Virus record (IMG/VR): IMGVR_UViG_3300025151_000023
Location: 1 to 64,000 of that record
Source: a virus
Reading direction: 5' to 3' (one strand)
DNA length: 64,000 nucleotides
This document shows positions 1 through 64,000 of this stretch, in pieces. Position numbers and translations under genes: made by a program. The notes below the pieces were generated by a model. That model saw only the letters and a program-made list of their open reading frames with translations, searched no databases and had not been told where the DNA came from. Positions within the stretch are counted from its first letter, which is position 1, and each line of letters starts with the position of its first letter.

Positions 1-226
1 CTGCGAATGATACAAAGCCATCTTGATTGATGTCTATTCTATTGAACAGAGCCAGCATCAATTGAGCCCAATCACCCACTGATAATGGTATGTCCAATCG
101 ACTGTATGACTGTGCTATCATAGTGCCTAACTCTAATGTGTCTACAACGCCGTCTGAGTTGGTGTCAGTCAGATCAAATACTTGTTCTAAATGTTCTGCA
201 GATATATTAACAGTGGTGACCTTCAT
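1..226 (-). CDS. EF-hand calcium-binding protein (partial, runs off the left edge)
   Basis: An open frame starts at ATG 226 on the minus strand and runs off the window start, giving about 75 residues. Two EF-hand loops are readable. The first, DTNSDGVVDTLE, is a complete canonical DxNxDGxxxxxE loop at about residues 20-31. The second, DINQDGFVSF, is cut by the window edge before its last acidic position. The helices around the loops fit an EF-hand pair. EF-hand proteins bind calcium as buffers, sensors or structural parts, but the role here is unknown. It is the only long minus-strand gene of the GC-richer left segment and diverges from the small membrane genes at 430-677. The loops are seen directly; the function is inferred. 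Confidence 0.72.
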   Translation of the reverse strand, partial: MKVTTVNISAEHLEQVFDLTDTNSDGVVDTLELGTMIAQSYSRLDIPLSVGDWAQLMLALFNRIDINQDGFVSFA

Positions 227-339
227 ATAACATACTTAACGGACAACCCAAGGAAGACAATGTGACCAGAGAACTGCCAAGAAAGCGTAGCGAAGCCGCC
301 GCGATTTTGCCGTACGGTTGATGCCTTCTGGCTCTCAGC

Positions 340-411
340 TTATACACACAATGCACATCCTATTCTATGGTGTTATACAGTTGTTTCTTTTGGCCTTGTG
401 TCTTATACAGT
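340..411. repeat. Three phased TTATACA repeats, one a DnaA-box match
   Basis: TTATACA occurs at 340-346, 373-379 and 403-409, with start-to-start spacings of 33 and 30 bp, close to three helical turns. The first copy reads TTATACACA (340-348) and matches the bacterial DnaA box TTATNCACA exactly. The other two read TTATACAGT. They lie between the divergent EF-hand gene and the small membrane genes, so they could be a protein-binding array for replication or transcription control. Binding is not shown by the sequence. Confidence 0.35.
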
Positions 412-429
412 CGTGCTGAGGGGTTAAGT

Positions 430-504
430 ATGTGTATGAAACAATTGACAGTGGGTGTGATAGTGATGATGATCATAGTGTTGATGATAGGATATGTGCT
501 ATGA
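430..504 (+). CDS. 24-residue membrane micropeptide
   Basis: ATG 430 follows a GA-rich stretch (GAGGGG) at a spacing suited to ribosome binding. It opens a 24-codon frame that is almost wholly hydrophobic after the first six residues (VGVIVMMIIVLMIGYVL), which is one transmembrane segment. The TGA at 502-504 overlaps the ATG of the next gene at 501, a classic coupling arrangement. Similar runs of tiny overlapping membrane genes lie at 2645-3016. The function is unknown. The frame is short enough to be chance, but the start context and the overlap support it. Confidence 0.45.
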   Translation: MCMKQLTVGVIVMMIIVLMIGYVL

Positions 505-677
505 AGAAGCGACGTACTGTGCATGATCTAAACATGGGTTCAGTGATGCCCACATCAAGATATGATGAGTTCAAACGCATACGTAGATCAAGACTGAGAG
601 ACTACGTAGAGCTGTATATGGCTAGAGCAGTTTTGATCGTGTTCGTATTCACATTAATATATCATTTATTGACTTGA
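501..677 (+). CDS. Small basic protein with a C-terminal membrane anchor
   Basis: This 58-residue protein starts at ATG 501, overlapping the stop of the micropeptide before it. The first 40 residues are basic (KKRR at residues 2-5; KRIRRSRLR in the middle), and the last 17 or so (VLIVFVFTLIYHLL) form a membrane segment. A longer reading from GTG 432 is possible, but its acidic N-terminus is an out-of-frame reading of the membrane micropeptide, so the shorter form is preferred. A tail-anchored protein with a basic cytoplasmic domain is the simplest reading. No family is recognised. Confidence 0.5.
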   Translation: MKKRRTVHDLNMGSVMPTSRYDEFKRIRRSRLRDYVELYMARAVLIVFVFTLIYHLLT

Positions 678-985
678 CTCTAAATTAAATGATTATTATT
701 GCGAATTGGCTTTGTAGGCTGTTATAGACTAGATTGTATTTGAACTATGTCTCCCTTACCAATTCAAAAAAAATTTAGAACCCTATTAGATCGCACCTGT
801 TTGTACCTTTTTCGCGGTGCCTTTACACCGTGTGTATGGTATTACCGTGGGGCTATTATACCACATCTTAACATGATGTCAACCGTACAACTGTAGGGCC
901 TTCGGCCCCTACTACACAGTATATTGACAGATCTGATTGATCATATACTATACAAACATCAATCAAATACTTGGTTTTTTAATGG
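678..985. other. Gene-free stretch with one hairpin
   Basis: No convincing gene lies between the small membrane genes and the ATPase. The stretch holds an A-run near 767, a GTAGGGCC-TTCG-type hairpin at 892-911, and a TTGACA-like box at 924-929 with an AT-rich TATACTATAC stretch 14-16 nt downstream, a possible second promoter for the ATPase. Nothing else stands out. Confidence 0.5.
892..911 (+). terminator. UUCG-loop hairpin, possible terminator or processing site
   Basis: GTAGGGCC and GGCCCCTAC pair around a UUCG-type loop with one bulged base. No U-run follows, so intrinsic termination is doubtful. It sits about 215 nt after the small membrane genes and could instead stabilise RNA ends. 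Confidence 0.35.
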
Positions 986-1013
986 TTGACTGATTTGGTA
1001 ATGATGCTATTAT
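986..1013 (+). promoter_or_regulatory. Sigma70-type promoter for the AAA+ ATPase
   Basis: TTGACT (986-991), a 16-nt spacer and TATTAT (1008-1013) lie upstream of the ATPase. The start of transcription should be near 1020, leaving a leader of about 20 nt that contains GGAG. Confidence 0.6.
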
Positions 1014-1042
1014 GAACTAATAATAACAGATTGGAGAACACA

Positions 1043-2095
1043 TTGAAACAATACGTAGAAATCAAGAACGGTGTATATGGCAAGACTGCATTGAGTGGGG
1101 AGATATTTCCCCTGGTTTCGCCCATTGCTAGGTCACCCAAAGGACAATTATATGTCACTGTGGATGGCTCTAAGGTGGCAGTGCCTGGCATAGAACCCCG
1201 CAACTGCAGAGTGAAGATCACTTCACCCAAGGACATTCAGATTCGTTCTAAGGAGGCTTTCGAGACATTTGTGGCTGACTCAACTGAACTGTGTGTGGAT
1301 GATCAGGAACAGCCTCAGACTGAAGCTGAGAGATTGGCTCGCATACAGCAGAGGTTCGATATCCTGGATGACATGGCTGCGGCCTGCAAAGACGGCACTG
1401 TGCGTGCCCTCATCCTGTCAGGCCCTCCGGGCATTGGCAAATCCTATGGTGTGCTCAAACAGTTGGAGAAGCAATCCATGTTCGATAACATACAGGGCAC
1501 CAATGAGTGGGAAGTGGTCAAAGGTGCTACTTCGGCCATCGGCCTCTACAAGAAACTGTATCGCTACTCTGCGGCAGGTTCTGTGGTGGTGTTTGACGAT
1601 TGTGATACTGTGTTGTTTGATGATCTATCGCTGAACATACTGAAGGCGGCACTGGACTCAGGCCAGAAGCGTATCATACAGTGGAACACAGAATCTCGTG
1701 TGCTGGATCGCGAAGGCATCCCGGACAAGTTTGAGTTCAAAGGTTCTGTGATATTCATTACCAATGTGAAGTTTGATGGTGTCAAGTCTAAGAAACTGCA
1801 AGACCACCTGCAGGCGCTGATGAGCAGATGTCACTACATTGATCTAACCATTGATTCTGTGGCTGACAAGATGCTGAGAATCAAACAGGTGATCCGACTG
1901 GGCATGTTGAACTCATACAACTTTGAAGATACTCGCAAGATAGAGGATATGATCATTGATTATATGGACACAAACGGTGGTAGATTGAATGAGATCAGCC
2001 TCAGAATGGCTATCAAGTTAGCTGAACTAATCAAAATGAGAGGGGACACTTGGCAGGATGTGGCTGATGTAACCTGCTTGAAAAGGGGGATATAA
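1043..2095 (+). CDS. AAA+ ATPase of marine phage type
   Basis: This is a 350-residue AAA+ ATPase. Walker A GPPGIGKS lies at about residues 127-134, Walker B VVVFDD at 181-186 and a sensor-1-like IFITN at 237-241, followed by a helical C-terminal lid. The N-terminal 120 residues look like a separate small domain. The TTG at 1043 is chosen because GGAG lies seven bases upstream; TTG 1031 is the alternative. AAA+ proteins of this kind are common in marine phages, but the partner and role are not known; loading or remodelling of DNA or protein complexes is plausible. The stop overlaps the next start (TAATG), so the two genes are probably cotranslated. Confidence 0.75.
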   Translation: MKQYVEIKNGVYGKTALSGEIFPLVSPIARSPKGQLYVTVDGSKVAVPGIEPRNCRVKITSPKDIQIRSKEAFETFVADSTELCVDDQEQPQTEAERLARIQQRFDILDDMAAACKDGTVRALILSGPPGIGKSYGVLKQLEKQSMFDNIQGTNEWEVVKGATSAIGLYKKLYRYSAAGSVVVFDDCDTVLFDDLSLNILKAALDSGQKRIIQWNTESRVLDREGIPDKFEFKGSVIFITNVKFDGVKSKKLQDHLQALMSRCHYIDLTIDSVADKMLRIKQVIRLGMLNSYNFEDTRKIEDMIIDYMDTNGGRLNEISLRMAIKLAELIKMRGDTWQDVADVTCLKRGI

Positions 2096-2337
2096 TGCCG
2101 ATGAACAACAAGCTGAAGTCAATCATATACAATGTGAGGCCCCGAGACGAGGCCTCTATGGGTGTAATGGATCGTGGTGCTGTGATGAAGAGTCGCCAAT
2201 GTGAGTATGTGCTGGGTGGGTCTGATCAGGCTGACTGGTTCTACTGTGGTCACCCTACACATGAACGATCAGTGTACTGTACAGAGCATCATGCCCTGTG
2301 CTATACACGTCGTAGAAGGAGGGTCAGCCATGCTTAA
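2095..2337 (+). CDS. Small zinc protein resembling the GcrA C-terminus
   Basis: This 80-residue basic protein overlaps the ATPase stop (TAATG) and has AGGGGG before its start. Its second half carries C36, then FYCGHP (C51), then YCTEHH (C62 and H65) and a short basic tail. This layout (C, FCG, YC..H) resembles the C-terminal metal-binding part of the GcrA family, a cell-cycle transcription factor of alphaproteobacteria. The N-terminal helix-turn-helix of GcrA is not evident. If the match is real, the protein could interfere with host transcription, or bind RNA or DNA through its basic residues. The cysteine pattern is seen; the family link is inference. Confidence 0.55.
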   Translation: MPMNNKLKSIIYNVRPRDEASMGVMDRGAVMKSRQCEYVLGGSDQADWFYCGHPTHERSVYCTEHHALCYTRRRRRVSHA

Positions 2338-2500
2338 ATCCACAGTGGATGCTGTTCTGAACTGGCTAGAAGACTGGCGCACACCTCTGCACAGCCCCAT
2401 ATGGTTGAACATTGTGGTGCACCAAGACCGAGGCGTGATTGGTTGGTGTGCCAGAGACAGACGCAGACCCGTTGAAGGCCGAGACACTTTCCGAAAATAA
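2330..2500 (+). CDS. Small hypothetical protein (56 aa)
   Basis: ATG 2330 follows AAGGAGGG at an ideal distance and overlaps the end of the GcrA-like gene, so a 56-residue product is likely. It is rich in tryptophan (WLEDW, IWLN, GWC) and ends in a basic stretch with RDRRR. No family is recognised. It is the last gene of a three-gene operon that starts with the ATPase at 1043. In the same frame an open stretch extends back to 2201, but that part is the shadow of the previous gene. Confidence 0.5.
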   Translation: MLKSTVDAVLNWLEDWRTPLHSPIWLNIVVHQDRGVIGWCARDRRRPVEGRDTFRK

Positions 2501-2513
2501 TTTCACCAAGGTC

Positions 2514-2564
2514 GGGGCTATACGCTTAATATGTAAAACAGCATTTTGAAAATCCGCTAGCCCC
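2514..2564. repeat. Inverted repeat GGGGCTA / TAGCCCC
   Basis: GGGGCTA (2514-2520) and TAGCCCC (2558-2564) can pair across a 37-nt loop, just after the ATPase operon. It is either a weak terminator or part of a structured RNA. No U-run follows directly. Confidence 0.35.
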
Positions 2565-2644
2565 TAATTCACGATTTCAGCACAGGGTATAGGTAAGAAA
2601 TCACCACCCAGATTAGATTCTACAATCACAATTTTTTACGCGGG

Positions 2645-2803
2645 CTATTTTTTTTGGCTGTATATGCCTTTTATAAGTGTGTACGCAAGATACAGCATCA
2701 TAGGATACAGCACTGTGCTATAGATCACAATGTATATTTGATTGATCACACCCCAATCACCTCGCCATAAGCCTATGTAATTGTTTAACATGTGTTCTAA
2801 CAT
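2645..2803 (-). CDS. Small membrane protein (52 aa)
   Basis: ATG 2803 overlaps the stop of the previous tiny gene (ATGTTAG). The 52-residue product has one long hydrophobic segment (YIVIYSTVLYPMMLYLAYTL) followed by a basic end (IKGIYSQKK). It is the last of three overlapping membrane micro-genes read from the promoter at 3023-3051. An N-terminal extension to 2833 is possible but ignores the overlap. No family is recognised. Phage proteins of this type often act on the host membrane or exclude other phages, but nothing specific can be claimed. Confidence 0.5.
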   Translation of the reverse strand: MLEHMLNNYIGLWRGDWGVINQIYIVIYSTVLYPMMLYLAYTLIKGIYSQKK

Positions 2804-2937
2804 GCTGGACACGATCTCACTTGAAACTGCCAAAACTGCTTCAGTGTTTGCCCTACAAACAGATGATCGCCATCAATCCATTGTCCCACAGCATATGTGA
2901 TCACAGGAGCCACGATCAGAGCCAACACCATCAACAC
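2797..2937 (-). CDS. Small membrane protein (44-46 aa)
   Basis: A GTG at 2937, one base after the previous stop, or an in-frame ATG at 2931, opens a frame ending at 2797. The N-terminus (LMVLALIVAPVITYAV) is a single membrane segment, and the rest is a short soluble tail ending in CPAC. The tail cysteines could bind metal or form a disulfide. It is the second gene of the membrane micro-operon at 2645-3016. It is too short for a family call; the support comes from gene packing and hydrophobicity. Confidence 0.42.
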   Translation of the reverse strand: MLMVLALIVAPVITYAVGQWIDGDHLFVGQTLKQFWQFQVRSCPAC

Positions 2938-2938
2938 T

Positions 2939-3016
2939 CTAGATCGCAAGGTTCACACACGTCAACAGCACCACCACACCCAGTAACCATAACAATAAAA
3001 ATCTGTTGTCTTTCAT
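2939..3016 (-). CDS. 25-residue membrane micropeptide, leaderless
   Basis: ATG 3016 lies six bases after a perfect TATAAT, so the expected transcription start is at or next to the start codon. The 25-residue product (MKDNRF, then LLLWLLGVVVLLTCV) is a short basic head plus one membrane segment. It is the first of three overlapping membrane genes on the minus strand. No ribosome-binding site can exist if transcription starts where the promoter predicts, so translation would be leaderless. The function is unknown. Confidence 0.45.
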   Translation of the reverse strand: MKDNRFLLLWLLGVVVLLTCVNLAI

Positions 3017-3022
3017 GTGTGT

Positions 3023-3051
3023 ATTATAGCAGTTGTAGACCAATCTGTCAA
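3023..3051 (-). promoter_or_regulatory. Perfect-consensus sigma70 promoter
   Basis: On the minus strand TTGACA (3046-3051), a 17-nt spacer and TATAAT (3023-3028) form an exact consensus promoter, with the ATG of the micropeptide gene six bases after the -10 box. Two GCAC..GTGC palindromes lie just upstream at 3056-3108 and may be operators. Confidence 0.8.
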
Positions 3052-3055
3052 TTCG

Positions 3056-3108
3056 GCACGACTCTGTGCAAACCCAAGAGGCCACACAAAAAATCTGCAC
3101 GACTGTGC
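3056..3108. promoter_or_regulatory. Pair of GCACGACT..GTGC palindromes
   Basis: GCACGACTCTGTGC (3056-3069) and GCACGACTGTGC (3097-3108) share the same half-sites (GCAC/GTGC) and the same core, with starts 41 bp apart. They lie between the minus-strand promoter at 3023-3051 and the + strand SGNH gene at 3169, a sensible place for operators. The binding protein is unknown. Confidence 0.35.
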
Positions 3109-3168
3109 GGCATCGCTACGGCTCACCTCGCCTGGCTGTTGTCTGCAAAAAACCAGCTACATACACAT

Positions 3169-4029
3169 ATGCATATCACACACTTTGGTTGCTCGTTTGC
3201 TGTGGGCAATGGCATCCAAACACCTGTGCCTGGTATGACTGTGGATGAAGCCATACGTCAATCACGTGAAAACACAGCACACATAGAACGCAAGTGGGGC
3301 ATCACTGTGCAACGACCCTACACCTGTGGTCAAGTGATTGCTGAACAACTGGGGTGGACACACTCACGCTGTGCTGAAAATGGTGTATCCAACGAATGGT
3401 TATCACGCAACTTGGTGCAGTATCCACTGCAATCAGACTCATTTGTGCTGATTGGCATCACATCAGGCAATCGCAGAGAAGCACTGACCACTGCACAACA
3501 CATATACACTCGCCCCCACAATGCACCAGAATGGCAATCACTGGTGGCCATCAATCCATGGTCTCAAGGCAAAAACCAAGAACTGAGGGAATGTTGGCAC
3601 ACATGGAAAATGATTCACCACAGTGAACGCAGACAGTACAAAGATCAACGCTTTGACCCATGGCAGAGCGAAACCAAAGGTACCCGCAAGTTTGAAGTGT
3701 CAATAGAACGAGACTCACAGTGTCGTGTGGTGCTACAGATATTGTTCATGCAATCGTGGCTCAAAGCCAATCACACACCATATCTCATGTTCAATGCACT
3801 CAACAATGGCTTTGATCAACCATTGACCAGAGAATGTCAAGTATTACTGCAATCAGTTGACCAACGTCATTACTTTGATCTAGCACAAACTCATGGTGCA
3901 CAGATTGATTGGACCAGACGCAAAGGGCTGAATGTGTCAGAACTGGATGCTCACCCATGCGTACGAGGCCAACGCATATGGGGCAATCTGCTGTTGGATC
4001 ATGTGAAATCACACAAACTCGCTCATTGA
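3169..4029 (+). CDS. SGNH/GDSL-like hydrolase
   Basis: This 286-residue protein begins MHITHFGCSF, where GCSF sits in the place of the GDS block of SGNH hydrolases. Near the C-terminus DAHPCVRGQ matches the block V pattern DxxHP. Between them lie the alternating helix and strand segments expected of the fold. Such enzymes remove acyl groups from sugars or lipids. ATG 3169 is preferred; the frame stays open upstream to 2821, but that part is low-complexity and overlaps the micro-operon and its promoter. Related SGNH-type proteins lie at 6121, 26507 and 34422. The substrate is unknown, and the catalytic Ser and Asp/His are inferred by position. Confidence 0.6.
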   Translation: MHITHFGCSFAVGNGIQTPVPGMTVDEAIRQSRENTAHIERKWGITVQRPYTCGQVIAEQLGWTHSRCAENGVSNEWLSRNLVQYPLQSDSFVLIGITSGNRREALTTAQHIYTRPHNAPEWQSLVAINPWSQGKNQELRECWHTWKMIHHSERRQYKDQRFDPWQSETKGTRKFEVSIERDSQCRVVLQILFMQSWLKANHTPYLMFNALNNGFDQPLTRECQVLLQSVDQRHYFDLAQTHGAQIDWTRRKGLNVSELDAHPCVRGQRIWGNLLLDHVKSHKLAH

Positions 4030-4054
4030 CAAGCACACTCATTTTCGCTATAAT
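4026..4054 (+). promoter_or_regulatory. Perfect-consensus sigma70 promoter
   Basis: TTGACA (4026-4031), a 17-nt spacer and TATAAT (4049-4054) give an exact consensus promoter. The ATG of the next gene lies nine bases later (4064), so the leader would be only about two or three nucleotides. The -35 box overlaps the end of the SGNH gene. Confidence 0.8.
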
Positions 4055-4063
4055 TACTGTACG

Positions 4064-4270
4064 ATGCCTTTCACTGCATACAGACGAGCTGAACGACAAG
4101 CATATTCAGGATCACTGCCCTACAAAGTAGAATCAAAAGGATGGGTGCTGGATTGCATGTATTCTGATCATATGCCAGGTGGTAAACGACGTGAACGTGA
4201 GTATGCCAAAACCTTAGAACAAGCAGGATATCGAATTGAGTGGGCTACCAAAGATGATTCTAAAGCCTAA
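4064..4270 (+). CDS. Small basic hypothetical protein (68 aa)
   Basis: ATG 4064 follows a consensus promoter almost directly. The 68-residue product is basic, with GGKRRERE and a C-terminal segment (YAKTLEQAGYRIEW) that suggests a small alpha/beta fold. No family is recognised. It is the first gene of a three-gene operon with the oxygenase-like protein at 4254 and the CHCC zinc finger at 4736; its 3' end overlaps the oxygenase start by 17 bases. Confidence 0.55.
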   Translation: MPFTAYRRAERQAYSGSLPYKVESKGWVLDCMYSDHMPGGKRREREYAKTLEQAGYRIEWATKDDSKA

Positions 4271-4739
4271 CGATTGTAATCGCATACGTGCATGGTGTGA
4301 AAAACACTTTAATGAACACAGAAGCCCTGCACCGCCCCCGGGTCAAACACTGTACACTAAAGAAAATTCACACACGTTGATATGGGAATCACCCGAACTG
4401 GACGCACTGTGGCCCACACACTGTCAACAGGACATGCAACCAGGCACACATCGAGTACAGGTCATACTGATGCCACCTGCTACATTCATGCCACCACATG
4501 TGGATGGCTATGGTGCATATCGCACACACCATGGCATTGCACCCACAGTGCCTGTGCATAGAATATGGTGTTCACTCACAGAGCCAGATCTAGGTCATGT
4601 GTTGGTGTATGATCATCATGTGTATCACAACATGCCACAAGGCCAATGTGTGAGGTTACCTCAGGGTGCAGAACATGTGGGCATCAACGCTGGATGGAAC
4701 AACCGCTGGATTGCAGTGTGTGATGGACAAACTCAATGA
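4254..4739 (+). CDS. 2OG-Fe(II) oxygenase-like protein (Asp/Asn beta-hydroxylase type)
   Basis: The product is about 161 residues from ATG 4254 (TTG 4236 is the alternative). A strand pair with QVILMPPATFMPPHVDGYG gives the HxD half of a metal site. The later YDHHVYHNMP and EHVGINAGWNNRW supply the distal histidine and a basic residue that could hold 2-oxoglutarate. This order fits the Asp/Asn beta-hydroxylase-like cupin family. Phages carry such genes widely, mostly with unknown targets. Its stop overlaps the next start (ATGA). The metal ligands are inferred from motif order only. Confidence 0.6.
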   Translation: MILKPNDCNRIRAWCEKHFNEHRSPAPPPGQTLYTKENSHTLIWESPELDALWPTHCQQDMQPGTHRVQVILMPPATFMPPHVDGYGAYRTHHGIAPTVPVHRIWCSLTEPDLGHVLVYDHHVYHNMPQGQCVRLPQGAEHVGINAGWNNRWIAVCDGQTQ

Positions 4740-4975
4740 CTCGTACAGTGAGCACAGACACATTTTACTGTGAAGGACCTGCAGACTCTCAACATCCCAG
4801 AGTGTACTACACCATGCCACCTGAAGGCCAAATACGTTGTGGCTATTGCAACGAACTGTTTGTGAATGCTGATTTTCACACAGTGATGCAACAGGAACAG
4901 GCAGTGTTGGACTTGTCCACACAAGAATCTCGACGTCAGCGTCAAGAAAGAATCAAAAAGCATCAGTCTGAATAA
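4736..4975 (+). CDS. CHCC-type zinc-finger protein
   Basis: This 79-residue protein overlaps the oxygenase stop (ATGA). Residues 12-44 read C, then HPRVYYTMP, then CGYCNELF, which is the C-H-C-C pattern of the zf-CHCC (NDUFS6-type) family found in respiratory complex I and in small alphaproteobacterial proteins. The C-terminal 30 residues form a charged helix. Its function in a phage is unknown; nucleic-acid or protein binding is possible. It is the last gene before the sharp drop in GC content near 5000. Confidence 0.65.
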   Translation: MTRTVSTDTFYCEGPADSQHPRVYYTMPPEGQIRCGYCNELFVNADFHTVMQQEQAVLDLSTQESRRQRQERIKKHQSE

Positions 4976-5038
4976 CTACTTGTGTGTATAATTCTTTACA
5001 CCAAAATCAAAAACAACGGATGAACGAGGAGCAATGTT

Positions 5039-6100
5039 ATGAAAAACATTATCGCTATGATAGTGACTGCAATAACTGTGCTGGGCTCAAGTAGTGTTGC
5101 ATTTGCTGATCAGCCAAAAATTGGCTTTATATACATTGGCCCGCCGGGAGATCACGGCTGGACCTACATGCACGACCAAGGTCGACAAGATATCGAAATT
5201 GAGTTGGGCTATGAAACAACGTATATTGAGAACGTACCAGAAAATGCTGACGCTGTTAGAGCCATCAGGAAACTAGCACAGACAGGTCACGACTTAATTT
5301 TTACAACGTCTTTTAACTACATGGATCAAACTTTGGAAGTAGCCAAAGAATTTCCTGATGTTAAATTTGAACACGCTACAGGATACATGAGAGCAGACAA
5401 CGTATCCACATATTCTTCAAGGTTTTATGAAGGTAGAACCATTGCAGGACACATTGCTGGAAGAGAAAGCAAAACTGGTGTGATAGGTTATATCGCATCT
5501 TTTCCAATTCCAGAAGTGGTGAGAGGCATCAATGCATTCATGTTGGCGGCACAAAAAGTAAATCCAGATATCAAAGTAAAAATTATTTGGGCATTTACTT
5601 GGTATGATCCAGGCAAAGAAGCAGATGCGGCTCAAACACTGATCAATCAAGGAGCAGACATTATTGTACAACACACTGACACATATGCACCTTGTCAAGT
5701 TGCACAGAAGAATGGTGTAAAAGCATTTGGACAAGCAAGTAACCAATATGACTTTTGTCCTGATGCACATCTAACTGCAATTATTGATGAATGGGGACCT
5801 TACTATGTGGCAAGAGCCAAAGCGTTGGCAGATGGCACATGGGAATCAACTGACACTTGGAAAGGCTTAGCAAGTGGCATGGTTGAAATGGCGCCATATC
5901 GCAACATGCACCCAGACACCAAATTTGAAGCCATTGCTTTACAAAAAGCATTGACCAAAGGTGATGTCCATTCTTTTGAAGGACCTATATACAACCAAGC
6001 AGGCGAACTAATGGTACCAGAAGGCGAAGTTGCTGATGATGGTATGTTGGCAGGCATGAATTGGTATGTCAAAGGCATAGACGGACAATTACCGCAGTAA
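5039..6100 (+). CDS. BMP-family periplasmic substrate-binding protein
   Basis: This 353-residue protein has a clear signal peptide (residues 1-23, ending AFA) and then QPKIGFIYIGPPGDHGW, typical of the BMP/PnrA (Med) family that binds purine nucleosides or related ligands for an ABC transporter. The family motifs (GHIAG near residue 140, GADIIVQHTDT near 210) and the usual length are present. No lipobox cysteine follows the signal, so it would be a free periplasmic protein. No permease or ATPase gene is nearby, so it would have to work with the host transporter, as PstS does in cyanophages. GAGGAG precedes the start. It looks complete and intact. Confidence 0.8.
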   Translation: MKNIIAMIVTAITVLGSSSVAFADQPKIGFIYIGPPGDHGWTYMHDQGRQDIEIELGYETTYIENVPENADAVRAIRKLAQTGHDLIFTTSFNYMDQTLEVAKEFPDVKFEHATGYMRADNVSTYSSRFYEGRTIAGHIAGRESKTGVIGYIASFPIPEVVRGINAFMLAAQKVNPDIKVKIIWAFTWYDPGKEADAAQTLINQGADIIVQHTDTYAPCQVAQKNGVKAFGQASNQYDFCPDAHLTAIIDEWGPYYVARAKALADGTWESTDTWKGLASGMVEMAPYRNMHPDTKFEAIALQKALTKGDVHSFEGPIYNQAGELMVPEGEVADDGMLAGMNWYVKGIDGQLPQ

Positions 6101-6111
6101 ATTATTTGTAG

Positions 6112-6131
6112 AGCCGGATTTTATTCCGGCT
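6112..6131. terminator. Bidirectional terminator between convergent genes
   Basis: AGCCGGA (6112-6118) and TCCGGCT (6125-6131) form a 7-bp stem with a 6-nt AT loop and a T-rich flank. It lies between the convergent BMP gene and SGNH gene and contains the SGNH stop codon. Confidence 0.7.
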
Positions 6132-6858
6132 TTACTTTGTTAAAATATCTGTAAGTTTTTTCAACATCATCTGAGTAATCAATCATTAATGGAGACATTT
6201 GTTCTAATCCATTGATTACCCAATTGGCTACCATGTCACATTTTTGCTGGGTATCTAAATGGTTGCTCTCCTTAACAGGTGACCCTGTGGTATCACCAGC
6301 CATCACTGACATAAGTGTAGGACGAATTTCAACTCCATGGCCAAAAGAAAAAAGATAAGAAGTATTACTAGGTGAAAAGTCGTTTACATTTTGCCCTTCA
6401 ACAGCTGAGTTGGCCATACTCCAAAGATGCACTGTTGGTATATCTTTTGGTAGTTGTTGCACAAACTTTTTTATACTTGCTTCGTACTCGTAGTTTTCTT
6501 TACGATAATCAATCAAATTATCGTAATAAGATTTGGCCGACTTCCATATTTTAGAATTTTTAGATTTTGGAGGAGGATTATATACTGAGGCAAAATTTAA
6601 ATTACTAACATGACGATTGTACAATCGACCAGGCTGTGTCCAACAAAATACAGCATAATCAACATTGCCGTTATGGGTTTTCCACGAATTAGCAGGATAT
6701 TGATCAAGAATTACAGACCAGTGACTGCTCCCTAATATTCCCTTGTTTATTATGGTGGCATTAAAATATTTTGCAACTGTGTGTGGCCATGAGCCTTTAT
6801 CTACATGATAACAAAAGCTATCGCCATAAAATCCAATTGTTTTTTTATGAGATGCCAT
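6121..6858 (-). CDS. SGNH/GDSL-like hydrolase
   Basis: This 245-residue protein has GFYGDSFCY at residues 9-17, a typical GDS block, and SNHLD near residue 205 in the region of the usual DxxH block. No signal peptide is seen, so it should act in the cytoplasm. It overlaps the start of the nucleotide-sugar dehydrogenase gene's 3' end by 14 bases and is cotranscribed with it, which suggests sugar or nucleotide-sugar deacylation or a similar role in glycan modification. The catalytic His is uncertain because the C-terminal motif is reversed (HLD) relative to the classic order. Confidence 0.55.
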   Translation of the reverse strand: MASHKKTIGFYGDSFCYHVDKGSWPHTVAKYFNATIINKGILGSSHWSVILDQYPANSWKTHNGNVDYAVFCWTQPGRLYNRHVSNLNFASVYNPPPKSKNSKIWKSAKSYYDNLIDYRKENYEYEASIKKFVQQLPKDIPTVHLWSMANSAVEGQNVNDFSPSNTSYLFSFGHGVEIRPTLMSVMAGDTTGSPVKESNHLDTQQKCDMVANWVINGLEQMSPLMIDYSDDVEKTYRYFNKVKPE

Positions 6859-8014
6859 AGTGTATTACAGTGTAATTTTCGCTTTGATATTTGCGATACA
6901 GGTCTACTATAATAGCACGGTCATTGAAATAAAAGTTAGTGTAATCTATATCATGAGCCAACAGATACACATAGTCTTGTGTAGGTGATGGCGCACGATC
7001 ATAATGCACTGTTTGCCCCATTTCTTTACAATAGTAGCCTATCAACATAGAAGCAGACCCATCGGTAAGATCAGTATTTGGTTTGAATGATTTGCCCATG
7101 ATAACTATTTCTCTATTGTGTTTGCATAATTCTTTCGCAATATTTTTTGCTTGAATCTCGCGAGCTTCCATAATTGCTTTGAATAAATCATAACCTAGAT
7201 CTAATCGATCAGCTAACCACGATAAAGCAATGTTATCTCGAGGATGGCAAGGGCCACCATCTCCATTGCCTGGCTCCATATACTTTTGTGAAACTATCCT
7301 ATCAGCATGTCTTAACGAGTTTGCTATCACAGTTGGATTCGCATTGCCAATCTTTTGTGTAACATCTTGTATCATGTTAGCAAGGCCAACTTTTGCAGAT
7401 ATGTAAGTGTTATGAAATATTTTTATACACTCGGCTTCTTCGTATGTGCCACAAGTAATGTGAGGTTTGCTTTTCCATATTGGTTTATAAAATTCAAGCA
7501 ATTTTTTAGCACCAGTGTGAGAGTCTAACCAACCCTTACCATGTTGCCATTTGTGAAAACCCATAACCATAATGTCTGGATTCAAAAAGTCCAAACCAAC
7601 AGTTCCCATTGCTATCAAATATGGATTATAACAAAAGTTATTGTGTAAACCAAGTTTTGTTATCATTGGTCTAATAGTAGTTGGTAATACTGTTGAAATG
7701 TTTACAATTAGGGTATTTGGAGACATCCATTCTTTACAGTCTTTCAATACCTTCTGTAATGCACTGTAATCAAAGTCTTTAGATGGTAATTGAGTGGTTG
7801 GTTCTTCACCGCCGTATGCCGGATCGTGTGGAGTCGGCACAGCTATGAAAATTATGTCTTTATCAGCAAACGCACTGTACTTAGATTCAACAACATGTAC
7901 ACCAGGAATCTTTATGTTAAACTTTACATCATATCCTGTAACATCATGGTGCTTTGCCATTTCTTCAGCTACTGGACCACCTAGCTTACCAAGGCCTATC
8001 ATCGATATCTTCAT
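6845..8014 (-). CDS. UDP-glucose/GDP-mannose dehydrogenase family protein
   Basis: This 389-residue enzyme has the N-terminal NAD-binding GLGKLGG (residues 7-13), the central helix with K198 and N202 (IKIFHN), and the catalytic cysteine in GDGGPCHPRDN (C256). These match nucleotide-sugar dehydrogenases that oxidise UDP-glucose or UDP-HexNAc to the uronic acid. It is slightly shorter than the usual 420-450 residues. The substrate cannot be told from sequence. A uronic acid would fit the glycan island at 23738-40447, which contains an AsnB-like amidotransferase able in principle to amidate uronates. It forms an operon with the SGNH gene. Confidence 0.8.
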   Translation of the reverse strand: MKISMIGLGKLGGPVAEEMAKHHDVTGYDVKFNIKIPGVHVVESKYSAFADKDIIFIAVPTPHDPAYGGEEPTTQLPSKDFDYSALQKVLKDCKEWMSPNTLIVNISTVLPTTIRPMITKLGLHNNFCYNPYLIAMGTVGLDFLNPDIMVMGFHKWQHGKGWLDSHTGAKKLLEFYKPIWKSKPHITCGTYEEAECIKIFHNTYISAKVGLANMIQDVTQKIGNANPTVIANSLRHADRIVSQKYMEPGNGDGGPCHPRDNIALSWLADRLDLGYDLFKAIMEAREIQAKNIAKELCKHNREIVIMGKSFKPNTDLTDGSASMLIGYYCKEMGQTVHYDRAPSPTQDYVYLLAHDIDYTNFYFNDRAIIVDLYRKYQSENYTVIHYGIS

Positions 8015-8022
8015 ATAATAAT

Positions 8023-8574
8023 TTATTGTGTGAATATATTGTTTAGAAAGTGTCTGGCATCTTCATGAGTTGAAGAGCGTACTAAACGTTTCCATAGCTT
8101 GCTTTTCATTTTGTAGTTTGCCCAAACCATTGGATCCCATGGTCGACACAACCAACCCCCTGTTCTACTCATTTCAGCGTCTAATTGACCATCTTGCCAC
8201 AATGAAAATCCAATCATAACTTTCCAGAATGTTGGCCCTTTTCCGTTTTTAATATCATTACATATTTGAGCATTAAATGTGATTGATGCAAATTCATTGA
8301 TAGGCTGTGTGCCTCTGTTACGATAATCGTTTGAATGCAGTATAGTTGCTCTATCAGTATTGACAGGCCCACCACAATATATCGGGCACTTGGGTAATAA
8401 TGGCATCTTGTATATGTGTGCTACTTGTTTGTAATCAATATTGGTAATTTGTTGATTGCACACAAATCCTGTGTTTGCAGTATGCATGCTGTCACCCATT
8501 ACTATTACAGAATAACGCCAAATTTCTTGATGTGACTGGTTCATTAACGCCGAAGCTAATAACAGTTCTGACAT
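8023..8574 (-). CDS. AlgH/YqgE (UPF0301) family-like protein
   Basis: This 183-residue protein has features of the AlgH/YqgE family: an N-terminal LLLASALMNQ region, then GFVCNQ, then IYCGGPVNTDRATILHS, and near the C-terminus IGFSLWQDGQLDAEM followed by GGWL. The order and length match bacterial members (about 185 residues). Start 8574 is chosen because a TTTAAATA box lies five bases upstream and because longer versions add a non-family hydrophobic stretch. AlgH affects alginate and virulence regulation in Pseudomonas, but its molecular role is unresolved. A phage copy is unusual. It diverges from the virion-like gene at 8621. Confidence 0.7.
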   Translation of the reverse strand: MSELLLASALMNQSHQEIWRYSVIVMGDSMHTANTGFVCNQQITNIDYKQVAHIYKMPLLPKCPIYCGGPVNTDRATILHSNDYRNRGTQPINEFASITFNAQICNDIKNGKGPTFWKVMIGFSLWQDGQLDAEMSRTGGWLCRPWDPMVWANYKMKSKLWKRLVRSSTHEDARHFLNNIFTQ

Positions 8575-8591
8575 ACTCTTATTTAAAGGAA

Positions 8592-8599
8592 TATAAATA
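8592..8599 (+). promoter_or_regulatory. T4-late-type box for the virion-like gene
   Basis: A TATAAAT-type stretch lies about 22 nt before ATG 8621, beside the opposite-facing TTTAAATA box (8580-8587) of the AlgH-like gene. The pair would drive divergent late transcription. Confidence 0.5.
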
Positions 8600-8620
8600 T
8601 GTACATTAAACATTGACACT

Positions 8621-9505
8621 ATGAGTACATACAAAATATTATTAAGTAAAAATTCAGTAGCATCAACTACGGACGACAATGTTTCCTTGCATGATGATTC
8701 TACAGCTATGCCAGACACAGAGGTTACTTGTTGGGTAAATGATACTGTTCAAGTAGGACAAGCAACAGTAACAGATTCGGGCGGATGTATTATGTTCGAT
8801 TATGATATGCCAAAAGAAACTGTTAGAGCAAAAAACAGTATAACCATCACTACTAATGACGGTGACCCAACAGATGTTCATGTTGACTATATTATAATAG
8901 ATAACGACAACATTGTTGCTAGTCAGTATCTTTTTGAAACCAAAGTTTTCAAAGCAAAGTATGATACATCACCACGTAAGTATGCGGCCCCTTATTTTAA
9001 TCACAAAGACAGCACATATGTATGGTGGGGTGACATTTACAACAAAGATGGAACAAGAAATGATCAAGTTAAAAGGCATCGTCCACATCTTATTTCAGAT
9101 ACAGGACAACGCTGGGTATGGGAATTTTCTGTTACTGCAGATGGTTACTTGTATTGGGAACATCATGACTTAGCTAGTGCAACTTATGATTCAACTGCTT
9201 TTCCATATTGGTATGCGGCTAAGAGAACTTTTGAATATGACGACAGCACTGTGCTTCCTTTTGATAGTGCTATAAACTGGGATCCAAGTGACTCTGCACA
9301 TCAGCCAAGATGGCAAGGTCCAGGATGTTATGGTGGCGCAGGAGAATGGTTAGGAGTTTTCCAAGATTCATCTTTAGACACAGATTGGATAGACTCAACT
9401 GCAACTTTACTTTATACACAGGCTGAATGGGCTGACATGATGTATAATGCACAATATCTAACTGTTAGATTTGAACCTGTAGCAAAAACAGTTTCAGTAG
9501 CATAA
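8621..9505 (+). CDS. Probable virion protein (beta-rich)
   Basis: This 294-residue protein is rich in D, S, T, W and Y with alternating strand patterns, and has no hydrophobic segment or catalytic motif. The N-terminal 110 residues look like an immunoglobulin-like or bacterial-adhesin-like domain (TEVTCWVNDT, ITITTNDGD). The rest is tryptophan-rich (YVWWGDIY, RWVWEF), as in carbohydrate-facing tail or fibre proteins. A late-type promoter box precedes it. A role in the tail fibre or capsid decoration is inference. It resembles the gene at 15166 only in style. Confidence 0.5.
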   Translation: MSTYKILLSKNSVASTTDDNVSLHDDSTAMPDTEVTCWVNDTVQVGQATVTDSGGCIMFDYDMPKETVRAKNSITITTNDGDPTDVHVDYIIIDNDNIVASQYLFETKVFKAKYDTSPRKYAAPYFNHKDSTYVWWGDIYNKDGTRNDQVKRHRPHLISDTGQRWVWEFSVTADGYLYWEHHDLASATYDSTAFPYWYAAKRTFEYDDSTVLPFDSAINWDPSDSAHQPRWQGPGCYGGAGEWLGVFQDSSLDTDWIDSTATLLYTQAEWADMMYNAQYLTVRFEPVAKTVSVA

Positions 9506-9603
9506 TAATTAGACTCAAAAAAATAAATTAGTATCTTGTAGAAAGATATATAGTATTACTGTTTGAGGCAACTCAAAGGCACATAAGGCACAAAGGCAAA
9601 TAC

Positions 9604-11295
9604 ATGGAAGACTCAAAGGCTCTAGAACAAATAGACAAATTGACATCGCGTTTCACACGCACTTGCCCTTCAACACAACAATATCAACAACGTTTAGCAG
9701 AAGAATTTGAAATCATACTCTCGCTTAGGTTCACTGACTACTTTTGTCAAATCCGAGATATATTAGATTTAAGCACAGACATACCTCACATGACTCGAGG
9801 ATCTGCAGGTTCATCTTTGGTGTGTTATCTTATGGGCATCACAGATGTTGATCCCATCCAGTGGGACATTCCTGTGGCAAGATTTCTTAATCCAAAACGT
9901 GACGACTTACCAGATGTAGATATTGATTATCCTCATTACAAACAAGAAGAAGTGATGAACAGAATCTTTAAGAATTGGCCTGGCAAGTCTGCAAGAATAT
10001 CAAACTATGTTTTATATCAAGACAAGTCAGCAAAACGTGAAGCGGCAAAAAGACTAGGATACAAAGGAAGACTGCCCAAGAAGTTCTCGTACGAATCATT
10101 AGGCATCGATCCTAAAGAGGCAAAACGAATAGAAAGCAAATTGAAAGGCAAAAAGAAATGTATATCAAAACACTGTGGAGGCATCTTAATGTTTACAAGG
10201 CAATTACCAAAATCTTTAATATCACAAACAAATCAAATTCTACTAGACAAAAACGAAGTAGAGGATTTAGAACATTTGAAGGTGGACATATTAGCAAACA
10301 GAGGGCTAAGTCAACTGTTGGACATAGACTCGAAAACAAAGTTATACGAATATCCAGAGATAGACAAGGCTACTTCGTCTTTGTTGAGTCGGGGAGACGT
10401 GTTGGGAGTAACTCAAGGAGAGTCACCAGCGATGAGAAGATTGTTTAGAGCTATTCGTCCTCAGTCTATGAAAGATTGTGTATTTGCTACAGCATTGATT
10501 CGACCAGTGGCTTTGCAAGGCAGGCGTAAAGCGGCCTTCTTTAATGATTGGACATCTGACAGAGTATCAGATGTAGTAGTGTGTGAAGATGATGCTATTG
10601 TGCAGATTGCAAAGTTGATTGGGTGTGACTATTATGAAGCTGATATGTATCGCAGAGCATTTGCTAAGAAAAACGAAGAACGAGTAATGGAGTTTATGAC
10701 TAGACTAGGAGACCATCCACGCAAGGATGAAATATTTTCAACATTACAAGAATTAAGTGGCTTTGGTTTGTGCAGAGCTCATGCAGTAAATTTAGGAAGG
10801 CTAATTTGGGCATTAGCATATCAAAAAGCACACAACATAAAAGGTTTTTGGTCAGCGGCACTTAAACATTGTCATGGCTCTTATAAACGCTGGGTGTATA
10901 AAACTGAAGCTAAAAGAGCCGGATTAACACCGGTTACTGTTTCTAAGTCTGACTTGTTTGACGATCCTGTTTGGCAATATAAAAAATATGGTTGGTGGTC
11001 CAACTCAAAATTCTTACCAGGATTTTACACTCGACATTTATATCTTGATCGTATTGAGTTTGCTGGATTAGTTGCAAACGGTAGAGTTTATAAATCAGGA
11101 AATAAAAAGTATGTTACGTTTGTAACACTTGGTATTGATAATGGATACTACATTGATTTAAGCATTGACAAACCATTTCCATATACAGAATATGATGTAA
11201 TACGTGGGATTGGTAGGATTAAACATTTAAACAATTCTGATTATGTAGAAGTTATTGAGGCAGAGCCAATGAGAATAGATAAATTTTATGATTAG
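9604..11295 (+). CDS. Compact family-C DNA polymerase (DnaE-like catalytic core)
   Basis: This 563-residue protein matches the polymerase core of DNA polymerase III alpha: TRGSAGSSLVCYLMGITDVDP (residues 64-84) is the GS motif, LPDVDID (102-108) gives the first two catalytic aspartates (D104, D106), and LKVDIL supplies the third (D228). Further family blocks are KHCGGI (about 190), GVTQGES, RRAFAKKNEE and GFGLCRAHAVN. The C-terminus (FAGLVANGRVYKSGNKKYV) resembles the OB-fold. The PHP domain normally at the N-terminus and the tau-binding tail are absent; bacterial DnaE has about 1100 residues. T4-like phages normally use family-B gp43, so this is unusual. An intact triad suggests activity, but that is inference. 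Confidence 0.85.
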   Translation: MEDSKALEQIDKLTSRFTRTCPSTQQYQQRLAEEFEIILSLRFTDYFCQIRDILDLSTDIPHMTRGSAGSSLVCYLMGITDVDPIQWDIPVARFLNPKRDDLPDVDIDYPHYKQEEVMNRIFKNWPGKSARISNYVLYQDKSAKREAAKRLGYKGRLPKKFSYESLGIDPKEAKRIESKLKGKKKCISKHCGGILMFTRQLPKSLISQTNQILLDKNEVEDLEHLKVDILANRGLSQLLDIDSKTKLYEYPEIDKATSSLLSRGDVLGVTQGESPAMRRLFRAIRPQSMKDCVFATALIRPVALQGRRKAAFFNDWTSDRVSDVVVCEDDAIVQIAKLIGCDYYEADMYRRAFAKKNEERVMEFMTRLGDHPRKDEIFSTLQELSGFGLCRAHAVNLGRLIWALAYQKAHNIKGFWSAALKHCHGSYKRWVYKTEAKRAGLTPVTVSKSDLFDDPVWQYKKYGWWSNSKFLPGFYTRHLYLDRIEFAGLVANGRVYKSGNKKYVTFVTLGIDNGYYIDLSIDKPFPYTEYDVIRGIGRIKHLNNSDYVEVIEAEPMRIDKFYD

Positions 11296-12329
11296 GCTAA
11301 TTCGCCATAAATTAAAATACTAGTTCTAGGTTCATTACCTTCGTGGATAACACTGTGTGGGATATCAGCGGTGTTGACCATTAATGGATGTTCTAGAGGC
11401 AGTAGTCCGCTTCTGCCTAACTTAAACTGCACATCGTCGCTACCTTTTATAGCCCAATAAACTTTTTTACAACCTTTGATATAAGGGTAGCACTCTCTTT
11501 GTGTATGATCATCTCTGTGAATCATAAATCCATGTCCAGGTTTAAGTGTTTGTACAGAGATGTCTATCAATCTTTTATACCCTGAAGCAATCACTAAATC
11601 TTTTATTGATTGATATGGAATGTCGTCTATTTCAACAAATGGCAAATCCGACACACCATTCTTAAGTTGCTTAATTAACAATCCGTAGTCCTGTTCATCT
11701 GTTAATTTATTATTTCTCACTACACCGGAATCAAACCCCCATGGGCCTCCTGCCTTACAATAAGAATGATTTGTGCAAAACTTATCCAAATCTAATAGTA
11801 ATTGATCAACATCGATCTTTGGTAACTTCAACTTCAACCATGGTGCATCATCATGATTGTTTTTCCACCAGTGAGGCCCGTCACCATGATTAAAAAAACT
11901 TATCATCTTGTTATCCCAGCCTTCGTGAATCTTATGTGGCCGATTAACAGTTAACACATATTTTTCGAATAAGTTTTTTCCGTACTCACCGTTGTCTATT
12001 TCTTCATACAGTCGTTCTATCATCTGCCCTATGTCAGTGTGTATCCATATGCTAAAACAACAACCTTTATCCCATACTGCTGTTGCTGGTTGGTGTATTT
12101 GCCCTTGACCATCAGTGCAATACCCTGTATAGATAAATTGTCCTATGCTTGAGCCATTGATGCTTATATCTTCAATTTCTATACTTGTATCGACATATTC
12201 AACACACAGTTCGTACCATCCTGAATCTAATGGTTGGTCTTTGCCTAGTTTAATATTATGTTGTACATTAGACAAATCTTTTAGATAAACTTTTTCAATA
12301 ATATTGTTGCTTGTAATTGAAATAAGCAT
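11292..12329 (-). CDS. 2OG-oxygenase-like domain protein
   Basis: This 345-residue protein has two parts. The first 120 residues are beta-rich (TSNNIIEKVYLKDL, GYCTDGQGQIHQP). The C-terminal 130 residues carry GHGFMIHRDDHTQ, then IPHSVIHEGNEPRTSIL, which gives an HxD..H arrangement and a downstream arginine typical of Asp/Asn beta-hydroxylase-like or 2OG-Fe(II) oxygenases. It converges with the DnaE-like gene (4-base overlap) and lies next to the helicase. A substrate cannot be named; peptidyl or small-molecule hydroxylation are both possible. It could equally be a non-catalytic cupin fold. Confidence 0.5.
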   Translation of the reverse strand: MLISITSNNIIEKVYLKDLSNVQHNIKLGKDQPLDSGWYELCVEYVDTSIEIEDISINGSSIGQFIYTGYCTDGQGQIHQPATAVWDKGCCFSIWIHTDIGQMIERLYEEIDNGEYGKNLFEKYVLTVNRPHKIHEGWDNKMISFFNHGDGPHWWKNNHDDAPWLKLKLPKIDVDQLLLDLDKFCTNHSYCKAGGPWGFDSGVVRNNKLTDEQDYGLLIKQLKNGVSDLPFVEIDDIPYQSIKDLVIASGYKRLIDISVQTLKPGHGFMIHRDDHTQRECYPYIKGCKKVYWAIKGSDDVQFKLGRSGLLPLEHPLMVNTADIPHSVIHEGNEPRTSILIYGELA

Positions 12330-12331
12330 TA

Positions 12332-13738
12332 TTAATTTTTGTCTAAGTTTTGTATTAGCTGTTTTATTTTTGAACTTTCGATATCAGCTTTTACCTTACC
12401 AACATCATCACCTTGATATTTGTGATCCGGTTTGGCATCTTCAGTGACTGTTGAAGTTCTTTTTAGATTAGCGTATATAGATGGTGCTTGTTTTTTGAAA
12501 GATTGATATTCTTCGTCTTCGGCTAAATCTAATATTCGCAAAGTGTCAACATTAAATTCTAAATCAACTTTGTGACCAACGCCAGAACTAGATCTTGTTT
12601 TCATAAATTGTATTTGATACTTGCCACGTTCTCTCATTGCACGCGACGTAAAGATACCGATCACATTATCCGCAGTTTGTATTTTACTCAATCCACCACT
12701 AATGTGTGAATGATCAAATTCTATTTCTTCAACACTTGCTCTGTTCAATTGAGATGCTGTAATTAATATTGCATTTAGATCCACTGCTAAGTTTCTCAGT
12801 TCTTCTGATACATATTTGTCTTTTACAAACAAGTCACTTGGCGATACACGTTTGTTCATTGGCATCAGCAAGTCTAAGTAATCAATCAATACAACATCAC
12901 ATTTAATACTGTGCTGTATTTCAAATTCTTTAATGTAAGCTCTAACGTCAATAGCAGTAGCGCCACTTGGAATATATTTTATCCTAAATTGCCCTGCCTT
13001 TTTAGACTTCATCTTTACTTTAAGATCAACTGTGTCTAAATCTTTGTATATTTCCCTTGTTGGAGTTTCTGTCATCATTGCATCAATTCTCATCGCTGTA
13101 AGATTTTCACTTAACTCTAAAGTTATATACACACAGTTTAACCCTTGCTCTGCATAATTTACCGCTAAGTTTTGTAAAAACAAACTCTTACCTGCGCCAG
13201 AACCACCTGCAAAAATATTAAGTTCTCCTCTGTTAAAGCCACCAAACAGTTTTTTATCAAAGTTCTTCCAGCCAGTAGCAACAGTACCATTGTTGTCTTT
13301 CAGTGCTTGTAGTCTTGATTTTGGGTCTTCAAAATAGTCTGTACCCATGTCTTTTGTTAAGCCTACTTGAACAGCTCTTTTAATCTTTTCTTCAACTGAT
13401 CCATAATCACCTTTTTCTAACATATCAGCTGATGCTAATATTGCCATTTCTAATTCTTTGTGTCTTGCAAATCTTTCATATTCATCTAAGAACCAATCAA
13501 AATGTTTTGGATCAATGTCTGCGGCTGATTGTAATTCTGCACCTGTCTTTGCATTTACCATATCAACTTCAGGCAAAGTTTTATATTCTTGTGCATAATC
13601 ATATATGAACTTTGCCGCATCTCTTAAGTGTGCGTCATAGTGTCTGTACATGAAAATATTTTGTGCCCTAACAAATGATTCTGCATCTGCAAGGAACATT
13701 TCTAAAAATAGTTTTTGTAAGTCTTTTGTATATTCCAC
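12332..13738 (-). CDS. gp41: gp41-like replicative DNA helicase (DnaB family)
   Basis: This 468-residue RecA-fold helicase has Walker A GGSGAGKS at residues 178-185, CDVVLIDYLD (Walker B) at about 280-289, a glutamine-rich helix around ITASQLNRASVEE (motif 3), and an arginine-finger region near the C-terminus (FMKTRSSSG). The N-terminal 150 residues are helical, as in the DnaB/gp41 N-domain. gp41 unwinds DNA at the T4 fork as a hexamer and stimulates the gp61 primase. The primase gene lies directly upstream in the same strand and operon, as in other T4-like phages. The length matches the family. Confidence 0.9.
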   Translation of the reverse strand: MEYTKDLQKLFLEMFLADAESFVRAQNIFMYRHYDAHLRDAAKFIYDYAQEYKTLPEVDMVNAKTGAELQSAADIDPKHFDWFLDEYERFARHKELEMAILASADMLEKGDYGSVEEKIKRAVQVGLTKDMGTDYFEDPKSRLQALKDNNGTVATGWKNFDKKLFGGFNRGELNIFAGGSGAGKSLFLQNLAVNYAEQGLNCVYITLELSENLTAMRIDAMMTETPTREIYKDLDTVDLKVKMKSKKAGQFRIKYIPSGATAIDVRAYIKEFEIQHSIKCDVVLIDYLDLLMPMNKRVSPSDLFVKDKYVSEELRNLAVDLNAILITASQLNRASVEEIEFDHSHISGGLSKIQTADNVIGIFTSRAMRERGKYQIQFMKTRSSSGVGHKVDLEFNVDTLRILDLAEDEEYQSFKKQAPSIYANLKRTSTVTEDAKPDHKYQGDDVGKVKADIESSKIKQLIQNLDKN

Positions 13739-13774
13739 GTTTATATTATATAACCTTTCGATTGGTTTGTCTTG

Positions 13775-14737
13775 TTAAATCCATAATTTTTCATTCAACT
13801 TTATTTTTGTGTTTGTGTCATATGTGTATTTCAATATCGCTTGAAATGTTAATATTTTACCATATCGAATAACTGCGTTATTGATATCTTTGACACCATC
13901 GCTCCACGGTGGCATGGACACGCTCCATCCCCATTCACATGCTTGGTTAATTAATTTTGATCCTGCTTTGTCTCTGTCAGGCACTACAATTACTTTTCGA
14001 TTCAATGCATCTATTTGTAACTTTTGCTTATTGCTAATTTCACTACCTAAAATTGCAACGCCATCTATCATTATTGCATCAAACACACCTTCTGTTAATA
14101 TAACATATTTGCGTGACCAATGTTGTGCGTCCAAGTTGAATAAAGATCCGGGTTGGACATTGGCATAGTATTTAGGTTTGGTATCCTGTTGGATAGCTCT
14201 TGCTACATATCCTATTTTAATTTTGTTCCACACAATAGGCACTATTATTCTGTTTGGCATTTCTTTACTAGAGTAATAAAAATTATAGTCAGTTGGACTT
14301 ACGCCACGTGTGTTCAAATAAGAAATATATTCTGGTTCTGTTGTTATAGATTTTGCATCTTGTGGAAATGATGCAGGGCTAAAATTAATTTGTTCATCAG
14401 TGGGTTTTGTTGTTGGAGATATCTCTTGTGCTAGTTTCATAGATTTCATACTTAACTTGCCAATCTCACTGCTGGAAACATTGAGCCATGTTAACAGTTT
14501 TCTAAATCTTGTGTTTAGATATCTTCCAGGGCGATAGCTTGTTTTGAATCCACAGTTGAAGCAATGATATTGTATAGCACCATCTGGCTGATACATCATG
14601 CCGCCACGTTGTCTTGAGTCATTGGTTTCGCCGTTGTGATGACAGCAAGGGGCATCAAATGATATCCATCCCGACGGTGTTTTTTTCCTTCTGGCTGGCA
14701 AATGTGACTCTAATGTTTGTCTGAGCTCTGTAAACAT
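13775..14737 (-). CDS. gp61: gp61-like DNA primase
   Basis: This 320-residue primase has an N-terminal zinc site: CCHH (residues 31-34) and HCFNC (58-62). The Toprim domain shows VILTEGVFDAIMID (E216) and VVPDRDKAG (D254, D256), the metal-binding acidic residues. It makes RNA primers for lagging-strand synthesis and works with the gp41 helicase encoded just downstream. The zinc finger spacing and the Toprim order match T4 gp61 and DnaG. The gene starts 16 bases from the small DUF3307-like gene. Confidence 0.88.
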   Translation of the reverse strand: MFTELRQTLESHLPARRKKTPSGWISFDAPCCHHNGETNDSRQRGGMMYQPDGAIQYHCFNCGFKTSYRPGRYLNTRFRKLLTWLNVSSSEIGKLSMKSMKLAQEISPTTKPTDEQINFSPASFPQDAKSITTEPEYISYLNTRGVSPTDYNFYYSSKEMPNRIIVPIVWNKIKIGYVARAIQQDTKPKYYANVQPGSLFNLDAQHWSRKYVILTEGVFDAIMIDGVAILGSEISNKQKLQIDALNRKVIVVPDRDKAGSKLINQACEWGWSVSMPPWSDGVKDINNAVIRYGKILTFQAILKYTYDTNTKIKLNEKLWI

Positions 14738-14752
14738 TTAGTTTATTATAAA

Positions 14753-15166
14753 CTAAAAAAACAATTTGTCAAAGCACCAAACGTAAAAATAGTAACAAGT
14801 AAAATGCAATATTTGATCAATAGCAGATATGATCCAAAACTTTTGATCGATAATTCCAACGTTGGCTTTCTTTAATATATGACTTTTCCGCCAGTCAATT
14901 AATAAGTGTAACCAAAAATCCAAAAATGCAAACAATACAAAACCATAAAATATTTCATTAGTTACATCTGTAAAAATTTTTAAGTAGACACTTACAAGCA
15001 AAAAAACAACAGCAGTTCCTATGGCATGATCTAACGCATGTAAAGTACCATTGGGGTGCCAAAATTGTAATTTAGATTTTGGTGGATATTTTAAAGCAAA
15101 CCTGCCTTGTAAAGCTAAATCACAAATAGAATGCTTCACTAGTAGCAAAAAGAAAATTGGCGACAT
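14753..15166 (-). CDS. DUF3307-like membrane protein
   Basis: This 137-residue protein is nearly all hydrophobic segments (about four), starting FLLLVKHSICDLALQGRFAL and including HALDHAIGTAVVFLL and FLDFWLHLLIDW. The His/Asp positions in the membrane segments (KH..D..LQ and H...H) match the DUF3307 family, membrane proteins of unknown function that are common in marine bacteria and phages. It sits between the primase and a virion-like protein and overlaps the latter by one base. The function is unknown. Confidence 0.6.
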   Translation of the reverse strand: MSPIFFLLLVKHSICDLALQGRFALKYPPKSKLQFWHPNGTLHALDHAIGTAVVFLLVSVYLKIFTDVTNEIFYGFVLFAFLDFWLHLLIDWRKSHILKKANVGIIDQKFWIISAIDQILHFTCYYFYVWCFDKLFF

Positions 15167-15969
15167 TATGACCTGTATAATATTTTGTCTAGTCCTGCAA
15201 GTACAGTTGATGAATCATCTTGTGTTACAACAAAGGCTACACGTTTATGTATACCGGTAAAGTTAACTGGGTATCTTCCAGTAGCCGCACTATATTCTTG
15301 TCTATCTATCTGATAAAAGTCTGCTTGTTGTACTTCAGTTCCATATGATGCTCCGTCAGTCATTGTACCCATTATTTTAATTGAGCCTGTGAAGTTTGTC
15401 AAATAATATACTGCTGTGTGCAAAGCAGAATTTGAATTACGATTTGGTTTTGCATCCACCGAGCTAGATGAATGTTCGTCGCCTATAACATTGAACGAAG
15501 TAATAAGTTGTGATTCGATGAATTCTGGAGATGTGTCCCCAACAACTTCAAACTGTATAGCCGCATCATATCTAGTGTCTGCATATAATATTTTTACTGT
15601 GGAATCAGTATCAGTAAACTTCAGTACACCATGGTAAAATATTTGATCAAGTTTAAGCATGTCTGACTCAGTAAGTGTAAATTCAATGTGTCCTTTTGTT
15701 GTAGTAGTTGACCCATCATCGAGCACTGTGCCAACTTTAGTTAGAACTAAACTACCATTTTCGTCTGATATTTGTAAATCACAGCTTGTCCCGTCTACAA
15801 ATTGTTTCTTTTGATCTTGGTTTTTCACAACTACAGTAAACTTGTTGTCAAATTCTTTGTATAGTTTTATAGGTCGCTCGTACACTTTTTCATACCTTCT
15901 TTCAGTCCCAGATGTTTGTAATTGTACATCCAGTTGGTTTGTGAGATTATATCCAGTAATATATTGCAT
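15166..15969 (-). CDS. Probable virion protein (BppU/baseplate-like domain)
   Basis: This 267-residue, strand-rich protein has FTVVVKNQDQKKQFVDGTSCDLQI near residue 45, which resembles the immunoglobulin-like N-domain of phage upper-baseplate (BppU) or tail proteins. The rest contains repeated D/S/T-rich loops and no enzyme motif. A CATAAATA box (15982-15989) lies 12 bases upstream, as for other late genes here. Upper-baseplate or fibre attachment is likely, but no exact family member can be named. Confidence 0.5.
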   Translation of the reverse strand: MQYITGYNLTNQLDVQLQTSGTERRYEKVYERPIKLYKEFDNKFTVVVKNQDQKKQFVDGTSCDLQISDENGSLVLTKVGTVLDDGSTTTTKGHIEFTLTESDMLKLDQIFYHGVLKFTDTDSTVKILYADTRYDAAIQFEVVGDTSPEFIESQLITSFNVIGDEHSSSSVDAKPNRNSNSALHTAVYYLTNFTGSIKIMGTMTDGASYGTEVQQADFYQIDRQEYSAATGRYPVNFTGIHKRVAFVVTQDDSSTVLAGLDKILYRS

Positions 15970-15986
15970 GGCATTTACGTATATTT

Positions 15987-16409
15987 ATGAAACCTTTATT
16001 TTACTTCAGCTCTCCTGATGGTAATAACTACTATAAAATGACTGTGAAACTTGAAGAAATACAAAAAAACTACCCTTTCTTGTCTGTAATAAAAGTCGCT
16101 AACGAAGAACGAGTTGGCATAATACAGAACTGTGATCAACGTATTATAAGCATATACTGTTATGATTACATCCAAAAGCAATTACAACCATTGTTTTTAG
16201 AATATGGACGTGATTGGTGGTGGGAATCTAACAGAAAACTACCAGTCAACATGTTTATAGGTGATAAGTTTAAAGTATTTTCTAGTAGCTTAAGATCTTA
16301 TTCAATGAAGGAAACAGAAGTTGTTTTTGGGCCTATTACTAAGTTAAGTGATTTACTTAATGTCAAAAGACTAAGACGTAAAACAGTTCAGCTAATCAGA
16401 AAAGTTTAA
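15987..16409 (+). CDS. Hypothetical protein (140 aa)
   Basis: This 140-residue protein starts at ATG 15987, close to the divergent gene at 15969. It begins with a strand pair (KPLFYFSSPDGNNYYKMTVKL), then a helix, then a Trp-rich stretch (YGRDWWWES), and ends in a basic helix (NVKRLRRKTVQLIRKV). The basic tail suggests nucleic-acid contact. It converges with the small DnaE-like gene and overlaps it by 18 bases. No family is recognised. Confidence 0.45.
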   Translation: MKPLFYFSSPDGNNYYKMTVKLEEIQKNYPFLSVIKVANEERVGIIQNCDQRIISIYCYDYIQKQLQPLFLEYGRDWWWESNRKLPVNMFIGDKFKVFSSSLRSYSMKETEVVFGPITKLSDLLNVKRLRRKTVQLIRKV

Positions 16410-16955
16410 CAAGTTCATATGCACAACAACTGCCATTGCGTAAGACATGGCGTGTGCTTTTTTGAAATAATATTGTCCATCAGTAGGTTTTATCCATACT
16501 TCACTATGTATTTTGCTCCATTCACTATCAACCAAATATCTTTTGGCTGGACGTATGATAGCAAGACAACAAGCTATTTCTTCTACTGTTTTTGGTTGTA
16601 ACTTTGACACTACAGCAAAATGCCCATTTAAATGAAACAGTTGGTCAACAAAAGACTGATCATGCAATTTCTCCCATGGGGGATCTTTTGCTACCAGTTC
16701 TGCAAGATGTTTTCTAGTTTTAACTTGTGAGTAAATGCTGACGTTAAGCAAATCCAGTTTGAAGTATCCAAGTTGTTCAGCTACTTGATAATCAAGAGAA
16801 CATTGATTGTCATTTGGCATGGTTGGTGCTGTGGTAAAGTAAACGCCTGTGTTATGACTTTTGATTCCTTTTTTATCTATTATTGTTGCTCGTGTGTGAG
16901 GCAATGCATCAAGTATGTGTTGCCTATCTGCAAAATCTATATCAATATCAGGCAT
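16392..16955 (-). CDS. Very small DnaE-like protein (family-C polymerase fragment)
   Basis: This 187-residue protein begins MPDIDIDFADR, the catalytic motif of DNA polymerase III alpha (D3, D5). It then has HNTGVYF (the HAGGV block), GYFKLDLLN (D68, the third catalytic aspartate position), KLQPKTVEEIACCLAIIRPA (the LRP block) and FKKAHAMSYA (the FNKSHA block). All are in DnaE order but drastically shortened, and the upstream GS motif that closes the active site is missing. It may be a degenerate copy, a regulator or a partner of the 563-residue polymerase at 9604. It has its own promoter 7 bases before the ATG and no frameshift, so it looks like a maintained gene. Confidence 0.75.
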   Translation of the reverse strand: MPDIDIDFADRQHILDALPHTRATIIDKKGIKSHNTGVYFTTAPTMPNDNQCSLDYQVAEQLGYFKLDLLNVSIYSQVKTRKHLAELVAKDPPWEKLHDQSFVDQLFHLNGHFAVVSKLQPKTVEEIACCLAIIRPAKRYLVDSEWSKIHSEVWIKPTDGQYYFKKAHAMSYAMAVVVHMNLLNFSD

Positions 16956-16962
16956 TGTTTTT

Positions 16963-16991
16963 AGTATACAATATTTTGTTAATTTTGTAAA
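16963..16991 (-). promoter_or_regulatory. Sigma70-type promoter for the small DnaE-like gene
   Basis: On the minus strand TTTACA (16986-16991), a 17-nt spacer and TATACT (16963-16968) end seven bases before ATG 16955. Transcription would start at or just before the start codon, so the mRNA would be leaderless. Confidence 0.65.
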
Positions 16992-16994
16992 TCT

Positions 16995-18158
16995 TTAACC
17001 ATTTAGCTTTTTATATATCATCCACCAATCAGGACGAGTGTGCCATAAATTAACACCGCGTGTTTGCTTAAACCATTTTTCTCTTTGTAAAACTTCTTGT
17101 GCATATTTGGTTTTGAATTGGTTATATTTTATAGCATTTTTTATATTACGTGTATATTCTTTTTCCAATCTAGTATTGTTCAACATAAGTCCTAATTGTT
17201 TTTCTAATATTTCTACAGGCACATTATTTAGATCCCAACATGGGTTATCGCCAATTGGCATAAGAGTATAATAAGCTCTGCACTTATCGAATGTGTCATT
17301 TGTTTTTTGTATGAAGTCTGATAACAATGTACTTTGGTCTAAGTTAGCTAGTTGATGTACTATGTTTAAATTTAACGAGAATCCATATTTCCTATTCATA
17401 GAAAGATATTTGCAAATCTCTCTAAAGTTTTTTTCTGTAGTTGACCACTCTCCGTGATATCTAATTGCATTGTATCTATCACCTATTGCATCAATGCTTA
17501 AACCAATTATTATGTTTTCAAACTTTGCTATTTCTCTCCAAAATTTTTCATTGAAGATTGTTGCATTACTTGTTACTTGCACTTGTAATTTTCTTTTTCT
17601 ATCATCAGGTATTTGTTCTAACATTGCTTGGAAACCTCTTATCAATTGAGGTTCTCCACCTTGCAGTTGTAATTCTTGTAATGATTCTACATTTGCTAAT
17701 TGAACAAGTTTATTGATGTTTGTTTCTTCGTCTATCCAATTATAATTCTTGCCTTCTGTTTTAGATAGTTCCCATGGACGTTGCTCCATTTGTACTAAAG
17801 AAGACAGATCGGCATAACACATTCTACAAGCTAAGTTACACAATCGTCCACCAACTATGTGCAGTAATTTTAAGTTAGGTACATCTGGTGTATAATTTGC
17901 CCCGTTATCGTTTGTCCTTAAACTCCATTTACCTTTAGATTCGTTGACCCAACATACTGTACATCTGTTATCTGCATGTCCGCTGTTTAAGTTATCTCTT
18001 AGTTGTGTTTGTGTCGAGTTGTTGTAAAACCAATCGATTGGATCATCGATGTCTGAAAGTCTATCTTTTGCGTCTTTGATAAAACAACAAGGCGCTAGAT
18101 ATCCTTGTGAGCTTATGAATAAATGCTCCTGTGCTGGTTTACAAAAAGTATTGGACAC
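16995..18158 (-). CDS. Radical SAM protein with twitch/SPASM-like cysteines
   Basis: This 387-residue protein has the radical SAM motif CNLACRMC (C107, C111, C114), preceded by GYLAPCCF and followed by QGGEPQL (the GGEP block) and INATIF-type strands. Extra cysteines at positions 6, 24-25, 66 and 69 (CTVCW) suggest a second iron-sulfur cluster at the N-terminus, an unusual place for a SPASM/twitch site. Members modify proteins, RNA or small molecules, and marine phages carry relatives. Start GTG 18158 is used because AAGGA precedes it and it nearly overlaps the previous stop. It is the last gene of the bS21 operon (18762-16995). Confidence 0.8.
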   Translation of the reverse strand: MSNTFCKPAQEHLFISSQGYLAPCCFIKDAKDRLSDIDDPIDWFYNNSTQTQLRDNLNSGHADNRCTVCWVNESKGKWSLRTNDNGANYTPDVPNLKLLHIVGGRLCNLACRMCYADLSSLVQMEQRPWELSKTEGKNYNWIDEETNINKLVQLANVESLQELQLQGGEPQLIRGFQAMLEQIPDDRKRKLQVQVTSNATIFNEKFWREIAKFENIIIGLSIDAIGDRYNAIRYHGEWSTTEKNFREICKYLSMNRKYGFSLNLNIVHQLANLDQSTLLSDFIQKTNDTFDKCRAYYTLMPIGDNPCWDLNNVPVEILEKQLGLMLNNTRLEKEYTRNIKNAIKYNQFKTKYAQEVLQREKWFKQTRGVNLWHTRPDWWMIYKKLNG

Positions 18159-18159
18159 A

Positions 18160-18393
18160 TTATTCCTTTTTCTTTTTCTTCTTCCCCCAACTACCACGCT
18201 TAAATTTTTCTACAATTTCTCCCTCGCGATTTTCTCCTGGCGGATGCCATGTAACTTTATTGCCTCGTCTGTTAAGCCATTGGTCTATTGCTTGGTTTTC
18301 TAAATCTCTTGCTGAGTTAATTGCTTCAGTACTTTCTAAATTGTTTTGTAAAGGAACATGAATAGTATTCTTAGGTTTTTTATTCGTAGTCAT
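18160..18393 (-). CDS. Small basic hypothetical protein (77 aa)
   Basis: This 77-residue protein has AAGGAG before its ATG and ends in a very basic stretch (KFKRGSWGKKKKKKE). The middle has ARDLENQAIDQWLNRRGN, a possible helix. It lies between the 59-residue protein and the radical SAM gene, with an overlapping start and a 1-base gap to the next gene. The polybasic tail suggests binding to RNA or the ribosome, in line with the bS21 gene in the operon. This is inference. Confidence 0.5.
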   Translation of the reverse strand: MTTNKKPKNTIHVPLQNNLESTEAINSARDLENQAIDQWLNRRGNKVTWHPPGENREGEIVEKFKRGSWGKKKKKKE

Positions 18394-18559
18394 TGTATCT
18401 CCTTGTCATTATAAGGTGCAGTCTCTCCCATTGTAGTCTTGTAGCCACTTGTTTCCAATCTCTACAATCACGCATTGCTTTTTTTCCAAGTTCATTTTTA
18501 CACTTGCGTAGTTTTTCATACCACTTACCTCTTTTGGTTAGTTCAACACTGTCCTGCAT
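18380..18559 (-). CDS. Small basic helical protein (59 aa)
   Basis: ATG 18559 overlaps the stop of the bS21 gene (TGATG). The 59 residues are mostly charged helix (YEKLRKCKNELGKKAMRDCRDWKQ) with two cysteines, C22 and C34. It belongs to the bS21-radical SAM operon and overlaps the next gene. The basic helix fits an RNA or ribosome contact, but no family is recognised. Confidence 0.5.
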   Translation of the reverse strand: MQDSVELTKRGKWYEKLRKCKNELGKKAMRDCRDWKQVATRLQWERLHLIMTRRYNDYE

Positions 18560-18762
18560 CAAAAACCAATAGCATCTCTTTTACGTTTTTCTTTAGCTAC
18601 TCTAGCCATAGATTCTTTCTTTTTTCTTTGACGTTTCAACGTTGGTTTCTCATAAAATTTACGTAACTTTAATTCCCACATCAAGCCTTCTTTGTCTAGT
18701 TTCTTTTTAAGTTTACGCATGGCTTTTTCCACGTTGTTATCTTTAACTTTTACTTCAATCAC
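18559..18762 (-). CDS. rpsU: Ribosomal protein bS21
   Basis: This 67-residue protein starts at GTG 18762 after AAGGAGA. It begins IEVKVKDNNVEKAMRKLKKK, followed by an alkaline stretch (KPTLKRQRKKKES) and a basic C-terminus, as in bacterial bS21. bS21 sits at the 30S platform near the anti-Shine-Dalgarno end and helps initiation. Phages of SAR11 and some giant phages carry their own bS21, thought to favour phage mRNAs. Here it leads an operon with two basic small proteins and a radical SAM enzyme, an arrangement that may link modification and translation. The length and pattern are strong evidence. Confidence 0.85.
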   Translation of the reverse strand: MIEVKVKDNNVEKAMRKLKKKLDKEGLMWELKLRKFYEKPTLKRQRKKKESMARVAKEKRKRDAIGF

Positions 18763-18796
18763 TGTTTCTCCTTGTATAGTTGTTTATGGGTATTGC

Positions 18797-19471
18797 TCAT
18801 TCTATACCCGCTTCACGTAGTGTATTCTTCACAAAATCAAAATCTTCTTCTCTTTTGCGAAAAGCTCTTTTCCAATATTCTGGGTCTATCATTTCGAATA
18901 TTATTTTGATATGATCATCATGCATTGTTGATATCATGTCTTTTCCTGTGTGACAATTTAATAGTACCCACGGTGAAATTCTTCCGTTTGCAATCAATTG
19001 AGTAACTCTATTGAGGTTAACATATTTGAAAAAGTCTTCAAGTCTTGCATCTTCTTGCTCGGCCCATTCGCCCATTGTTATTACTGTTCTGTTAAGGGCT
19101 TGTGTAACTGCTTCAGTTCTCACTAACTGTTTTATGTATGTATCTACAGTTGCTTGTCTGGGCCAAAGATCAACTTTTATTTTTGAAGTGCATAACCAAT
19201 CAATAAATGCACCTATTTCAATGGGTGTATTTTCTGTTATAAATTTTGCTGTTTTTATGAATGCATTGTAGTATTGTGACTGTGTAAATTCTGTGTAAGT
19301 TTTGTGTTTCTGTGTTGGAAAATTTATTTCATAAAATCTTCTATAAATTTCGAACCCTAATACGTGAATTTTATTGTGTCTTTGTTCCCAACGCCTTTTT
19401 GGTTCGCACAAGTGTACTTGCAAAGTTTTTTCTCTGCTAAATGTTTTGTTGCAATATTCACATGTTGGCAT
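18797..19471 (-). CDS. C2H2-like zinc-finger protein (T4-like marine phage conserved)
   Basis: The product is 224 residues from the ATG at 19471 (the frame continues to 19498, but the finger begins at the internal start). The N-terminus MPTCEYCNKTFSREKTLQVH is a C2H2-type finger (C4, C7, then H20). The rest is a helical domain with no catalytic motif (ITMGEWAEQEDARLEDFF and similar). Proteins with this layout occur in marine T4-like phages and are conserved in a stretch containing replication genes; their role is unknown, possibly nucleic-acid binding. It lies just after bS21 and upstream of the gp62-like gene. Confidence 0.6.
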   Translation of the reverse strand: MPTCEYCNKTFSREKTLQVHLCEPKRRWEQRHNKIHVLGFEIYRRFYEINFPTQKHKTYTEFTQSQYYNAFIKTAKFITENTPIEIGAFIDWLCTSKIKVDLWPRQATVDTYIKQLVRTEAVTQALNRTVITMGEWAEQEDARLEDFFKYVNLNRVTQLIANGRISPWVLLNCHTGKDMISTMHDDHIKIIFEMIDPEYWKRAFRKREEDFDFVKNTLREAGIE

Positions 19472-19497
19472 TGTTTGTACTTGTACTGCTAGTTGCA

Positions 19498-19944
19498 CTA
19501 CACTATGCCGTGTTGTTTTTTTAGTTCTAAAAATTCCTTATTACTCATTGTTTTATCTAGTACGTCTAAATCTTTTTGTTTTGCTGTTGGAAATATTTCT
19601 TGTAGATCCTTCATTTTTGATTTTGTGGTTGTCTTTGCTTTTTTTGGATATATCCATTTGTGGAACAATACAAATGTACTGCCACACATTGCATTTAGTT
19701 TCCATAGCAGACCTTTGTGATTTTTACTTAAAGTCCACAAATGTTTGTTTAAGTTTTCGTTAGTTTCTTCCACATAAAATTCTTGCACTGCACGATCTTT
19801 GTGTTCAACTGATGCAGACCATTTTAGTGCCATGTAAGGTGAGTACAGTTTTTGTTCATCTTCAGTTAATTTGCTATACCATTTTTTATCACGATTATCA
19901 ACTGCTCTCATTAATCTTTTGATGTCTAAAAATTTAGCAACCAT
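19498..19944 (-). CDS. gp62-like clamp-loader small subunit (probable)
   Basis: This 148-residue protein has LYSPYMALKWSASVEHKDRA, then ETNENLNKHLWTLSKNH, then LFHKWIYPKKAK and a C-terminal helix with KQKDLDVLDKTMSNKEF. The order (SPFMVNRALS-like, AN.MN-like, KWxK and a C-terminal helix) resembles T4 gp62 and its marine relatives, which form the small subunit of the gp44/62 sliding-clamp loader. gp44 and gp45 are not visible in this window. The match is by motif order only, and the alternative is a marine-phage hypothetical. The start is ATG 19944. Confidence 0.45.
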   Translation of the reverse strand: MVAKFLDIKRLMRAVDNRDKKWYSKLTEDEQKLYSPYMALKWSASVEHKDRAVQEFYVEETNENLNKHLWTLSKNHKGLLWKLNAMCGSTFVLFHKWIYPKKAKTTTKSKMKDLQEIFPTAKQKDLDVLDKTMSNKEFLELKKQHGIV

Positions 19945-19952
19945 AAATTTTA

Positions 19953-20759
19953 TTATAACTTCTGCTTAACAGTTGCGTCTAGTATTTTTAATTTGGTTAT
20001 TAATTTTCTAAACTCATCTGGTGTTACCATGTTGGGCCCATCTGATGGAGCATTGTCTGGATCATCGTGTACTTCTAAAAATACACCAGCAATACCTTGA
20101 GCTACTGCTGATAAACAAAGCGGTTCTATCATAGTACGATCACCACCAGAGCTAGAACCAAGTCCGCCTGGTTGTTGCACAGAGTGTGTGCCGTCAAATA
20201 TTACAGGACATAGGTTTTTCATATATGAAAATCCTCTCATATCGACTACTAAGTTATTATAGCCAAACATTGTACCACGTTCGGTAATCATAAACATGTC
20301 GTTCCAGGATTCGTTGACTTTTATTTTAATGTTATCAACATCAGTGTAAGAAAGAAACTGTCCTTTTTTTACATTAACGACACGTTTTGTTTCGGCTGCC
20401 GCTTGTATTAAATCAGTTTGTCTACACAAAAAAGCAGGAATCTGTATAATGTCAACTACTTCTCCAGTTACACCACATTGATCAGGTTCATGCACATCTG
20501 TTAACAGTGGACATTCAAATTCTTTGCCAACCTTTTCTAATATTTCTAAACCTTGTTTTAAGCCAACGCCACGTGCACCGTTAACAGAAGATCTGTTAGC
20601 TTTGTCAAAAGAAGATTTATACACCCAACGTACACCTACCTCATGGCAAATGTCTGCAATTTTTTCTGCCATTTTCAATGCATGTGTTTCTGATTCTATT
20701 TGGCAAGGTCCAGCAATAATTTTTAATGGAGCATCGTTTACAAATTTAAAGTTAAGCAT
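19953..20759 (-). CDS. kdsA: KdsA-like 3-deoxy-8-phosphooctulonate synthase
   Basis: This 268-residue enzyme begins with LKIIAGPCQIES and has YKSSFDKANRSS, RGVGLKQGLEIL, TDVHEPDQC, IPAFLCRQTDL, KKGQFL, TERGTMFGYNNL and DGTHSVQQPG, all blocks of KdsA. It condenses phosphoenolpyruvate with arabinose 5-phosphate to Kdo 8-phosphate, the precursor of Kdo in LPS and some capsules. The length equals bacterial KdsA and active-site blocks are intact. The phage also has four proteins resembling capsule Kdo-transferases at 25665, 28757, 35239 and 36014, so boosting the Kdo supply for phage-made glycans is a natural inference. Confidence 0.9.
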   Translation of the reverse strand: MLNFKFVNDAPLKIIAGPCQIESETHALKMAEKIADICHEVGVRWVYKSSFDKANRSSVNGARGVGLKQGLEILEKVGKEFECPLLTDVHEPDQCGVTGEVVDIIQIPAFLCRQTDLIQAAAETKRVVNVKKGQFLSYTDVDNIKIKVNESWNDMFMITERGTMFGYNNLVVDMRGFSYMKNLCPVIFDGTHSVQQPGGLGSSSGGDRTMIEPLCLSAVAQGIAGVFLEVHDDPDNAPSDGPNMVTPDEFRKLITKLKILDATVKQKL

Positions 20760-21285
20760 GAAATAAATTATTTAAAATTACTTGATCAGTGTTGCGATTT
20801 ATTTCTTTGATAAAATATATGCAAGGTGGATTACTTTTAGTTTGTAATGGTACTGAAAGCAACTGGTTGCTTCTTGTTCTAGGAAAGTACCATTCAACCT
20901 CATTATAAATGTTTACTAATTTTATTTCCTGATATGATGGCATAACACTTGTTAGGGGGTTATAACAAAATGCATGAAATGAACGATCATTTAATGATGT
21001 TAAAGGTAAAATTTCTAAATCACCGCATTCCGGATCGCCTAGTAGTATGTGCCAGTCTAATGGCATTTGTATTTTTCCACCTTCGTCGCGTGAAGTATTA
21101 CCTGGCATAATCTCAAGCACCGCAGATGGTGATGAAAACGATTCAAGGTATATCAATGGAACAAAAAAGAAATCTGGATTTTTTGGATCAGAATTATCCA
21201 ACACTGAAAAACGCATATCTTCATCTACTTGGTCTGGTACTTTGTTTAAAAGATAAGTTGTGTTTTCAAGTGTTAAAATCTGCAT
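20752..21285 (-). CDS. Conserved T4-like phage protein of unknown role
   Basis: This 177-residue, strand-rich protein has FVPLIYLESFSSPSAVLEI and MPLDWHILLGDPECGDLEI, phrases that I associate with a conserved protein near uvsW in marine T4-like phages, though this cannot be checked here. No enzyme motif is visible. It overlaps the KdsA start by eight bases and sits downstream of UvsW in the same strand, so it may be expressed with the recombination genes. Function unknown. Confidence 0.55.
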   Translation of the reverse strand: MQILTLENTTYLLNKVPDQVDEDMRFSVLDNSDPKNPDFFFVPLIYLESFSSPSAVLEIMPGNTSRDEGGKIQMPLDWHILLGDPECGDLEILPLTSLNDRSFHAFCYNPLTSVMPSYQEIKLVNIYNEVEWYFPRTRSNQLLSVPLQTKSNPPCIYFIKEINRNTDQVILNNLFHA

Positions 21286-21306
21286 ATGTTTTAATTATAT
21301 TATGAT

Positions 21307-22761
21307 TTATGACTCATAGTCAACCTTTGTTACAGAAAAAGGATATTGAGCTTCACGATAAAACTTTTTACGTTCTGTAAGATGTCGTTTAGAAAACTTT
21401 GCAGTTGAGCACAAATCCCATACTTGTACAAAGTCTTTATCTTTTGCTTTACGAATACCTCTTCCTATGCTTTGTATTACTCTTACAAAAGATTTGCCTG
21501 GTTCTAGCAAAACCAAATTGAATATACGTGGCAAGTTTATGCCTACAGCCGCAACACCATAAGTAGCAATAATCACTTTATCTTTTTCGGTTTGTATTTC
21601 GTCATACGTTTCTTTTCTGTCATCTGATTTAGTTGCACCACTTACAAAAGTTGAATTTGGTATTGCTTCTTGTAACAACTCTCCTGATTTGACCCGATCC
21701 ACTAATATAAGAGTGTTGCCGCTTTTTACCATTTCTTGCACTAAACGCCCAATGTATTTTATTCTAGACGGTTTTGTAACCAAATGTGTTTGCTCTTCTC
21801 TGTAATTTTTGTATTCTACCCAATCAACCATTTGCATAATTTCAATTTGTAACTGTGCTAACAATCCTTTTTCTTGCAGTTCAACAGCAGATACTTTGTT
21901 AATAACATCACCTAACGAAACGTGTAATGATTTGAATTCATAATCTTTTTTAGGCACAGTGCCAGTTAGTCCCCAGCGTATTGGCACAAACCCATATACA
22001 TTTGTCAGCAGTCGTTTCAATACATCTGCCTTTGCCATGTGTACTTCATCTACAATTACACATATAACGTCACGTTTGAATTCTTCTATTAGATCATCCT
22101 CGCCATTTTGTCTTTTCTTCTCCAGTATGTTTAAAGATTGCCATGTTGCAATAGTATGTGTATGCCCTACTTCTTTTTTATCACCAAAGTATACACCAAC
22201 ATCTAAACCCATGTTTACATAATCTTCTAAAGTTTGTGTGACCAATGACTTGTTTGGTACAATAATAATACTTCTTCCATATGGTTCAATGAGTTTGCTC
22301 AACGCCGCAGTAATAATTGTTTTACCTGCCGCAGTGGCTACTTCCTGTAAGCACTGTGGATTATCTAAAAAATTATTAATTACTTCAACTTGATGTTCAC
22401 GTAATTGTATTGGTTCGCCTGCATTATTATGACCTTCTGGCCACTTTACATGTGCAAAGCTATCTGTTGTTACTTTGTCAAAATGTAATTCATAATGTTT
22501 TCTTTGATCAGCTAGATCAAATGTGTAGTTGTATTGTTCAAGTAATGGTATTATTTCATCTAGTAAATTCACATAAGTCAATCCACCTTGTGAAAAGAAA
22601 GATACAGTGCCATCCCATCTGCCTAGTCTAACTGCTGGCATAAAGCGTGCGCCTGGAATTTCATATTTGAATTTGTTTGTAAGTTTTCTTCTTGTGACTA
22701 GATCAAGTCCTTCTAGTTTTACGTTAACTTCGTCTTTGATTATTATATTACAGTGTGGCAC
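21307..22761 (-). CDS. uvsW: UvsW-like recombination helicase
   Basis: This 484-residue SF2 helicase has an N-terminal beta domain (residues 1-110, GARFMPAVRLGRWDGTVSFF), then the Q-like IQLREHQVE, Walker A VATAAGKT (141-148), DEVH (238-241), RWGLTGT, and in domain 2 GATKSDDRKE, ATYGVAAVGINLP and QSIGRGIRKA (motif VI). UvsW unwinds branched DNA and R-loops and ends origin-dependent replication in T4. The N-terminal domain and full motif order match. It is preceded by small genes including the 50-residue product at 22777. Confidence 0.92.
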   Translation of the reverse strand: MPHCNIIIKDEVNVKLEGLDLVTRRKLTNKFKYEIPGARFMPAVRLGRWDGTVSFFSQGGLTYVNLLDEIIPLLEQYNYTFDLADQRKHYELHFDKVTTDSFAHVKWPEGHNNAGEPIQLREHQVEVINNFLDNPQCLQEVATAAGKTIITAALSKLIEPYGRSIIIVPNKSLVTQTLEDYVNMGLDVGVYFGDKKEVGHTHTIATWQSLNILEKKRQNGEDDLIEEFKRDVICVIVDEVHMAKADVLKRLLTNVYGFVPIRWGLTGTVPKKDYEFKSLHVSLGDVINKVSAVELQEKGLLAQLQIEIMQMVDWVEYKNYREEQTHLVTKPSRIKYIGRLVQEMVKSGNTLILVDRVKSGELLQEAIPNSTFVSGATKSDDRKETYDEIQTEKDKVIIATYGVAAVGINLPRIFNLVLLEPGKSFVRVIQSIGRGIRKAKDKDFVQVWDLCSTAKFSKRHLTERKKFYREAQYPFSVTKVDYES

Positions 22762-22776
22762 AGTAGTAATATAGCA

Positions 22777-22929
22777 TCATTTATTTTTAGTTGCGACAAG
22801 TTTTTCTTTTACAGATTGCCAAAACTGCTGAGCCCATTTTGTCTCAGCAGTTAAGATTATTTTTTCTACGTTTGATAAACGCAATTTATATAAAAAATTA
22901 TTATACAGCGATTGCTTCTTCGTTTTCAT
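22777..22929 (-). CDS. Small hypothetical protein (50 aa) overlapping the upstream gene
   Basis: ATG 22929 lies inside the end of the previous gene, whose stop is 22901, and opens a separate 50-codon frame ending at 22777. The product starts basic (MKTKKQSLYNNFLYKL) and then has SNVEKIILTAETKWAQQFWQSV, a probable amphipathic helix. It is positioned directly upstream of UvsW, where T4 relatives have small companion genes. No family is recognised; the support is the codon pattern and packing. Confidence 0.4.
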   Translation of the reverse strand: MKTKKQSLYNNFLYKLRLSNVEKIILTAETKWAQQFWQSVKEKLVATKNK

Positions 22930-23257
22930 TCATAGATTCTTCTTCATCAGCTTGGCTGGAATCTACAGCATTTAGTGGTTCAGGTTGTGCAGATTGAATC
23001 TCACTTGTAATTGCCATGGTTGTTTTTGTAGCAATCCCAGTGAATCTTGTAACAGTACCATCAGCTAAAATTTTAAATGAGCCTGCTGTTCTACCTTCAC
23101 CAGTTTCGCTTAGTTTATGCACTACACCGTTAATAGTGCCATCCATTGTAGACCTACCTACAATGTACATGTAAGTTCCAGACTTACCTTTGTAAGTTGT
23201 ACCTTCGTGACATAAAGTTTCTTGTATTTTGTTTAAGACTAATTGTGCGTTTGTCAT
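22901..23257 (-). CDS. Hypothetical protein with acidic tail (118 aa)
   Basis: This 118-residue protein has two glycine-rich strand pairs (YKGKSGTYMYIVGRSTMDGT, ETGEGRTAGSFKI) and an acidic C-terminus (DEEESMNENEEAIAV). AAAGG precedes the start. Acidic tails are common in phage proteins that contact SSB or clamp proteins. No enzyme or DNA-binding motif is seen. It lies between the metalloprotease-like gene and UvsW. Role unknown. Confidence 0.5.
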   Translation of the reverse strand: MTNAQLVLNKIQETLCHEGTTYKGKSGTYMYIVGRSTMDGTINGVVHKLSETGEGRTAGSFKILADGTVTRFTGIATKTTMAITSEIQSAQPEPLNAVDSSQADEEESMNENEEAIAV

Positions 23258-23361
23258 ATATTATACCTTTGTTTATAGTTTATACATTACATTATATGGT
23301 ATAACCGTAATTACGTCAACCACCAAAAAACCGCAATTTATAAGGATTTTTTGATATAGTA

Positions 23362-23757
23362 TTAGTTTTTTTTAGCTTTTTCTTCTGAAATACTTTGTTG
23401 TATTGTGTCTAAAAACCATGGATTATCTCTCAACACAGTCATCATCCAATTGGTCATTGAGTTTACTGCTTGTTCTTCGTTATCATCATCATGTAAAGGA
23501 CCGCCTTGTGCATTCAATGATGAATGATAAACTATAGCATGGATCACTTCATGTAATAAAGTATTAGCTAGATCTAATCCTTTGGCTTCTTCTTGTATTT
23601 CAATTTTGTTTTCTCTAGCAACATACTGTCCCCAATAGTCTGAATTATTTTTAATAAACGATGTTTTTACACGTTCTATTTTTACATCCTTCCAACCTAT
23701 TTTTATAGAGTTTGGAAGTTGTTCATTAAGTGTTTTTTTAACCATTTTCTTTTTCAT
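23362..23757 (-). CDS. HExxH metallopeptidase-like protein
   Basis: This 131-residue protein contains LLHEVIHAIVYH, an HExxH zinc-protease signature (H, E, then H), followed by HDDDNEEQAVN with an acidic residue that could be the third ligand. This layout resembles small ImmA/IrrE- or SprT-like peptidases. No secretion signal is present, so it would act inside the cell. It overlaps the glycan-island gene at 23738 by 20 bases. The substrate is unknown. Confidence 0.6.
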   Translation of the reverse strand: MKKKMVKKTLNEQLPNSIKIGWKDVKIERVKTSFIKNNSDYWGQYVARENKIEIQEEAKGLDLANTLLHEVIHAIVYHSSLNAQGGPLHDDDNEEQAVNSMTNWMMTVLRDNPWFLDTIQQSISEEKAKKN

Positions 23758-24421
23758 CTATGATAGTATTCAATTCATTATATGTTATGGACTTGCAGTT
23801 GTCAAGTTCGAAAAATGCTTTTGGTAAATTACCGTCTACAAATCTAAAACTAATTGATTGATTTTTTTGCATAAAAGTATAGATCTGTTTAGCCCATACT
23901 GTTTGGTGCACTATGGTATCGCTTGTTGCGTACCCATTGGTATCTTTGTAGATGTTGAAATTAGGACCATCCTCTGCACAATCAAAACCAAAACAGATTA
24001 AATCAGTGTGTCCATCTTGAACTGCAATACTCATGCAAGTTGTGCCTGTGCCTAACATTTGGTTGTTTGGTATCAAATGGCTTGTGCCTCCGTATCGACT
24101 CATACACAAATGGTTAGTGTAGACAATATTTTTTTGATCATATTCTGCTTCGACAACTTCCTGATACATTTTCCTGTCGACAATCACTAAAAAGTCAGGA
24201 GTGTAATCTCTATACAACGCATTGCACCCGTATGTATCTTGTGGTAGTTTGTATAGATCAAAACCTATGCGTGATGGCCCGTTGCCTATTATAAATGCAG
24301 ATTTACCTGCAGGATCATTAAACACAGTTCTTGGCATCCATTGGCGCTCATAATGTTTTTTGCCTTGTTTGATCAAAATGTTTGTAATTATTTCTTCGCC
24401 TTTGTACTCACTTAATGCCAT
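23738..24421 (-). CDS. DUF115-like Rossmann protein (glycosyltransferase-like)
   Basis: This 227-residue protein has SAFIIGNGPSRIGFDLYKLP, the nucleotide-binding start of the DUF115/MptE-like or GT42-like group, with CNALYRDYTPDFLVIVDRKMY and FGFDCAED later in the sequence. Such proteins include enzymes that build surface or flagellar sugars and pterin pyrophosphokinases. The neighbours are glycosyltransferases, so a sugar role is the likely reading. It is read in the same direction as 24440-33537. The exact reaction is not known. Confidence 0.5.
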   Translation of the reverse strand: MALSEYKGEEIITNILIKQGKKHYERQWMPRTVFNDPAGKSAFIIGNGPSRIGFDLYKLPQDTYGCNALYRDYTPDFLVIVDRKMYQEVVEAEYDQKNIVYTNHLCMSRYGGTSHLIPNNQMLGTGTTCMSIAVQDGHTDLICFGFDCAEDGPNFNIYKDTNGYATSDTIVHQTVWAKQIYTFMQKNQSISFRFVDGNLPKAFFELDNCKSITYNELNTIIDEKENG

Positions 24422-24439
24422 ACTATTACTTTACTACTT

Positions 24440-25144
24440 TTACTGCCAGTTGTCTATAATCAATGGATCTTTTTCAACTTCGGCTGGATTTGGTTTTCCG
24501 TGCATTACAATTACTGCACATTCGTCTGGTAAGCCATGCTTCACTTTGTTAAATTTTTTTTCTACAAATTTATCATGTGGAGAACGCTTTTTCTCTCCTG
24601 GCTCTAGACCTATTTCCCATTTGTAAGACATTACCCAGTCACGTGGCCATATAGGAGATTGGCGATAAATTGAAGTCATGTAGTCTTGATCGCCTCGAAA
24701 CTGGCTTATTATTTTTTTTGGGTCGTTCACAAATTTTTTCCACACATGAACTTCTTGTCCTGCATTAAATTTCATTACAGACGAATTACGCACATGGTAA
24801 TTTGGAATTCGGCATCTGTTAAAGTCTTGTATTATAACAAATGCATCGCCTTCGAAATCCCACAAATGGTCAATGTTTCTAATTACAACAATGTCTAAGT
24901 CCATAAACAACACTCTGCCTTTTAGACCTATATCATCTCTAAACATATGAATTTTATTCCACCATGTTGGAAAAAGAGGTTCTACAACAATTTGATTGAT
25001 TTCTGGACGCCAATCTTTTTTAGAATCTGTAATTACATTAAACGTGATGTCATTTGAGTGCCTAGTAACCATGTTGTACAGTTTGTCAACATACATTGTA
25101 CCGTACTTGTTACCTGTGCAAACACAAACGAAAGACTTAATCAT
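24440..25144 (-). CDS. Glycosyltransferase, GT-A/GT8-like
   Basis: This 234-residue protein starts IKSFVCVCTGNKYGTMYVDKL and has RVLFMDLDIVVIRN, where DLD is the DxD that binds the metal-nucleotide sugar in GT-A folds, followed by FEGDAFVII and NAGQEVHVWK. The layout fits GT8-like transferases. It overlaps the start of 25141 and is in one operon with it. The donor sugar and acceptor cannot be assigned. Confidence 0.7.
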   Translation of the reverse strand: MIKSFVCVCTGNKYGTMYVDKLYNMVTRHSNDITFNVITDSKKDWRPEINQIVVEPLFPTWWNKIHMFRDDIGLKGRVLFMDLDIVVIRNIDHLWDFEGDAFVIIQDFNRCRIPNYHVRNSSVMKFNAGQEVHVWKKFVNDPKKIISQFRGDQDYMTSIYRQSPIWPRDWVMSYKWEIGLEPGEKKRSPHDKFVEKKFNKVKHGLPDECAVIVMHGKPNPAEVEKDPLIIDNWQ

Positions 25145-25668
25145 TTAATTTCCATGTATCCAATACTAATTCTGTTTGTGTAACTACCAACACTATGCCA
25201 AAATGGATTTTGCTTTGATGTTGAAAATTTTCTGATTGTTACTCCTTTTCTTTCTGGCTCAGTAATTATATTTTTATTTTCAGCATCGTAATATCTAAAA
25301 AAACTTTTTCCGTCTTCGGGAGACCAAACAAAATATGTTCTTTCACCTTCTAAGTCAGCGTTTGTGTGCCAGCCGCAATAACTTCCTGGCGGATACCAAA
25401 AAAATCCAGTACATCTATAATTTGGGCCAAGCTCTTCGTCAAATTTAGTTAATGCTTTATTATTAGATTTGTTTAAAAATATTCTGTTGTCGTTGTTAGG
25501 CAGTTCTACTGCTACATTCACGTTACTTTTCATTGCTAAGGCTAAACTAGACTGTGACAGTTTTTCCTCTATCGAAGTGTCTGTAAAATTAAAAGTGCTT
25601 TTGGTCATTGCTGGTTTTACTTCTTCTAGAATTGCTTGTATGTGTTTGTGTATTAAATCTTCATTCAT
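25141..25668 (-). CDS. 2OG-Fe(II) oxygenase-like protein
   Basis: This 175-residue protein contains FFWYPPGSYCGWHTNADLEGERTYFVWS and, near the end, NPFWHSVGSYTNRISIGY, the typical two-histidine cupin layout of 2OG-Fe(II) oxygenases (H...D/N, then H..., R). Its place between sugar genes, with 4-base overlaps on both sides, suggests that it hydroxylates a sugar or a linked small molecule. The acidic metal ligand after the first histidine is not clearly placed (HTNAD), so the call is tentative. Confidence 0.55.
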   Translation of the reverse strand: MNEDLIHKHIQAILEEVKPAMTKSTFNFTDTSIEEKLSQSSLALAMKSNVNVAVELPNNDNRIFLNKSNNKALTKFDEELGPNYRCTGFFWYPPGSYCGWHTNADLEGERTYFVWSPEDGKSFFRYYDAENKNIITEPERKGVTIRKFSTSKQNPFWHSVGSYTNRISIGYMEIK

Positions 25669-26510
25669 ATTGCCTCTTTTAATCTACGCCATGGAAGGCC
25701 TTGTTCTATTTCGTCAACGAACCATTCACAATAACTTATCTTTTTAAGCCATTCAGTTCTATCAGGTGTGACTGGATTTTCTATGTCACCTCCTATCGTA
25801 TTGCCAACATATCTACATAACGAACTGTTGTCAACAAATACAGGCACACCTTCTAGCACCGATTCTATTGCTGGATTTGAATTATAATTTACAACTGCAT
25901 GTGCATCTTGCAAAAGTTTTTTAAAGTCAACTTCGTCAACATTACCTGTAGGTTTTGGCGTTGATATATGCACGTCTTTATATTTTTTAGTTAATGGTTG
26001 TGCATTAATTTTATGCCTGGGGTGTATTCTTATAAAAACTTTTCTATTGCTTTGAGATCGTATCCATTGTAGTTGTTTATCTACCCATTCAATCATGTTG
26101 CCACCATGCCATGCCGCTGAGTTTGTATTTTGTGTGCAAATTATAATGTGGGTGCCAGACCTCCATGGTTTAGGATTTAAATTAAATTTTTTTATTCTGG
26201 CATCATCAACATCATCATTTGCAAAGTTGGCTTCTGCATTGATACCACCCAATCCAATACGCCAAGATTGATTTCTCAATAGTCCACCTACTTCTATAAT
26301 TAATAGTTTTGTTTTAGGTTTGTAATATTGATATATTGGTTTCCGTCCATACATGTTCAACAGCACAGACCACATAACAACAACATCAGCATTTGGTCTG
26401 TCTGTGTTAAGACAGATATCATAATCTTCACCTTGGAGAGATTTGATAAATGCTTTCATTACAGGTTTGCCTGCTATAGCACATGTGTCTGGAAATAATG
26501 CAATCTTCAT
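25665..26510 (-). CDS. Capsule KpsC/KpsS-like putative Kdo-transferase (paralogue 1)
   Basis: This 281-residue protein has a GT-B-like start (MKIALFPDTC), then TKLLIIEVGGLLRN, FIRIHPRHKI and near the end AHAVVNYNSNPAIESVLEGVPVF followed by VTPDRTEWLKKISYCEWFVDEIEQG. The His-Pro-Arg pocket and the NSN..E..LEG block resemble the capsule polysaccharide proteins KpsC/KpsS, which are retaining Kdo-transferases. The C-terminal WL..I.Y.EW..DEI..G motif recurs in the three other paralogues in the window. The donor is likely but unproven to be CMP-Kdo. Confidence 0.5.
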   Translation of the reverse strand: MKIALFPDTCAIAGKPVMKAFIKSLQGEDYDICLNTDRPNADVVVMWSVLLNMYGRKPIYQYYKPKTKLLIIEVGGLLRNQSWRIGLGGINAEANFANDDVDDARIKKFNLNPKPWRSGTHIIICTQNTNSAAWHGGNMIEWVDKQLQWIRSQSNRKVFIRIHPRHKINAQPLTKKYKDVHISTPKPTGNVDEVDFKKLLQDAHAVVNYNSNPAIESVLEGVPVFVDNSSLCRYVGNTIGGDIENPVTPDRTEWLKKISYCEWFVDEIEQGLPWRRLKEAI

Positions 26511-27136
26511 TTAATAAAATTATACAGTCTTTCTGCAATGATTTCATGACCTTTTTTATTAGGATGGTATTTGTTTGGATAAATGTATTGATTGTTTTGA
26601 AATTTTTGTAGTTCGGCTGTTTGATCATTTACATTACCACCTAACATTTCTATTGCATTAGAGTCAACAAATTTTGTATGATCAATACCAGAGTAACTAA
26701 ATTTTATTTTAGTCCATCCTTCTAAATAGACATCTGTCAGATTATGTTTCTGACACATTCTCTGCAGAGCAAGTATAGTCATGTTTGCTTTGTGGTGATC
26801 CATCTCGTCTGATTGTAATTCTGCAAAATATAATTTTTTTAGATAGTCATTTTTAGAGCCTGTTGGACGTATCACTTTGAATTCATTATTTTTATAGTAC
26901 AATTGACGTGTTGGATTGGTTATAAAAAATACACAAACACAGTCATTATATTTTTTAGTTTTAATAAACTTGTCTAATTGTATTACTAAAGAGTCTATTG
27001 CTGTGCCTTCATGACTCATATTGTAATAATCCTCTGTACCTAACATAGCGTGTAAAATATCGCCAAAAGGCTTTTCGCCTTTGTTGAGTTCAGCACCGTA
27101 CGGCCAACTGTCACCAAATACTGCTAACGTTTTCAT
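26507..27136 (-). CDS. SGNH/GDSL hydrolase
   Basis: This 209-residue protein opens with LAVFGDSWPYGAEL (GDS block I, S9-like) and ends near NKYHPNKKGHEIIAERL, where the HPNKKGH matches the block V DxxH family (NxxHP here). NMSHEGTAIDS is the probable block II/III region. SGNH hydrolases remove acyl or acetyl groups. It overlaps both neighbours by 4 bases and sits among glycosyltransferases, so sugar O-acyl removal or transfer is plausible. The catalytic pair is by position. Confidence 0.7.
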   Translation of the reverse strand: MKTLAVFGDSWPYGAELNKGEKPFGDILHAMLGTEDYYNMSHEGTAIDSLVIQLDKFIKTKKYNDCVCVFFITNPTRQLYYKNNEFKVIRPTGSKNDYLKKLYFAELQSDEMDHHKANMTILALQRMCQKHNLTDVYLEGWTKIKFSYSGIDHTKFVDSNAIEMLGGNVNDQTAELQKFQNNQYIYPNKYHPNKKGHEIIAERLYNFIK

Positions 27137-27486
27137 TTTGTACTCTTCACGTGGACCACAGACTTGCCACTGATATTAAAATACTTAAAACGTAAATTTG
27201 GTTTGACTAATAATTGTTTTTTATTTTCTCTAGACAGTTCTATGGTGTTGTTTAAAACTGTAAATTCACACACTCCGAACATACACGTTACAAGTCTCCA
27301 GCTTGCATCTGAATTTTCTCTTCTAACTTTGTGTGGCTTGTTGTAATCATAATATTCATTAATGAACGTAAGTGGTTGGACTTTTTTATCAAACTCTTCT
27401 TTATTATATGTGAAGGTAACGTCATTTTTGACATGCTCAATGACGTATAAATTATTTTTTAATACTTCAACAACGTTAGTGATCAT
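27133..27486 (-). CDS. Hypothetical beta-rich protein (117 aa)
   Basis: This 117-residue protein is strand-rich with VTCMFGVCEFTVLNNTIEL and LLVKPNLRFKYFNIS, which has the shape of a small cupin or a WxcM/FdtA-like sugar-modifying domain, but the expected His motif is not present. It overlaps the FkbM methyltransferase at its start and the SGNH gene at its end, so it is a genuine operon member. No function is assigned. Confidence 0.45.
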   Translation of the reverse strand: MITNVVEVLKNNLYVIEHVKNDVTFTYNKEEFDKKVQPLTFINEYYDYNKPHKVRRENSDASWRLVTCMFGVCEFTVLNNTIELSRENKKQLLVKPNLRFKYFNISGKSVVHVKSTK

Positions 27487-28120
27487 CTCTTACGTATATA
27501 CAATCTCTTGTAATTTTAAACTTTCTTGTGTATCCAACGTTTTTCAACCATTGGTCAGTCGCTTGTTTTCCTTGTGCGCCTTGATTAAAAACACAGCGTT
27601 CTATAACAATTATAGGTGAACAATTATCGATTGTATTTTTAGCACCATTCATCACATTTAGTTCTGCACCTTCTACATCAATTTTAAGAACGTCTATGTC
27701 TTTGTAGTTGAATTCGTCTAGTGTTTTTAGTGTTACAGATCCATTATTGTTAGGCACTACTCGAGTCGACCCTAAGTGTTCTGGAACGACAACTTCTAAT
27801 TTGCCTTTAGTATTGCTGTCGTACAAGCCGAATTCGTGCAGTTCAATATTGTCTAGGTCAGCACAATTTTTTTTGAAACACTCTATGTTGTAACTAGCAG
27901 GTTCAAAAGCAGTGATAGTTTTAAAATATTGTGCAAAAACTTTTGACCAACGACCAACATTGCCGCCAACATCAACCATTCTTCTATATTTTGAATTGCG
28001 GTCTGCCAACAATTTAATAGTGTAATCTACTAAAGCAGTGTCATGATTAACAACAGATGGTGCATTATGATGCAATGGTTTATCCCCATCTGGTATGTAA
28101 AATCCATCTACTAATTGCAT
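27476..28120 (-). CDS. FkbM-family methyltransferase
   Basis: This 214-residue SAM methyltransferase has MVDVGGNVGRWSKVFA (motif I), TAFEPASYNIECFKKN, LYDSNTKGKLEVVVPEH and VLKIDVEGAELNVMNG, blocks of the FkbM family that methylate sugars and polyketides. It should O-methylate a sugar on the glycan made by the island. FkbM genes are common in polysaccharide clusters. Its start is in the 5' region next to the GT25 gene. Confidence 0.75.
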   Translation of the reverse strand: MQLVDGFYIPDGDKPLHHNAPSVVNHDTALVDYTIKLLADRNSKYRRMVDVGGNVGRWSKVFAQYFKTITAFEPASYNIECFKKNCADLDNIELHEFGLYDSNTKGKLEVVVPEHLGSTRVVPNNNGSVTLKTLDEFNYKDIDVLKIDVEGAELNVMNGAKNTIDNCSPIIVIERCVFNQGAQGKQATDQWLKNVGYTRKFKITRDCIYVRDDH

Positions 28121-28124
28121 AATT

Positions 28125-28757
28125 TTATATATAAAACTCTTTTTCTACAGTAAGGGAATCTCTATTAGTAACCATTACTGCTCTTGGTGTAACTACCTCT
28201 ATTTTTACATACTTGTCTTTCACAAACATATCAGAAGCTGTAATGCCGTCTTCATATGCTCCTTGTATCAAACGTTTTGCGGCGTGGGGCTTTATAACAT
28301 ATCCGTAAGTTCCTTTCAACTGGCGTTCTCCTTTGCGGAACCAATTGAAGTCTTGCACAATTGGTGCTGTACCTAGATCTGGATCTGGTTCAATCCATCG
28401 ATGATTATCTAAGTGCAATACATCTGTGAACGGTTGTAAAAATGTATTTGATACAACTTTAGAATCATGTTCTAAAACTAATATGTTTTCGTTCAGTTCA
28501 ACACATTTTTTCCAAACATTAAGATGTGAAATCATACAACCTCTCACGCCACCTTTTTTATTTTTAATTCTAAACAATTTAGGGCCTGGGTCATACATTT
28601 TTAATTTTTCTTTAGCAATGTATTCATCTGCTCTTTTAGGTGTATATCCTACAAATAGTTCTACATCTAGTCCAAAATCTTTTGCACTACTTACAGCTAA
28701 TTTGCTTGCTGTTACAGTGCTTTCTATTTCGGGTAGATATATTACAAACGATTTCAT
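28125..28757 (-). CDS. Glycosyltransferase family 25-like (LPS type)
   Basis: This 210-residue protein has MKSFVIYLPE at the N-terminus, GGVRGCMISHLNVWKKCVE, and NILVLEHDSKVVSN, matching the GT25 pattern (GC..SH...W, then (L)EDD). Family members transfer beta-galactose or other sugars in LPS. The DxD-like EHD is a variant. KGTYGYVIKPHAAKRL is the GT25 AYVI-like block. It overlaps the KpsC-like gene at 28757 by a base and belongs to the same operon. Confidence 0.72.
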   Translation of the reverse strand: MKSFVIYLPEIESTVTASKLAVSSAKDFGLDVELFVGYTPKRADEYIAKEKLKMYDPGPKLFRIKNKKGGVRGCMISHLNVWKKCVELNENILVLEHDSKVVSNTFLQPFTDVLHLDNHRWIEPDPDLGTAPIVQDFNWFRKGERQLKGTYGYVIKPHAAKRLIQGAYEDGITASDMFVKDKYVKIEVVTPRAVMVTNRDSLTVEKEFYI

Positions 28758-29740
28758 TACTTTAACATTTGCTCAACGTGTGGACGAAAACGTTTCCAAA
28801 CCATTCCTGATTTTACTTCGTCTATAGTCCAATTGGCATATGCTAAATCGTTCAACCATTGTGTACGATCCGGAGTTGTTGGGCTTTCGATTTTGCTGAA
28901 ATCTGCATTTCCTACATCCCAAGCTAGGCATAGATCTGATGTCAAAAACACAGGAATGCCATATGTTGCGGCATCAACGGCCGCTGTTGAATTATGAGTG
29001 ACTACTGCCCAACAGTTTTGTAATTCTTCCAGAAACGTGAATCTGTAATCAGCTGTAGGCCCGCCACCTTTAGTAACACTTGTTACTTCAATTTGTGGAT
29101 GTTTCTTTGCCATGTCGTTAGCACATTTTATTGCGTGATTTGGATGTGGTCGCAATTTAATTTTTCGATCTGTGTGTGGTTTAAGTTTTTCAATTACTTC
29201 GTCAACCCATACATATGGGTCAGTTTTAGTTCTTGACATGGACCAGTTGTCTATTGGTTGTGTGCATAATAAAATATGCTCACCTTTTTCTCTCCATGGC
29301 CTAGATTTTGTTTCTAAAAATTTTTCTATTTGTGCCCATCTGTCTCCTGGAGAATTTTGATTTAAAAAATTACCGTCATTCATTGGTGACCACAATCCAC
29401 ATCTAAAATAATGTTTTGCCCAATCAGTGGCACGATTACCCATGCTGGTCCATATGCCACCATCAAACGAAATACACACTCCGCCGTGTTTTTCGTGGTG
29501 CTGTCTAATTTTTCTTCTGTTGCCTTTTAAAAAATCGCCTGCTGAATCTGGACCATAACCAAAATGTACAGCAACTTTTTCATGTGGCTCGCCAGCGTAT
29601 TTTTCTGGGTCTCCTTTTCCTTCGATCCATATGGCTTCGTCGCCTACTGCTTTAATACCTTCAGCCCATGCTTTGATCATCTCGAATGAGGCACCTTTGC
29701 CTCTGCGTTTAACTGTGTTGCGAAAAACTTCTACTTTCAT
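28757..29740 (-). CDS. Capsule KpsC/KpsS-like putative Kdo-transferase (paralogue 2)
   Basis: This 327-residue protein has the same ending as 25665: NCWAVVTHNSTAAVDAATYGIPVF, then TTPDRTQWLNDLAYANWTIDEVKSG. The middle has GEHILLCTQPIDNWSM and IKLRPHPNHAIK (an RPHPNH phosphate pocket). The N-terminal half contains RNTVKRRGKGASFE. It is the longest of the four paralogues. The reaction is inferred to be a transfer of Kdo or a related acidic sugar; the sequence shows only the fold motifs. Confidence 0.5.
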   Translation of the reverse strand: MKVEVFRNTVKRRGKGASFEMIKAWAEGIKAVGDEAIWIEGKGDPEKYAGEPHEKVAVHFGYGPDSAGDFLKGNRRKIRQHHEKHGGVCISFDGGIWTSMGNRATDWAKHYFRCGLWSPMNDGNFLNQNSPGDRWAQIEKFLETKSRPWREKGEHILLCTQPIDNWSMSRTKTDPYVWVDEVIEKLKPHTDRKIKLRPHPNHAIKCANDMAKKHPQIEVTSVTKGGGPTADYRFTFLEELQNCWAVVTHNSTAAVDAATYGIPVFLTSDLCLAWDVGNADFSKIESPTTPDRTQWLNDLAYANWTIDEVKSGMVWKRFRPHVEQMLK

Positions 29741-30615
29741 TATTGTCCTTGATAATATTTGATAATGTTTTCTATGTCTAATGGTCTGTCAGTTTTAATG
29801 TATTGCTCTTGTTTACTGTAGTCAACATAATAATCGCGTTTGTCTTTGTCTTCGTCTTCAACAATTTTAACATCAATATCAATATATTTTTGTATCTCTT
29901 CGACAATGCCACGTTTAGTTACATTCAGCTGTGTTGCTCCTACATTGAAAATTTCTTTATTAAATTTGTCAAAATTATCTACCACATAGCCTAGTACATT
30001 TGCAATGTCATTAACATGATAAAATGTTCTTTCTGCATTTGGTTGATATAATTCTATTTTGCCATGTTTTACAGCATCATGACACAGTGTGTGTATTAAC
30101 AAGTCATGTCGCATTTTGAAAGACAAACCGTAAGCAGTTGCAGGACGTAAAATTGTCCAGTTGTCAATTTGTTTTACTATTTGCTCACCTTCAAGTTTTG
30201 TTTTAGCATATAGTGTTGCAGGATTACATTCTAAAGTTTCGACACATGGTTCACTTAGTGCACCATACACACTACCAGTTGATAAGAAAATAGTTGGCTT
30301 GTTCATTGCACAAATTGCCTTTACGCCTTCTATGTTAGTTCGATGTGTTTCTTCAGGGTGTTTATCACAGTCAATATAACCAACCTTTGCCGCCAAATGT
30401 AATATCATGTCAACATCATTAAAAATGCTTAGATCATCGCATACATCATATTTTTTGAACACAACATTTTTATTGTATTCTAGTGCAATGCCTAATCGTT
30501 GCTCCAATGCTGTTTGTGACGAATCTATGCACATCAACGTGTGATTTGTGTTACGCATATTATAGATAAACTGTGTGCCAATATATCCAAGTGCGCCTGT
30601 AACTAATATTTTCAT
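29740..30615 (-). CDS. NAD-dependent sugar epimerase/dehydratase
   Basis: This 291-residue protein has MKILVTGALGYIGTQFI (GxxGxxG, residues 6-14), MILHLAAKVGYID, LSTGSVYG, YAKTKLEGE (the YxxxK catalytic pair) and FYHVNDIANVL, the standard blocks of the extended SDR family. It acts on an NDP-sugar at the hexose C4, C5 or C6. Start 30615 is chosen because GGAAGGA precedes it; a TTG at 30630 is the alternative. It overlaps the transferase at 30612, which suggests that the two are used together. Confidence 0.8.
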   Translation of the reverse strand: MKILVTGALGYIGTQFIYNMRNTNHTLMCIDSSQTALEQRLGIALEYNKNVVFKKYDVCDDLSIFNDVDMILHLAAKVGYIDCDKHPEETHRTNIEGVKAICAMNKPTIFLSTGSVYGALSEPCVETLECNPATLYAKTKLEGEQIVKQIDNWTILRPATAYGLSFKMRHDLLIHTLCHDAVKHGKIELYQPNAERTFYHVNDIANVLGYVVDNFDKFNKEIFNVGATQLNVTKRGIVEEIQKYIDIDVKIVEDEDKDKRDYYVDYSKQEQYIKTDRPLDIENIIKYYQGQ

Positions 30616-31472
30616 TTTAAATCCTTCCAATATGCGTGTGTTTGATTAGTTGTAAGATCTGATTTTTTGCTTTTCATTTGATCCTTGCGTTCAAATCCTT
30701 TGAGATGATCCATGTATTGTCCTAGTTCAGAATTTATAAAAGGATGTCGTGCCTTTCTTGCACCGCCAAATCTTCCATCATTCAGATCTTCATTTTTAAT
30801 TTTTCCAGCTTGTTCCATTTCTATTCTCACAGCATCAAAGGTGAATGAATCAGTATAACCTGCCCTTGGGAAACTATTTAAAAATCCTTTTTGTATGTTA
30901 AAAAATAGATCATCATCATAATACTGTTGCCAACGTTTGAAAAATTCTTCTGCAAATTCGTGTGCAGTGTTAAAAGCATAATAACCAGTTTCGGAAAATC
31001 CTTTTTTGGGCCTGCCAAGATATGATGTGAACGCATGGTCTGGAATTATATGTTCCAACCAAGACATAGGCACTGGTTCAAATGTAATGATATCCGCATC
31101 TAGGTACCACATCATGTCTGGTTTTGTTTTTTGATATGCGTCAATACAAGCAAAAACTTTGTACGAAAATCTTATAGCATCATATTCAAATTCATAATCT
31201 TTCATACCTAGTGTTTGTAACTTTGGGTTATTAGTATGTCGATCAATAAAGTTTTGTAAAGATGGTTGTTCTTTACATAAGTTGTAGTATTCAAATCTAT
31301 CACCAGCTTGATTTATTTCTTTATCAGCGGGCAATGTTTGTGACATGTTGTCAGGATACACTAAAATTTTTGCATGGCTTGGCCAATTTTTTGCCGTAGT
31401 TTCTAAAGACTTTGTAACTGGCAATGGAAAATATCTTGGACTATATGTTGATACTATGGTTAATGATTTCAT
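30612..31472 (-). CDS. GT-A-type glycosyltransferase (paralogue A)
   Basis: This 286-residue protein has an N-terminal TIVSTYSPRYFPL, MMWYLDADIITFEP (DAD, the DxD variant) and a C-terminal LGQYMDHLKGFERKDQM followed by a basic region. Two other genes (32622, 33613) share the same layout and the LGQYMDHLKG type ending. These appear to form one small phage family of metal-dependent transferases. It overlaps the epimerase gene and the DegT-family gene by 4 bases each. The sugar is unknown. Confidence 0.65.
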   Translation of the reverse strand: MKSLTIVSTYSPRYFPLPVTKSLETTAKNWPSHAKILVYPDNMSQTLPADKEINQAGDRFEYYNLCKEQPSLQNFIDRHTNNPKLQTLGMKDYEFEYDAIRFSYKVFACIDAYQKTKPDMMWYLDADIITFEPVPMSWLEHIIPDHAFTSYLGRPKKGFSETGYYAFNTAHEFAEEFFKRWQQYYDDDLFFNIQKGFLNSFPRAGYTDSFTFDAVRIEMEQAGKIKNEDLNDGRFGGARKARHPFINSELGQYMDHLKGFERKDQMKSKKSDLTTNQTHAYWKDLK

Positions 31473-32641
31473 GCTAATTTTACTATTGTGTCATACATTG
31501 CATCGATGCCTTCTTTTATGTCTTGAACACCGTTACCTACAAAGAATCCTTCTGACTCTATTTCTTCAGCACCTTCGTACGTTCCTTTAGCGTCATACTG
31601 TTGCATTTGTAAAACAGGTTGTTTAAGCCAGTTGCCAGATGCAAGTGGTCTTGATTGTACACCTGCTTTTGATAAAGCAGTGACAACTTCGTCTCTTCTA
31701 CCTTGAAGCGGACCAGTCATTATACAACCAAAGCTAAACCAACTAGACTCTTGTGTTTCTTTTTGTAAACGTATCCATGGTTTGTCGGCAAACTTTTTAA
31801 AAAAATATTCTTTATTTTTCATTCTTGCTTCAACCATTGAAGGCCATTTTTTAAGTTGCTCGGAACCAATGGCTCCACTGAATTCTAATGGACGTATAGC
31901 ATAGCCTGGGGTAACAAATGTAAAGTTGTCCTTCCATGCGCCTGTCTTTGGAAACAATGGATTGTTATCACTTAAATCTCGTACCCATCCGTGAGCTCTC
32001 AAAGATTTCAACCAATCAGCATCTTCTTGGCTGTCAACAACAACCATGCCACCTTCCATTGTTTGCATGTGATGTGAAAAGAAAAAAGAATGTGTGCCAA
32101 TTAATCCGTGACTACCAGTATATCTGTTGTTATATTTTGCACCCATTGATTCGCAATTATCTTCAATTACAAACAAATTGTGTTTGTCTGCTATTTTATA
32201 AATTGCGTCAAAATCACATGGATTGCCTAGCAAATTTATACACAGTATTGCTGAAGTTTCAGGTGTTATTTGCTGTTCTATTTTTTCTGGATCAATGTTA
32301 AATGTGTTTGGATCAACATCTACAAAGTTTAATTTAAAACCACATTGGTTTACTGGAAAGTAACTTGTTGACCAACCTACTGCTGGAACAATTACGTTAC
32401 CAGTGAGATTATACTTTAATTTTAACAAAGACATCATCAATAAATTTGCAGATGATCCTGAGTTGCACATTACAGCATGACCGTGACCAAAATATTGTGC
32501 ATATTCTTCTTCAAACTTTTTAACATGTGAACCCATAGTGTACATGTCAGTTGCAATAACTTTTTGTATGGCATCAATTTCTTCTTGTCCCCAAGTGCTA
32601 GACGCTAATGGGTATACTATATTAGGCATGTTTTTTGTCAC
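31469..32641 (-). CDS. DegT/ColD-like PLP enzyme with His at the Lys position
   Basis: This 390-residue DegT/DnrJ/EryC1/StrS-type PLP enzyme has SGSSANLL (61-68), FVIEDNCESMGA (D161, which holds the PLP ring) and GTHSFFFSHHMQTMEGG (about 182-198). In ordinary aminotransferases the second region reads SF..TKN, with a lysine that binds PLP. Here the position is His (H190). The lysine-to-histidine change is typical of ColD and RfbH-like 3-dehydratases, which remove the 3-hydroxyl of a sugar. No iron-sulfur cysteine cluster as in E1/RfbH is seen, so ColD-like is the better reading. It would make a 3,6-dideoxy or 3-deoxy sugar precursor. Confidence 0.72.
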   Translation of the reverse strand: MTKNMPNIVYPLASSTWGQEEIDAIQKVIATDMYTMGSHVKKFEEEYAQYFGHGHAVMCNSGSSANLLMMSLLKLKYNLTGNVIVPAVGWSTSYFPVNQCGFKLNFVDVDPNTFNIDPEKIEQQITPETSAILCINLLGNPCDFDAIYKIADKHNLFVIEDNCESMGAKYNNRYTGSHGLIGTHSFFFSHHMQTMEGGMVVVDSQEDADWLKSLRAHGWVRDLSDNNPLFPKTGAWKDNFTFVTPGYAIRPLEFSGAIGSEQLKKWPSMVEARMKNKEYFFKKFADKPWIRLQKETQESSWFSFGCIMTGPLQGRRDEVVTALSKAGVQSRPLASGNWLKQPVLQMQQYDAKGTYEGAEEIESEGFFVGNGVQDIKEGIDAMYDTIVKLA

Positions 32642-33356
32642 CTTTCATATGAACTAAAAACTGCGCCAGTGGCGATTTTGGAACTGGGTCACTGTTTTTA
32701 AGTCCTGGATGATATTTCATCAAATCCATTTGTTTACAGTCTTTGAAAGAGTCTCTACCAATAGCCATGGTATATTGGTCAGCCTGCATGTTATCATAGC
32801 CCCATAGCTCGTCTGTTAGATATATTTCTTCCATTCTGTTTGCCCAATCTTTGGCTTTTGGATGTTTAGGATTGTGCATGTAAAATCCAGTTTCGTCTCT
32901 TAGTTTTTTTCTATCAAAAAATGTGCAAAGCGAATCAGGTGGACATATTTCCCTTAGATAGTCTAAGTTTGGTTCTGCTGTGTACACAGTATCAGCATCA
33001 GAATATAATATTATGTCTGCTGTTGAATTTTTTATCCTGTGTGTTTGTGCAAAAACTTTGTGTGAAAATTTTACACCATCATTTTTCCAAACAAACTTAC
33101 CACGGTCTTCTCGCCATCCACACTTGACTGGATCTTTTCTAGCTTCAGTAACCCATGCTTCTAGTTTTGGTTGTTCTGTATATAAATCGTGATATGAAAT
33201 ATTTGGCTCTAACAATTCTGGTTCTTGTTCTTGGTAATAAACATGAAGTGTGCAGTCTTTTGGCCAATATTTGATGAATGATTCTATCATGCGTTTTCCA
33301 CAAATATCATAATATTCTTTATTATATGTTGTGCAAACTTCTACTGTTCTACTCAT
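32622..33356 (-). CDS. GT-A-type glycosyltransferase (paralogue B)
   Basis: This 244-residue protein begins VEVCTTYNKEYYDICGKRM and has ILYSDADTVY (the DAD variant), FFDRKKLRDETGF and a terminal SPLAQFLVHMKGDKKHA, which matches the family ending of the transferases at 30612 and 33613. It is the most diverged of the three. Start 33356 is ATG. It overlaps the 63-residue gene at 33349 by 8 bases. The donor and acceptor are unknown. Confidence 0.65.
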   Translation of the reverse strand: MSRTVEVCTTYNKEYYDICGKRMIESFIKYWPKDCTLHVYYQEQEPELLEPNISYHDLYTEQPKLEAWVTEARKDPVKCGWREDRGKFVWKNDGVKFSHKVFAQTHRIKNSTADIILYSDADTVYTAEPNLDYLREICPPDSLCTFFDRKKLRDETGFYMHNPKHPKAKDWANRMEEIYLTDELWGYDNMQADQYTMAIGRDSFKDCKQMDLMKYHPGLKNSDPVPKSPLAQFLVHMKGDKKHA

Positions 33357-33537
33357 TGTTAGCCCCTTCTAATCCTTTTTCCATAAATCTATTAAATCTT
33401 TCCAACTTTTTATCTTTAATTCTATGTAGTCCTAACTTTACAAACCTCTTCCACCAAAATTCTTCTTGCAAATAAACACGCCAACTTTCTTTTGTATAAT
33501 CTTCTTCGCCAGCTGGTTTGTTTCTGTGTTCTTGCAT
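33349..33537 (-). CDS. Small basic hypothetical protein (62 aa)
   Basis: This 62-residue protein is rich in R, K, E and W (EEFWWKRFVKLGLHRIKDKKLERFNRFMEK), a likely charged amphipathic helix. It is the first gene of the minus-strand glycan operon, overlapping the transferase start. It diverges from the + strand transferase genes from 33613. No family is recognised. Confidence 0.4.
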   Translation of the reverse strand: MQEHRNKPAGEEDYTKESWRVYLQEEFWWKRFVKLGLHRIKDKKLERFNRFMEKGLEGANNE

Positions 33538-33570
33538 AATTTAGTTTTAAATAATTGCATTATGTGTTAC

Positions 33571-33576
33571 TATAAT
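33571..33576 (+). promoter_or_regulatory. -10 box in the divergent intergenic spacer
   Basis: TATAAT lies in the AT-rich 60-nt spacer between the minus-strand gene ending its 5' end at 33537 and the + strand gene starting at 33613. The -35 box is not well defined. A divergent promoter pair is likely here. Confidence 0.45.
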
Positions 33577-33612
33577 TATGATTAGTAATAATGTACATTG
33601 GAGCAAAGTGAT

Positions 33613-34425
33613 ATGCGATCTATATCAGTAATTACAACGTTTTCTGCCTTAGGCTGGCACTCTTATGGCAAGAGAATGATTGACTCTTTTGTAAAGTATT
33701 GGCCAAAAGAAATAAAATTGATAGTGTATTACGAAGAAAAGCCAAAAGATGTTGATTATGGTGATCAAGTACAATGGGTCAACTTTGAACAAGCAAGTCC
33801 AGAGCTAGTAGCATATAAGAAGAAACATAAAACAAATCCATTTGCAACTGGTTGGAAAATAGGTACTGATCCAAAATCAAAATATTCATATTTGTGGGAT
33901 GCTGTAAAATTTGCACATAAATCGTTTTGTGTATCACATGCGGCTCTCAATAGTTCCACAGATATTATCATCTGGTTAGATGCAGATGTCGTTACCCACA
34001 ATTTTGTATCGCGGGAACATATTGAGAGCCTGTTACCTCAAAACAGTTATTGTGCATATTTAGGTAGAAAGAAAATTTATCCTGAATGCGGATTTGTTAT
34101 GTATGATTGTACTAGTGAATACAACGAACCATTTATGAAAGAATGGCAAGAATTGTACACAAAAGACAAACTATTCAAACTAGCAGAATATCACGATTCT
34201 TATTTGTTTCAGCATTTAGTAGAACACTTTGAATTTGTGTTTCCAGATTTTAAACACACTAGCATTTCTGGTAGTCATCCTAATCGCCCAGGTGTGCATG
34301 TTTTTATTAATTCTCCATTAGGGCAATATATGGATCACCTAAAAGGAGCAAGGAAAATTAAAGGCAAATCAAAAAAAGAAGATTTGTATGTTAATAGGCA
34401 AGAAGATTATTGGAAAAAAGTATGA
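33613..34425 (+). CDS. GT-A-type glycosyltransferase (paralogue C)
   Basis: This 270-residue protein starts at ATG 33613 after GGAG. It has SISVITTFSALGWHSYGKRMI, IIIWLDADVVTHNF (the DAD motif) and LGQYMDHLKGARKIKGKSKKEDL, the family ending shared with 30612 and 32622. It is the first gene of the + strand half of the glycan island (33613-37422). The stop overlaps the next ATG (ATGA). The sugar is unknown. Confidence 0.7.
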   Translation: MRSISVITTFSALGWHSYGKRMIDSFVKYWPKEIKLIVYYEEKPKDVDYGDQVQWVNFEQASPELVAYKKKHKTNPFATGWKIGTDPKSKYSYLWDAVKFAHKSFCVSHAALNSSTDIIIWLDADVVTHNFVSREHIESLLPQNSYCAYLGRKKIYPECGFVMYDCTSEYNEPFMKEWQELYTKDKLFKLAEYHDSYLFQHLVEHFEFVFPDFKHTSISGSHPNRPGVHVFINSPLGQYMDHLKGARKIKGKSKKEDLYVNRQEDYWKKV

Positions 34426-35249
34426 AAATATTAGTTACCGGTTGTTCACATATTTTTGGTACTGATCTTAAAGATTGTGACGGTATTACGTCAAGTAAAT
34501 TGACTTGGCCAATGTTACTGTTTCCGAACGCAACAAATATTTCAAAACCTGGTGCAAGTCCAAACACAATAGCAAGGCGTGTATTAATGTACCTATCTTA
34601 TAATTCACCAAAACCTATTGACGGAGTTATAGTCCAATGGCCGAACCTTAACAGATGGGAATCAGTATCGCCTGATTTTGATATGACTGGAGAAGATTGG
34701 CCATATCAAACTATTGGGCAACATGAAAGCCATCAATATAATGATAAAGCTACGTTGGCTTGGAAAATGCACATAGCAGGCACTGACTTGTATAATGTGC
34801 ATATTCAAAATGTACAAACAATTATCATGCTTAATTCTATACTACGTTTAAAAAAAATAAAATGTGTAAATTTACTTTCAAATCCTATTTCTACTGATAA
34901 AAGGTTACAACCAAATCAACAAAACACTATATCTAAGCCAAAACGTTTTTCTATTGGGGACTTGAAACGTTGGGGCTTTTGGAATGCTATACATTCAGGT
35001 TTGTGTCATAGCTTTGGAATCAATACTAGTACAGATGCTGATATCAAAGTTGCTGATGATGATGTGTTTGAACGTGTGTTGATGAATGAATTGTCTTTGT
35101 ACAAATGGTTAGATTTAGATGGAATGTCATGGACGGAATGGGCATCACACAACAATTATCAAACAACCAATTGGCACTACAGCGAACAGGCTCATGTAGA
35201 TGCATCTAAATTATTAGAAAACAAAATAGGAAATATTTTTGAAACTTAA
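34422..35249 (+). CDS. SGNH-like hydrolase (GCSH motif)
   Basis: This 275-residue protein has MKILVTGCSHIFGTDLKD, in which GCSH replaces the GDS block. Near the C-terminus HYSEQAHVDASKLL has the H that may serve as the catalytic histidine. DGVIVQWPNLNRWE resembles the GxND block of SGNH proteins (WPN). The replacement of D by C in GDS is seen in several SGNH-like proteins in this genome (also at 3169). Its place in the glycan operon suggests sugar O-deacylation. The TTG-start gene after it overlaps its end. Confidence 0.6.
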   Translation: MKILVTGCSHIFGTDLKDCDGITSSKLTWPMLLFPNATNISKPGASPNTIARRVLMYLSYNSPKPIDGVIVQWPNLNRWESVSPDFDMTGEDWPYQTIGQHESHQYNDKATLAWKMHIAGTDLYNVHIQNVQTIIMLNSILRLKKIKCVNLLSNPISTDKRLQPNQQNTISKPKRFSIGDLKRWGFWNAIHSGLCHSFGINTSTDADIKVADDDVFERVLMNELSLYKWLDLDGMSWTEWASHNNYQTTNWHYSEQAHVDASKLLENKIGNIFET

Positions 35250-36027
35250 CATTATTAATAATAATCATGGTGATGACAGTAAAGCATGGTACAGCTTAAA
35301 GCCCTTACATCAATATATTGATAAAAATGGCATACCTACTATGTGGGGATTAGCAAGTACAAATTACACAAAGGCAGTGTCATATGTTGAAAATAAAAAA
35401 CCATGGTTGTTTTGTGATATGCCATACTGGGGAAGATGGAATCCATTGAAAATGGCAGTCAATCCTCATGGTGAATATTTTTGGCGCACTTGTTTGAATG
35501 GTATACACGTTAATAAAATTATAAATGACTTGCCGCATGATAGAATAAAAAATATTACAATCAAAGACTGGAGAACAAAAGGAGAGTACATATTGATTGC
35601 TCCTTCGTCACCAACAGTGAATAGATTCATAGGACAGCCAAACTGGGAACACGATACAATAAAGTTTTTAAAGACTATGACAGATATGCCAATAAAAGTT
35701 AGGCACAAACCTCGTAAAAGTGGCAAAAGTGGACCAGCTTATGCTTTAACACCATTAGCAGACGATTTGCAAAATGCATCATGTGTAATAACAAGTTGTT
35801 CTATGGTAGCTGTTGACGCCATTATTGAAGGGATTCCTGTGTATTGTCACTCTCTTGCTTGTACGCATCCAGTGGCACAAGATATCAAAAAATACGGACA
35901 GCCGGTATATGCAGAAAATAGAAAAGATTGGTTAGCAACCTTAAGTTATCATCAATATACAAGTGAAGAAATACAATCAGGGTTGTTTGCAAAAATGTTT
36001 AAGGAGATGTATCATGTTATGCGTTAG
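35239..36027 (+). CDS. Capsule KpsC/KpsS-like putative Kdo-transferase (paralogue 3)
   Basis: This 262-residue protein starts at TTG 35239 (AGGAA precedes it). KLNIINNNHGDDSKAW is the N-terminus, PIKVRHKPRKSGKSGP is a basic pocket, and VITSCSMVAVDAIIEGIPVY, then KDWLATLSYHQYTSEEIQSG, matches the family ending of 25665, 28757 and 36014. It lacks the RPHP block of the other two but keeps KPR. It belongs to the + strand operon. The donor is inferred only. Confidence 0.5.
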   Translation: MKLNIINNNHGDDSKAWYSLKPLHQYIDKNGIPTMWGLASTNYTKAVSYVENKKPWLFCDMPYWGRWNPLKMAVNPHGEYFWRTCLNGIHVNKIINDLPHDRIKNITIKDWRTKGEYILIAPSSPTVNRFIGQPNWEHDTIKFLKTMTDMPIKVRHKPRKSGKSGPAYALTPLADDLQNASCVITSCSMVAVDAIIEGIPVYCHSLACTHPVAQDIKKYGQPVYAENRKDWLATLSYHQYTSEEIQSGLFAKMFKEMYHVMR

Positions 36028-36817
36028 AACAATGAGGCCTTTTACTGAAAAAATTATTTCAGCATGGGCAAAAGGATGTGATGGGGATATTATTCCTCCC
36101 ATTAAAGATTATCAAGGCATGCGAAAAAGCACGTATGCGTTTTTAGGAGTACTGAGGGGATCTGGCGATATGTTGAAAAGATGTATGGCCAAAGGTTATG
36201 ATTATTATTTTATTGACCATGCATATTTTTTAGGTGGACATGATCGAAATCCAGCATGGTATAGAGCAACTAAAAATGGACATGTTGCACATATTTTGAA
36301 AGATAGACCTAGTGATAGATATGAAAAATATTTTAAACAAGACATAAAACCATATCGATCAGGCAGTAAAATAATCGTCTGTCCGCCCACTGGAGCCATT
36401 GAGTGGATGTTTGACACACAAGATTGGCTTAACACCACTGTAGGCGCTTTAAAACAGCATACAGACCGTGAAATAGTGGTGAGGGATAAGCCTATGAATC
36501 CTCAAGTGAAAAAAGAAAATGGTGTAACCACTATTGATGGTTTTATCAAAACACAAGATGACAAACCATTGCAACAAGACTTAGATGACGCCCATTGTGT
36601 AGTGACTTTTAATTCAGGGGTTGGAGTAAAAGCATTGTGTGAAGGCATACCTGTCATTTGTGGAACAGAATGTGCGGCATATCCTATTGCAAACAAAATA
36701 GAGGACATTGAAAATCTACAACAGCATGAAAGGCAACCGTGGCTTAATCACCTTGCATATTCTCAGTTTACTTTAGCAGAAATGGAATCTGGGTATGCCT
36801 TAGAACAATGTACTTAG
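36014..36817 (+). CDS. Capsule KpsC/KpsS-like putative Kdo-transferase (paralogue 4)
   Basis: ATG 36014 has AAGGAG at an ideal distance. The 267-residue protein has YLDHAYF-like (YFIDHAYFLGG), KIIVCPPTGAIEWMF, IVVRDKPMNPQ and CVVTFNSGVGVKALCEGIPV, then QPWLNHLAYSQFTLAEMESG, the family ending seen in three other genes. It is a close relative of the protein at 35239. A longer frame upstream to 35963 is out of the RBS context. The stop overlaps the sulfotransferase start. Confidence 0.5.
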   Translation: MLCVRTMRPFTEKIISAWAKGCDGDIIPPIKDYQGMRKSTYAFLGVLRGSGDMLKRCMAKGYDYYFIDHAYFLGGHDRNPAWYRATKNGHVAHILKDRPSDRYEKYFKQDIKPYRSGSKIIVCPPTGAIEWMFDTQDWLNTTVGALKQHTDREIVVRDKPMNPQVKKENGVTTIDGFIKTQDDKPLQQDLDDAHCVVTFNSGVGVKALCEGIPVICGTECAAYPIANKIEDIENLQQHERQPWLNHLAYSQFTLAEMESGYALEQCT

Positions 36818-37422
36818 ACACTAAGCATAAAATATTATTCATACACATACCACGCACTGGTGGATCATGGCTAGGCTACAAAATGATGGACTTTTGTTAT
36901 CCAATGTACAGGGGAGTTGGCCAAGAAATATTTACAAAGTCAGGGGAAAAGTACCCTGTTGGCAGGCACACAACTTTAGAAAAAATTTATAGTTTACAAT
37001 ATCTAATACAAGACGACATAAACACTTACTATAAAATTGCTGTATCAAGGCATCCATACACAAGATTTATATCAGCATTTGATTATTTTAAAAATATTAC
37101 AGATACCGCTGAAAGACATAATTTAAAAACTTTAGAAGATATGATGTCTTGGATAGAAGATGGAGCAGACAAACAACACATTTTGCCTCAGTCATATTGG
37201 TACGATGAGAGATTTAACAACTTTTACAAATTTGAAAATATAGAAGATTTAAATTTACAATTATGGATACCAAAATGGCACAATAGCGATACAATAATTC
37301 AAAAAGGTAAACGTAGAGGTATTCAAAAGTCAAAACATAAAGCTAAATTGAGTGAAAAACTAAAAGAACGAATATTTAAATTTTATAACAAAGATTTTTA
37401 TTTGTTTGACTATGTTAGATAG
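36808..37422 (+). CDS. Sulfotransferase-family protein
   Basis: This 204-residue protein begins LFIHIPRTGGSWLGYKM (residues 10-26), the PAPS-binding 5' loop of carbohydrate sulfotransferases (PRTGGS). IAVSRHPYTRFISAFDYF near residue 75 fits the 3' phosphate-binding segment (SRxPxxR). It is a full but compact sulfotransferase-2-like protein. It would sulfate a sugar, which in a marine setting is plausible, or be a decorated-capsid enzyme. It ends by overlapping the convergent AsnB gene. Confidence 0.78.
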   Translation: MYLDTKHKILFIHIPRTGGSWLGYKMMDFCYPMYRGVGQEIFTKSGEKYPVGRHTTLEKIYSLQYLIQDDINTYYKIAVSRHPYTRFISAFDYFKNITDTAERHNLKTLEDMMSWIEDGADKQHILPQSYWYDERFNNFYKFENIEDLNLQLWIPKWHNSDTIIQKGKRRGIQKSKHKAKLSEKLKERIFKFYNKDFYLFDYVR

Positions 37423-39145
37423 TCATATTATAAGTTTGTGCCCATGAACGCATCATCCACGATATAAGCCTAGGCTTTTTATTCATTTGATTTGCTTTTG
37501 AAATCACATTTTTTAAACAATCATTTTTGTTCATGTAGCTAGCCATAAAATTTTGCAATTCTTTTTGATCGTTCAACCAATACACTAAAGGCACAGTCCA
37601 TCCTGTTTTTTGTTTATTGATAATGTAATCAGGTAGGTAATTTTTATATGCTATTTTCGTTGGCAATTTAGTATCGCCTTTTTGTGCACCAATTTTGTGT
37701 TTGGAAGTTATGCCTAAACAATACTTCATAAATCTTTGCGTAGCTAATGGGAACCTACCCTCCATACCAAACGCCATTCCAAATTTATCATTCCTGCCAA
37801 AAAAGTCTTCTGGTACTTGTGTAACACAATCTAAAGCCATGTAAGAATTTACATGATCATTTGGGTTCCATATACCTTGCGGAAATTGTTTACACAATAT
37901 TTCATGCAATTCTTTTTTTGATATTTTTGTAGTCATTTCAACAGGTCTTTTTATTCTGTGCATCCATTTCCACACCAAACCCTCCCATGACTTGATATGT
38001 TCTTCAGGCTTTTTTAGTTTCCAATATTTTGGATATCCGCCTAGTAATTCGTCACCCATATCACCAGCCATTGTAACCACTACACCGGCTTCAGCAAGAC
38101 GCCTGTTAGTTTCGTAATACATTGGCATATTCCAGTTATAAACCGGTTGTTCCATGAAGTGCATTGTTTTGTCCCAACAATCCATTGTAATTTTTGGTGT
38201 GATAGTAATTTCAGTATGGTTCATTCCAAAGTCTTTGGCAAATCTCGCCGCATGAATGGCATCGTCATTGTGGTCCTCATCTGTAATCACATTTGGAGAC
38301 ATTTTGTTTGTAAAAGTGTCCAAATGTCCTAGTACTTTTTTGAGTTCATATGCAACTAATGTAGAGTCCAACCCACCTGATAAAAACATGCCAAATTTTC
38401 TTAGACCTAGTGTAGACATTTTCACTGTTTCGTGTGCTTCATGCCTAAATTCTTCAAAGTCTAATGGCTTATTACTTTCTGGATATATTGTGTGTACGTT
38501 GCGTTCTTTGAATTTTTTATTTCCTACATCATACACCAACGTTTCCCCAGGCATTAATTTTTTGATACCTGTAAACATAGAATTGCTAGTTGCGTTCAAC
38601 CCAGTAATGCTCATACATGCAGAAGCTAGTTCGTCAATTTTTTTAGCACCTGGTACGTGCTCTATCATACCTTTTATTTCAGAACCAAAGATTAATCCAT
38701 CTGATATTTCGGCATAATACAATGGTTTTATCCCTGCATGATCACGTGATAGTGTTATAGTTTTGTCCTCTTTATTGTAATATGCGTAAGCGTGCATTGA
38801 ATCTAATGTGCTTGATATTGTTGTGTTACTGTTTGATCTGTCTAGTAAAAATGCTAATAATTCAGTATCGCACGTAGTTTTTGGTTGCCATGTATCTTTA
38901 TATGTTTCTTTCAATTCGTTGTAATTAAAAATTTCTCCATTGTAAACTAACACATTTCCTCTGTCAGTAATCCATGGCTGTTTGCCATCTACCGGTGTTG
39001 AAGTTATTGATAACAAGTTATGACCTAACGTAACATTATCGTCATGCCATACATCAGATCCATCTGGTCCTCTATGGGAACATGCTGAAATATAAGATTT
39101 TATTAATTCAGGTTTTCTAGCAGTGATACCGTATATGCCACACAT
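37415..39145 (-). CDS. asnB: Asparagine synthase-like amidotransferase (AsnB)
   Basis: This 576-residue protein has a catalytic N-terminal cysteine (MCGIYGI), RGPDGSDVW and LVYNGEIFNYNEL of the glutaminase domain, and SGGLDST at about 256-262 of the PPi-synthetase domain, plus GDMGDELLGGYPKYW. It uses glutamine and ATP to amidate an acid: aspartate in the classic case, but LPS clusters use related enzymes to amidate sugar uronates. With the nucleotide-sugar dehydrogenase at 6845, a uronamide role is possible. It has the usual length for the two-domain family and no missing catalytic blocks. Confidence 0.85.
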   Translation of the reverse strand: MCGIYGITARKPELIKSYISACSHRGPDGSDVWHDDNVTLGHNLLSITSTPVDGKQPWITDRGNVLVYNGEIFNYNELKETYKDTWQPKTTCDTELLAFLLDRSNSNTTISSTLDSMHAYAYYNKEDKTITLSRDHAGIKPLYYAEISDGLIFGSEIKGMIEHVPGAKKIDELASACMSITGLNATSNSMFTGIKKLMPGETLVYDVGNKKFKERNVHTIYPESNKPLDFEEFRHEAHETVKMSTLGLRKFGMFLSGGLDSTLVAYELKKVLGHLDTFTNKMSPNVITDEDHNDDAIHAARFAKDFGMNHTEITITPKITMDCWDKTMHFMEQPVYNWNMPMYYETNRRLAEAGVVVTMAGDMGDELLGGYPKYWKLKKPEEHIKSWEGLVWKWMHRIKRPVEMTTKISKKELHEILCKQFPQGIWNPNDHVNSYMALDCVTQVPEDFFGRNDKFGMAFGMEGRFPLATQRFMKYCLGITSKHKIGAQKGDTKLPTKIAYKNYLPDYIINKQKTGWTVPLVYWLNDQKELQNFMASYMNKNDCLKNVISKANQMNKKPRLISWMMRSWAQTYNMTI

Positions 39146-39153
39146 ACTTTAAT

Positions 39154-39762
39154 TTAGTTACGTTTATTCTTAATGAACAAATTTACGGTTATTCTATGGG
39201 CATCAATAATACCTCCGTAATCATGCCATGTTTTGGATTGTATTCCTGCAAATACAAATGCCCGATTTGGTTTCCATGGTGCCGAGCCCCATAAATTTGC
39301 AAGTGTAATAGTTTCAGGATTTTGCACATTATTGCCTTTAACACCAGTGTACATATTAGTACCAGTACCTTCGTTCGGAGCCACATAAATCACACCGGAC
39401 CAACATTTGTCATAGCTTTCGTCATGCACTGGAAATCTATAAGGTGCAGGTGCCTGCCTTGTAATTTGCACTTCTCCTTTATATTTTGCAAAAGCTCTAG
39501 CATGTGGCCAATGCTTCAGCAGTTGTGGTATGTTATCATTAAGCCAAGCATCAGCTTTATTAAGCCAACTTGTTAACTTGGTGTCTAGTATTGTGTTATT
39601 TTTTAAAAATGCCTTGTTGTCTTTAAAATTACTATTCTCATCTATTGTAGATAATTTGTCAAACAATGGTTTAAGTTCTTCGTATTGTTGGATAACATTG
39701 TCTGTTTGCATCCACGGCCATGGAACAGTATGTGTAGGTCCTTGAAATAAACCATTAAACAT
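39154..39762 (-). CDS. 2OG-Fe(II) oxygenase-like protein (DUF6445/P4H-like)
   Basis: This 202-residue protein has YRFPVHDESYDKCWSGVIYVAP (H with D), NRAFVFAGIQSKTWHDYGG (second H), and HRITVNLFI (with R) near the end, the pattern of prolyl-hydroxylase-like or 2OG-Fe(II) enzymes. The acidic residue after the first His (HDE) fits a metal ligand. It sits between AsnB and a transferase in one operon. The substrate is unknown; sugars or amino acids are possible. Confidence 0.6.
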   Translation of the reverse strand: MFNGLFQGPTHTVPWPWMQTDNVIQQYEELKPLFDKLSTIDENSNFKDNKAFLKNNTILDTKLTSWLNKADAWLNDNIPQLLKHWPHARAFAKYKGEVQITRQAPAPYRFPVHDESYDKCWSGVIYVAPNEGTGTNMYTGVKGNNVQNPETITLANLWGSAPWKPNRAFVFAGIQSKTWHDYGGIIDAHRITVNLFIKNKRN

Positions 39763-40447
39763 TTAGTGTGGCTTCGTATTCATCTTTTGCGTCACGCCAT
39801 TCTTGTGCGTAAGGAACATCTTGCATGTGTGCAAACCAAGGTCCACCTTCTGTATAATGTAACATTTTAGGTGAACCATCTTCTGGTGCTGTATACCAAT
39901 CAGTAAGCCAGTTCCATTCATGCGATATTTCGCCTATTTCATGATCAGCTAACCACATAAATCTATGGTGCCATAAACCTGTATTTGTGTTAACTGCATT
40001 TAGATCAATTAATTTATTAGATGGATGTTCACAATTCCATAACACACAAGATGACCAGTTTTTTCTTGGATATTGCAGTTGTGCTTGACCATCCATTTTA
40101 GTTCCTTCCTTAGGAGTATAATCATGTTTAGCTACCATAACTGCATAATTGTCATTTGCCTGATTAAACAAATCCTTTAGATCTGCACGACACAAAAAGT
40201 CGCAATCGATGAACAACGCCCAACCTTTGTAACCAGTTAGTATAGGCACCATAAATCTACTGAATGTAAATTCTGTTGATGCTTTTTTGTCCACATCTCT
40301 AGTGTACATTCCTAGTTCCTTGAGAGTGTTTAATTTAAGTGGATATACTTGAACGTCTGGATTGTGTTTCTTTATGGTGTACTTGGCCACTTGATAGGCA
40401 ATGTCTTCTCTTGAATCCCATCCTACAAATACTTTCATTTCTGTCAT
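39755..40447 (-). CDS. GT-A-type glycosyltransferase (GT8-like)
   Basis: This 230-residue protein starts at ATG 40447 in an ATGA overlap with the HAD phosphatase stop, giving MTEMKVFVGWDSREDIAYQV. WALFIDCDFLCRADL holds the DCD metal site. HYTEGGPWF is near the C-terminus, a catalytic position in related transferases. The layout resembles the GT8-like plasmid and phage transferases. The donor and acceptor are unknown. It ends by overlapping the gene at 39762. Confidence 0.68.
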   Translation of the reverse strand: MTEMKVFVGWDSREDIAYQVAKYTIKKHNPDVQVYPLKLNTLKELGMYTRDVDKKASTEFTFSRFMVPILTGYKGWALFIDCDFLCRADLKDLFNQANDNYAVMVAKHDYTPKEGTKMDGQAQLQYPRKNWSSCVLWNCEHPSNKLIDLNAVNTNTGLWHHRFMWLADHEIGEISHEWNWLTDWYTAPEDGSPKMLHYTEGGPWFAHMQDVPYAQEWRDAKDEYEATLNV

Positions 40448-41022
40448 AGCTTGTTTATATAGTGATAAATTTGTTGCCAATTGTCTACTTTGGTGATTCT
40501 GCTGTCGTCTTTGTACGCATTGTATGGATGTTTAATTAAAATAGTATCTAATCCCATATCTGCTCCCAGTACTGCATTGCGCCATTTGTCTTCAATCCAC
40601 AAGTATCCTGAGTCTTTGTAAGGTTTCAAGCTGTCGTCTTTAGAGTAACCTGTGCCTATACATATTACCTCGGAAAAAGCATCACCAAATAGTGTTTGTA
40701 AATTTTCTTCTCTCAGTTTGTGTGCATATGTATCTTCATGCATTGATGTTATTGCTATAAATTTCCAACCTTCTTGACTAAGTTGTGGAATCACTGTTTG
40801 TGCATCACGGAACGGTTCTAAATGTTTTATCCATGCAGACATATTAAAATGCCAAATCAAGTCATCGATATCTTTGCCCATTTCAACCCATCGCTGTCGT
40901 GCATGACTTTGTGTTGAGTCCTTAATCTCCATGTTAAAATATTTTTTAGCAAATTTTGTAAATCCGCGATCCCAATCAACACAAACTCCATCAATGTCAG
41001 TGAGTATTATTTTTTCTTTCAT
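40444..41022 (-). CDS. HAD-family phosphatase-like protein
   Basis: This 192-residue protein begins KIILTDIDGVCVDWDRGF (residues 4-20), the DxDG signature of the haloacid dehalogenase superfamily. FIAITSMHED is motif II with the conserved T/S, and LWIEDKWRNAV is motif IV. It is 5'(3')-deoxyribonucleotidase-like in size. In T4-like phages related genes may serve nucleotide or sugar phosphate turnover. It overlaps the small membrane gene at its start and the transferase at its end. Confidence 0.7.
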   Translation of the reverse strand: MKEKIILTDIDGVCVDWDRGFTKFAKKYFNMEIKDSTQSHARQRWVEMGKDIDDLIWHFNMSAWIKHLEPFRDAQTVIPQLSQEGWKFIAITSMHEDTYAHKLREENLQTLFGDAFSEVICIGTGYSKDDSLKPYKDSGYLWIEDKWRNAVLGADMGLDTILIKHPYNAYKDDSRITKVDNWQQIYHYINKL

Positions 41023-41113
41023 CTTTTCCTTTCACATAATATCCAATCATAACACCAGATATAAAAACTGTAATAATGGCCAACAAGTGCCACAGTAATC
41101 CAAAACTTATCAT
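40997..41113 (-). CDS. Small membrane protein (38 aa)
   Basis: ATG 41113 follows GGAAGAGGA and opens 38 codons ending inside the HAD gene start. The product has one membrane segment (ISFGLLWHLLAIITVFISGVMI) and a basic tail (YYVKGKDERKNN). It is likely to be an inner-membrane peptide. The strong RBS and the overlap support it as a true gene. Confidence 0.48.
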   Translation of the reverse strand: MISFGLLWHLLAIITVFISGVMIGYYVKGKDERKNNTH

Positions 41114-41136
41114 ATTCCTCTTCCTTTGTGGGGGCG

Positions 41137-41165
41137 GGGGCCTGGTAAGAGGCCCCGTACTTACC
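41137..41165. repeat. Two overlapping, mutually exclusive hairpins in a GC-rich patch
   Basis: GGGGCCT (41137-41143) pairs with AGGCCCC (41150-41156). The GGTAAG that forms its loop (41144-41149) can instead pair with CTTACC (41160-41165). Both structures cannot form together. The patch lies just 3' of the tRNA-Leu-like gene on its own strand and before the RBS of the 38-residue gene. A terminator, attenuator or processing site is possible. Confidence 0.55.
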
Positions 41166-41179
41166 TAACTCACCCCTAA

Positions 41180-41269
41180 TGGTACGGTCTACAGGACTTG
41201 AACCTGTATGCTTTGTGGCTATACCCGCTCTAGACGGCTATACGTGTCTACCAATTCCACCAAGACCGC
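41180..41269 (-). tRNA. tRNA-Leu-like gene (probable UAG anticodon), odd anticodon arm
   Basis: The acceptor GCGGTCT pairs with AGACCGT, the CCA end is encoded, the D-arm GGTGGAATTGGTAGACAC matches class II tRNA-Leu, and the T-arm ACAGG-TTCAAGT-CCTGT is regular. Length is 90 nt. The anticodon region AGCCG-TCTAGAG-CGGGT gives UAG only if the base at position 33 is C instead of U, the stem has a G-G mismatch and three extra bases precede it. TATAGCC is repeated on both sides. It is either an unusual leucine tRNA or a decayed one. Confidence 0.65.
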
Positions 41270-41293
41270 ATATTCATTATATATGGAAAACTT

Positions 41294-41617
41294 TTACTTG
41301 TCATTAAAATATTTTTCCAATTTTCCAGATTCGTCTCTATGTTTATTATCAGGATCAAGCGAATCTTTTTGTTCTGTAATTACTGGCCATTTCTCTGACC
41401 AAATTCTATTGAATTCTATCCATTTAGCACCTTCTTCATCAACATCGGATCTAATTGCATCTTCTGGGCATTCAGGTTCACATACTCCGCAGTCAATACA
41501 TTCATCAGGATTGATTACTAACATATTTTCACCTTCGTAAAAGCAGTCGACAGGACACACATTTACACAATCGGTATGTTTACACATAATACATTTGTCG
41601 TTTACAGTATATGTCAT
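41294..41617 (-). CDS. fdxA: 7Fe ferredoxin (FdxA-like)
   Basis: This 107-residue protein has cysteines at 9, 12, 17, 21, 25, 40, 43, 46 and 50 in the order C..C....C...CP and C..C..C...CP. This is the same spacing as Azotobacter ferredoxin I, shifted by one residue, so it should hold a 3Fe-4S and a 4Fe-4S cluster. The C-terminal 50 residues are the usual extension. It is a small electron carrier. It lies between two tRNA genes and near a nitroreductase-like gene and could serve the radical SAM protein at 16995, but no partner is shown. A phage-coded ferredoxin of this type is unusual. Confidence 0.88.
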
Positions 41618-41630
41618 TTTATAATATATA

Positions 41631-41706
<76 letters not shown>

Positions 41707-41707
41707 T

Positions 41708-41783
41708 TGGTGGAGGATACAAGAGTCGAACTTGCGACCTCCTGAATGCAAATCAGGCGCTCTCCCAACTGAGCTAATCCCCC
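41708..41783 (-). tRNA. tRNA-Ala (UGC)
   Basis: The acceptor GGGGGAT pairs with ATCCTCC and CCA is encoded. The D-arm, anticodon arm CCTGA-TTTGCAT-TCAGG and T-arm GCAAG-TTCGACT-CTTGT form a normal cloverleaf, giving anticodon UGC (Ala). A strong promoter lies just upstream. The two adjacent tRNAs probably make one transcript. Confidence 0.88.
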
Positions 41784-41793
41784 GAGTGTTTTA

Positions 41794-41821
41794 ATTATAC
41801 ATTCAGTAAAATATATGTCAA
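41794..41821 (-). promoter_or_regulatory. Consensus promoter for the tRNA cluster
   Basis: On the minus strand TTGACA (41816-41821), a 16-nt spacer and TATAAT (41794-41799) lie about 10 nt before the tRNA-Ala 5' end. It should transcribe tRNA-Ala, tRNA-Thr and perhaps the ferredoxin and tRNA-Leu-like genes. Confidence 0.8.
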
Positions 41822-41854
41822 ATGTAAGAAATTCACTAAAATCCATGGGTACAA

Positions 41855-41870
41855 ACACCAGCCCTGGTGT
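41855..41870. repeat. Short perfect palindrome ACACCAG-CC-CTGGTGT
   Basis: A 7-bp inverted repeat with a two-base gap lies in the spacer between the tRNA promoter and the nitroreductase-like gene. It may be an operator. An open frame on the + strand passes through it, but the late-type start at 41968 makes that coding less likely. Confidence 0.4.
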
Positions 41871-41967
41871 AAAAGATTGCAAATTTGACGCCATTATGCA
41901 AGTCTTTTTTTGTGCAAAAAATCTATTCTGTGTTTGGGATGCACGAATCTGCCATAAATATGCTGTA

Positions 41968-42834
41968 ATGGATAACATAGCCGATTTAGCTCACGCAATG
42001 CAACAAGTGACACAGTGGGCACCAGACAGTGAAGGCCCAACTGAAGATCATTTAGACCAAATTATTAGAGCGTCACTATCAGTTCAAAAAACTTGTGTGT
42101 CAAGCAAAGGGTTTAATATTTGGTTGCCACACAGACAGGGACTTCATAAAGAATGGATCAAAGAAGTAGTAGAGCCACATTTAACTTGTTTGTTAGATCT
42201 TGGATTCGAAGGATGCCACAAATCTCTAGTGTATTTGTTCACTCCAGACGTAATCGATCCAGAAGTGGTTTGGGATGATAACGAAAAAGCAGACGTTCAA
42301 TCTAGATTACCATGGTGGAAAAATATGCCAAACAGGTATAACACGCCAGGCCACACTGCTTTAGGCAAAAATATACCAAATTGGACTAAAAACTATTTTG
42401 TTAATAGTGGATTTATGTTATTAGCCGCAGGACTAGAAGCAAGAAGATTGGGTTATCATGTGCAATATGTTACACTGGAACAGATTTCTCAATTTATGTA
42501 TAATCATCCCAAATTTGGGAAAAATGTACAAGCAGAACCTTACATTATGACAACTGCTCTTAACATAGGTACTAAGCCTTTGCATGCTAAAATGTCAACA
42601 AAACGTAACAGAGCGTATAATATGGTAACTAAAGAAAGAAGGTCACACATTTACAAACCGGACGCTGTAACTGACGATGTGCCAATGCACTATGAGTGGA
42701 CCGATACTTTACACAATATTCTTGATACTAGAATTTACCTAGGCGGTAAAGTTGATACACGTTTTAGGCCAAAAGGCTGGACCAAAAGAGATCAAGATAT
42801 TCACAATAAACGACTCAAACATAAAGTCACGTAA
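41968..42834 (+). CDS. Nitroreductase-like flavoprotein
   Basis: This 288-residue protein has AMQQVTQWAPDSEGPTEDHLDQIIRASLSV, which fits the early region of FMN-dependent nitroreductases (repeat of AP..), and FVNSGFMLLAAGLEARRLGYHV, which resembles the internal helix before the active-site strand in that family. Start ATG 41968 is chosen because a CATAAATA box lies seven bases upstream; a longer frame extends back to 41815. Nitroreductase-like genes are carried by several marine phages. The role is unknown; redox with the nearby ferredoxin is only a guess. Confidence 0.5.
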   Translation: MDNIADLAHAMQQVTQWAPDSEGPTEDHLDQIIRASLSVQKTCVSSKGFNIWLPHRQGLHKEWIKEVVEPHLTCLLDLGFEGCHKSLVYLFTPDVIDPEVVWDDNEKADVQSRLPWWKNMPNRYNTPGHTALGKNIPNWTKNYFVNSGFMLLAAGLEARRLGYHVQYVTLEQISQFMYNHPKFGKNVQAEPYIMTTALNIGTKPLHAKMSTKRNRAYNMVTKERRSHIYKPDAVTDDVPMHYEWTDTLHNILDTRIYLGGKVDTRFRPKGWTKRDQDIHNKRLKHKVT

Positions 42835-42845
42835 GGTTTAAAAAA

Positions 42846-43010
42846 TTATAGATAATATCTATTTTTAAATTTACTAGAATAATCTAATTCACGTAGTCTT
42901 CGATCTAGATCATATAAGTCTTCTGATTGAGCAAGATAATTGTTAACTTTTTTTGCTCTTAAGTCTTCGGTTGGAAATAAGCCTAGTACCCAAGTAAGTA
43001 TTTTTTTCAT
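42846..43010 (-). CDS. DUF3563-like small protein (54 aa)
   Basis: This 54-residue protein reads KKILTWVLGLFPTEDLRAKKVNNYL, then AQSEDLYDLDRRLRELDYSS. The sequence NYLAQSEDLYDLDRRLREL matches the DUF3563 pattern (YLA.A.DL.DLE.RMR.L), small bacterial proteins of unknown role. It is too short for the usual gene callers but lies in a gene-free gap and keeps the coding pattern. Its function in the phage is unknown. Confidence 0.55.
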   Translation of the reverse strand: MKKILTWVLGLFPTEDLRAKKVNNYLAQSEDLYDLDRRLRELDYSSKFKNRYYL

Positions 43011-43092
43011 AGTTTAGCCTTTAGTGTCATGTAAGCATATTCACATGCTGTTTTAATTTTTTTGTGGTGTACAATGATATAGTAGGATAGCA

Positions 43093-43284
43093 TTACCAAT
43101 TGTTTCCTTTTGGTACGTTACCGGTTGTCTTGTAATAATAGTAAGCATTACGCCAGTTGTTTTTAAATTCAGTTTTAAAATAGTTTACCATCACGTGATC
43201 TTCTGTTACTACATTGAATGAGTTATCAGTGTTCATAAAATTTGAATTTGTGATAGATTTGATTGCATTAATAATCGTTTGCAT
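43093..43284 (-). CDS. Small hypothetical protein (63 aa)
   Basis: This 63-residue protein has NAIKSITNSNFMNTDNSFNVV, then YFKTEFKNNWRNAYYYYKTTGNVP, rich in N and Y. It lies between UvsY and the DUF3563-like gene. Proteins of this style, with aromatic tails, are frequent in marine phages. No family is recognised. Confidence 0.45.
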   Translation of the reverse strand: MQTIINAIKSITNSNFMNTDNSFNVVTEDHVMVNYFKTEFKNNWRNAYYYYKTTGNVPKGNNW

Positions 43285-43429
43285 TAGTCGTTTAACCTTT
43301 CATAATTTGTTGTTCACTATAATTTATAGCAGAAATCAAAAAAAACCTACTGTATATTTGCTATAGACGGTATGCAAAAAAGTTATACTGTAAAGTTCTT
43401 TGATATGTTGTATTGTTATACTAAAAAAA

Positions 43430-43885
43430 TTATAGATTAGCGTCTTCCATTCCTGCTACTCTAAGTTTTACTATATTTGTAAGATGCCATTGTTTTTGAT
43501 CTAGTGCTTTGATTACACCTAACCATTTGTTCCTTAGTAGAGCCCACTCGTTAACGATTGCTTCATAATTACAAACTTCATCTTCACCTTCTGCATACTT
43601 TTCTGCGTCACGTGATGTAAGAGCTCTTTGATAATTTTCTAAATATTTTTTGTAGTGTTTAGTGCGTAATCGTCTGTGTTGTATTTCTAAATGTTTTAAT
43701 ATGCCTTCAACTTCTTGTAGTTGTCTAAAACGTTCTTCCACAACACCTGGCATTGATGCTGATTGTTTTTCAATGTTGCCTTGTAATTTAACTTCTTTTG
43801 ATGCGTGTTCTAGTTCAGATTCATAGTGTGTAATTGCATCAGGAATCTTAGAAACGTCTTGTGAAACTATTGAGAACCAATTCAT
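43430..43885 (-). CDS. uvsY: UvsY-like recombination mediator
   Basis: This 151-residue helical protein has LEIQHRRLRTKHYKKYLENYQRAL in the middle and NEWALLRNKWLGVIKALDQKQWHLTNI at the end, resembling T4 UvsY and its marine relatives (LE..YKK.Y, then coiled helix). UvsY helps UvsX displace gp32 from single-stranded DNA. It lies two genes downstream of uvsX on the same strand, as expected. The overall length and charge fit UvsY (about 140). Confidence 0.65.
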   Translation of the reverse strand: MNWFSIVSQDVSKIPDAITHYESELEHASKEVKLQGNIEKQSASMPGVVEERFRQLQEVEGILKHLEIQHRRLRTKHYKKYLENYQRALTSRDAEKYAEGEDEVCNYEAIVNEWALLRNKWLGVIKALDQKQWHLTNIVKLRVAGMEDANL

Positions 43886-44139
43886 TAGTAATCTTCATAA
43901 CGTTCTTCACCATAACCATCACCATAATCCTCATATTCATCTTTGTCGTACTCTTTTAGTTCTTGAATAGCTTCATCTAGTTCCTCGTCATGGCCTAGTA
44001 ATTCATCTAGATCTTCTTCTATAAGCCCAGTGTTAGCAATTATATCAACAAACTTGTTTGCAACTATAGATTTATCTTTGGCAGGGACGTATGACTTAAT
44101 TAAGTTCCAAACATCAATTAACATTTGCGTCTCCGTCAT
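43885..44139 (-). CDS. Acidic hypothetical protein (84 aa)
   Basis: This 84-residue protein is very acidic at the end (YDKDEYEDYGDGYGEERYEDY). The first half is a helical TETQMLIDVWNLIKSYVPAKDKS segment. It lies between uvsX and the UvsY-like gene, overlapping UvsX at its start by 26 bases. An acidic tail can regulate SSB or recombinase contacts, but this is a guess. It is a conserved marine phage-type gene in this position. Confidence 0.5.
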   Translation of the reverse strand: MTETQMLIDVWNLIKSYVPAKDKSIVANKFVDIIANTGLIEEDLDELLGHDEELDEAIQELKEYDKDEYEDYGDGYGEERYEDY

Positions 44140-45199
44140 TTTCTTTTGTCTCTTCTAGTCCTTCTGGTTGTGTAACAACTTGGTTACTTACCTCTTGCAT
44201 TACAATTTTTAAATTTTCTGCTCCCCAGGCTTTTCTGTAATCAAGCAGTTCTTTACCATCTGCTGTTATATATTTCAAACGATTGCCTTGTTGTGTAATA
44301 AGGCCTTTTTTCTCAAATAAATCTAATAAGCCACTGTATGGATTCATGCCAGTTTCATAAGGAATTTTTACTTGCACACCTTCAAAAGGCTTTGCAAATC
44401 TTGTCTTCATAACCTTACACGCGGCTCTTATACCACGTACTTCACTTACTTTGTTGCCTGCTTCGTCCTCTTTAAGTTTAAGTTTTTTCATTGCAACAAC
44501 GATACTGGATGCATATATAAATCCTTGTCCACCTGATATCTTATCATCAGGATCAAACATGTCCTGTGATGCATAAGTGTGATTAGTTGCAACCATGCCT
44601 ACGTTAAATGAACCAAACATGTTTACACAGTTTCTAACAAGAGCTGTTAGTGCCTTAGGTTTTCTGCCTAAGTCGCCCTTCATATCACCCTTTTCGAATT
44701 GATCTACATCAGTAGGAGTCATCATCATGCCTAGCGAATCTAATACAAACAATACTTTTGGTCGATCTTGTGGATCTTTGTCGGTATAGTCTGCTTTATA
44801 TTCTTTCATAAAGTTTGATATTGTTTTAGCAACATCATCGATCATGCTCATACCTAGTCGTAAAAGTTTTTCTTCTGATGTATCAACACCAATGGCTTTT
44901 AACCATGCTTCATCTAATGCATTTTCAGAGTCAACTAGGATTACAAATATGCCTTGTTTTTGTGCTTCTCTTATAATGTTGCCCGAACAAATATAAGACT
45001 TGCCAGAACCAGACTCGCCTGCAAAGACTGTTACTTTGCCTAGCGGAATACCTTTATAAAAATCTCCCGAAATAAGATAGTTTAAGGCGTAGTTGCCAGT
45101 TGATATCCAGTCAGTTGGATCATTGAATCCTACTCCTAGCCCATCAATAGACTTTGTAATACTTTTTCTAAATTTTGTTACATCAAAAGGTTTAACCAT
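44114..45199 (-). CDS. uvsX: UvsX RecA-like recombinase
   Basis: This 361-residue recombinase has Walker A GESGSGKS (61-68), KVLFVLDSLGMMMT (Walker B), a DNA-binding L1/L2 region with GRKPKALTALVRNCVNMF and ATNHTYASQDMF, and an acidic C-terminus (EGLEETKENDGDANVN). It catalyses strand exchange in T4-type recombination-dependent replication. It sits next to uvsY and the gp32 gene. A consensus promoter lies upstream at 45221-45248 with TATAGGAGTC as RBS. Confidence 0.93.
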   Translation of the reverse strand: MVKPFDVTKFRKSITKSIDGLGVGFNDPTDWISTGNYALNYLISGDFYKGIPLGKVTVFAGESGSGKSYICSGNIIREAQKQGIFVILVDSENALDEAWLKAIGVDTSEEKLLRLGMSMIDDVAKTISNFMKEYKADYTDKDPQDRPKVLFVLDSLGMMMTPTDVDQFEKGDMKGDLGRKPKALTALVRNCVNMFGSFNVGMVATNHTYASQDMFDPDDKISGGQGFIYASSIVVAMKKLKLKEDEAGNKVSEVRGIRAACKVMKTRFAKPFEGVQVKIPYETGMNPYSGLLDLFEKKGLITQQGNRLKYITADGKELLDYRKAWGAENLKIVMQEVSNQVVTQPEGLEETKENDGDANVN

Positions 45200-45220
45200 G
45201 TTTGTGACTCCTATATTTGT

Positions 45221-45248
45221 ATTATATTTTGTTGTGTTAAAATGTCAA
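45221..45248 (-). promoter_or_regulatory. Consensus promoter for uvsX
   Basis: On the minus strand TTGACA (45243-45248), a 16-nt spacer and TATAAT (45221-45226) precede the ATG of uvsX by 21 nt, leaving room for the GGAG RBS. The -35 box overlaps the stop of the gene at 45245. Confidence 0.8.
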
Positions 45249-46054
45249 TCATAAATTTCTATATTTGTAAATTTGCTTTGGTATGACAAATCTGCATCAT
45301 TAAATGTCTGTGTCCAAGTACCAACTGGTAATACACCTAATCCAGCTTTTTTGTCATATGGATCAATACCACTAGCTTTACACCAATCAACAAAGCCATC
45401 TTTGAACCATGGACCACTTTCTCTCTCAAACCATAAGTCTGGTCCTATATGATGCCAGTTTTTGGTGTTTTCATAATCAGCTGGCAAATTATCATGATAC
45501 AATTCTTTGTGTGTTTTGCCTACTTCATTGTACCCTACATAAACGTGCCCTGCTGTTCTTTCATATTGCATTGTTTCATATTCGTCAGCTGATAAATCTT
45601 CCCGCCAAATATGATCTTTATCCCAACGCAAGTGATACTGATTTCTGTACTGGTTTCCAGGCTCTAATTCATGCAACAAAGAATTCAAATTGCGTATAGA
45701 ATTTTTTATTAATTTTGGTGCCATTCGTATTAGTCGTGTTGGCTTATTCCATTCACCGTTCAAATGTTCAAATATTTCATGTAATTCGTTATAAAAATTA
45801 TGGTTGTTCCAATCAATTTTTAAATTGATAACTCTGCGGTTAAAAAATTTATTGATATTATCGATAGATTCCAGCAACATGTCTTGAGTTTGTTTATCGT
45901 TTCTATACTTTCCAAAACTTTCTGTATTGTCGATGTGCATTCCTTTATCAATGTGTTGTTGCAAAATTTTGGTGTATTTTTTTGCAATATGATTATCAAA
46001 GCATTGCACAGTCGACGTGTGTAAATTATCGATGGTAAAAATAATTTTTGACAT
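45245..46054 (-). CDS. Hypothetical protein (269 aa)
   Basis: This 269-residue protein has a charged helical N-terminus (ITKNLHTSTVQCF-like) and aromatic C-terminal half (YNEVGKTHKELYHDNLP, WHHIGPDLWFERESGPWFKDGF). Repeated YRNQYHLRWDKDHIW suggests a beta-rich C-terminal domain. No enzyme motif is clear. It lies between uvsX and gp32, an unusual insertion into the T4 core region. The function is unknown. Confidence 0.5.
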   Translation of the reverse strand: MSKIIFTIDNLHTSTVQCFDNHIAKKYTKILQQHIDKGMHIDNTESFGKYRNDKQTQDMLLESIDNINKFFNRRVINLKIDWNNHNFYNELHEIFEHLNGEWNKPTRLIRMAPKLIKNSIRNLNSLLHELEPGNQYRNQYHLRWDKDHIWREDLSADEYETMQYERTAGHVYVGYNEVGKTHKELYHDNLPADYENTKNWHHIGPDLWFERESGPWFKDGFVDWCKASGIDPYDKKAGLGVLPVGTWTQTFNDADLSYQSKFTNIEIYD

Positions 46055-46112
46055 GTGTAGTAAAGGGGCAGAGCAATACTACTTTGTGATATCTATTGAT
46101 GCCCCAAACTTA

Positions 46113-47105
46113 TTATTTTTGTCTTGCTCTAATCATTGCAAGTATGTCTTCTGCTTTACTACCACTAGTCTGCGTTTGTGCCGCAGGTTCTGGGGCTGGT
46201 TGAGCCGCAGGTTGTGGTTGAGGCGCAGGCTCTGGTGTAACTTGTGGAGTTACTGGGGCTGTTGTTGCCTCCATTGCTGGTGCCGGTGCCGGTGTTGCAG
46301 TGGTGCCACTTCCGGTTGCAGGAGCCTTAAATCCTCCTGGACGGAAATACTGACTGAATTTATCTGCATCATATGGTTCCCCATCAACTGACGCTTTAAA
46401 CATTTCTTCCATTACTTTAATTTCTACTTCAGTTGGTTTCTTTGGTAGATAATCACCTAAGTTATGTAAGCCATATGTCTCTATTGCACTTTGTTGTTCT
46501 GCACTTAGCGGAGAAGTTTTTCTTGACCATTTAGAAGTTGAATAGTCTGCATAACCACCTTTGGTAGTTTTGTTTACTCTAAAATCAACACCTCTAGTAT
46601 AGTCAGTTGGTAAATCTTCCATTTCTGAATCCATCAATGCAGATTTAATAATGTTGAAGATTTGCGGACCAATTATAAAACGTCTGATTGGATTCTCCGG
46701 TGTAGCATCTTCCTGCAATGGTGATGCTGTTACAAAGCCTTGAAATATGTAAGAACGTTTCTTCCAATATTTCCTACCTAAGTCTTCTAATGATTTGTCT
46801 TTGAACCATTGTCTTACTTCTGCAAGAATTGGACAAGCTTCGTTATACATTTCCATACAAGGAATTTGCACCTGTACAGGTCCAGATGAAGCATCACCTT
46901 TTACTGAATTGAAAGGCAATTTGATCATTGCTCTTTCAGTCCAAAAGAAAGTATTGTTTGGATCTTTGTCGGGTAAAAATCTTAAAACTGCTTCTGAGTT
47001 TTCTGGAATATTCCAGTGCGGATATATTGCATTGTCGCCACCTTCACCTGAAGGTTTTGAGTTTTGAGCCTGCAATTTAGCTCTTATATCAGCCAATGTT
47101 GCCAT
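46113..47105 (-). CDS. gp32: gp32-like single-stranded DNA-binding protein
   Basis: This 330-residue protein has the gp32 start (basic N-terminal helix, KLQAQNSKP) and DNA-binding core with IYPHWNIPENSEAVLRFLPDKDPNNTFFWTERAMIKLPF. The C-terminal tail is linked by a Pro/Ala/Gln/Thr-rich stretch (TPAPAPAMEATTAPVTPQVTP-like) of about 70 residues and ends in an acidic-to-basic tip (EDILAMIRARQK). gp32 covers ssDNA and contacts gp41, gp61, UvsX and UvsY. The T4 protein has 301 residues. AAAGGAGG and a promoter precede it. Confidence 0.88.
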   Translation of the reverse strand: MATLADIRAKLQAQNSKPSGEGGDNAIYPHWNIPENSEAVLRFLPDKDPNNTFFWTERAMIKLPFNSVKGDASSGPVQVQIPCMEMYNEACPILAEVRQWFKDKSLEDLGRKYWKKRSYIFQGFVTASPLQEDATPENPIRRFIIGPQIFNIIKSALMDSEMEDLPTDYTRGVDFRVNKTTKGGYADYSTSKWSRKTSPLSAEQQSAIETYGLHNLGDYLPKKPTEVEIKVMEEMFKASVDGEPYDADKFSQYFRPGGFKAPATGSGTTATPAPAPAMEATTAPVTPQVTPEPAPQPQPAAQPAPEPAAQTQTSGSKAEDILAMIRARQK

Positions 47106-47150
47106 AATGATAGCCTCCTTTATTTGCCTAGTTTTATTACTATAATTTGT

Positions 47151-47179
47151 ATAATATAGATATAAGTTTGTAAAGTCAA
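47151..47179 (-). promoter_or_regulatory. Sigma70-type promoter for gp32
   Basis: On the minus strand TTGACT (47174-47179), a 17-nt spacer and TATTAT (47151-47156) precede gp32. The leader is about 40 nt with AAAGGAGG close to the start codon. Confidence 0.7.
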
Positions 47180-47180
47180 T

Positions 47181-48722
47181 CTATTTTTTGAAAGGATCTT
47201 GATACTCAGATTTGGTAAAGTCTTCGTCTTCTAATACCACGTTTAATGCTTCTGTTTGTGCCAATGCCCATGCTTCAAATTGTTTTGATTCGTCTTTATA
47301 TTTTCTTTTGTATTGTTTAGAAAGTTTGCCTTTTGCGATATCTTGACCTTTGATATTTTTGAATGCTTTCATATCTTCTGGTGCTTTTCTAACTTCATCT
47401 TTGTAATCATCATCTTGTGCAATACGTTTCATATCTTGTAGATATTTGTTTGCAAGTTTTATTGCTGTGCCTTTCAGTTGTTTAATTTCAGGATCTGGTT
47501 TGTAAAACAATTCTCCTTGACTTACTAATTGTGTATCCATGTCTGCCGCAAAGTTTGCCACTGCATCATCATCTGGATTTGTTGATAAAAATCTTGTAGC
47601 AATATCTCTCATAATAGTTGCTAATTTTAGATTAGTTTCTTTTTGTTGCCTTCTTAAATTGTTTTGAAAAGTGTCATATGAATCATCTTTTTTCAAAATT
47701 AGTTTGGATTTTGGATCATTCAAAAATTGATTTACTGCTGGTGCAAATCTTGCCGCTGTGCTAGATGTTGAAACATCGTCGTCATCCTTTTCGTCATCAT
47801 CTTTATATTCAGTAATAGGTAACAGTTTAAATGCATCAACTAATGCATCGTCGAAAGTTTCTTTAGTAAACATTTTTACCATTGCATTAATATTATCTTC
47901 CGATACTTCCTCAATTGGAGTGTTTAAAGATTCTACAGCAGTGTCATAACTTCTAACACCAGCTAGTTTATGCAGTGTTTTTTTAGCATCTAAGATTTTT
48001 GTATTTGCCGCTGTCAAATATGGTTGTGTATTTTCATCTACCATATTGTGTTTGATTGCATATTTTGTAAATGTTCTAAGTTTAGCCATTTCCTCAACTT
48101 TATTAATAATAGCTTCACCTATTTGATCGTATGGATTGCCACCTTTTGCTACGTGCATTTGCATGGCTCTTGCACCTGCTAGGTAGTTGTAAGGAAAACG
48201 GAATCGTTCACCATGTGCATTTTCGATAAAAATACAGTGTATGTTCCTAGAACGTGCTCCACTTACTGTTTCATCTACTGCTTTTGAATGACGTACAATC
48301 ATTCTAGTTTTGTCTAGTTTGTTATATGATGTTTTACTTGTTCCGTGCATGTTACTTTCCTGTACTGTATTTACTTGTGACATGAATTCAAAGTCTCCTT
48401 GCTCTAGATCTAATTTTTCCATGTCTTGTGGTTTAAATGTTAGGTTATGGGACACTGCAAATTCCTTCATTGCTCTAGCAAAATTGTACCATTCTTGCTC
48501 TTCGCTAGGATCAACACTGTCTGTTAAGTTTTTGTTGTATATTAATCTAAGTGTTTGTTCATCTAGTGCAATTGATACAGGATTACCCAGAAAATTAAAT
48601 TTAAAAAATCTAGCATCTTCGGGTGATGTAGTTACTGATGCTTCGTTATTCCCTAGTGTAATGTTTGAATACCGAGCTCGGATTTCATCAAATAAGTCTT
48701 TTGCTACTGCTTCTATGTCCAT
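47181..48722 (-). CDS. Probable virion protein (513 aa)
   Basis: This 513-residue protein has an N-terminal beta-rich region (RYSNITLGNNEASVTT) and a charged helical C-terminus with acidic stretch (YKDDDEKDDDDVSTS). No catalytic motif is seen. An AATAAATA box ends six bases before ATG 48722, as for the other late structural genes. Proteins of this type occur in marine T4-like virions. The exact position in the particle is unknown. Confidence 0.55.
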   Translation of the reverse strand: MDIEAVAKDLFDEIRARYSNITLGNNEASVTTSPEDARFFKFNFLGNPVSIALDEQTLRLIYNKNLTDSVDPSEEQEWYNFARAMKEFAVSHNLTFKPQDMEKLDLEQGDFEFMSQVNTVQESNMHGTSKTSYNKLDKTRMIVRHSKAVDETVSGARSRNIHCIFIENAHGERFRFPYNYLAGARAMQMHVAKGGNPYDQIGEAIINKVEEMAKLRTFTKYAIKHNMVDENTQPYLTAANTKILDAKKTLHKLAGVRSYDTAVESLNTPIEEVSEDNINAMVKMFTKETFDDALVDAFKLLPITEYKDDDEKDDDDVSTSSTAARFAPAVNQFLNDPKSKLILKKDDSYDTFQNNLRRQQKETNLKLATIMRDIATRFLSTNPDDDAVANFAADMDTQLVSQGELFYKPDPEIKQLKGTAIKLANKYLQDMKRIAQDDDYKDEVRKAPEDMKAFKNIKGQDIAKGKLSKQYKRKYKDESKQFEAWALAQTEALNVVLEDEDFTKSEYQDPFKK

Positions 48723-48731
48723 CTTGTGTAT

Positions 48732-49709
48732 TTATTCTATGCTGTGTTTTGATTTTTTACATATTGATAGTATCTTATTAGCTAAATTTTGTTCAAAATC
48801 ATCGTACAGTGTTCTCAGATGCCTTAATTTTGCTTGATTGTGTGCCAGTATTGTTTGTATGGCACTGTTATCAGCTGACTGGCTTAAAAAGTAATTTTTG
48901 AAGCTATTACAAGCTAATTGTATGCGTTTATTTGTGTTGGGTTCACTGTCGTATGACTCGTCAATATGTGGATGAAATGTTTTGAAGCCTAGCTGTCTTA
49001 ATTTTTTCAAATAATTTTGGCAACCGACCATTACAAATGGTATTCCTGCTCTTATAGGTTTAATTGTTTTTTCAGTGATAAAAAAGAAATCAGTTTCGGT
49101 TTCGGTTACTAATTCTATTTTACTACGTGAATATGCCGGAATCAAATCTGCATCTGCCCAATCGGTATTTGCACCTGTCTTTGTAAATTCCGCATGTTGA
49201 TGTTTGAAATAAGAATGTGGCACACTTTTCCTAAACATGTATTTGCTTAACTTATTGTAATTTGTGGATTCATCATACACAAAGTCGTTTGGATAATTGA
49301 ACATTTGCAAGTTTTCTAAAAGCCATTGCTCAACAACTTGCCTGTGAGGTCTGCTTTTTGACATCAAACAAGTCCAGTGTGTACCTTGTGCATTTGGTTG
49401 CAAAAAATCATCACCTAACCAAATAAATCTACTCCATGGTGAAGGAATGTGCCTGTTGTAGTTTAGATTTGTACCGTCGCCAATAATATAACAATCAGGG
49501 CTTTTTAGTAAGTGACTGACTCTACTGTTGTCTGTAGGTTGATGGACAATGTAAGTTACACCCTCGGTTTCATTGTTACGCATGTGCCAAAATATATTGG
49601 GCCAGCTGGCAACTATTACGTTGTATGGATTGGTTTCTGTGTTAAAATTTTTTATAAGGTCAGCGTCAATAAATCTACTGTTGAATTTATCACAACCAAC
49701 ACGAAACAT
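48732..49709 (-). CDS. GT10-like glycosyltransferase-type protein
   Basis: This 325-residue protein has DFFFITEKTIKPIRAGIPFVMVG, similar to the C-terminal motif of alpha-fucosyltransferases (GT10: TEKI..A...G.IPI), and YSRSKIELVTETE before it. The first half (PNIFWHMRNNETEGV) resembles the N-domain of exostosin-like enzymes. It lies between a virion gene and terminase, away from the glycan island, so it may glycosylate virion parts or be delivered with the late genes. The family is by motif only. Confidence 0.5.
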   Translation of the reverse strand: MFRVGCDKFNSRFIDADLIKNFNTETNPYNVIVASWPNIFWHMRNNETEGVTYIVHQPTDNSRVSHLLKSPDCYIIGDGTNLNYNRHIPSPWSRFIWLGDDFLQPNAQGTHWTCLMSKSRPHRQVVEQWLLENLQMFNYPNDFVYDESTNYNKLSKYMFRKSVPHSYFKHQHAEFTKTGANTDWADADLIPAYSRSKIELVTETETDFFFITEKTIKPIRAGIPFVMVGCQNYLKKLRQLGFKTFHPHIDESYDSEPNTNKRIQLACNSFKNYFLSQSADNSAIQTILAHNQAKLRHLRTLYDDFEQNLANKILSICKKSKHSIE

Positions 49710-51283
49710 TATGTGCTTGATATGAATATAGGCATAGGCATTGTCATTTCTGTATCAGAATCTCTTAGCCTTTCAAAGATTTTATCATCCCAAGTTGCTA
49801 CTGATACTGCCATTCTTACTACTAATAGTGTTGCCATCACAAGGTCATCATGTTCTCCTATTTTTGCACTAAAAGAATTGCCTGTTGCAACAAAATTTTT
49901 CAGTTCTGTAATTAAATTTTTAGATTTAACAGATAGACTGCCGCTCTCTAGCATCTGCTTAAATTTAGCACATGCGGCCATTTTTGAATTGTGTGTTGTG
50001 TTATAACCTTTGCGGAATCTACGCACATGTCCTTTTCTTACAGTTTCGCTCAATAAAACTCCAGGAATGTTTTCTTCGCCTATGTCAGCTATAGCTACTA
50101 AGCCAGCTTCACCTAGTGTGTTATTTTCAATTGAATAGTATATTTCATTTTGAACGCCAACTGTGTTAGCAATTTGTTCTAGTATTTGCTTTAGTATCCT
50201 AACTTGACCTTGTATAGGTGTTGCATTGTGTTGCCATTCGGCTACTTGTGTCATCTCTGGCATTTGATACACTTGTATCGCGGCATAGTCGCCACCAGTA
50301 CCCAGTGATGGATCTAATCCTACTAGATATGCTTTTCCTTTTTTAACAGTATCATACCATCGAACGTGACCATGTCTTTGCACCGGTTCAATACCTTCAA
50401 GTTCTGCCAGTTTGATTGGCTTAATTAAAGTTTCGTCGTAGATTAGAAATTCACAATCATGCTCACGTCTAAAACGTTCTTCGCCAATTCTTGCACGTTC
50501 TTCTTTTGCCCATTCTTCAGTTCTATCAGGATGTTCTCTCCACGAAGCATGAAAGGCCGCGAATCCATTTTTTCCTACTGGTAGTTCATTGCCATAGGCA
50601 TCTTGCTTTTTGTTTGCTTCTTTCCATATTAGTGCAAATTGGTCTTCGTCTGAGTTTGGTGTTGACGTAATTATACACTTACCGCCTGTTGCTAGTGTGG
50701 GTGCTAGTGAAGTCCAGAATTCTCTGGCTTTGGAAGGTGGATTTACAAATGCAAACTCGTCACAATATATTACAGAAAGTGACATACCTCTTCCTGTGTT
50801 TTCGGTAGTTGTAGTTGCTTTTATTCTTGAGCCATTGTCAAATTCTAATGTGTTTCTGTTGTATGAGTAGGCACCAGCACGTAAAAAATCTGGTAAGTTC
50901 TCATAAACAAATCTCACTCTGTTCATGATGTCTTGTGCACCAGTAAATTTATGAGCCGCAATTAGTATTTGTGAATCAGGCACAAACATAGCATACCAAA
51001 TCAAGTAAGCTGATGCACATGTAGTTTTACCTGTTTGCCTTGGCAACATTGCGATTGAGAAACGATTGCGATGATAAGTTTCTACCAAACCTTTTTGGTA
51101 TTTGAACATTTCAAATTTCATTGAGCCTTTAGTAGGATGTTGTATCATGCAATAGTTTTGCATGAAGTACAATGGTCCAGTTTTAGGATTGATACACTTG
51201 TTTAGCTCAATAATTTGCTGTTCAGTATATTTTACTTTTGTGTGAGCTTTTTTGGTGAGATTGCCTTGTAAACTTTGTGCCAT
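49709..51283 (-). CDS. gp17: Terminase large subunit (gp17)
   Basis: This 524-residue packaging motor has Walker A PRQTGKT (81-87), VIYCDEFAF (Walker B, about 171-179), a nuclease domain with LVGLDPSLGTGGDYAAI and a further metal-binding stretch with KIGEHDDLVMATLL. It cuts concatemer DNA and pumps it into the prohead, working with gp16. A TGTAAATA late box ends five bases before the ATG at 51283. It is a full-length gp17 of the marine T4 type. Confidence 0.92.
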   Translation of the reverse strand: MAQSLQGNLTKKAHTKVKYTEQQIIELNKCINPKTGPLYFMQNYCMIQHPTKGSMKFEMFKYQKGLVETYHRNRFSIAMLPRQTGKTTCASAYLIWYAMFVPDSQILIAAHKFTGAQDIMNRVRFVYENLPDFLRAGAYSYNRNTLEFDNGSRIKATTTTENTGRGMSLSVIYCDEFAFVNPPSKAREFWTSLAPTLATGGKCIITSTPNSDEDQFALIWKEANKKQDAYGNELPVGKNGFAAFHASWREHPDRTEEWAKEERARIGEERFRREHDCEFLIYDETLIKPIKLAELEGIEPVQRHGHVRWYDTVKKGKAYLVGLDPSLGTGGDYAAIQVYQMPEMTQVAEWQHNATPIQGQVRILKQILEQIANTVGVQNEIYYSIENNTLGEAGLVAIADIGEENIPGVLLSETVRKGHVRRFRKGYNTTHNSKMAACAKFKQMLESGSLSVKSKNLITELKNFVATGNSFSAKIGEHDDLVMATLLVVRMAVSVATWDDKIFERLRDSDTEMTMPMPIFISST

Positions 51284-51306
51284 GCTAATATTTACAGTTT
51301 GTAATT

Positions 51307-51909
51307 TTAGTTTTTAGCTAATTGAGAACCAGCAGAACCTGACCAAGTTTCTGTACCTGTGCCTTTGCTGTGAATACCAATTTTATTTTTTTCATCTACT
51401 GGCATTTCGTATGGTTTGCCTGTTGCTTTCTCAGGAACTGGTCTTCCAGAATTTTTTCTATCAGTCATTAGTTCTTTAAACATAGTCATATTGTACTTGT
51501 CGCCAAATTTAACTTCTGGTTCGCCAGCATCTTTAAATTCTAAATCATTAAGTCTTGCTTCTTCAGGCATTTCAACTGGATCTTCAGTTTGATCCGTTGG
51601 CAGTTTTACCTTTAGATGATCTTGAGGTATACCAAATGTTTCTTGTAGCACTTGTTCTAATACTGCAAACTGCATAGGATAAGCCGCTTCAACATCATAT
51701 ATTGTAACTTCCTTGTTTTTCAGTCTTGGAAATTCATGTGGATGTTCTTGTATTGGTGTAGCGCCTACTTTTTTAACACTTAAAGTTTCATATTTGCCCA
51801 TTAAATCTTTAAGTTTTGCTTCAAATCCTTCTGGTAATTCGCCAGCTACTTTTATACGTGCCGCGTAGACTTTAGTTGCTTCTGCTAAAAATTCTTTGAA
51901 TGTTTTCAT
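51307..51909 (-). CDS. Head-associated protein (200 aa, MKTFKEFLAEA start)
   Basis: This 200-residue protein starts MKTFKEFLAEATKVYAARI, a start typical of T4-type head and core proteins (MKTF.EFL.EA). The rest is charged with a VEMPEEARLNDLEFK stretch and a Gly/Ser/Thr-rich tail. A GATAAATA late box precedes the ATG by six bases. It may be processed or packaged in the head; the exact T4 equivalent is not clear. Confidence 0.5.
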   Translation of the reverse strand: MKTFKEFLAEATKVYAARIKVAGELPEGFEAKLKDLMGKYETLSVKKVGATPIQEHPHEFPRLKNKEVTIYDVEAAYPMQFAVLEQVLQETFGIPQDHLKVKLPTDQTEDPVEMPEEARLNDLEFKDAGEPEVKFGDKYNMTMFKELMTDRKNSGRPVPEKATGKPYEMPVDEKNKIGIHSKGTGTETWSGSAGSQLAKN

Positions 51910-51914
51910 ACTTT

Positions 51915-52409
51915 TTATTTATCGTCTTTCGAATTAGCAAGTATCTGTTGTATCAGCTCGTTCCTGTCTGCTATCACTGATCCAGTACCTGTGACTACAT
52001 CTTCGTCTGGTTTATTGTTGTCTAATTTCATCTTTTTCAGCTGTAATTCTATCATTTTCAGCTTTTTATCAACTTTAGTATTTTTTGCACTTATGGCATT
52101 TTGCATCATAGACGACGCTACTTCTAGTATTCTACCTGCTAATCTAGGTTCTATGTTCATGCCCAAATCAATAAGATCTTTGTATGTTTGAAATGATTCA
52201 GTTGCATATTTGTCTATATCTGCATCGTCTTCTAAACCTTCAACTTGTGGCAAAGCAGAGTCTATTTTGTCTAAGCCTATTTTGGTTTTTATCAACGCAT
52301 CAGCTTCTTTGTCGTCTTTTACTTGTTGTTCGTCATTTAAGCTGTCCACCATTTGTTCTGGTGTGTTGTCAGAATCTAGCTCAAACATTTCTTCTAATTT
52401 TTTCGTCAT
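51915..52409 (-). CDS. gp16: Terminase small subunit (gp16)
   Basis: This 164-residue helical protein has the gp16 layout: a long acidic N-terminus, then a helical core (ESFQTYKDLIDLGMN, LAGRILEVASSMMQNAISAKN) and a C-terminal coil (KKLKMIELQLKKMKLD). It lies upstream of the small head gene and terminase large, the usual place for gp16. TTTAAATA ends seven bases before the ATG. It selects and positions DNA for gp17. Confidence 0.7.
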   Translation of the reverse strand: MTKKLEEMFELDSDNTPEQMVDSLNDEQQVKDDKEADALIKTKIGLDKIDSALPQVEGLEDDADIDKYATESFQTYKDLIDLGMNIEPRLAGRILEVASSMMQNAISAKNTKVDKKLKMIELQLKKMKLDNNKPDEDVVTGTGSVIADRNELIQQILANSKDDK

Positions 52410-52415
52410 CTACTT

Positions 52416-52835
52416 TTATTTAAAGATATCTGACTCTGTTATCACACGAAAGCGAATGCCTTTGCCTTTTGCCCATTTGTTTGCGGCTTCCCATTTTGCT
52501 CTGTTCACCACATAGGCCGCTTGGTTTTGTATATTCTTACCTACAGATTCTAACTTGGCTTGGTTGTTTGGCTTTACTTCAATTAGTTCACCTCTGCGTT
52601 TTCCTTTGCTTTGATACACAATAAAAAAGTCTGGCACATAGATTGTATTTTTACCAGTAAGCGGATGCCTATAAGGTATTTTAATAGACTCTGATGACCA
52701 ACCTATTATTGCTGGATTGTTATCACAAAAACGCATAAACGCCCACTCCCATGAAGAACGGTACTTTGGTGTTTTTTTGCCTATGTACTTGTCTACATTT
52801 TTTGGCTGGAACAGTCCTTGCGACCACCTGTTCAT
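52416..52835 (-). CDS. gp4: Head-completion nuclease-like protein (gp4)
   Basis: This 139-residue protein has YRSSWEWAFMRFCDNNPAIIGWSSE, YVPDFFIVYQSKGKRRGELIEVKPN and KGIRFRVITESDI, the TnsA-like nuclease layout of T4 gp4 (E..., PDF, E-V-K). gp4 completes the head by helping to trim or seal DNA after packaging. It lies between gp16 and a small structural protein. The PDF and EVK nuclease signatures are intact. Confidence 0.82.
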   Translation of the reverse strand: MNRWSQGLFQPKNVDKYIGKKTPKYRSSWEWAFMRFCDNNPAIIGWSSESIKIPYRHPLTGKNTIYVPDFFIVYQSKGKRRGELIEVKPNNQAKLESVGKNIQNQAAYVVNRAKWEAANKWAKGKGIRFRVITESDIFK

Positions 52836-52836
52836 G

Positions 52837-53244
52837 TTATGCCTTAATATTTCTATTGATATGATCTGCTGTATCTCTTGCCTGCTTGTAACCTAGCACA
52901 GATGTTTTGTATCGGTTTGCATTCAATATTTCAGCTACTAATTGAGAAAGCACTACTGGTGTTGCTTTGCCTAGTGTGTCTAGTACTTGGAAGATCGGAA
53001 CGTTGTCTGTCTTTGCCTGTTTGAGCAAAATGTATCCAATCGATTGAGCTGATTCTCTGGTGTATTCTTTGCCTTCAAAAAAGCCTACCACAGCATCATA
53101 TTCAGATGCACTAAATTCAACTCGCTCTTCCGATAGCCCTTCTAAAAATTGTACAATAGCTTTACTGTCAGTAGTCTTGCCTACTGCTAAATTGCTGAAT
53201 AAAGTTTTTCCTTCAGCTGATGATCCACTTGTTCCGTATGCCAT
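52837..53244 (-). CDS. Conserved virion protein (135 aa)
   Basis: This 135-residue protein has a glycine/serine-rich start (AYGTSGSSAEGKTLF) and a helical body (AQSIGYILLKQAKTDNVPIF). It is found between gp4 and a tail-tube-like gene in several marine T4-type phages, as judged by gene order. No catalytic motif. It overlaps the next gene at its start. Confidence 0.5.
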   Translation of the reverse strand: MAYGTSGSSAEGKTLFSNLAVGKTTDSKAIVQFLEGLSEERVEFSASEYDAVVGFFEGKEYTRESAQSIGYILLKQAKTDNVPIFQVLDTLGKATPVVLSQLVAEILNANRYKTSVLGYKQARDTADHINRNIKA

Positions 53245-54560
53245 TATTGTACCTCTAGTATTTTATTATATGTATCTTTGTCTACTGTGTAGTTTAAAAT
53301 TCCCTGTTGTGAAAGTGTTTGTGCTTTTGTTGGCGCATCTGTAAGGTATGCATTTTTTTCATTAGTTGTAAGTTTTGCCCATTCTGTTTCTACATTGTTT
53401 ACATCTAAATTTCTGTCTGTTTTAAATGAAATATATTTTGCGATTTTTGTTTTGGCAACTGTATTTGCAGTAATGTATTTTTTGGCCTGTGCTGGAGTAA
53501 GCACAACTTCATTGCCAACTGCTTTGAATTTTGTTCCTGTGCTTGCAGTAACTCTTGTAGCTTTGCTTTCTTTTACTTTATTAATGGTATTTTTCTTTCT
53601 AATGTTTTGAGGAAATATTACACCAGGTTTTGAAGTTGCACCTAAATTGTTGTAACCGCCTTTGATTGCATCTTTAGCCAATCCAATAATTTCTTCTTCT
53701 GCACCTCTTATACCACTTCCATTTTTAATTTTTTCATAGGCGCCTGCCGCTGTCAATGCCGCACCAAGCAAGTTGCCTTCTTGTAATAAACCAACTGATT
53801 GTGCCGCACCAGTAAGTATACCAAATACAGAATCGCCACCACTTCTATTTGGTGATGGGCTTTTGTCATAGTGGAATGTTGCAAAGCCTTCTGGGTCGGC
53901 ACCAACAGCTCCATTTTTAATTTTAACCCCAGAATAACTTACTGAAAATGTGTGAGAGTTTAGACCAGTGCCTGCGTCTTGTGCCATTGATCCGTTACTC
54001 CAATCATTAACTACAGGATTCATCATTTGATATTCTGTGAATCTTTTTCTGCCCATTTGGAAAATTGATATGCTATTAAAAAATTTATTGTGTTTGGCAA
54101 CATCTCTGCCCCATCTGCCAGCTTTACTAAAACCGTAACCTTGTCTGCTGTATCCTCCTTCTCCTATGTTTGGATCAACAATATAGTGTTGATAATATGA
54201 TTTAAACAATGATGTTGCAACGTCTCCCATATCATCGTGTAGTTCTATTCTTACTGGTTGATATGTGATACCTGTTTGTGAATAATTTTTATAGTTGTAT
54301 TGATTTTTAAGTTCAACGTTGAATTGGTATGCTGGTAAATCAGTGCTTTTTACGATCATGCCTAATTCAATTTTCTCACTGCCACCTAAAGCACTGCCTG
54401 ATGCAAATCCATTAACATTAAAGTTCACGTGATATAAAAACTGATTTTTTGGTTGTAGCCTGTGTAGATCATCAGTGTACAAACGAGCGGCATGTTGATA
54501 ATCTTTGAGGATATCGCCACCAACAAGTTGTTTAAGAAAATTAGAACGCCAGTTAGCCAT
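53244..54560 (-). CDS. Tail-tube-like virion protein (possible gp54 tube initiator)
   Basis: This 438-residue protein has LQPKNQFLYHVNFNVNG, then GMIVKSTDLPAYQFNVELKNQYNYKNYSQTG and ELHDDMGDVATSLF, resembling the tail tube protein gp19 in a longer form. T4 gp54, the baseplate-tube initiator, is a gp19 relative, so gp54 is a reasonable guess. The last 200 residues are extra. An AATAAATA box ends six bases before the ATG at 54560. A hairpin terminator lies just upstream (54580-54606). Confidence 0.55.
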   Translation of the reverse strand: MANWRSNFLKQLVGGDILKDYQHAARLYTDDLHRLQPKNQFLYHVNFNVNGFASGSALGGSEKIELGMIVKSTDLPAYQFNVELKNQYNYKNYSQTGITYQPVRIELHDDMGDVATSLFKSYYQHYIVDPNIGEGGYSRQGYGFSKAGRWGRDVAKHNKFFNSISIFQMGRKRFTEYQMMNPVVNDWSNGSMAQDAGTGLNSHTFSVSYSGVKIKNGAVGADPEGFATFHYDKSPSPNRSGGDSVFGILTGAAQSVGLLQEGNLLGAALTAAGAYEKIKNGSGIRGAEEEIIGLAKDAIKGGYNNLGATSKPGVIFPQNIRKKNTINKVKESKATRVTASTGTKFKAVGNEVVLTPAQAKKYITANTVAKTKIAKYISFKTDRNLDVNNVETEWAKLTTNEKNAYLTDAPTKAQTLSQQGILNYTVDKDTYNKILEVQ

Positions 54561-54579
54561 TTGTAATATTTATTGTCAT

Positions 54580-54606
54580 AAAAAAAGCGCCTATTAAGAC
54601 GCTTCT
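54580..54606 (-). terminator. Intrinsic terminator after gp19
   Basis: On the minus strand AAGCG (54600-54604) and CGCTT (54585-54589) form a stem with a 10-nt loop, followed by TTTTTTT. It lies 25 nt after the gp19 stop at 54630, so it ends the gp19 transcript before the gp54-like gene. Confidence 0.75.
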
Positions 54607-54629
54607 TTTAAAATTGGGAGGAATTAAAC

Positions 54630-55256
54630 TTAAATACCGCCGCCTGTAACTGCTGTATTAATTGTTCTAGCTACTGCTGAACCGATGCCTGTACCTCTTG
54701 GAGTTTGTATTGCATTGTCATATCTAATAGACATTGTAATTTGTACAGGATCTGATGTTGCGTAAGCTAATGTTCCATATTGAACGTTGTCTAAGTAACA
54801 ACCATATAGTTCATATGTTTCAAGTGTAGTTGGTGTATTAGCACCGTTACCACCATCAAGTATTTCAATTCTTGATGTAAATTTGTAATCACTGCCTGAA
54901 GCCGCACTTGATTGTTCAAAGAAATCAAATTGTTTCTGTAGTTGTTCGCCAGTAAGTTTAGTTACTTCGTTGTTAACATCATCTCTAACGTTCAGCGTGA
55001 TTGGTTCCCATGTGTGTTTACCAGCCATGTATACTCTTGAGTTGTATGCTTCAAGTGTAATTTGATCGAAAGTAATGTTTGGACGACTAACGTCTACTAC
55101 TTGTTTTGTTATTTCTGATCTAGGAGTAGATACACCAAAGTTTTCCAGAATCACTCTAAAGCGATACTGTAATTTTGGCATCAACAAACCTTGAGAGCCT
55201 GATGACTGATCACTCGCTAGTGGGACTGTAAATTTTGATAAAGTTGATACTGCCAT
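54630..55256 (-). CDS. gp19: Tail tube protein (gp19)
   Basis: This 208-residue protein has MPKLQYRFRVILENFG, then VDVSRPNITFDQITLEAYNSRVYMAGKHTW and YELYGCYLDNVQYG, all T4 gp19 hallmarks. It forms the hexameric rings of the inner tail tube. GGAG precedes the start, with an AGTAAATA late box 19 nt upstream. It is the direct neighbour of the sheath gene. The length is typical. Confidence 0.9.
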   Translation of the reverse strand: MAVSTLSKFTVPLASDQSSGSQGLLMPKLQYRFRVILENFGVSTPRSEITKQVVDVSRPNITFDQITLEAYNSRVYMAGKHTWEPITLNVRDDVNNEVTKLTGEQLQKQFDFFEQSSAASGSDYKFTSRIEILDGGNGANTPTTLETYELYGCYLDNVQYGTLAYATSDPVQITMSIRYDNAIQTPRGTGIGSAVARTINTAVTGGGI

Positions 55257-55328
55257 TTTATTCTCCTACTATGAATATTTACTATCCATAATTTTTTTGT
55301 TGTTTCAAAACCTTTAAAGGCTAAGCCC

Positions 55329-58300
55329 TTAAATGCCTTGTTGTGCTATCTCTCCTGTATTTTTAAGTCTCACTGGTATAAAGATAAATTCAACTGCCTT
55401 AGTAGGTTCAATTGCTATATCAACATACAGTTCGTTTCTATCAATCCTAGCCGCTGTGTTGTTAGTTTCATCACATACAACAGCAAAGTCTGTTAAGGCT
55501 CTTTGTGCTGTAAGTTCTAGCATGAATGATTCAACTGCTTGTTTGATTTCATTTCTTGTTAATGAATCATTTGGTTCAAATATGAACGGTCTAGCAATCT
55601 TATCAAGATTTAATCTAACAAATGCTACTAGTCTTGCAACATTCACTCTATCAAGTGCAGAAGCTGTAAGTTGTCTTGTTTTTTGTCCAAAACATACTAA
55701 GCCTGAACCTGTTACAAATGAAATTGGGTTTATATTAACTGAATACAACGAATCTCTAATGCCTTCTGCAATAGCTTGAGTTTCAAATTCGCCTTCGCTG
55801 TTAATGAATCCTACGTTTGATGCGTTGTCAATTGCTCCACGTCTTATACCTGCTGGTGCAAACCATGGAAACGCCACTTGATCGTTAAACGCAATAGTTC
55901 TCATCATCATGTGTGATGGTGGAACAGCAATAGACTCACCAGCTAAACTAGTTGAAAGTCCTGATGGATAGTAAACCCCAGTAAATGAATTTGTTGTTAA
56001 TAAGCCATCTTCGCCATTATCTGCCGCGCCTGCTGTGTTGTTAGCATAGTTTGTGATTGCAGTTGATGTAGGCTCTAATCTAAATGGAGTGTCCCCTAAT
56101 ACAAAAGCAGTTTCTTTTCTATCGCCGTTAAGTTCTTCCAAGTTAGTGATCAACTCTGGATAACCTGGAGCCGCTAACACATTAAATTCACGTTGCTCTT
56201 CTCTAAGTTCCGCAGTTGAAGTTACAGTTGATTTCATTGCTTCAACTATTACAGCTCTTTGTGCCTTTCTACCCATGAACGGAGTTCCGTCATTTTTTAA
56301 ACCTGACTTGGTTACCCAAGCATCAGTTTCAGTTGGTAGTGTAGGATAAGTTGTTGTGCTTGGGAAGTTCGTTCTAGTAAAGTATTTTTTCTTGAACTCC
56401 TTAACATTGTAACCTGAACGTCTTAGGTTGAATCCTAACATTCCTTTTGGATATAGTGCTGGATCTGGCTTGTCAATATCAAGATAAGTTGAAGTTAACA
56501 AGTCTGTGATCAATGTTTCTTTTTGTATAACATCAAGTGTACCACTTGAGTGATATCTAAAGTCAGCAAATAAAATACCATCCTGCGAAGTTTGGTCAGT
56601 GTTATCAATTAACACCCACTCTTGTCCATCGTTTTGTGAAGAATCGTATCTGTAAATTTTTGGATAATTTTCTAAGTCACTAGTGTCTACCCAAAGATCA
56701 CCATCAACAAGTGCTGTGCCATCATCTTGTAATGTTGGCTCAGTAGCTGAAAGAATTGGACCATCTGGATTTGCTAGGCTTAGGTTGAATCCTCTTGCAT
56801 CTGAAGTTACATTTTGATAACCAGTCCATGCACTGCCGTCATGTATTAGGATATCAACTTCATCAACCTGAGTTGCATACCAAAGTTGTCCGTCTTTAGG
56901 ATCTTTAGTTGGTTCTGTTGTGCTTTGGAATGCAGTGAATGAAGTTACACCGGCATCGGGAGCATTTTCAACAGTCTTCCAGCTTGATGCAACAAAGGCA
57001 AATGTTCTTGATGCCTCGTCTGCTGTGCTTGAGCCATCGTTTAAGAAAGTGGATGAATAGTCATCTTTGTCACCTGCAGGTGCAACATACAAGTTCTCAA
57101 TTTTCTCAGTAGTAAGATCTGAGTTACCACCGTATGTGTTTGCTTTTGCAGTGCCAAAACCAATGTCAGCCATTGCTGTACCACTTACATCTGAGAAGTA
57201 AATGTTTCCACCACGTGTGTGTCTTAGTTTAATTCTTTTTGAAGTTGAATCATATTCTGCTTCGACGTTTTCAAATCCTGCCGCCGCAATCGCTGTTACA
57301 AAATCATCTGCATCTTCGCCACCTATTGAAACAGTTTTTTGGTTCAATAAGTTTGCCGCAGTGTTTGAAGTTGCTCCAGTGTTAAGAACAGTCTCTGCCA
57401 TTCTTATTGTGTCACCATCGGAGAAACCAGCCGCTGTTTTTGTAGTAATTTTGTTTGAAATAATTTCAGTAAATCCACCTACGCCAACATTTCTTTTGAA
57501 CACGTTGTAATCAATTAATTCACCAGAGTCTCTAGTAGAATCGTTCCATTCATGTTCTGCTGTATTCACCTGCACAAATAAATCAGTTGTTGCTAAGTTA
57601 ATACCACCACCTGCTTTATCTAATTGTTGTAATGCTTGCTCCTGTGTTTTGAACATAGGACAATCTTGTGTTTCAAATATACCATTTGTTTCTGAATATT
57701 TTTTCACAACAACGTCTGCACCACCGTTTGGTGTAGTAGTTTGGATAAACACCGAACCTGTTGGTTTTGGAGCATCGTCACTTGTTCTAAATCCATGGTC
57801 TTCTGTGTGCTGACCAATGAATACATTTGGTGCCGCATATCTGTTTGCTGTGCCTACACTGATGCCACAATCTGCAAACGGAGTGCCTGACGTGTCTGCA
57901 AGTTCAATAGCCGCTAATGCCAATGTTGATGAATCGTTTCCTGATGCAACTGGAATAGCGTAAAGCTCAAGTTTGCCATCTACTGCTTCTGCACTTACAC
58001 CTTCAATACCAGCATTTTTAATATCTGTAGCAAATTCTGCCGCAGTTGTGCCTGATAGTGTAATTGAGTTGCCATTGACAGTGCAAGTTTCACTAGCTGT
58101 CAGCGTTGGATTGGACACAGTGCCAGTTACTGCCGGATGAGCTGAGGCCCAAGAAGCATCTTTAACTGCACTTCCAGCCGAACCAACTTGTACCCATGTG
58201 TTTGATCTTGTTTTGTAGTACAATCTGTTGTAAGGGGTAGTTGCCACAATCGCGTAATCACCAATTGATCCAAAATCAGTTGTTGGCGCAGTGCCTGTAA

Positions 58301-58808
58301 CAAAGTCAGTGCTTGTAACATATTTTGGTGTTTTGATTGTGAAAGTTTGTGATGTTTTGTTCCACTCTTTGATGCCAAAAGCAGAACTTGAAAGATCTAA
58401 CCAATAAAATCCATCATTAGGTGTGCCACCAGGTGCACCAGCTGTTCCGGATAATTCTGCTGTATCTATGTTTGCTCTGATTACAAACGCACGATTGGCA
58501 ATACCGAGGAAGGAGTAAGCCGCCTGCAAGCCATATTCATTAAGTTCATAACCTTGTATAGGTGTTCCTGATGCATCCGAATAGAACGTCGGATTACCAA
58601 ATGTTTGTGTTAATTCTCTTTGTGATGATATTAAAAATATTTCGTTAGCATTGGTGCTCAACGTTCCTGACGCTGTACCTGTGCCTGTGCCGGATGTTTT
58701 GTTTTGGGAAGTAGCCACTACAACTAGTGGTACTGCTCCTGGGATACCTGGCACGTAGAATGATTCGTCTACTACGGTAACCTCTACTCCTGGTGATATT
58801 AAAGCCAT
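55329..58808 (-). CDS. gp18: Tail sheath protein (gp18), large form
   Basis: This 1159-residue protein starts MALISPGVEVTVVDESFYVPG, the T4-type sheath start, and ends with the conserved C-terminal half (GFNLRRSGYNVKEF, ALDRVNVARLVAFVRLNLDKIARPFIFEPND, NELYVDIAIEPTKAVEFIFIPV). T4 gp18 has 659 residues, so about 500 residues are inserted in the middle, in Ser/Thr/Asp-rich domains that should face outwards. AAAGGAG precedes the start. It is the contractile sheath of a myovirus. Confidence 0.92.
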   Translation of the reverse strand: MALISPGVEVTVVDESFYVPGIPGAVPLVVVATSQNKTSGTGTGTASGTLSTNANEIFLISSQRELTQTFGNPTFYSDASGTPIQGYELNEYGLQAAYSFLGIANRAFVIRANIDTAELSGTAGAPGGTPNDGFYWLDLSSSAFGIKEWNKTSQTFTIKTPKYVTSTDFVTGTAPTTDFGSIGDYAIVATTPYNRLYYKTRSNTWVQVGSAGSAVKDASWASAHPAVTGTVSNPTLTASETCTVNGNSITLSGTTAAEFATDIKNAGIEGVSAEAVDGKLELYAIPVASGNDSSTLALAAIELADTSGTPFADCGISVGTANRYAAPNVFIGQHTEDHGFRTSDDAPKPTGSVFIQTTTPNGGADVVVKKYSETNGIFETQDCPMFKTQEQALQQLDKAGGGINLATTDLFVQVNTAEHEWNDSTRDSGELIDYNVFKRNVGVGGFTEIISNKITTKTAAGFSDGDTIRMAETVLNTGATSNTAANLLNQKTVSIGGEDADDFVTAIAAAGFENVEAEYDSTSKRIKLRHTRGGNIYFSDVSGTAMADIGFGTAKANTYGGNSDLTTEKIENLYVAPAGDKDDYSSTFLNDGSSTADEASRTFAFVASSWKTVENAPDAGVTSFTAFQSTTEPTKDPKDGQLWYATQVDEVDILIHDGSAWTGYQNVTSDARGFNLSLANPDGPILSATEPTLQDDGTALVDGDLWVDTSDLENYPKIYRYDSSQNDGQEWVLIDNTDQTSQDGILFADFRYHSSGTLDVIQKETLITDLLTSTYLDIDKPDPALYPKGMLGFNLRRSGYNVKEFKKKYFTRTNFPSTTTYPTLPTETDAWVTKSGLKNDGTPFMGRKAQRAVIVEAMKSTVTSTAELREEQREFNVLAAPGYPELITNLEELNGDRKETAFVLGDTPFRLEPTSTAITNYANNTAGAADNGEDGLLTTNSFTGVYYPSGLSTSLAGESIAVPPSHMMMRTIAFNDQVAFPWFAPAGIRRGAIDNASNVGFINSEGEFETQAIAEGIRDSLYSVNINPISFVTGSGLVCFGQKTRQLTASALDRVNVARLVAFVRLNLDKIARPFIFEPNDSLTRNEIKQAVESFMLELTAQRALTDFAVVCDETNNTAARIDRNELYVDIAIEPTKAVEFIFIPVRLKNTGEIAQQGI

Positions 58809-58892
58809 TTTGTTTACTCCTTTGTAAGTTGTTAATATTTACCTGTCTACTGATAAATTATCCATATTTTTTAAAGGGGTCGGAAAGGCACG

Positions 58893-58900
58893 TATAAATA
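58893..58900 (+). promoter_or_regulatory. Perfect T4-type late box TATAAATA
   Basis: TATAAATA lies five bases before GTG 58906. In T4 this spacing puts the transcription start on the start codon, so the mRNA would be leaderless. Confidence 0.75.
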
Positions 58901-58905
58901 TATGC

Positions 58906-59271
58906 GTGTTTAATGGAACAAATCATACAAGACCATTGTGTCAAGAGTGCAATAGTAAGCCTGCCGCCTACAATTATCGCCGTGGCGACAAAATATATTA
59001 TAGAAAGAAGTGTGACTCCTGCATTAGAAAAACACATTCGTCAACTATTACTACACCAGCATGGCAACGAGCTGGATATGTCAAAGGTAAGTCATGTGAA
59101 ATGTGTGGGTTCACTGCACAACATCCATATCAATTAGATGTGTATTATGTTGATGCTAACATGAACAACAATGTGCCTAGCAATTTAAAGACGGTTTGTG
59201 CAAATTGTAACAGATTGCTACATGTAAAGAAACGTGGATGGCGTCAAGGTGGTCTTACAGCAGATCGTTAA
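58906..59271 (+). CDS. HNH-like zinc nuclease-type protein
   Basis: This 121-residue protein starts at GTG 58906. It has two cysteine pairs (CQEC and CDSC), then CEMCGF and LDVYYVDANMNNN, then LKTVCANCNRLL, matching the HNH/endonuclease VII-type layout (C..C, then D...N, then C..C). The first H of HNH seems to be Y. Small HNH proteins often move between phages or act as nicking enzymes in packaging. It converges with gp1 and overlaps it by 17 bases. Confidence 0.6.
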   Translation: MFNGTNHTRPLCQECNSKPAAYNYRRGDKIYYRKKCDSCIRKTHSSTITTPAWQRAGYVKGKSCEMCGFTAQHPYQLDVYYVDANMNNNVPSNLKTVCANCNRLLHVKKRGWRQGGLTADR

Positions 59272-59842
59272 TTTGTTTGTGTAGGTCTGCAATAGTACCA
59301 TCATTTTTAATTGTGTTATTAAAATCGATGTTTGCCCATTTCCATTCAGAAGGATGTACATTTGTTGGTTCAGTGCCATTTCGCCTGTATCCTGTGAACC
59401 AGTCGGGATCTGGGCCACGTGCAACTCTCCACATGCGGCCGCCAAGCTCTTTAATTAGTTTGTCTTCATGTGTAAATCTAACATCTGCAATTACATAGTT
59501 TGTATTGGGATTATCAATTATTGTTTTCTTTAACAATATAGTCCAGGTGTGTATGTGAAATCCATCTCTCACCTCTGTGCCAAACTTTTGTAGCACATAT
59601 CTTGGTGTGACATCGAAACCTAGTTCTTTTGACCAAAATTTATCTGGTATTTCTCTCCATTTTCTGCTTTCGTCAGTGTCCCCCTCCAGCAGGTCACGTG
59701 GCCATTCAAATATTGCGGCTACACCGTCTTTAAGTTTATCTGCAAATTTAACACTTCTGAAGTTGTGATTGTTTATTAAATGATTTGCTACAGTGTCTTT
59801 GCCAGACCCTATCAGGCCAGCTATTCCTATAATTTTACGCAT
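59255..59842 (-). CDS. gp1: dNMP kinase (gp1)
   Basis: This 195-residue kinase starts MRKIIGIAGLIGSGKDT with the P-loop GLIGSGKD (9-16), then KLKDGVAAIFEWPRDLLEG, and IADVRFTHEDKLI near the end. This matches T4 gp1, which phosphorylates dTMP, dGMP and hydroxymethyl-dCMP to the diphosphates. ATG 59842 is chosen because the longer frame adds only basic residues before it. It is transcribed with the 49-residue gene before it, which it overlaps by 16 bases. Confidence 0.85.
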   Translation of the reverse strand: MRKIIGIAGLIGSGKDTVANHLINNHNFRSVKFADKLKDGVAAIFEWPRDLLEGDTDESRKWREIPDKFWSKELGFDVTPRYVLQKFGTEVRDGFHIHTWTILLKKTIIDNPNTNYVIADVRFTHEDKLIKELGGRMWRVARGPDPDWFTGYRRNGTEPTNVHPSEWKWANIDFNNTIKNDGTIADLHKQINDLL

Positions 59843-59976
59843 CCGCCTCCGATTTGTCCGGTGCATTCTAGCCCATGCACGAAAAATCTTCTAGGTATAT
59901 CGTGTTCAAACATTGCATAAGCAACAATGCCACAACAGACAACTGCTATTATAATCGCCATTACATGTGTTCTCAT
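59827..59976 (-). CDS. Small membrane protein (49 aa)
   Basis: ATG 59976 overlaps the stop of the previous gene (ATGA) and opens 49 codons that end inside the gp1 start. The N-terminus (VMAIIIAVVCCGIVAYAMF) is a membrane segment, and the C-terminus has LECTGQIGGGCVKL with two cysteines. A single-pass inner-membrane protein with a short external tail is likely. The overlap on both sides marks it as a true gene. Function unknown. Confidence 0.6.
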   Translation of the reverse strand: MRTHVMAIIIAVVCCGIVAYAMFEHDIPRRFFVHGLECTGQIGGGCVKL

Positions 59977-60320
59977 TCATGCTCTCCACCTGGATCACCT
60001 GCAGGCAATTCGGTCTTTTTGCCATTTATCCACACAGCGCCTCTGGCTCTGTTGACAGAGTGATAGCCCCATGAGTATGAACTTTTAGTGAGCGTAAATG
60101 TTATCACAGTGGTAAAGATAGCAAGTAAAAGTATGAAGTGTCCAATTACTGTGATTCCAAACACAAACCAAGAACCAAAATATAACGAAAATGTAATACA
60201 CCACATCCATGCAAGTATTTGCAGTATGAGATGTCTAACGTTTTGATCAGGTATGTGTTTGAGTGGATTTCTATCGGCATTCATTATGCCATTCCAGGCA
60301 TCATGTATAAATTCTCGCAT
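59973..60320 (-). CDS. Membrane protein conserved in T4-like marine phages (115 aa)
   Basis: This 115-residue protein (start ATG 60320) has a soluble head (MREFIHDAWNGIMNADRNPL), two to three membrane segments (LILQILAWMWCITFSLYFGSWFVF and VIGHFILLLAIFTTVITF) and a basic tail (VNRARGAVWINGK). Similar genes occur near gp1 and the neck genes of marine T4-like phages. A lysis or membrane-linked role is possible but not shown. Confidence 0.55.
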   Translation of the reverse strand: MREFIHDAWNGIMNADRNPLKHIPDQNVRHLILQILAWMWCITFSLYFGSWFVFGITVIGHFILLLAIFTTVITFTLTKSSYSWGYHSVNRARGAVWINGKKTELPAGDPGGEHE

Positions 60321-60346
60321 ACACACACTATATTATATTAATATTG

Positions 60347-61393
60347 TTATGTCAAATCTTTATATAAATTATTATCCAGATTGTATTTCCAATTGGCGCC
60401 ACTATCTAATAACTGATTTGTAATTTTACTGTACTGCTCGACTATTCTGTTAATATTTTGCTCATCTGGAAAAACAAAACTATCTTGCTCATCTTCATCT
60501 TGTAAAATTTTTCTCATGCTGGTTAACCTTTTGATAGCATGAATGTGTTCAGCAGTTTGCTCACCAACTTCAAGTATTGTCTTTCTAAGCTCTGTAAGTG
60601 TATTAGCTGACTTTTCAAAAATAACTTTGCTTTCAAACCCGGTCTTGCCGTCCAGCCCAATCTCCCAACTATTGATAATGTCTGCGTATTTTGGATTCAG
60701 TTTGTTCAAACATTTACATAGCTTCTTTCTTTGTAACATAAGCTCGGTGTACCTGCGTGCTGAATGTTGCTGTTTGTCTTGTTTACTCCATGGCCTGCCC
60801 AAATATGACAAAGTTATTTCTAAGGCTTTTTTAATTTCATCTCTAGTATGCATGTTGGATCTAACAACAACATGTGGCAAATTCTCTATTAGTTTTTCCA
60901 TTTTGTCATCATAATATTTGCTTTTCATTTTTTGCAACCACGGGTAGTACCAATAGTACACTTTCTCGAGATCATTGTCTTTGTATGCTGTTACAATCTT
61001 TTTATCAATAAAAGAGTTGCCTGTGAAAGCATCAGACCATTTGGCTTGCTCTTTTCTGTTGAATTTGCTATTAGTAAACATCCAATTTTTGGATTTGCCA
61101 AGATTAAGTCTTAGTTTAAGTAATCTCTTTTTTGCCCATATGGTTGTGTCAGGATTTGTTAGCCAAATTATCTTCCTGTTTTTTGCATTTGTAAATGCAT
61201 CTTCTTCCCATGGCACATGTACTTTGATGCATCTACTTCCGTTCCTGGCAAATTTCCAAGTAAAATCATTTGATTCTATTGCAGTGCCATTTGAATTAAT
61301 AGTAGGTTCTACTCCGTTCAACATGTAGTTGATCATAGACATGAGAAAGTCACCGCCTTCGCCACCTTGCCATGCAAAAAAATAATGGATCAA
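60347..61393 (-). CDS. P-loop-like hypothetical protein, perhaps sulfotransferase-like
   Basis: This 348-residue protein begins IHYFFAWQGGEGGDFLMSMI, where GGEGGDFL lies where a sulfotransferase would have its P-loop. The rest is a helical, K-rich region (EKSANTLTELRKTIL, then KRLTSMRKIL). No clear 3' PAPS site is seen, so it could also be a different nucleotide-binding protein. It lies between the neck gene gp13 and the membrane gene, on the minus strand. The function is unknown. Confidence 0.45.
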   Translation of the reverse strand: MIHYFFAWQGGEGGDFLMSMINYMLNGVEPTINSNGTAIESNDFTWKFARNGSRCIKVHVPWEEDAFTNAKNRKIIWLTNPDTTIWAKKRLLKLRLNLGKSKNWMFTNSKFNRKEQAKWSDAFTGNSFIDKKIVTAYKDNDLEKVYYWYYPWLQKMKSKYYDDKMEKLIENLPHVVVRSNMHTRDEIKKALEITLSYLGRPWSKQDKQQHSARRYTELMLQRKKLCKCLNKLNPKYADIINSWEIGLDGKTGFESKVIFEKSANTLTELRKTILEVGEQTAEHIHAIKRLTSMRKILQDEDEQDSFVFPDEQNINRIVEQYSKITNQLLDSGANWKYNLDNNLYKDLT

Positions 61394-61397
61394 AAAT

Positions 61398-62183
61398 TTA
61401 TCCTATATGGAATGATAAAGGAGTGCCGCCTTCAGCGTAGTTGCCAATTTCTTGTTCTAGTTTGGTCATTTCATTGATGCCTTCGTTTTTCAAAGTATCA
61501 CCATTTAGACTTGCTCCACCTTGTGGTCCAGCAATAGTTTGAAATTTTGATCTAGCTTCACCAAGTGTCATTTTAGATACAGCAAGAGTGTATTCTCTAA
61601 TCCACGGTTTTGCGTAAATGTCACTTAGCAATATAAAGTCTGGACGATAATTATATTGTTCTATAAGCACAGTTTCGAGAGACCTTTGTCTTCTAAAAAT
61701 GCTTAATCTTCTAGTTGGTTGATCATATTTAAAATTAATAAACCCGCCAAACATTCTTGCAACTAATTCTTGATATCCAGCAAACATGTTATATGTTGCT
61801 AAGCCACCTATTCTACCTGTTTGTAGTAGATACACATTAGTATATGCAAGTTCAAAGGGATCAAACACTGTGCCACCTTCTGAAGAAGAAGCGCCGCCTA
61901 CTGTTCTTCTGTAAATTTTGCTTACATGTGTGACTTCTGCAGGCATTGTATATTCTGTTTGATCTTCTTGTAATTCTAAAAATCCATAAGATTCTTCTAC
62001 TGAATTAGATGATCTTTGCCTAAATTTGTCAACAGCAGAAGTAAAAGCCATTTGTAAATGCTTTGGATCTAATTCGACCTCGATCATGCCGTCGCCTAAT
62101 CTGGTTTTTACATAATCAAATATTTCCTGCTTTGCCGCATTTACTTGTGCGTCTGTAGTAGCTGAGAGTCCTGTGTCTGGCAT
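61398..62183 (-). CDS. gp13: Neck protein gp13
   Basis: This 261-residue protein has FDYVKTRLGDGMIEVELDP, AVDKFRQRSSNSVEESYGFL, YRRTVGGA, NVYLLQTGRIGGLATYNMFAGYQE and IREYTLAVSKMTLGEARSKFQTIAGPQGG, all known gp13 blocks in marine T4-type phages. ATG 62183 is preferred to the open frame to 62279 because a perfect TATAAATA box lies five bases before it. gp13 and gp14 seal the filled head and join it to the tail. Confidence 0.9.
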   Translation of the reverse strand: MPDTGLSATTDAQVNAAKQEIFDYVKTRLGDGMIEVELDPKHLQMAFTSAVDKFRQRSSNSVEESYGFLELQEDQTEYTMPAEVTHVSKIYRRTVGGASSSEGGTVFDPFELAYTNVYLLQTGRIGGLATYNMFAGYQELVARMFGGFINFKYDQPTRRLSIFRRQRSLETVLIEQYNYRPDFILLSDIYAKPWIREYTLAVSKMTLGEARSKFQTIAGPQGGASLNGDTLKNEGINEMTKLEQEIGNYAEGGTPLSFHIG

Positions 62184-62188
62184 ATGTG

Positions 62189-62208
62189 TATTTATAGAAC
62201 CATAAATA
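62189..62208. promoter_or_regulatory. Divergent pair of late boxes for gp13 and gp14
   Basis: TATAAATA (62189-62196, minus strand) ends five bases before gp13 ATG 62183. CATAAATA (62201-62208, plus strand) ends six bases before gp14 ATG 62215. The two T4-late-type boxes lie back to back with a 4-nt gap, and both predict leaderless mRNAs. Confidence 0.75.
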
Positions 62209-62214
62209 TGTAAA

Positions 62215-63366
62215 ATGCCAAGACTGTCTTTATATAAACCAGAAAAAGGTAATGATTTCGCCTTCCAAGATCGTAACATTTCTGAAGCGTTTCAAGTGGG
62301 CGGCACAGATGCGTATATCCACAAGTACATGGGTCCTGTTGATCAAGGTGGTGATGATAAAACACAGCCACAAAGATCAGGTGATTCATTAAACGAACTG
62401 GCTATACAAGATATGCTGTTTCTTGAAAACAGAGACCGCAGGTATGATCCAGATGTATATCACACAAGAACAATTTATAATGTAAGTGATATAGATTTTG
62501 ATCTTACACAGTTTGGTATGTTTTTACAAAATGATCAAGTATTTTTTACATTCCATATTAAAGATATAGTTGATATTTTAGGTAGAAAAATTATGTCAGG
62601 TGATGTAATTGAACTGCCACATTTAAAAGATGAATATTCACTAGATGAAACTGACACAGAAGTATTAAAAAGATATTATGTAGTAGAAGATGTATCACGT
62701 GCGGCAGAAGGGTTTTCAAAAACATGGTGGCCACATTTATACAGAGTAAGGTGTAAGGGCATAACAGACGCACAAGAATACAGAGATATATTAGGCGATA
62801 AAACAGAAAATACTGCACAAAAAACACGTGATAAAGAACTTGAGATCAATGATGCAGTTGTTGATCAAGCAGAAGTAGAAGCACCTGAATCAGGCTACAA
62901 CACAAAACAATATCATGTAATGCCTACAGACGAAGAAGGCAAAGTTGCATTGGTGACTGTTGACGATGAAGATTTAAAGGTTGACACAGGACATCTCAAC
63001 GTTGATGCTGTGTATCAAACTCCAGGAGCAAATGGTTGGATAGAAGGATATTTGACTGCTGATGGACTGCCAGCAAATGGCGAAACATATTCGTTTGGTA
63101 CATCATGGCCAACTAAACCGATTGAAGGCATGTTCTTTTTGCGTACAGATTACACACCGAACAGATTATTTAGATATGATGGTAGACGTTTTGTTAAGAT
63201 CGAAGATGATGTGAGAGTAACCATGACACAAACTGACACTCGTAACACAAGTAAAACTTCATTTATTAACAACAGTAACACAACAACAAGTGCCTCAGAT
63301 GGGTCAACTACTACACCAGAACGTGTTGCACTTAGTAAATTACTTAAACCACAGGCGGACAACTAA
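62215..63366 (+). CDS. gp14: Neck protein gp14
   Basis: This 383-residue protein starts MPRLSLYKPEKGNDFAFQDRN and has ENRDRRYDPDVYHTRTIYNVSDIDFDL, YVVEDVSRAAEGFSKTWWPH and a Thr/Asn-rich C-terminal end (NNSNTTTSASDGSTTT). This is the gp14 layout of marine T4-like phages. It sits directly opposite gp13. The stop overlaps the next start (TAATG). It is part of the head-tail connector. Confidence 0.88.
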   Translation: MPRLSLYKPEKGNDFAFQDRNISEAFQVGGTDAYIHKYMGPVDQGGDDKTQPQRSGDSLNELAIQDMLFLENRDRRYDPDVYHTRTIYNVSDIDFDLTQFGMFLQNDQVFFTFHIKDIVDILGRKIMSGDVIELPHLKDEYSLDETDTEVLKRYYVVEDVSRAAEGFSKTWWPHLYRVRCKGITDAQEYRDILGDKTENTAQKTRDKELEINDAVVDQAEVEAPESGYNTKQYHVMPTDEEGKVALVTVDDEDLKVDTGHLNVDAVYQTPGANGWIEGYLTADGLPANGETYSFGTSWPTKPIEGMFFLRTDYTPNRLFRYDGRRFVKIEDDVRVTMTQTDTRNTSKTSFINNSNTTTSASDGSTTTPERVALSKLLKPQADN

Positions 63367-64000
63367 TGCAACATTTTTATGACGCACAGATAAGAAGATA
63401 TATTTTGCAGTTTATTAGAATGATGTCTAACTTTACATACGTAACAGGACAGAATTCAAAAGGTGTATCAGAAACGTTGCAAGTGCCTGTCAAATACGGA
63501 GACATGAGTAGACAGGTTGCACACATTATTAAAAAAGGTTCGGAAAACACACTAATACCTGCTCCGCAAGTTTCTGTGTACATCACTGGATTAGGCTATG
63601 ACAGACCGAGAATGCAAAATCCATATCACATAGATAAAAAACATATTCGTGAAAGAGAATTTGATACTTCAACATCAGAATATACAGGTGCGCCAGGACA
63701 AGCACACACTATTGAAAGAATCATGCCTACGCCTTTTCAGATTACTTGGAAAGCTGATATATTTTGCACAAACACAGATCAAAAATTACAAATACTTGAA
63801 CAAATACTTGTGTTGTTCAATCCTGCTTTGGAATTACAAACTACTGATAATTTTTTAGACTGGACATCATTAAGCTACGTAGAACTGACTGATGTTAATT
63901 TTACTTCACGTGTGATACCACAAGGCATTGCAGATGAACTCGACGTTGCATCGTTGACGTTTACAACACCAATTTGGTTATCGCCTCCAGCCAAACTTAA
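63366..64000 (+). CDS. Virion protein after gp14 (partial, runs off the right edge)
   Basis: ATG 63366 overlaps the gp14 stop (TAATG), and the frame stays open to the window end (about 211 residues seen). It reads MQHFYDAQIRRYILQFIRMM, then VPVKYGDMSRQVAHII, SVYITGLGYDRPRMQNPYHI and RIMPTPFQITWKADIF. This is a conserved structural protein directly after gp14 in T4-like phages of marine type, probably in the neck or tail-completion part. Most of it is seen, but the C-terminus lies outside. Confidence 0.75.
   Translation, partial: MQHFYDAQIRRYILQFIRMMSNFTYVTGQNSKGVSETLQVPVKYGDMSRQVAHIIKKGSENTLIPAPQVSVYITGLGYDRPRMQNPYHIDKKHIREREFDTSTSEYTGAPGQAHTIERIMPTPFQITWKADIFCTNTDQKLQILEQILVLFNPALELQTTDNFLDWTSLSYVELTDVNFTSRVIPQGIADELDVASLTFTTPIWLSPPAKL

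Follow-up and report, generated by a model that had tools for sequence, protein, structure and literature searches.

A predicted C-half of split minimal DNA polymerase III alpha and a putative undivided DnaE core encoded about 5 kb apart in a likely fragment of a marine jumbo phage

Results

The DNA analyzed here (the window) comprises 64,000 nucleotides, positions 1 to 64,000 of IMG/VR virus record IMGVR_UViG_3300025151_000023, which at 85.7 kb is a fragment and not a complete genome. An earlier note, made from the letters alone, had described two family-C (DnaE-type) polymerase relatives in this T4-like sequence, and both were recovered independently, a 563-residue protein by Pfam and a 187-residue protein by phrog_11778. 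Inspection of the minus strand also revealed a UvsW-like helicase (21307..22761; PF04851, weak PF21241), the UvsY and UvsX recombination genes (43430..45199; phrog_231 for the UvsY/UvsX region, PF00154), a gp32-like single-strand binding protein (46113..47105; PF08804, phrog_1192) and a T4-type terminase large subunit (49709..51283; PF03237, PF17289).

The 187-residue protein is encoded by an intact frame on the minus strand (16955-16392), a strand that the earlier note did not state. The order of genes is that of 10 named jumbo phages: the 187-residue frame, an antisense ORF, a structural gene, primase and helicase. The antisense ORF (140 residues, phrog_11637; 15987..16409, plus strand) is convergent with the 187-residue frame, overlaps its 3′ end and occupies the same place in the ten named phages. 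The next gene (15166..15969, minus strand; weak phrog_1084) lies in the position of the jumbo-phage “virion structural protein” and is followed by a gp61-like DNA primase (13775..14737, minus strand; phrog_47, E 8.9e-39) and a gp41/DnaB-like helicase (12332..13738, minus strand; phrog_19, E 1.9e-70; PF03796). The window differs from the named phages by one additional small ORF (14753-15166) ahead of the primase. The promoter that had been proposed for the 187-residue gene was not substantiated: the site (16991-16963) matches at 10 of 12 positions, and the region holds 6 such sites against 4.9 ± 2.1 in shuffled sequence.

In 2021, Iyer et al. (PMC7824862) described a split minimal DNA polymerase III alpha in RaK2-like jumbo phages (group 2.2). 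The 187-residue protein shares with this enzyme the PDxDxDF start, the catalytic residues and the primase/helicase neighborhood. The protein matched phrog_11778 (“DNA polymerase”) at 4.6e-61 and, by its sequence, is the C-half of the split enzyme already described. Its first residues form the PDIDIDF strand (residues 2-8; 16932..16952, minus strand), in which Asp-3 and Asp-5 correspond to E. coli Asp-401 and Asp-403, and the K66-L-D68 motif (16752..16760, minus strand) supplies the equivalents of Lys-553 and Asp-555. Alignment of homologues bore out the earlier description of acidic residues, later DnaE blocks in order and no GS motif. Asp-3, Asp-5, Asp-7, Lys-66 and Asp-68 were invariant across 80 homologues; Arg-135, Pro-136 and His-168 are invariant too. 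Pfam returned a weak fingers match alone, with PHP, OB and tau-binding domains absent; the fingers are incomplete, and the helical insertion that follows PDIDIDF is also lacking. The AlphaFold2 model (pLDDT 93) folds as Pol III alpha, and all of its 16 best PDB fold matches were of Pol III alpha or PolC type. In GAP32 and CBB, members of this family are annotated as “putative membrane protein.”

Relatives of the frame, which the earlier note had treated as decisive for its authenticity, are widespread, being encoded in 90 phage records and >560 IMG/VR stretches, and a chance origin is thereby excluded. The frame is intact at ∼185-216 residues in about 100 loci, dN/dS is ∼0.07-0.17 where estimable, and gene order is kept across phages of unrelated hosts. 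That every catalytic residue is retained further argues that the C-half is not a decayed fragment. The idea of a random or decaying frame, for which nothing but the small size speaks, is refuted by these data and has a negligible probability.

The 563-residue protein is encoded by an intact frame on the plus strand (9604..11295) and was matched by the Pfam families DNA_pol3_alpha (PF07733, E 9.5e-41) and DNA_pol3_finger (PF17657, E 2.5e-15). As previously claimed, it has a catalytic core without PHP domain or tau-binding tail; no PHP match was found by Pfam, and DnaE homology begins at residue 12. The GS motif (G66-S67; 9799..9804), the D104-x-D106 pair (9913..9921; E. coli Asp-401 and Asp-403) and D228 (10285..10287; E. 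coli Asp-555), all on the plus strand, were invariant in a 26-row alignment, and dN/dS is 0.03-0.09. The structural model (pLDDT 57) is of too low quality for the arrangement of the active site to be assessed; in the sequence alignment, the three aspartates fall on the E. coli triad. At this low confidence, Foldseek related the model to Pol III alpha (E 2.8e-16), and beta strands modeled near the C terminus (11050..11271, plus strand) suggest an OB-like domain with matches to RPA14/SSB OB folds.

Compared with bacterial DnaE (E. coli, 2HNH; M. tuberculosis, 5LEW), the protein shares the GS motif, the three aspartates, the fingers, the DnaE order and, tentatively, an OB-like part, but it lacks PHP and the tau-binding C terminus and is about half as long. 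Because PHP is missing, it is classed on sequence as a PHP-less variant, apart from cellular-type DnaE; no relatives were found in bacterial genome contigs. A 574-residue DnaE-like protein of an uncultured huge phage (LR756508) is ∼39% identical over the full length and likewise PHP-less, and no close relatives of this version were found in IMG/VR. The 484-kb LR756508 record contains gp43 and neither half of the split enzyme, which indicates that the undivided core is independent of the halves.

In jumbo phages the part missing from the C-half is a separate protein, the N-half, of ∼175 residues (phrog_11127, versus phrog_11778 for the C-half), which bears the GS motif and ends just short of the PDxDxDF strand. 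The N-half profile aligned to residues 336-406 of M. tuberculosis DnaE1, and that of the C-half sets in at residue 413. PDxDxDF was present in 0 of 107 N-half frames (159-310 residues), and those whose sequences were inspected terminate at EFL(K/R) or no more than a few residues away. Tenacibaculum phage Larrie has a DnaE (515 + 676 residues) cut near the same place, between the GS motif and PDxDxDF, but its pieces are of ordinary length and encoded by neighboring genes, the N-part carries an extra tail, and it is not of the minimal type. An N-half was present in each of the 10 named C-half phages checked, and in 62 of 80 loci its gene shares a strand with gp44, at a distance of 0.7-6.8 kb. 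Family-B gp43 (phrog_262) was detected in all seven named phages with both halves that were searched. Eight IMG/VR contigs (111-462 kb) likewise encode both halves as well as gp43.

Neither N-half, by profile search, nor gp43 nor the clamp loader gp44 was found in the 85.7-kb source record; the earlier statement that the window lacks gp43 thus extends to the whole fragment. In about 40 marine contigs the C-half and the 563-residue gene are 4-9 kb apart, and the latter was found in none of the N-half contigs tested. Within the same marine clade, the C-half also occurs without it over the assembled range. Neither a family-B nor a family-A polymerase was present in the window record or in 11 other contigs that carry the two genes, and no family-A polymerase was found in marine C-half contigs. 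Marine contigs with the 563-residue gene (up to 108 kb) and a 262-kb marine relative, G002, contained neither gp43 nor N-half. A divergent N-half was not detected in the marine contigs by an improved profile, weak HMM matches or a motif scan; the motif, which recovers 111 of 115 known N-halves, revealed no N-half among 5575 frames tested. No gp44 was found in the marine-clade C-half contigs examined.

G002 has a C-half, no other polymerase and no gp44, and its end (247-257 kb) is collinear with positions 62-79 kb of contig G061, in which gp43 (48 kb) and the N-half (19 kb) come just beyond the collinear stretch. A natural loss of polymerases in G002 was rejected, given that gp44 is missing too and that the contig collinear with the end of G002 runs on into gp43 and the N-half.

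Discussion

We consider it likely that the window represents part of the genome of a RaK2-related marine jumbo phage, in which the C-half pairs with an unassembled N-half and the 563-residue protein is a separate accessory core. The block with N-half and gp44 is probably unassembled rather than absent from the source genome: the N-half of relatives adjoins gp44, which is missing from the record as well. Since the record is a fragment without that block, its lack of gp43 is uninformative. The N-half gene would be expected next to gp44, and gp43 elsewhere, both in the unassembled part. The absence of N-half and gp43 from G002 and the marine contigs with the 563-residue gene runs against this explanation, as do the poor model of the 563-residue protein and the LR756508 record, in which an undivided core occurs with neither half.

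In the proposed mechanism, the N-half would supply the GS motif, and the C-half the metal-binding strands (Asp-3, Asp-5 and Asp-68), Lys-66 beside the active site and a reduced fingers region. Joined as a heterodimer, the two would restore a single nucleotidyltransferase palm that is interrupted in the short loop ahead of PDxDxDF, and presumably act as a polymerase. As judged by alignment, the 563-residue protein is a family-C core of its own, undivided and containing the parts of both halves; it comprises a palm that bears the GS motif and the aspartates, the fingers and a putative OB-like tail. It would also be expected to polymerize DNA and, in this marine subgroup, probably serves as an accessory enzyme, whether in repair, in extending primers or on one of the two strands. 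Its long helical insertion, ADMYRRA block and OB-like tail are all missing from the halves, and its origin as a fusion of N-half and C-half was rejected on this basis.

The earlier note had suggested that the 187-residue protein might be a subunit completing the larger one. The kind of role appears right and the partner wrong: the 563-residue protein already contains both halves, and the C-half most likely completes the ∼175-residue N-half encoded elsewhere in jumbo phages. A change of partner, with the N-half lost and the 563-residue protein serving as donor of the GS part or as platform, would fit the proximity of the two genes in about 40 contigs that yielded no N-half, even by motif. We regard it as improbable, because the 563-residue protein is itself equipped with a GS motif and the aspartates, either gene occurs without the other (the C-half in the same clade, an undivided core in LR756508), and the gp44 neighborhood, home of the N-half, is simply uncovered. 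Still more improbable is a marine clade with an orphan catalytic half and an intact polymerase, in which the C-half, without N-half or gp43, would form a heteromeric replicase with the 563-residue core. That the 187-residue protein is instead a regulator, or a nucleotidyltransferase of some other kind, as the very small size, the missing insertion and fingers part and the membrane-protein annotation might suggest, is quite unlikely given the invariant metal ligands, Lys-66, Arg-135, Pro-136 and His-168, and given that the GS-motif half always co-occurs in the named genomes tested.

Replacement of gp43 by the 563-residue core as main replicase of the marine clade, at which the earlier note had hinted, is unlikely, even with no family-B or -A polymerase in the window record and 11 further contigs. 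The distance between gp43 and the C-half often exceeds 70 kb in relatives, and gp43 would therefore be missed in many contigs of 39-108 kb. Every named relative searched has the family-B enzyme, as do contigs G050 and G061, the latter sharing a collinear stretch with a marine contig that carries the C-half, and the distant relative LR756508 combines gp43 with an undivided core. Moreover, the core lacks PHP, and no RaK2-type DnaQ-like subunit was found in the window record.

Although the 187-residue protein was already known, the undivided core beside a C-half appears to be new; no paper describing this arrangement was found in a literature search. It differs from the system of Iyer et al. (PMC7824862) in that N-half and gp43 are absent from the assembled part and in the additional core ∼5 kb away, which the accessible part of the split-enzyme account does not mention. 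In the marine subgroup, the C-half is linked to a second DnaE core, one that is undivided and unusually small.

A palm made up of two proteins whose genes lie far apart, one triphosphate-binding and one metal-binding, would give an experimentally accessible minimal family-C enzyme. The halves (187 and ∼175 residues) are of a size suited to quick biochemistry, and their genes are available in cultured RaK2, PBECO4 and PA5oct. With half of a split enzyme and a separate small one-piece relative in one fragment, such marine jumbo phages may possess as many as three different DNA polymerases. Should gp43 be present as well, there would be three replicative-type polymerases of two families, and their division of labor at the fork would be directly testable.

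Results

The source record, an IMG/VR virus of 85,742 bases whose first 64 kb form the window, contained both intact frames claimed in the earlier note: P0001 (563 amino acids, 9604-11295, plus strand) and P0002 (187 amino acids, 16955-16392, minus strand). P0001 matched DNA_pol3_alpha and DNA_pol3_finger and no PHP model, as had been claimed, and its supposed catalytic residues D104, D106 and D228 did correspond to D401, D403 and D555 of E. coli Pol III alpha (2HNH), whose GS motif aligned with G66-S67. P0002 falls in an existing family, phrog_11778, and homologues of this frame, on whose presence in related phages the earlier note had made its reading depend, were found in 90 phage records and more than 560 IMG/VR stretches.

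Group 2.2 jumbo phages are described as carrying, besides a family-B polymerase, a minimal Pol III alpha that is split in two: the N-terminal protein is NTP-binding, the C-terminal one Mg/template-binding, and their genes lie far from each other (Iyer et al. 2021, PMC7824862). P0002 is the C-terminal unit (C-half) of the split enzyme as set out there and a member of a family already known. C-half carriers (RaK2, PA5oct, PBECO4, CBB, GAP32, XbC2, Atu_ph07, Phosso, SCTP-2 and a Vibrio jumbo phage) shared one conserved neighbourhood, ordered C-half, convergent antisense ORF, structural-protein gene, primase and helicase, with one additional gene ahead of the primase in Phosso. On its minus strand the window showed the same order, plus a further small ORF ahead of the primase. 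The convergent ORF (phrog_11637, 15987-16409, plus strand) overlaps the C-half gene at its 3' end, and in the ten named jumbo phages an antisense ORF likewise overlaps or abuts this gene at that position. The C-half genes of GAP32 and CBB (L141 and L142, both 5947-6597) are noted as 'putative membrane protein' or as having one transmembrane domain, probably a misannotation arising from the final hydrophobic helix.

The C-half alone gave a good predicted fold (pLDDT 93), and its best PDB matches were all Pol III alpha. Residues D3, D5, D7, H34, G37, K66, D68, R135, P136, K138, F164, K165, H168 and Y172 were invariant in 80 P0002 homologues; when C-halves were aligned to longer DnaE proteins, D104, D106, D108, H190, K226, D228, R300, P301 and H393 (P0001 numbering) stayed invariant throughout. 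GxGRGS was carried by the N-halves of RaK2, Atu_ph07 and Phosso, which end in EFL plus one or two residues, and PDxDxDF was absent from all 107 N-half frames (159-310 amino acids). Because the N-half profile aligned with M. tuberculosis DnaE1 residues 336-406 and the C-half profile begins at MPDIDIDF, residue 413, the cut lies within a loop of six residues that joins the GS-motif segment to the catalytic strand. In Tenacibaculum phage Larrie (L149, 2146-5726), a full-size DnaE is divided between two neighbouring genes, cut near this position between the GS motif and PDIDSDF; the N-part has an extra terminal tail of ~55 residues that by eye resembles a Hint/intein start, which suggests that this site is a recurrent split or intein position.

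P0001 is a complete family-C core lacking the PHP and tau-binding parts. Its AlphaFold2 model was poor (pLDDT 57, shallow alignment), yet the best match was still Pol III alpha (E 2.8e-16), and the tail was OB-like. Its dN/dS was 0.03-0.09, and identity within the window's own subgroup was 87-90%, against 61-75% for the C-halves. Bacterial genome contigs yielded no counterpart. A fusion of both halves was ruled out, as P0001 has a long insertion after PDxDxD and keeps the ADMYRRA block, both absent from C-halves.

The N-half was present in all ten named C-half jumbo phages searched (RaK2, Atu_ph07, Phosso, PA5oct, Vibrio 2.275, SCTP-2, GAP32, CBB, PBECO4 and Stenotrophomonas CM1), and gp43, the family-B polymerase, in all seven searched with phrog_262 (the ten minus GAP32, CBB and PBECO4). 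All three genes occurred together in eight IMG/VR contigs of 111-462 kb (G042, G043, G048, G049, G051, G054, G055 and G060). A second pattern, C-half plus an undivided core resembling P0001, was seen in ~40 marine contigs including the window, with the genes mostly 4-9 kb apart; the marine contigs formed one clade in the C-half tree (support 0.90). No N-half contig tested contained an undivided core, two weak matches being the N-halves themselves. The uncultured huge phage LR756508 (484 kb) had an undivided core and gp43 and neither half. Its family-B polymerase (L092, 241-3294) has an apparent intein-like insertion (CFTPGHEIVTKDG...) and resumes in another frame ~4 kb on; PA5oct gp43 likewise lies in two frames, and an intein has been described in its relative MIJ3 (PMC6892783).

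In 62 of 80 loci the N-half lay 0.7-6.8 kb from the clamp loader gp44 on the same strand, and N-half genes (L102, L103, L104, L145, L146 and L147) form a conserved mini-cluster with gp44 and a GroES-like/head morphogenesis gene. No gp44 was found in any marine C-half contig read, including the complete 85.7-kb record and its 262-kb relative G002. The N-half and gp43 were likewise absent from the 85.7-kb record. G002 (L362-L375) contained a C-half, terminase and ribonucleotide reductase, and neither a family A or B polymerase nor another of family C could be detected in it. Contigs G050 and G061 each held gp44, N-half and gp43. Over its end (247-257 kb), G002 was collinear with the 62-79 kb stretch of G061 (37-65% identity), which runs on into gp43 (48 kb) and N-half (19 kb). 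G002 was taken to be an incomplete genome.

The window is T4-like (gp32, UvsX, UvsY, UvsW, gp41, gp61 and a T4-type terminase), with these genes in an order similar to that of RaK2. Unlike in RaK2 at the corresponding place, ~20 kb around and beyond the UvsW gene (~19950-42000) is occupied by apparent sugar-nucleotide, glycosyltransferase-like and asparagine-synthetase-like genes, as judged by reading the sequence, among them a KDO-8-P synthase-like gene (19953-20759). Judged in the same way, a 353-residue protein with a signal peptide (5039-6097, plus strand) resembles bacterial BMP-type ABC transporter substrate-binding lipoproteins, which is unusual for a phage.

Discussion

The simplest reading, an inference, is that the gp44/N-half/gp43 replication block is unassembled in the marine clade; no single clade contig joins these genes. 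According to Weinheimer and Aylward (2022, PMC9123017), one marine jumbo-phage cluster has PF07733 in about half of its members, which is consistent with widespread occurrence of such genes. As far as we could find, the linked undivided PHP-less core of the marine clade is undescribed.

The best explanation, resting on homology, split position, catalytic conservation, neighbourhood and co-occurrence in relatives, is that the C-half would pair with an N-half as a heterodimer, rebuilding the nucleotidyltransferase palm. Alongside gp43, the rebuilt palm may serve as a minimal second polymerase; involvement in one strand or in repair has been proposed for the split enzyme (Iyer et al., PMC7824862). 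In the marine subgroup, the 563-residue core would be a further, independent polymerase.

Follow-up and report, generated by a model that had tools for sequence, protein, structure and literature searches.

The C-Terminal Half of a Split Minimal Pol III Alpha and a Predicted One-Piece Family-C Polymerase in a T4-Like Jumbo Phage Fragment

Gene Content of the Polymerase Locus

The window (the whole stretch of DNA analyzed, which makes up the opening 64 kb of an 85,742-bp IMG/VR record that is itself a genome fragment) carries two open reading frames related to family-C DNA polymerases, of 563 and 187 codons, and the gene block around them is of the T4-like jumbo phage type (Table 1). Both frames are intact at the coordinates given in an earlier, sequence-only reading of the window, and Pfam/phrog matches and alignments bear out its assignment of both products to family C. 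The same reading had found no gp43, and a search for PolB across the full 85,742-bp fragment likewise returned no match. The promoter it had proposed for the smaller gene (TTTACA-17-TATACT) fared less well: the region holds 28 promoter-like sites vs. 34 expected, and the site does not stand above chance. In all seven annotated genomes compared (RaK2, GAP32, Cassandra, Phosso, Atu_ph07, SCTP-2, and Vibrio 2.275.O), the 187-residue gene is adjoined by a small opposite-strand ORF, beyond which lie structural or hypothetical genes and then primase and helicase genes, as in the window.

Table 1. Coordinates of the two polymerase genes, their catalytic motifs, and neighboring phage genes in the window.
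Feature	Coordinates	Strand	Basis
563-residue predicted unsplit, PHP-less family-C polymerase; thumb remnant, palm, fingers, and predicted C-terminal beta-rich tail	9604..11295	+	Sequence, Pfam/PHROG matches, alignments, tree
GS motif RGSAGSS, residues 65–71 of the 563-residue protein	9796..9816	+	Sequence; nearly invariant in alignment
D104 and D106 of the 563-residue protein	9913..9921	+	Aligned with E. coli D401/D403
D228 of the 563-residue protein (HLKVD)	10285..10287	+	Aligned with E. coli D555
DnaB-like replicative helicase, gp41-like, phrog_19	12332..13738	-	phrog match
DnaG-type primase, gp61-like, phrog_47	13775..14737	-	phrog match
140-residue phrog_11637 protein; its gene runs toward that of the C-half and extends into the 3' end of the latter	15987..16409	+	phrog match
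187-residue C-terminal subunit of split minimal Pol III alpha (C-half); C-part of palm with catalytic aspartates, reduced fingers; phrog_11778	16392..16955	-	phrog match, alignments, predicted structure
Codon 68 of the 187-residue gene, third catalytic aspartate (FKLD)	16752..16754	-	Aligned with E. coli D555
Codons 2–8 (PDIDIDF) of the 187-residue gene; D3/D5 aligned with E. coli DnaE D401/D403	16932..16952	-	Sequence, alignment; model residue 1 pairs with E. coli 399
UvsW-type helicase, upstream within the same replication block	21307..22761	-	
UvsX-like recombinase	44114..45199	-	
Terminase large subunit	49709..51283	-	

The 187-Residue Protein Is a Reduced Pol III Alpha Homologue

The 187-residue protein matches phrog_11778 (“DNA polymerase”) over its full length (E = 4.6e-61, profile positions 8–192 of 197) and phrog_405 at 1.4e-5, with no match in a Pfam search. 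At least 564 relatives were found in one scan of IMG/VR, and 90 phage records match it, including Phosso, PA5oct-like phages, Atu_ph07, RaK2, GAP32, and SCTP-2. It had been described as starting directly at PDIDIDF with three acidic positions kept and the GS motif absent, and this description stands: among 98 sequences of this protein family (hereafter the C-half), D3, D5, and D68, as well as K66, are identical wherever present. The C-half alignment also shows G37, H34, R135-P136, F164, and H168 to be invariant or nearly so, in the later motifs H34..G37, RP 135–136, and FKKxH 164–168. From the alignment and what is established for the E. coli alpha subunit, we take D3, D5, and D68 to be the counterparts of its D401, D403, and D555. 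Aligned to E. coli alpha, the protein lacks the GS motif; it is a homologue of residues ∼399–779 minus the thumb and most of the fingers. Both polymerase genes of the window are under purifying selection, with median dN/dS values of 0.10 and 0.06, the C-half estimate coming from only 15 usable pairs with synonymous sites near saturation. A random or decayed fragment, the reading that an absence of homologues would have favored, is ruled out for this frame by its spread, conservation, and selection.

The AlphaFold model of the 187-residue protein (pLDDT 92.2, pTM 0.74) aligned by VIA-align to Pol III alpha structures over nearly its whole length (183–186 of 187 residues), with Z-scores of 9.7 against 3e0d and 9.0 against the E. 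coli enzyme 2hnh. The best 15 entries were all Pol III alpha or PolC (Z 6.3–9.7, 157–186 residues aligned, E. coli 399–779), and the next unrelated entry scored Z 3.6. Foldseek TM-scores were low (0.36–0.49 by query) because the thumb and fingers of the targets are absent from this protein. The model predicts a family-C palm/finger fold. A phmmer search of PDB sequences returned nothing up to E = 10, and the link to solved structures is visible by fold comparison only.

A Separate N-Half Probably Completes the Split Enzyme in Related Phages

Complete jumbo phage genomes searched with PF07733 each gave one short match, distant from the C-half gene. These matches are ∼170-residue proteins of family phrog_11127 (hereafter the N-half) that carry the GS motif and end in ..LDI.EFLK; at the equivalent point E. 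coli alpha reads ..FERFLNPERV before MPDFDVDF, and the 187-residue protein begins MPDIDIDF. All 18 genomes with both halves share one split position, the N-half ending in ..EFLK and the C-half starting at ∼DIDID, and N-halves from IMG/VR end in ..EFL[KR]. A split intein is disfavored, as the N-half ends at EFLK without an added domain. The split PolB of MIJ3, which does have an intein, is a different gene.

The two halves also travel together. The N-half is present in 90 phage records, with a host tally nearly identical to that of the C-half, and exactly one of each was found in all seven isolate genomes tested. Of 22 N-half contigs, 11 carry the C-half as well, and among the seven longer than 250 kb six do so; in G033 (359 kb) the N-half is present and no C-half was detected. 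N-half and C-half distances correlate (r = 0.65, 0 of 2000 permutations), a correlation that shared ancestry alone could produce. PolB was present in all five complete jumbo genomes tested.

A minimal Pol III alpha encoded by two distant genes, its N-part binding NTP and its C-part binding Mg and the template, has been predicted beside PolB in a computational description of group 2.2 jumbo phages (Iyer et al., 2021; PMC7824862), and the 187-residue protein is a member of this kind. None of the papers found reports activity for any member.

With no thumb, few of the fingers, and no GS motif of its own, the C-half might be taken for a non-catalytic relic or for a regulator of the replisome, a role that had also been raised when the gene was first described. 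A relic would be expected to lose its acidic residues first, however, and the catalytic aspartates of the C-half are unchanged down to ∼37% identity. The template/dNTP motifs are invariant as well, and the purifying selection on the gene and its constant co-occurrence with an equally conserved GS-motif subunit weigh further against a relic or regulator, which we consider very unlikely.

The 563-Residue Protein Resembles an Independent, One-Piece Polymerase

Searches with the 563-residue protein hit PF07733 (9.5e-41) and PF17657 (2.5e-15), and neither Pfam nor phrog gave a match to PHP; the match to phrog_405 starts at profile position 350 of 1190, i.e., inside the polymerase part. The GS motif, D104/D106/D228, and the later motifs are all present in alignments, which agrees with the initial account of a protein that keeps its three aspartates and has lost PHP. 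Where a tau-binding domain would be expected, only ∼80 residues follow the palm/finger part; this tail has no family match, and the AlphaFold model, too poor for use overall (pLDDT 58), is poor there. Bacterial DnaE/Pol III alpha and the phage DnaE proteins of Streptomyces phage Nabi and Cronobacter phage Ss1 have the palm, GS motif, aspartates, and finger motifs in the same order, but they run to ∼930–1160 residues, carrying a PHP domain and extending further at the C terminus, whereas the 563-residue protein starts just before the palm and ends in a short tail predicted to be beta-rich.

Relatives of the 563-residue protein were found at 33 loci, most of them ∼90% identical and three at 65%, and a bacterial genome scan found no close relative. 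The best named-phage relative (37.7% identity over full length) is the ∼575-residue polymerase of LR756508, an uncultured 484-kb phage; it is likewise full-length and PHP-less, and its genome also encodes PolB but, unlike that of the window, neither a separate C-half nor a separate N-half. In a family-C tree the large proteins group with LR756508 (support 99.9/99), and all split enzymes fall in another clade (100/100), on a very long branch and not sister to the large one; the only DnaE2 sampled shows no supported grouping with the 563-residue protein.

Judging from these motifs and matches, the 563-residue protein is a family-C polymerase in its own right, in one piece and without PHP, that keeps every catalytic residue and can presumably build an active site alone. 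The proposal that the 187-residue protein is a subunit completing the larger one is correct insofar as it is a subunit that needs another protein; the partner in relatives is the ∼170-residue phrog_11127 protein encoded elsewhere, and completion of the 563-residue enzyme is disfavored, because every element of the small protein is already present in the large one. Another way to relate the two enzymes would be to regard the 563-residue one as the unsplit ancestor of the split enzyme, or as a re-fusion of its halves: both lack PHP and have shortened fingers, and LR756508 holds the unsplit form only. Such a descent is improbable, however, given that the shared palm columns are just 18–21% identical and that the large and split clades, each supported at ≥99, are not sisters, a placement in which the long split branch makes attraction artefacts possible.

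The N-Half in the Clades of the Window

No N-half was found in the 85.7-kb record or in relatives' contigs holding the large gene, including one of 107.9 kb. In the C-half tree, every locus with the large gene close by belongs to one of two marine clades, clade A (that of the window) and the large clade B, the clade-B relatives of the 563-residue protein being shorter and ∼70% identical to it, and neither clade includes a genome known to have an N-half. No marine contig of these clades carried both halves (0 of 23 N-half contigs held a C-half), and there is no single record with a window-type C-half and an N-half.

This distribution, together with the short distance of ∼5–9 kb between the two genes, could mean that clade A lost the N-half and that its C-half works with the 563-residue protein as a trans-acting partner or regulator; the C-half tree also suggests that the large gene might have replaced the N-half. 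Against both, however, the clade A and B records are all fragments that lack the usual N-half neighbor genes as well, and clade B, some members of which carry the large gene, is colinear with N-half contigs. G034 (with an N-half) and G001 (with a C-half) share colinear structural genes, many 72–81% identical, and the gene order at the right end of G002 (C-half) continues in G051, in which the N-half lies ∼40 kb further on. In addition, the 563-residue enzyme has its own GS motif and aspartates and so leaves no gap for a C-half to fill, and most C-half relatives have no large gene in their flanks. We regard loss of the N-half with recruitment of the C-half to the large enzyme as a poor prospect. 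Because clade B is linked to N-half contigs and includes large-gene members, the large gene looks like an addition beside the split enzyme and not a replacement. Synteny suggests that the N-half of the window's phage is simply missing from the assembly, and our expectation is that clade A has one; the marine N-half groups are placed too weakly in the tree for one to be assigned to it.

Proposed Roles of the Two Enzymes

We consider it likely that the 187-residue protein serves as the catalytic C-terminal subunit of a minimal, two-gene Pol III alpha and that the 563-residue protein is a second, independent family-C enzyme; both may be accessory to a gp43-type PolB. The N- and C-subunits would assemble into one palm with one active site, to which the ∼170-residue N-subunit, ending right before the start of the C-half, would supply the dNTP-binding GS motif. 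In the window's phage, the N-subunit gene would lie outside the portion of the genome that the 85.7-kb record covers. Neither family-C enzyme would proofread, and gp43-type PolB would be the replicase.

Without PHP, thumb, or a clamp-binding tail, the split enzyme should be distributive and non-proofreading, properties less suited to bulk replication than to extending primers or filling short gaps. Genes for gp41 and gp61 lie near the C-half gene throughout the family, and the split enzyme would most likely extend primers or fill short gaps at the gp41/gp61 primosome. In Gram-positive bacteria, DnaE extends primers and PolC then takes over; by analogy, a gene location next to gp61/gp41 suggests that the split enzyme hands over to gp43 in a similar way. 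For the one-piece enzyme, gap filling or lesion bypass would be the most likely role. Primer extension is a tentative assignment, quite possible though short of probable, and a function in repair or bypass stands on much the same tentative footing. It is unlikely, in our view, that gp43 PolB, the two-gene Pol III alpha, and the one-piece enzyme all operate at once, the C-half either using the same partner as the one-piece enzyme or alternating with it, an arrangement that in its strongest form would have the N-half lost and the C-half serving as a subunit of the one-piece enzyme.

Relation to Known Systems and Significance

The C-half of the window is like the split Pol III alpha of RaK2, GAP32, 121Q, PA5oct-like phages, and Atu_ph07 in its family, its start at the catalytic strand, and its aspartate triad. 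Group 2.2 genomes with the split enzyme have the same gene order with uvsW, primase, and helicase, and PolB accompanies it in the complete genomes tested. Unlike these systems, the window's genome adds a predicted unsplit, PHP-less family-C polymerase, and the N-subunit is not seen in the fragment. The split enzyme is thus of a kind already in the literature, and its pairing with a one-piece family-C enzyme is the new part. What is added here for the split enzyme is the precise position of the split and its universality, the absence of thumb and fingers, the match to solved structures by predicted fold, and the breadth among marine phages, along with the second, one-piece PHP-less polymerase in the same genomes.

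Should the halves assemble, the resulting family-C polymerase, thumbless and with few fingers, would have a combined length of ∼360 residues, one-third that of E. coli alpha, and would mark the smallest set of parts on which bacterial-type DNA synthesis can run. The split enzyme is widespread, occurring in hundreds of marine phages and in common jumbo phages of E. coli, Klebsiella, and Pseudomonas, and where a phage encodes a one-piece mini-DnaE as well, one can ask why one or even two extra family-C enzymes are kept beside PolB.

Genomic context of the split polymerase genes

One contig, G033 (IMGVR_UViG_3300035698_035310, 359 kb; L230), is an exception to the co-occurrence of the two subunits of the split minimal Pol III alpha: the N-half (GS-motif subunit) was present and the C-half (catalytic C-terminal subunit) was not detected. 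The unsplit 563-aa family-C polymerase ends in a putative clamp-binding tail, so named by likeness, and the hydrophobic-x-x-aromatic pattern is kept at the C-terminal end of its relatives.

Among the other genes of the window, the zinc-finger protein belongs to a conserved phage family, and the sugar/LPS-type cluster also encodes glycosyltransferases, an FkbM methyltransferase, a nucleotide-sugar epimerase and an aminotransferase. In the window, the phrog_11637 and C-half genes overlap at their 3' ends on opposite strands. Because a small opposite-strand ORF occupies the equivalent position beside the C-half gene in all seven annotated relatives, we suggest that the two may form a constrained pair, linked by antisense control or as partners.

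Further features of the window
Feature	Position	Strand	Remark
UDP-glucose dehydrogenase-like protein	6845-8014	-	phrog_9148
C-terminal peptide of 563-aa protein, I-D-K-F-Y type	11266-11295	+	
140-aa phrog_11637 protein	15987-16409	+	convergent to C-half gene
Radical SAM protein with SPASM-like stretch	16995-18197	-	directly upstream of C-half gene
Protein with N-terminal C2H2 zinc finger	18797-19498	-	phrog_11058
Sugar/LPS-type gene cluster	19953-33356	-	within replication region
KdsA/DAHP-synthase-like aldolase	19953-20759	-	member of sugar/LPS-type cluster
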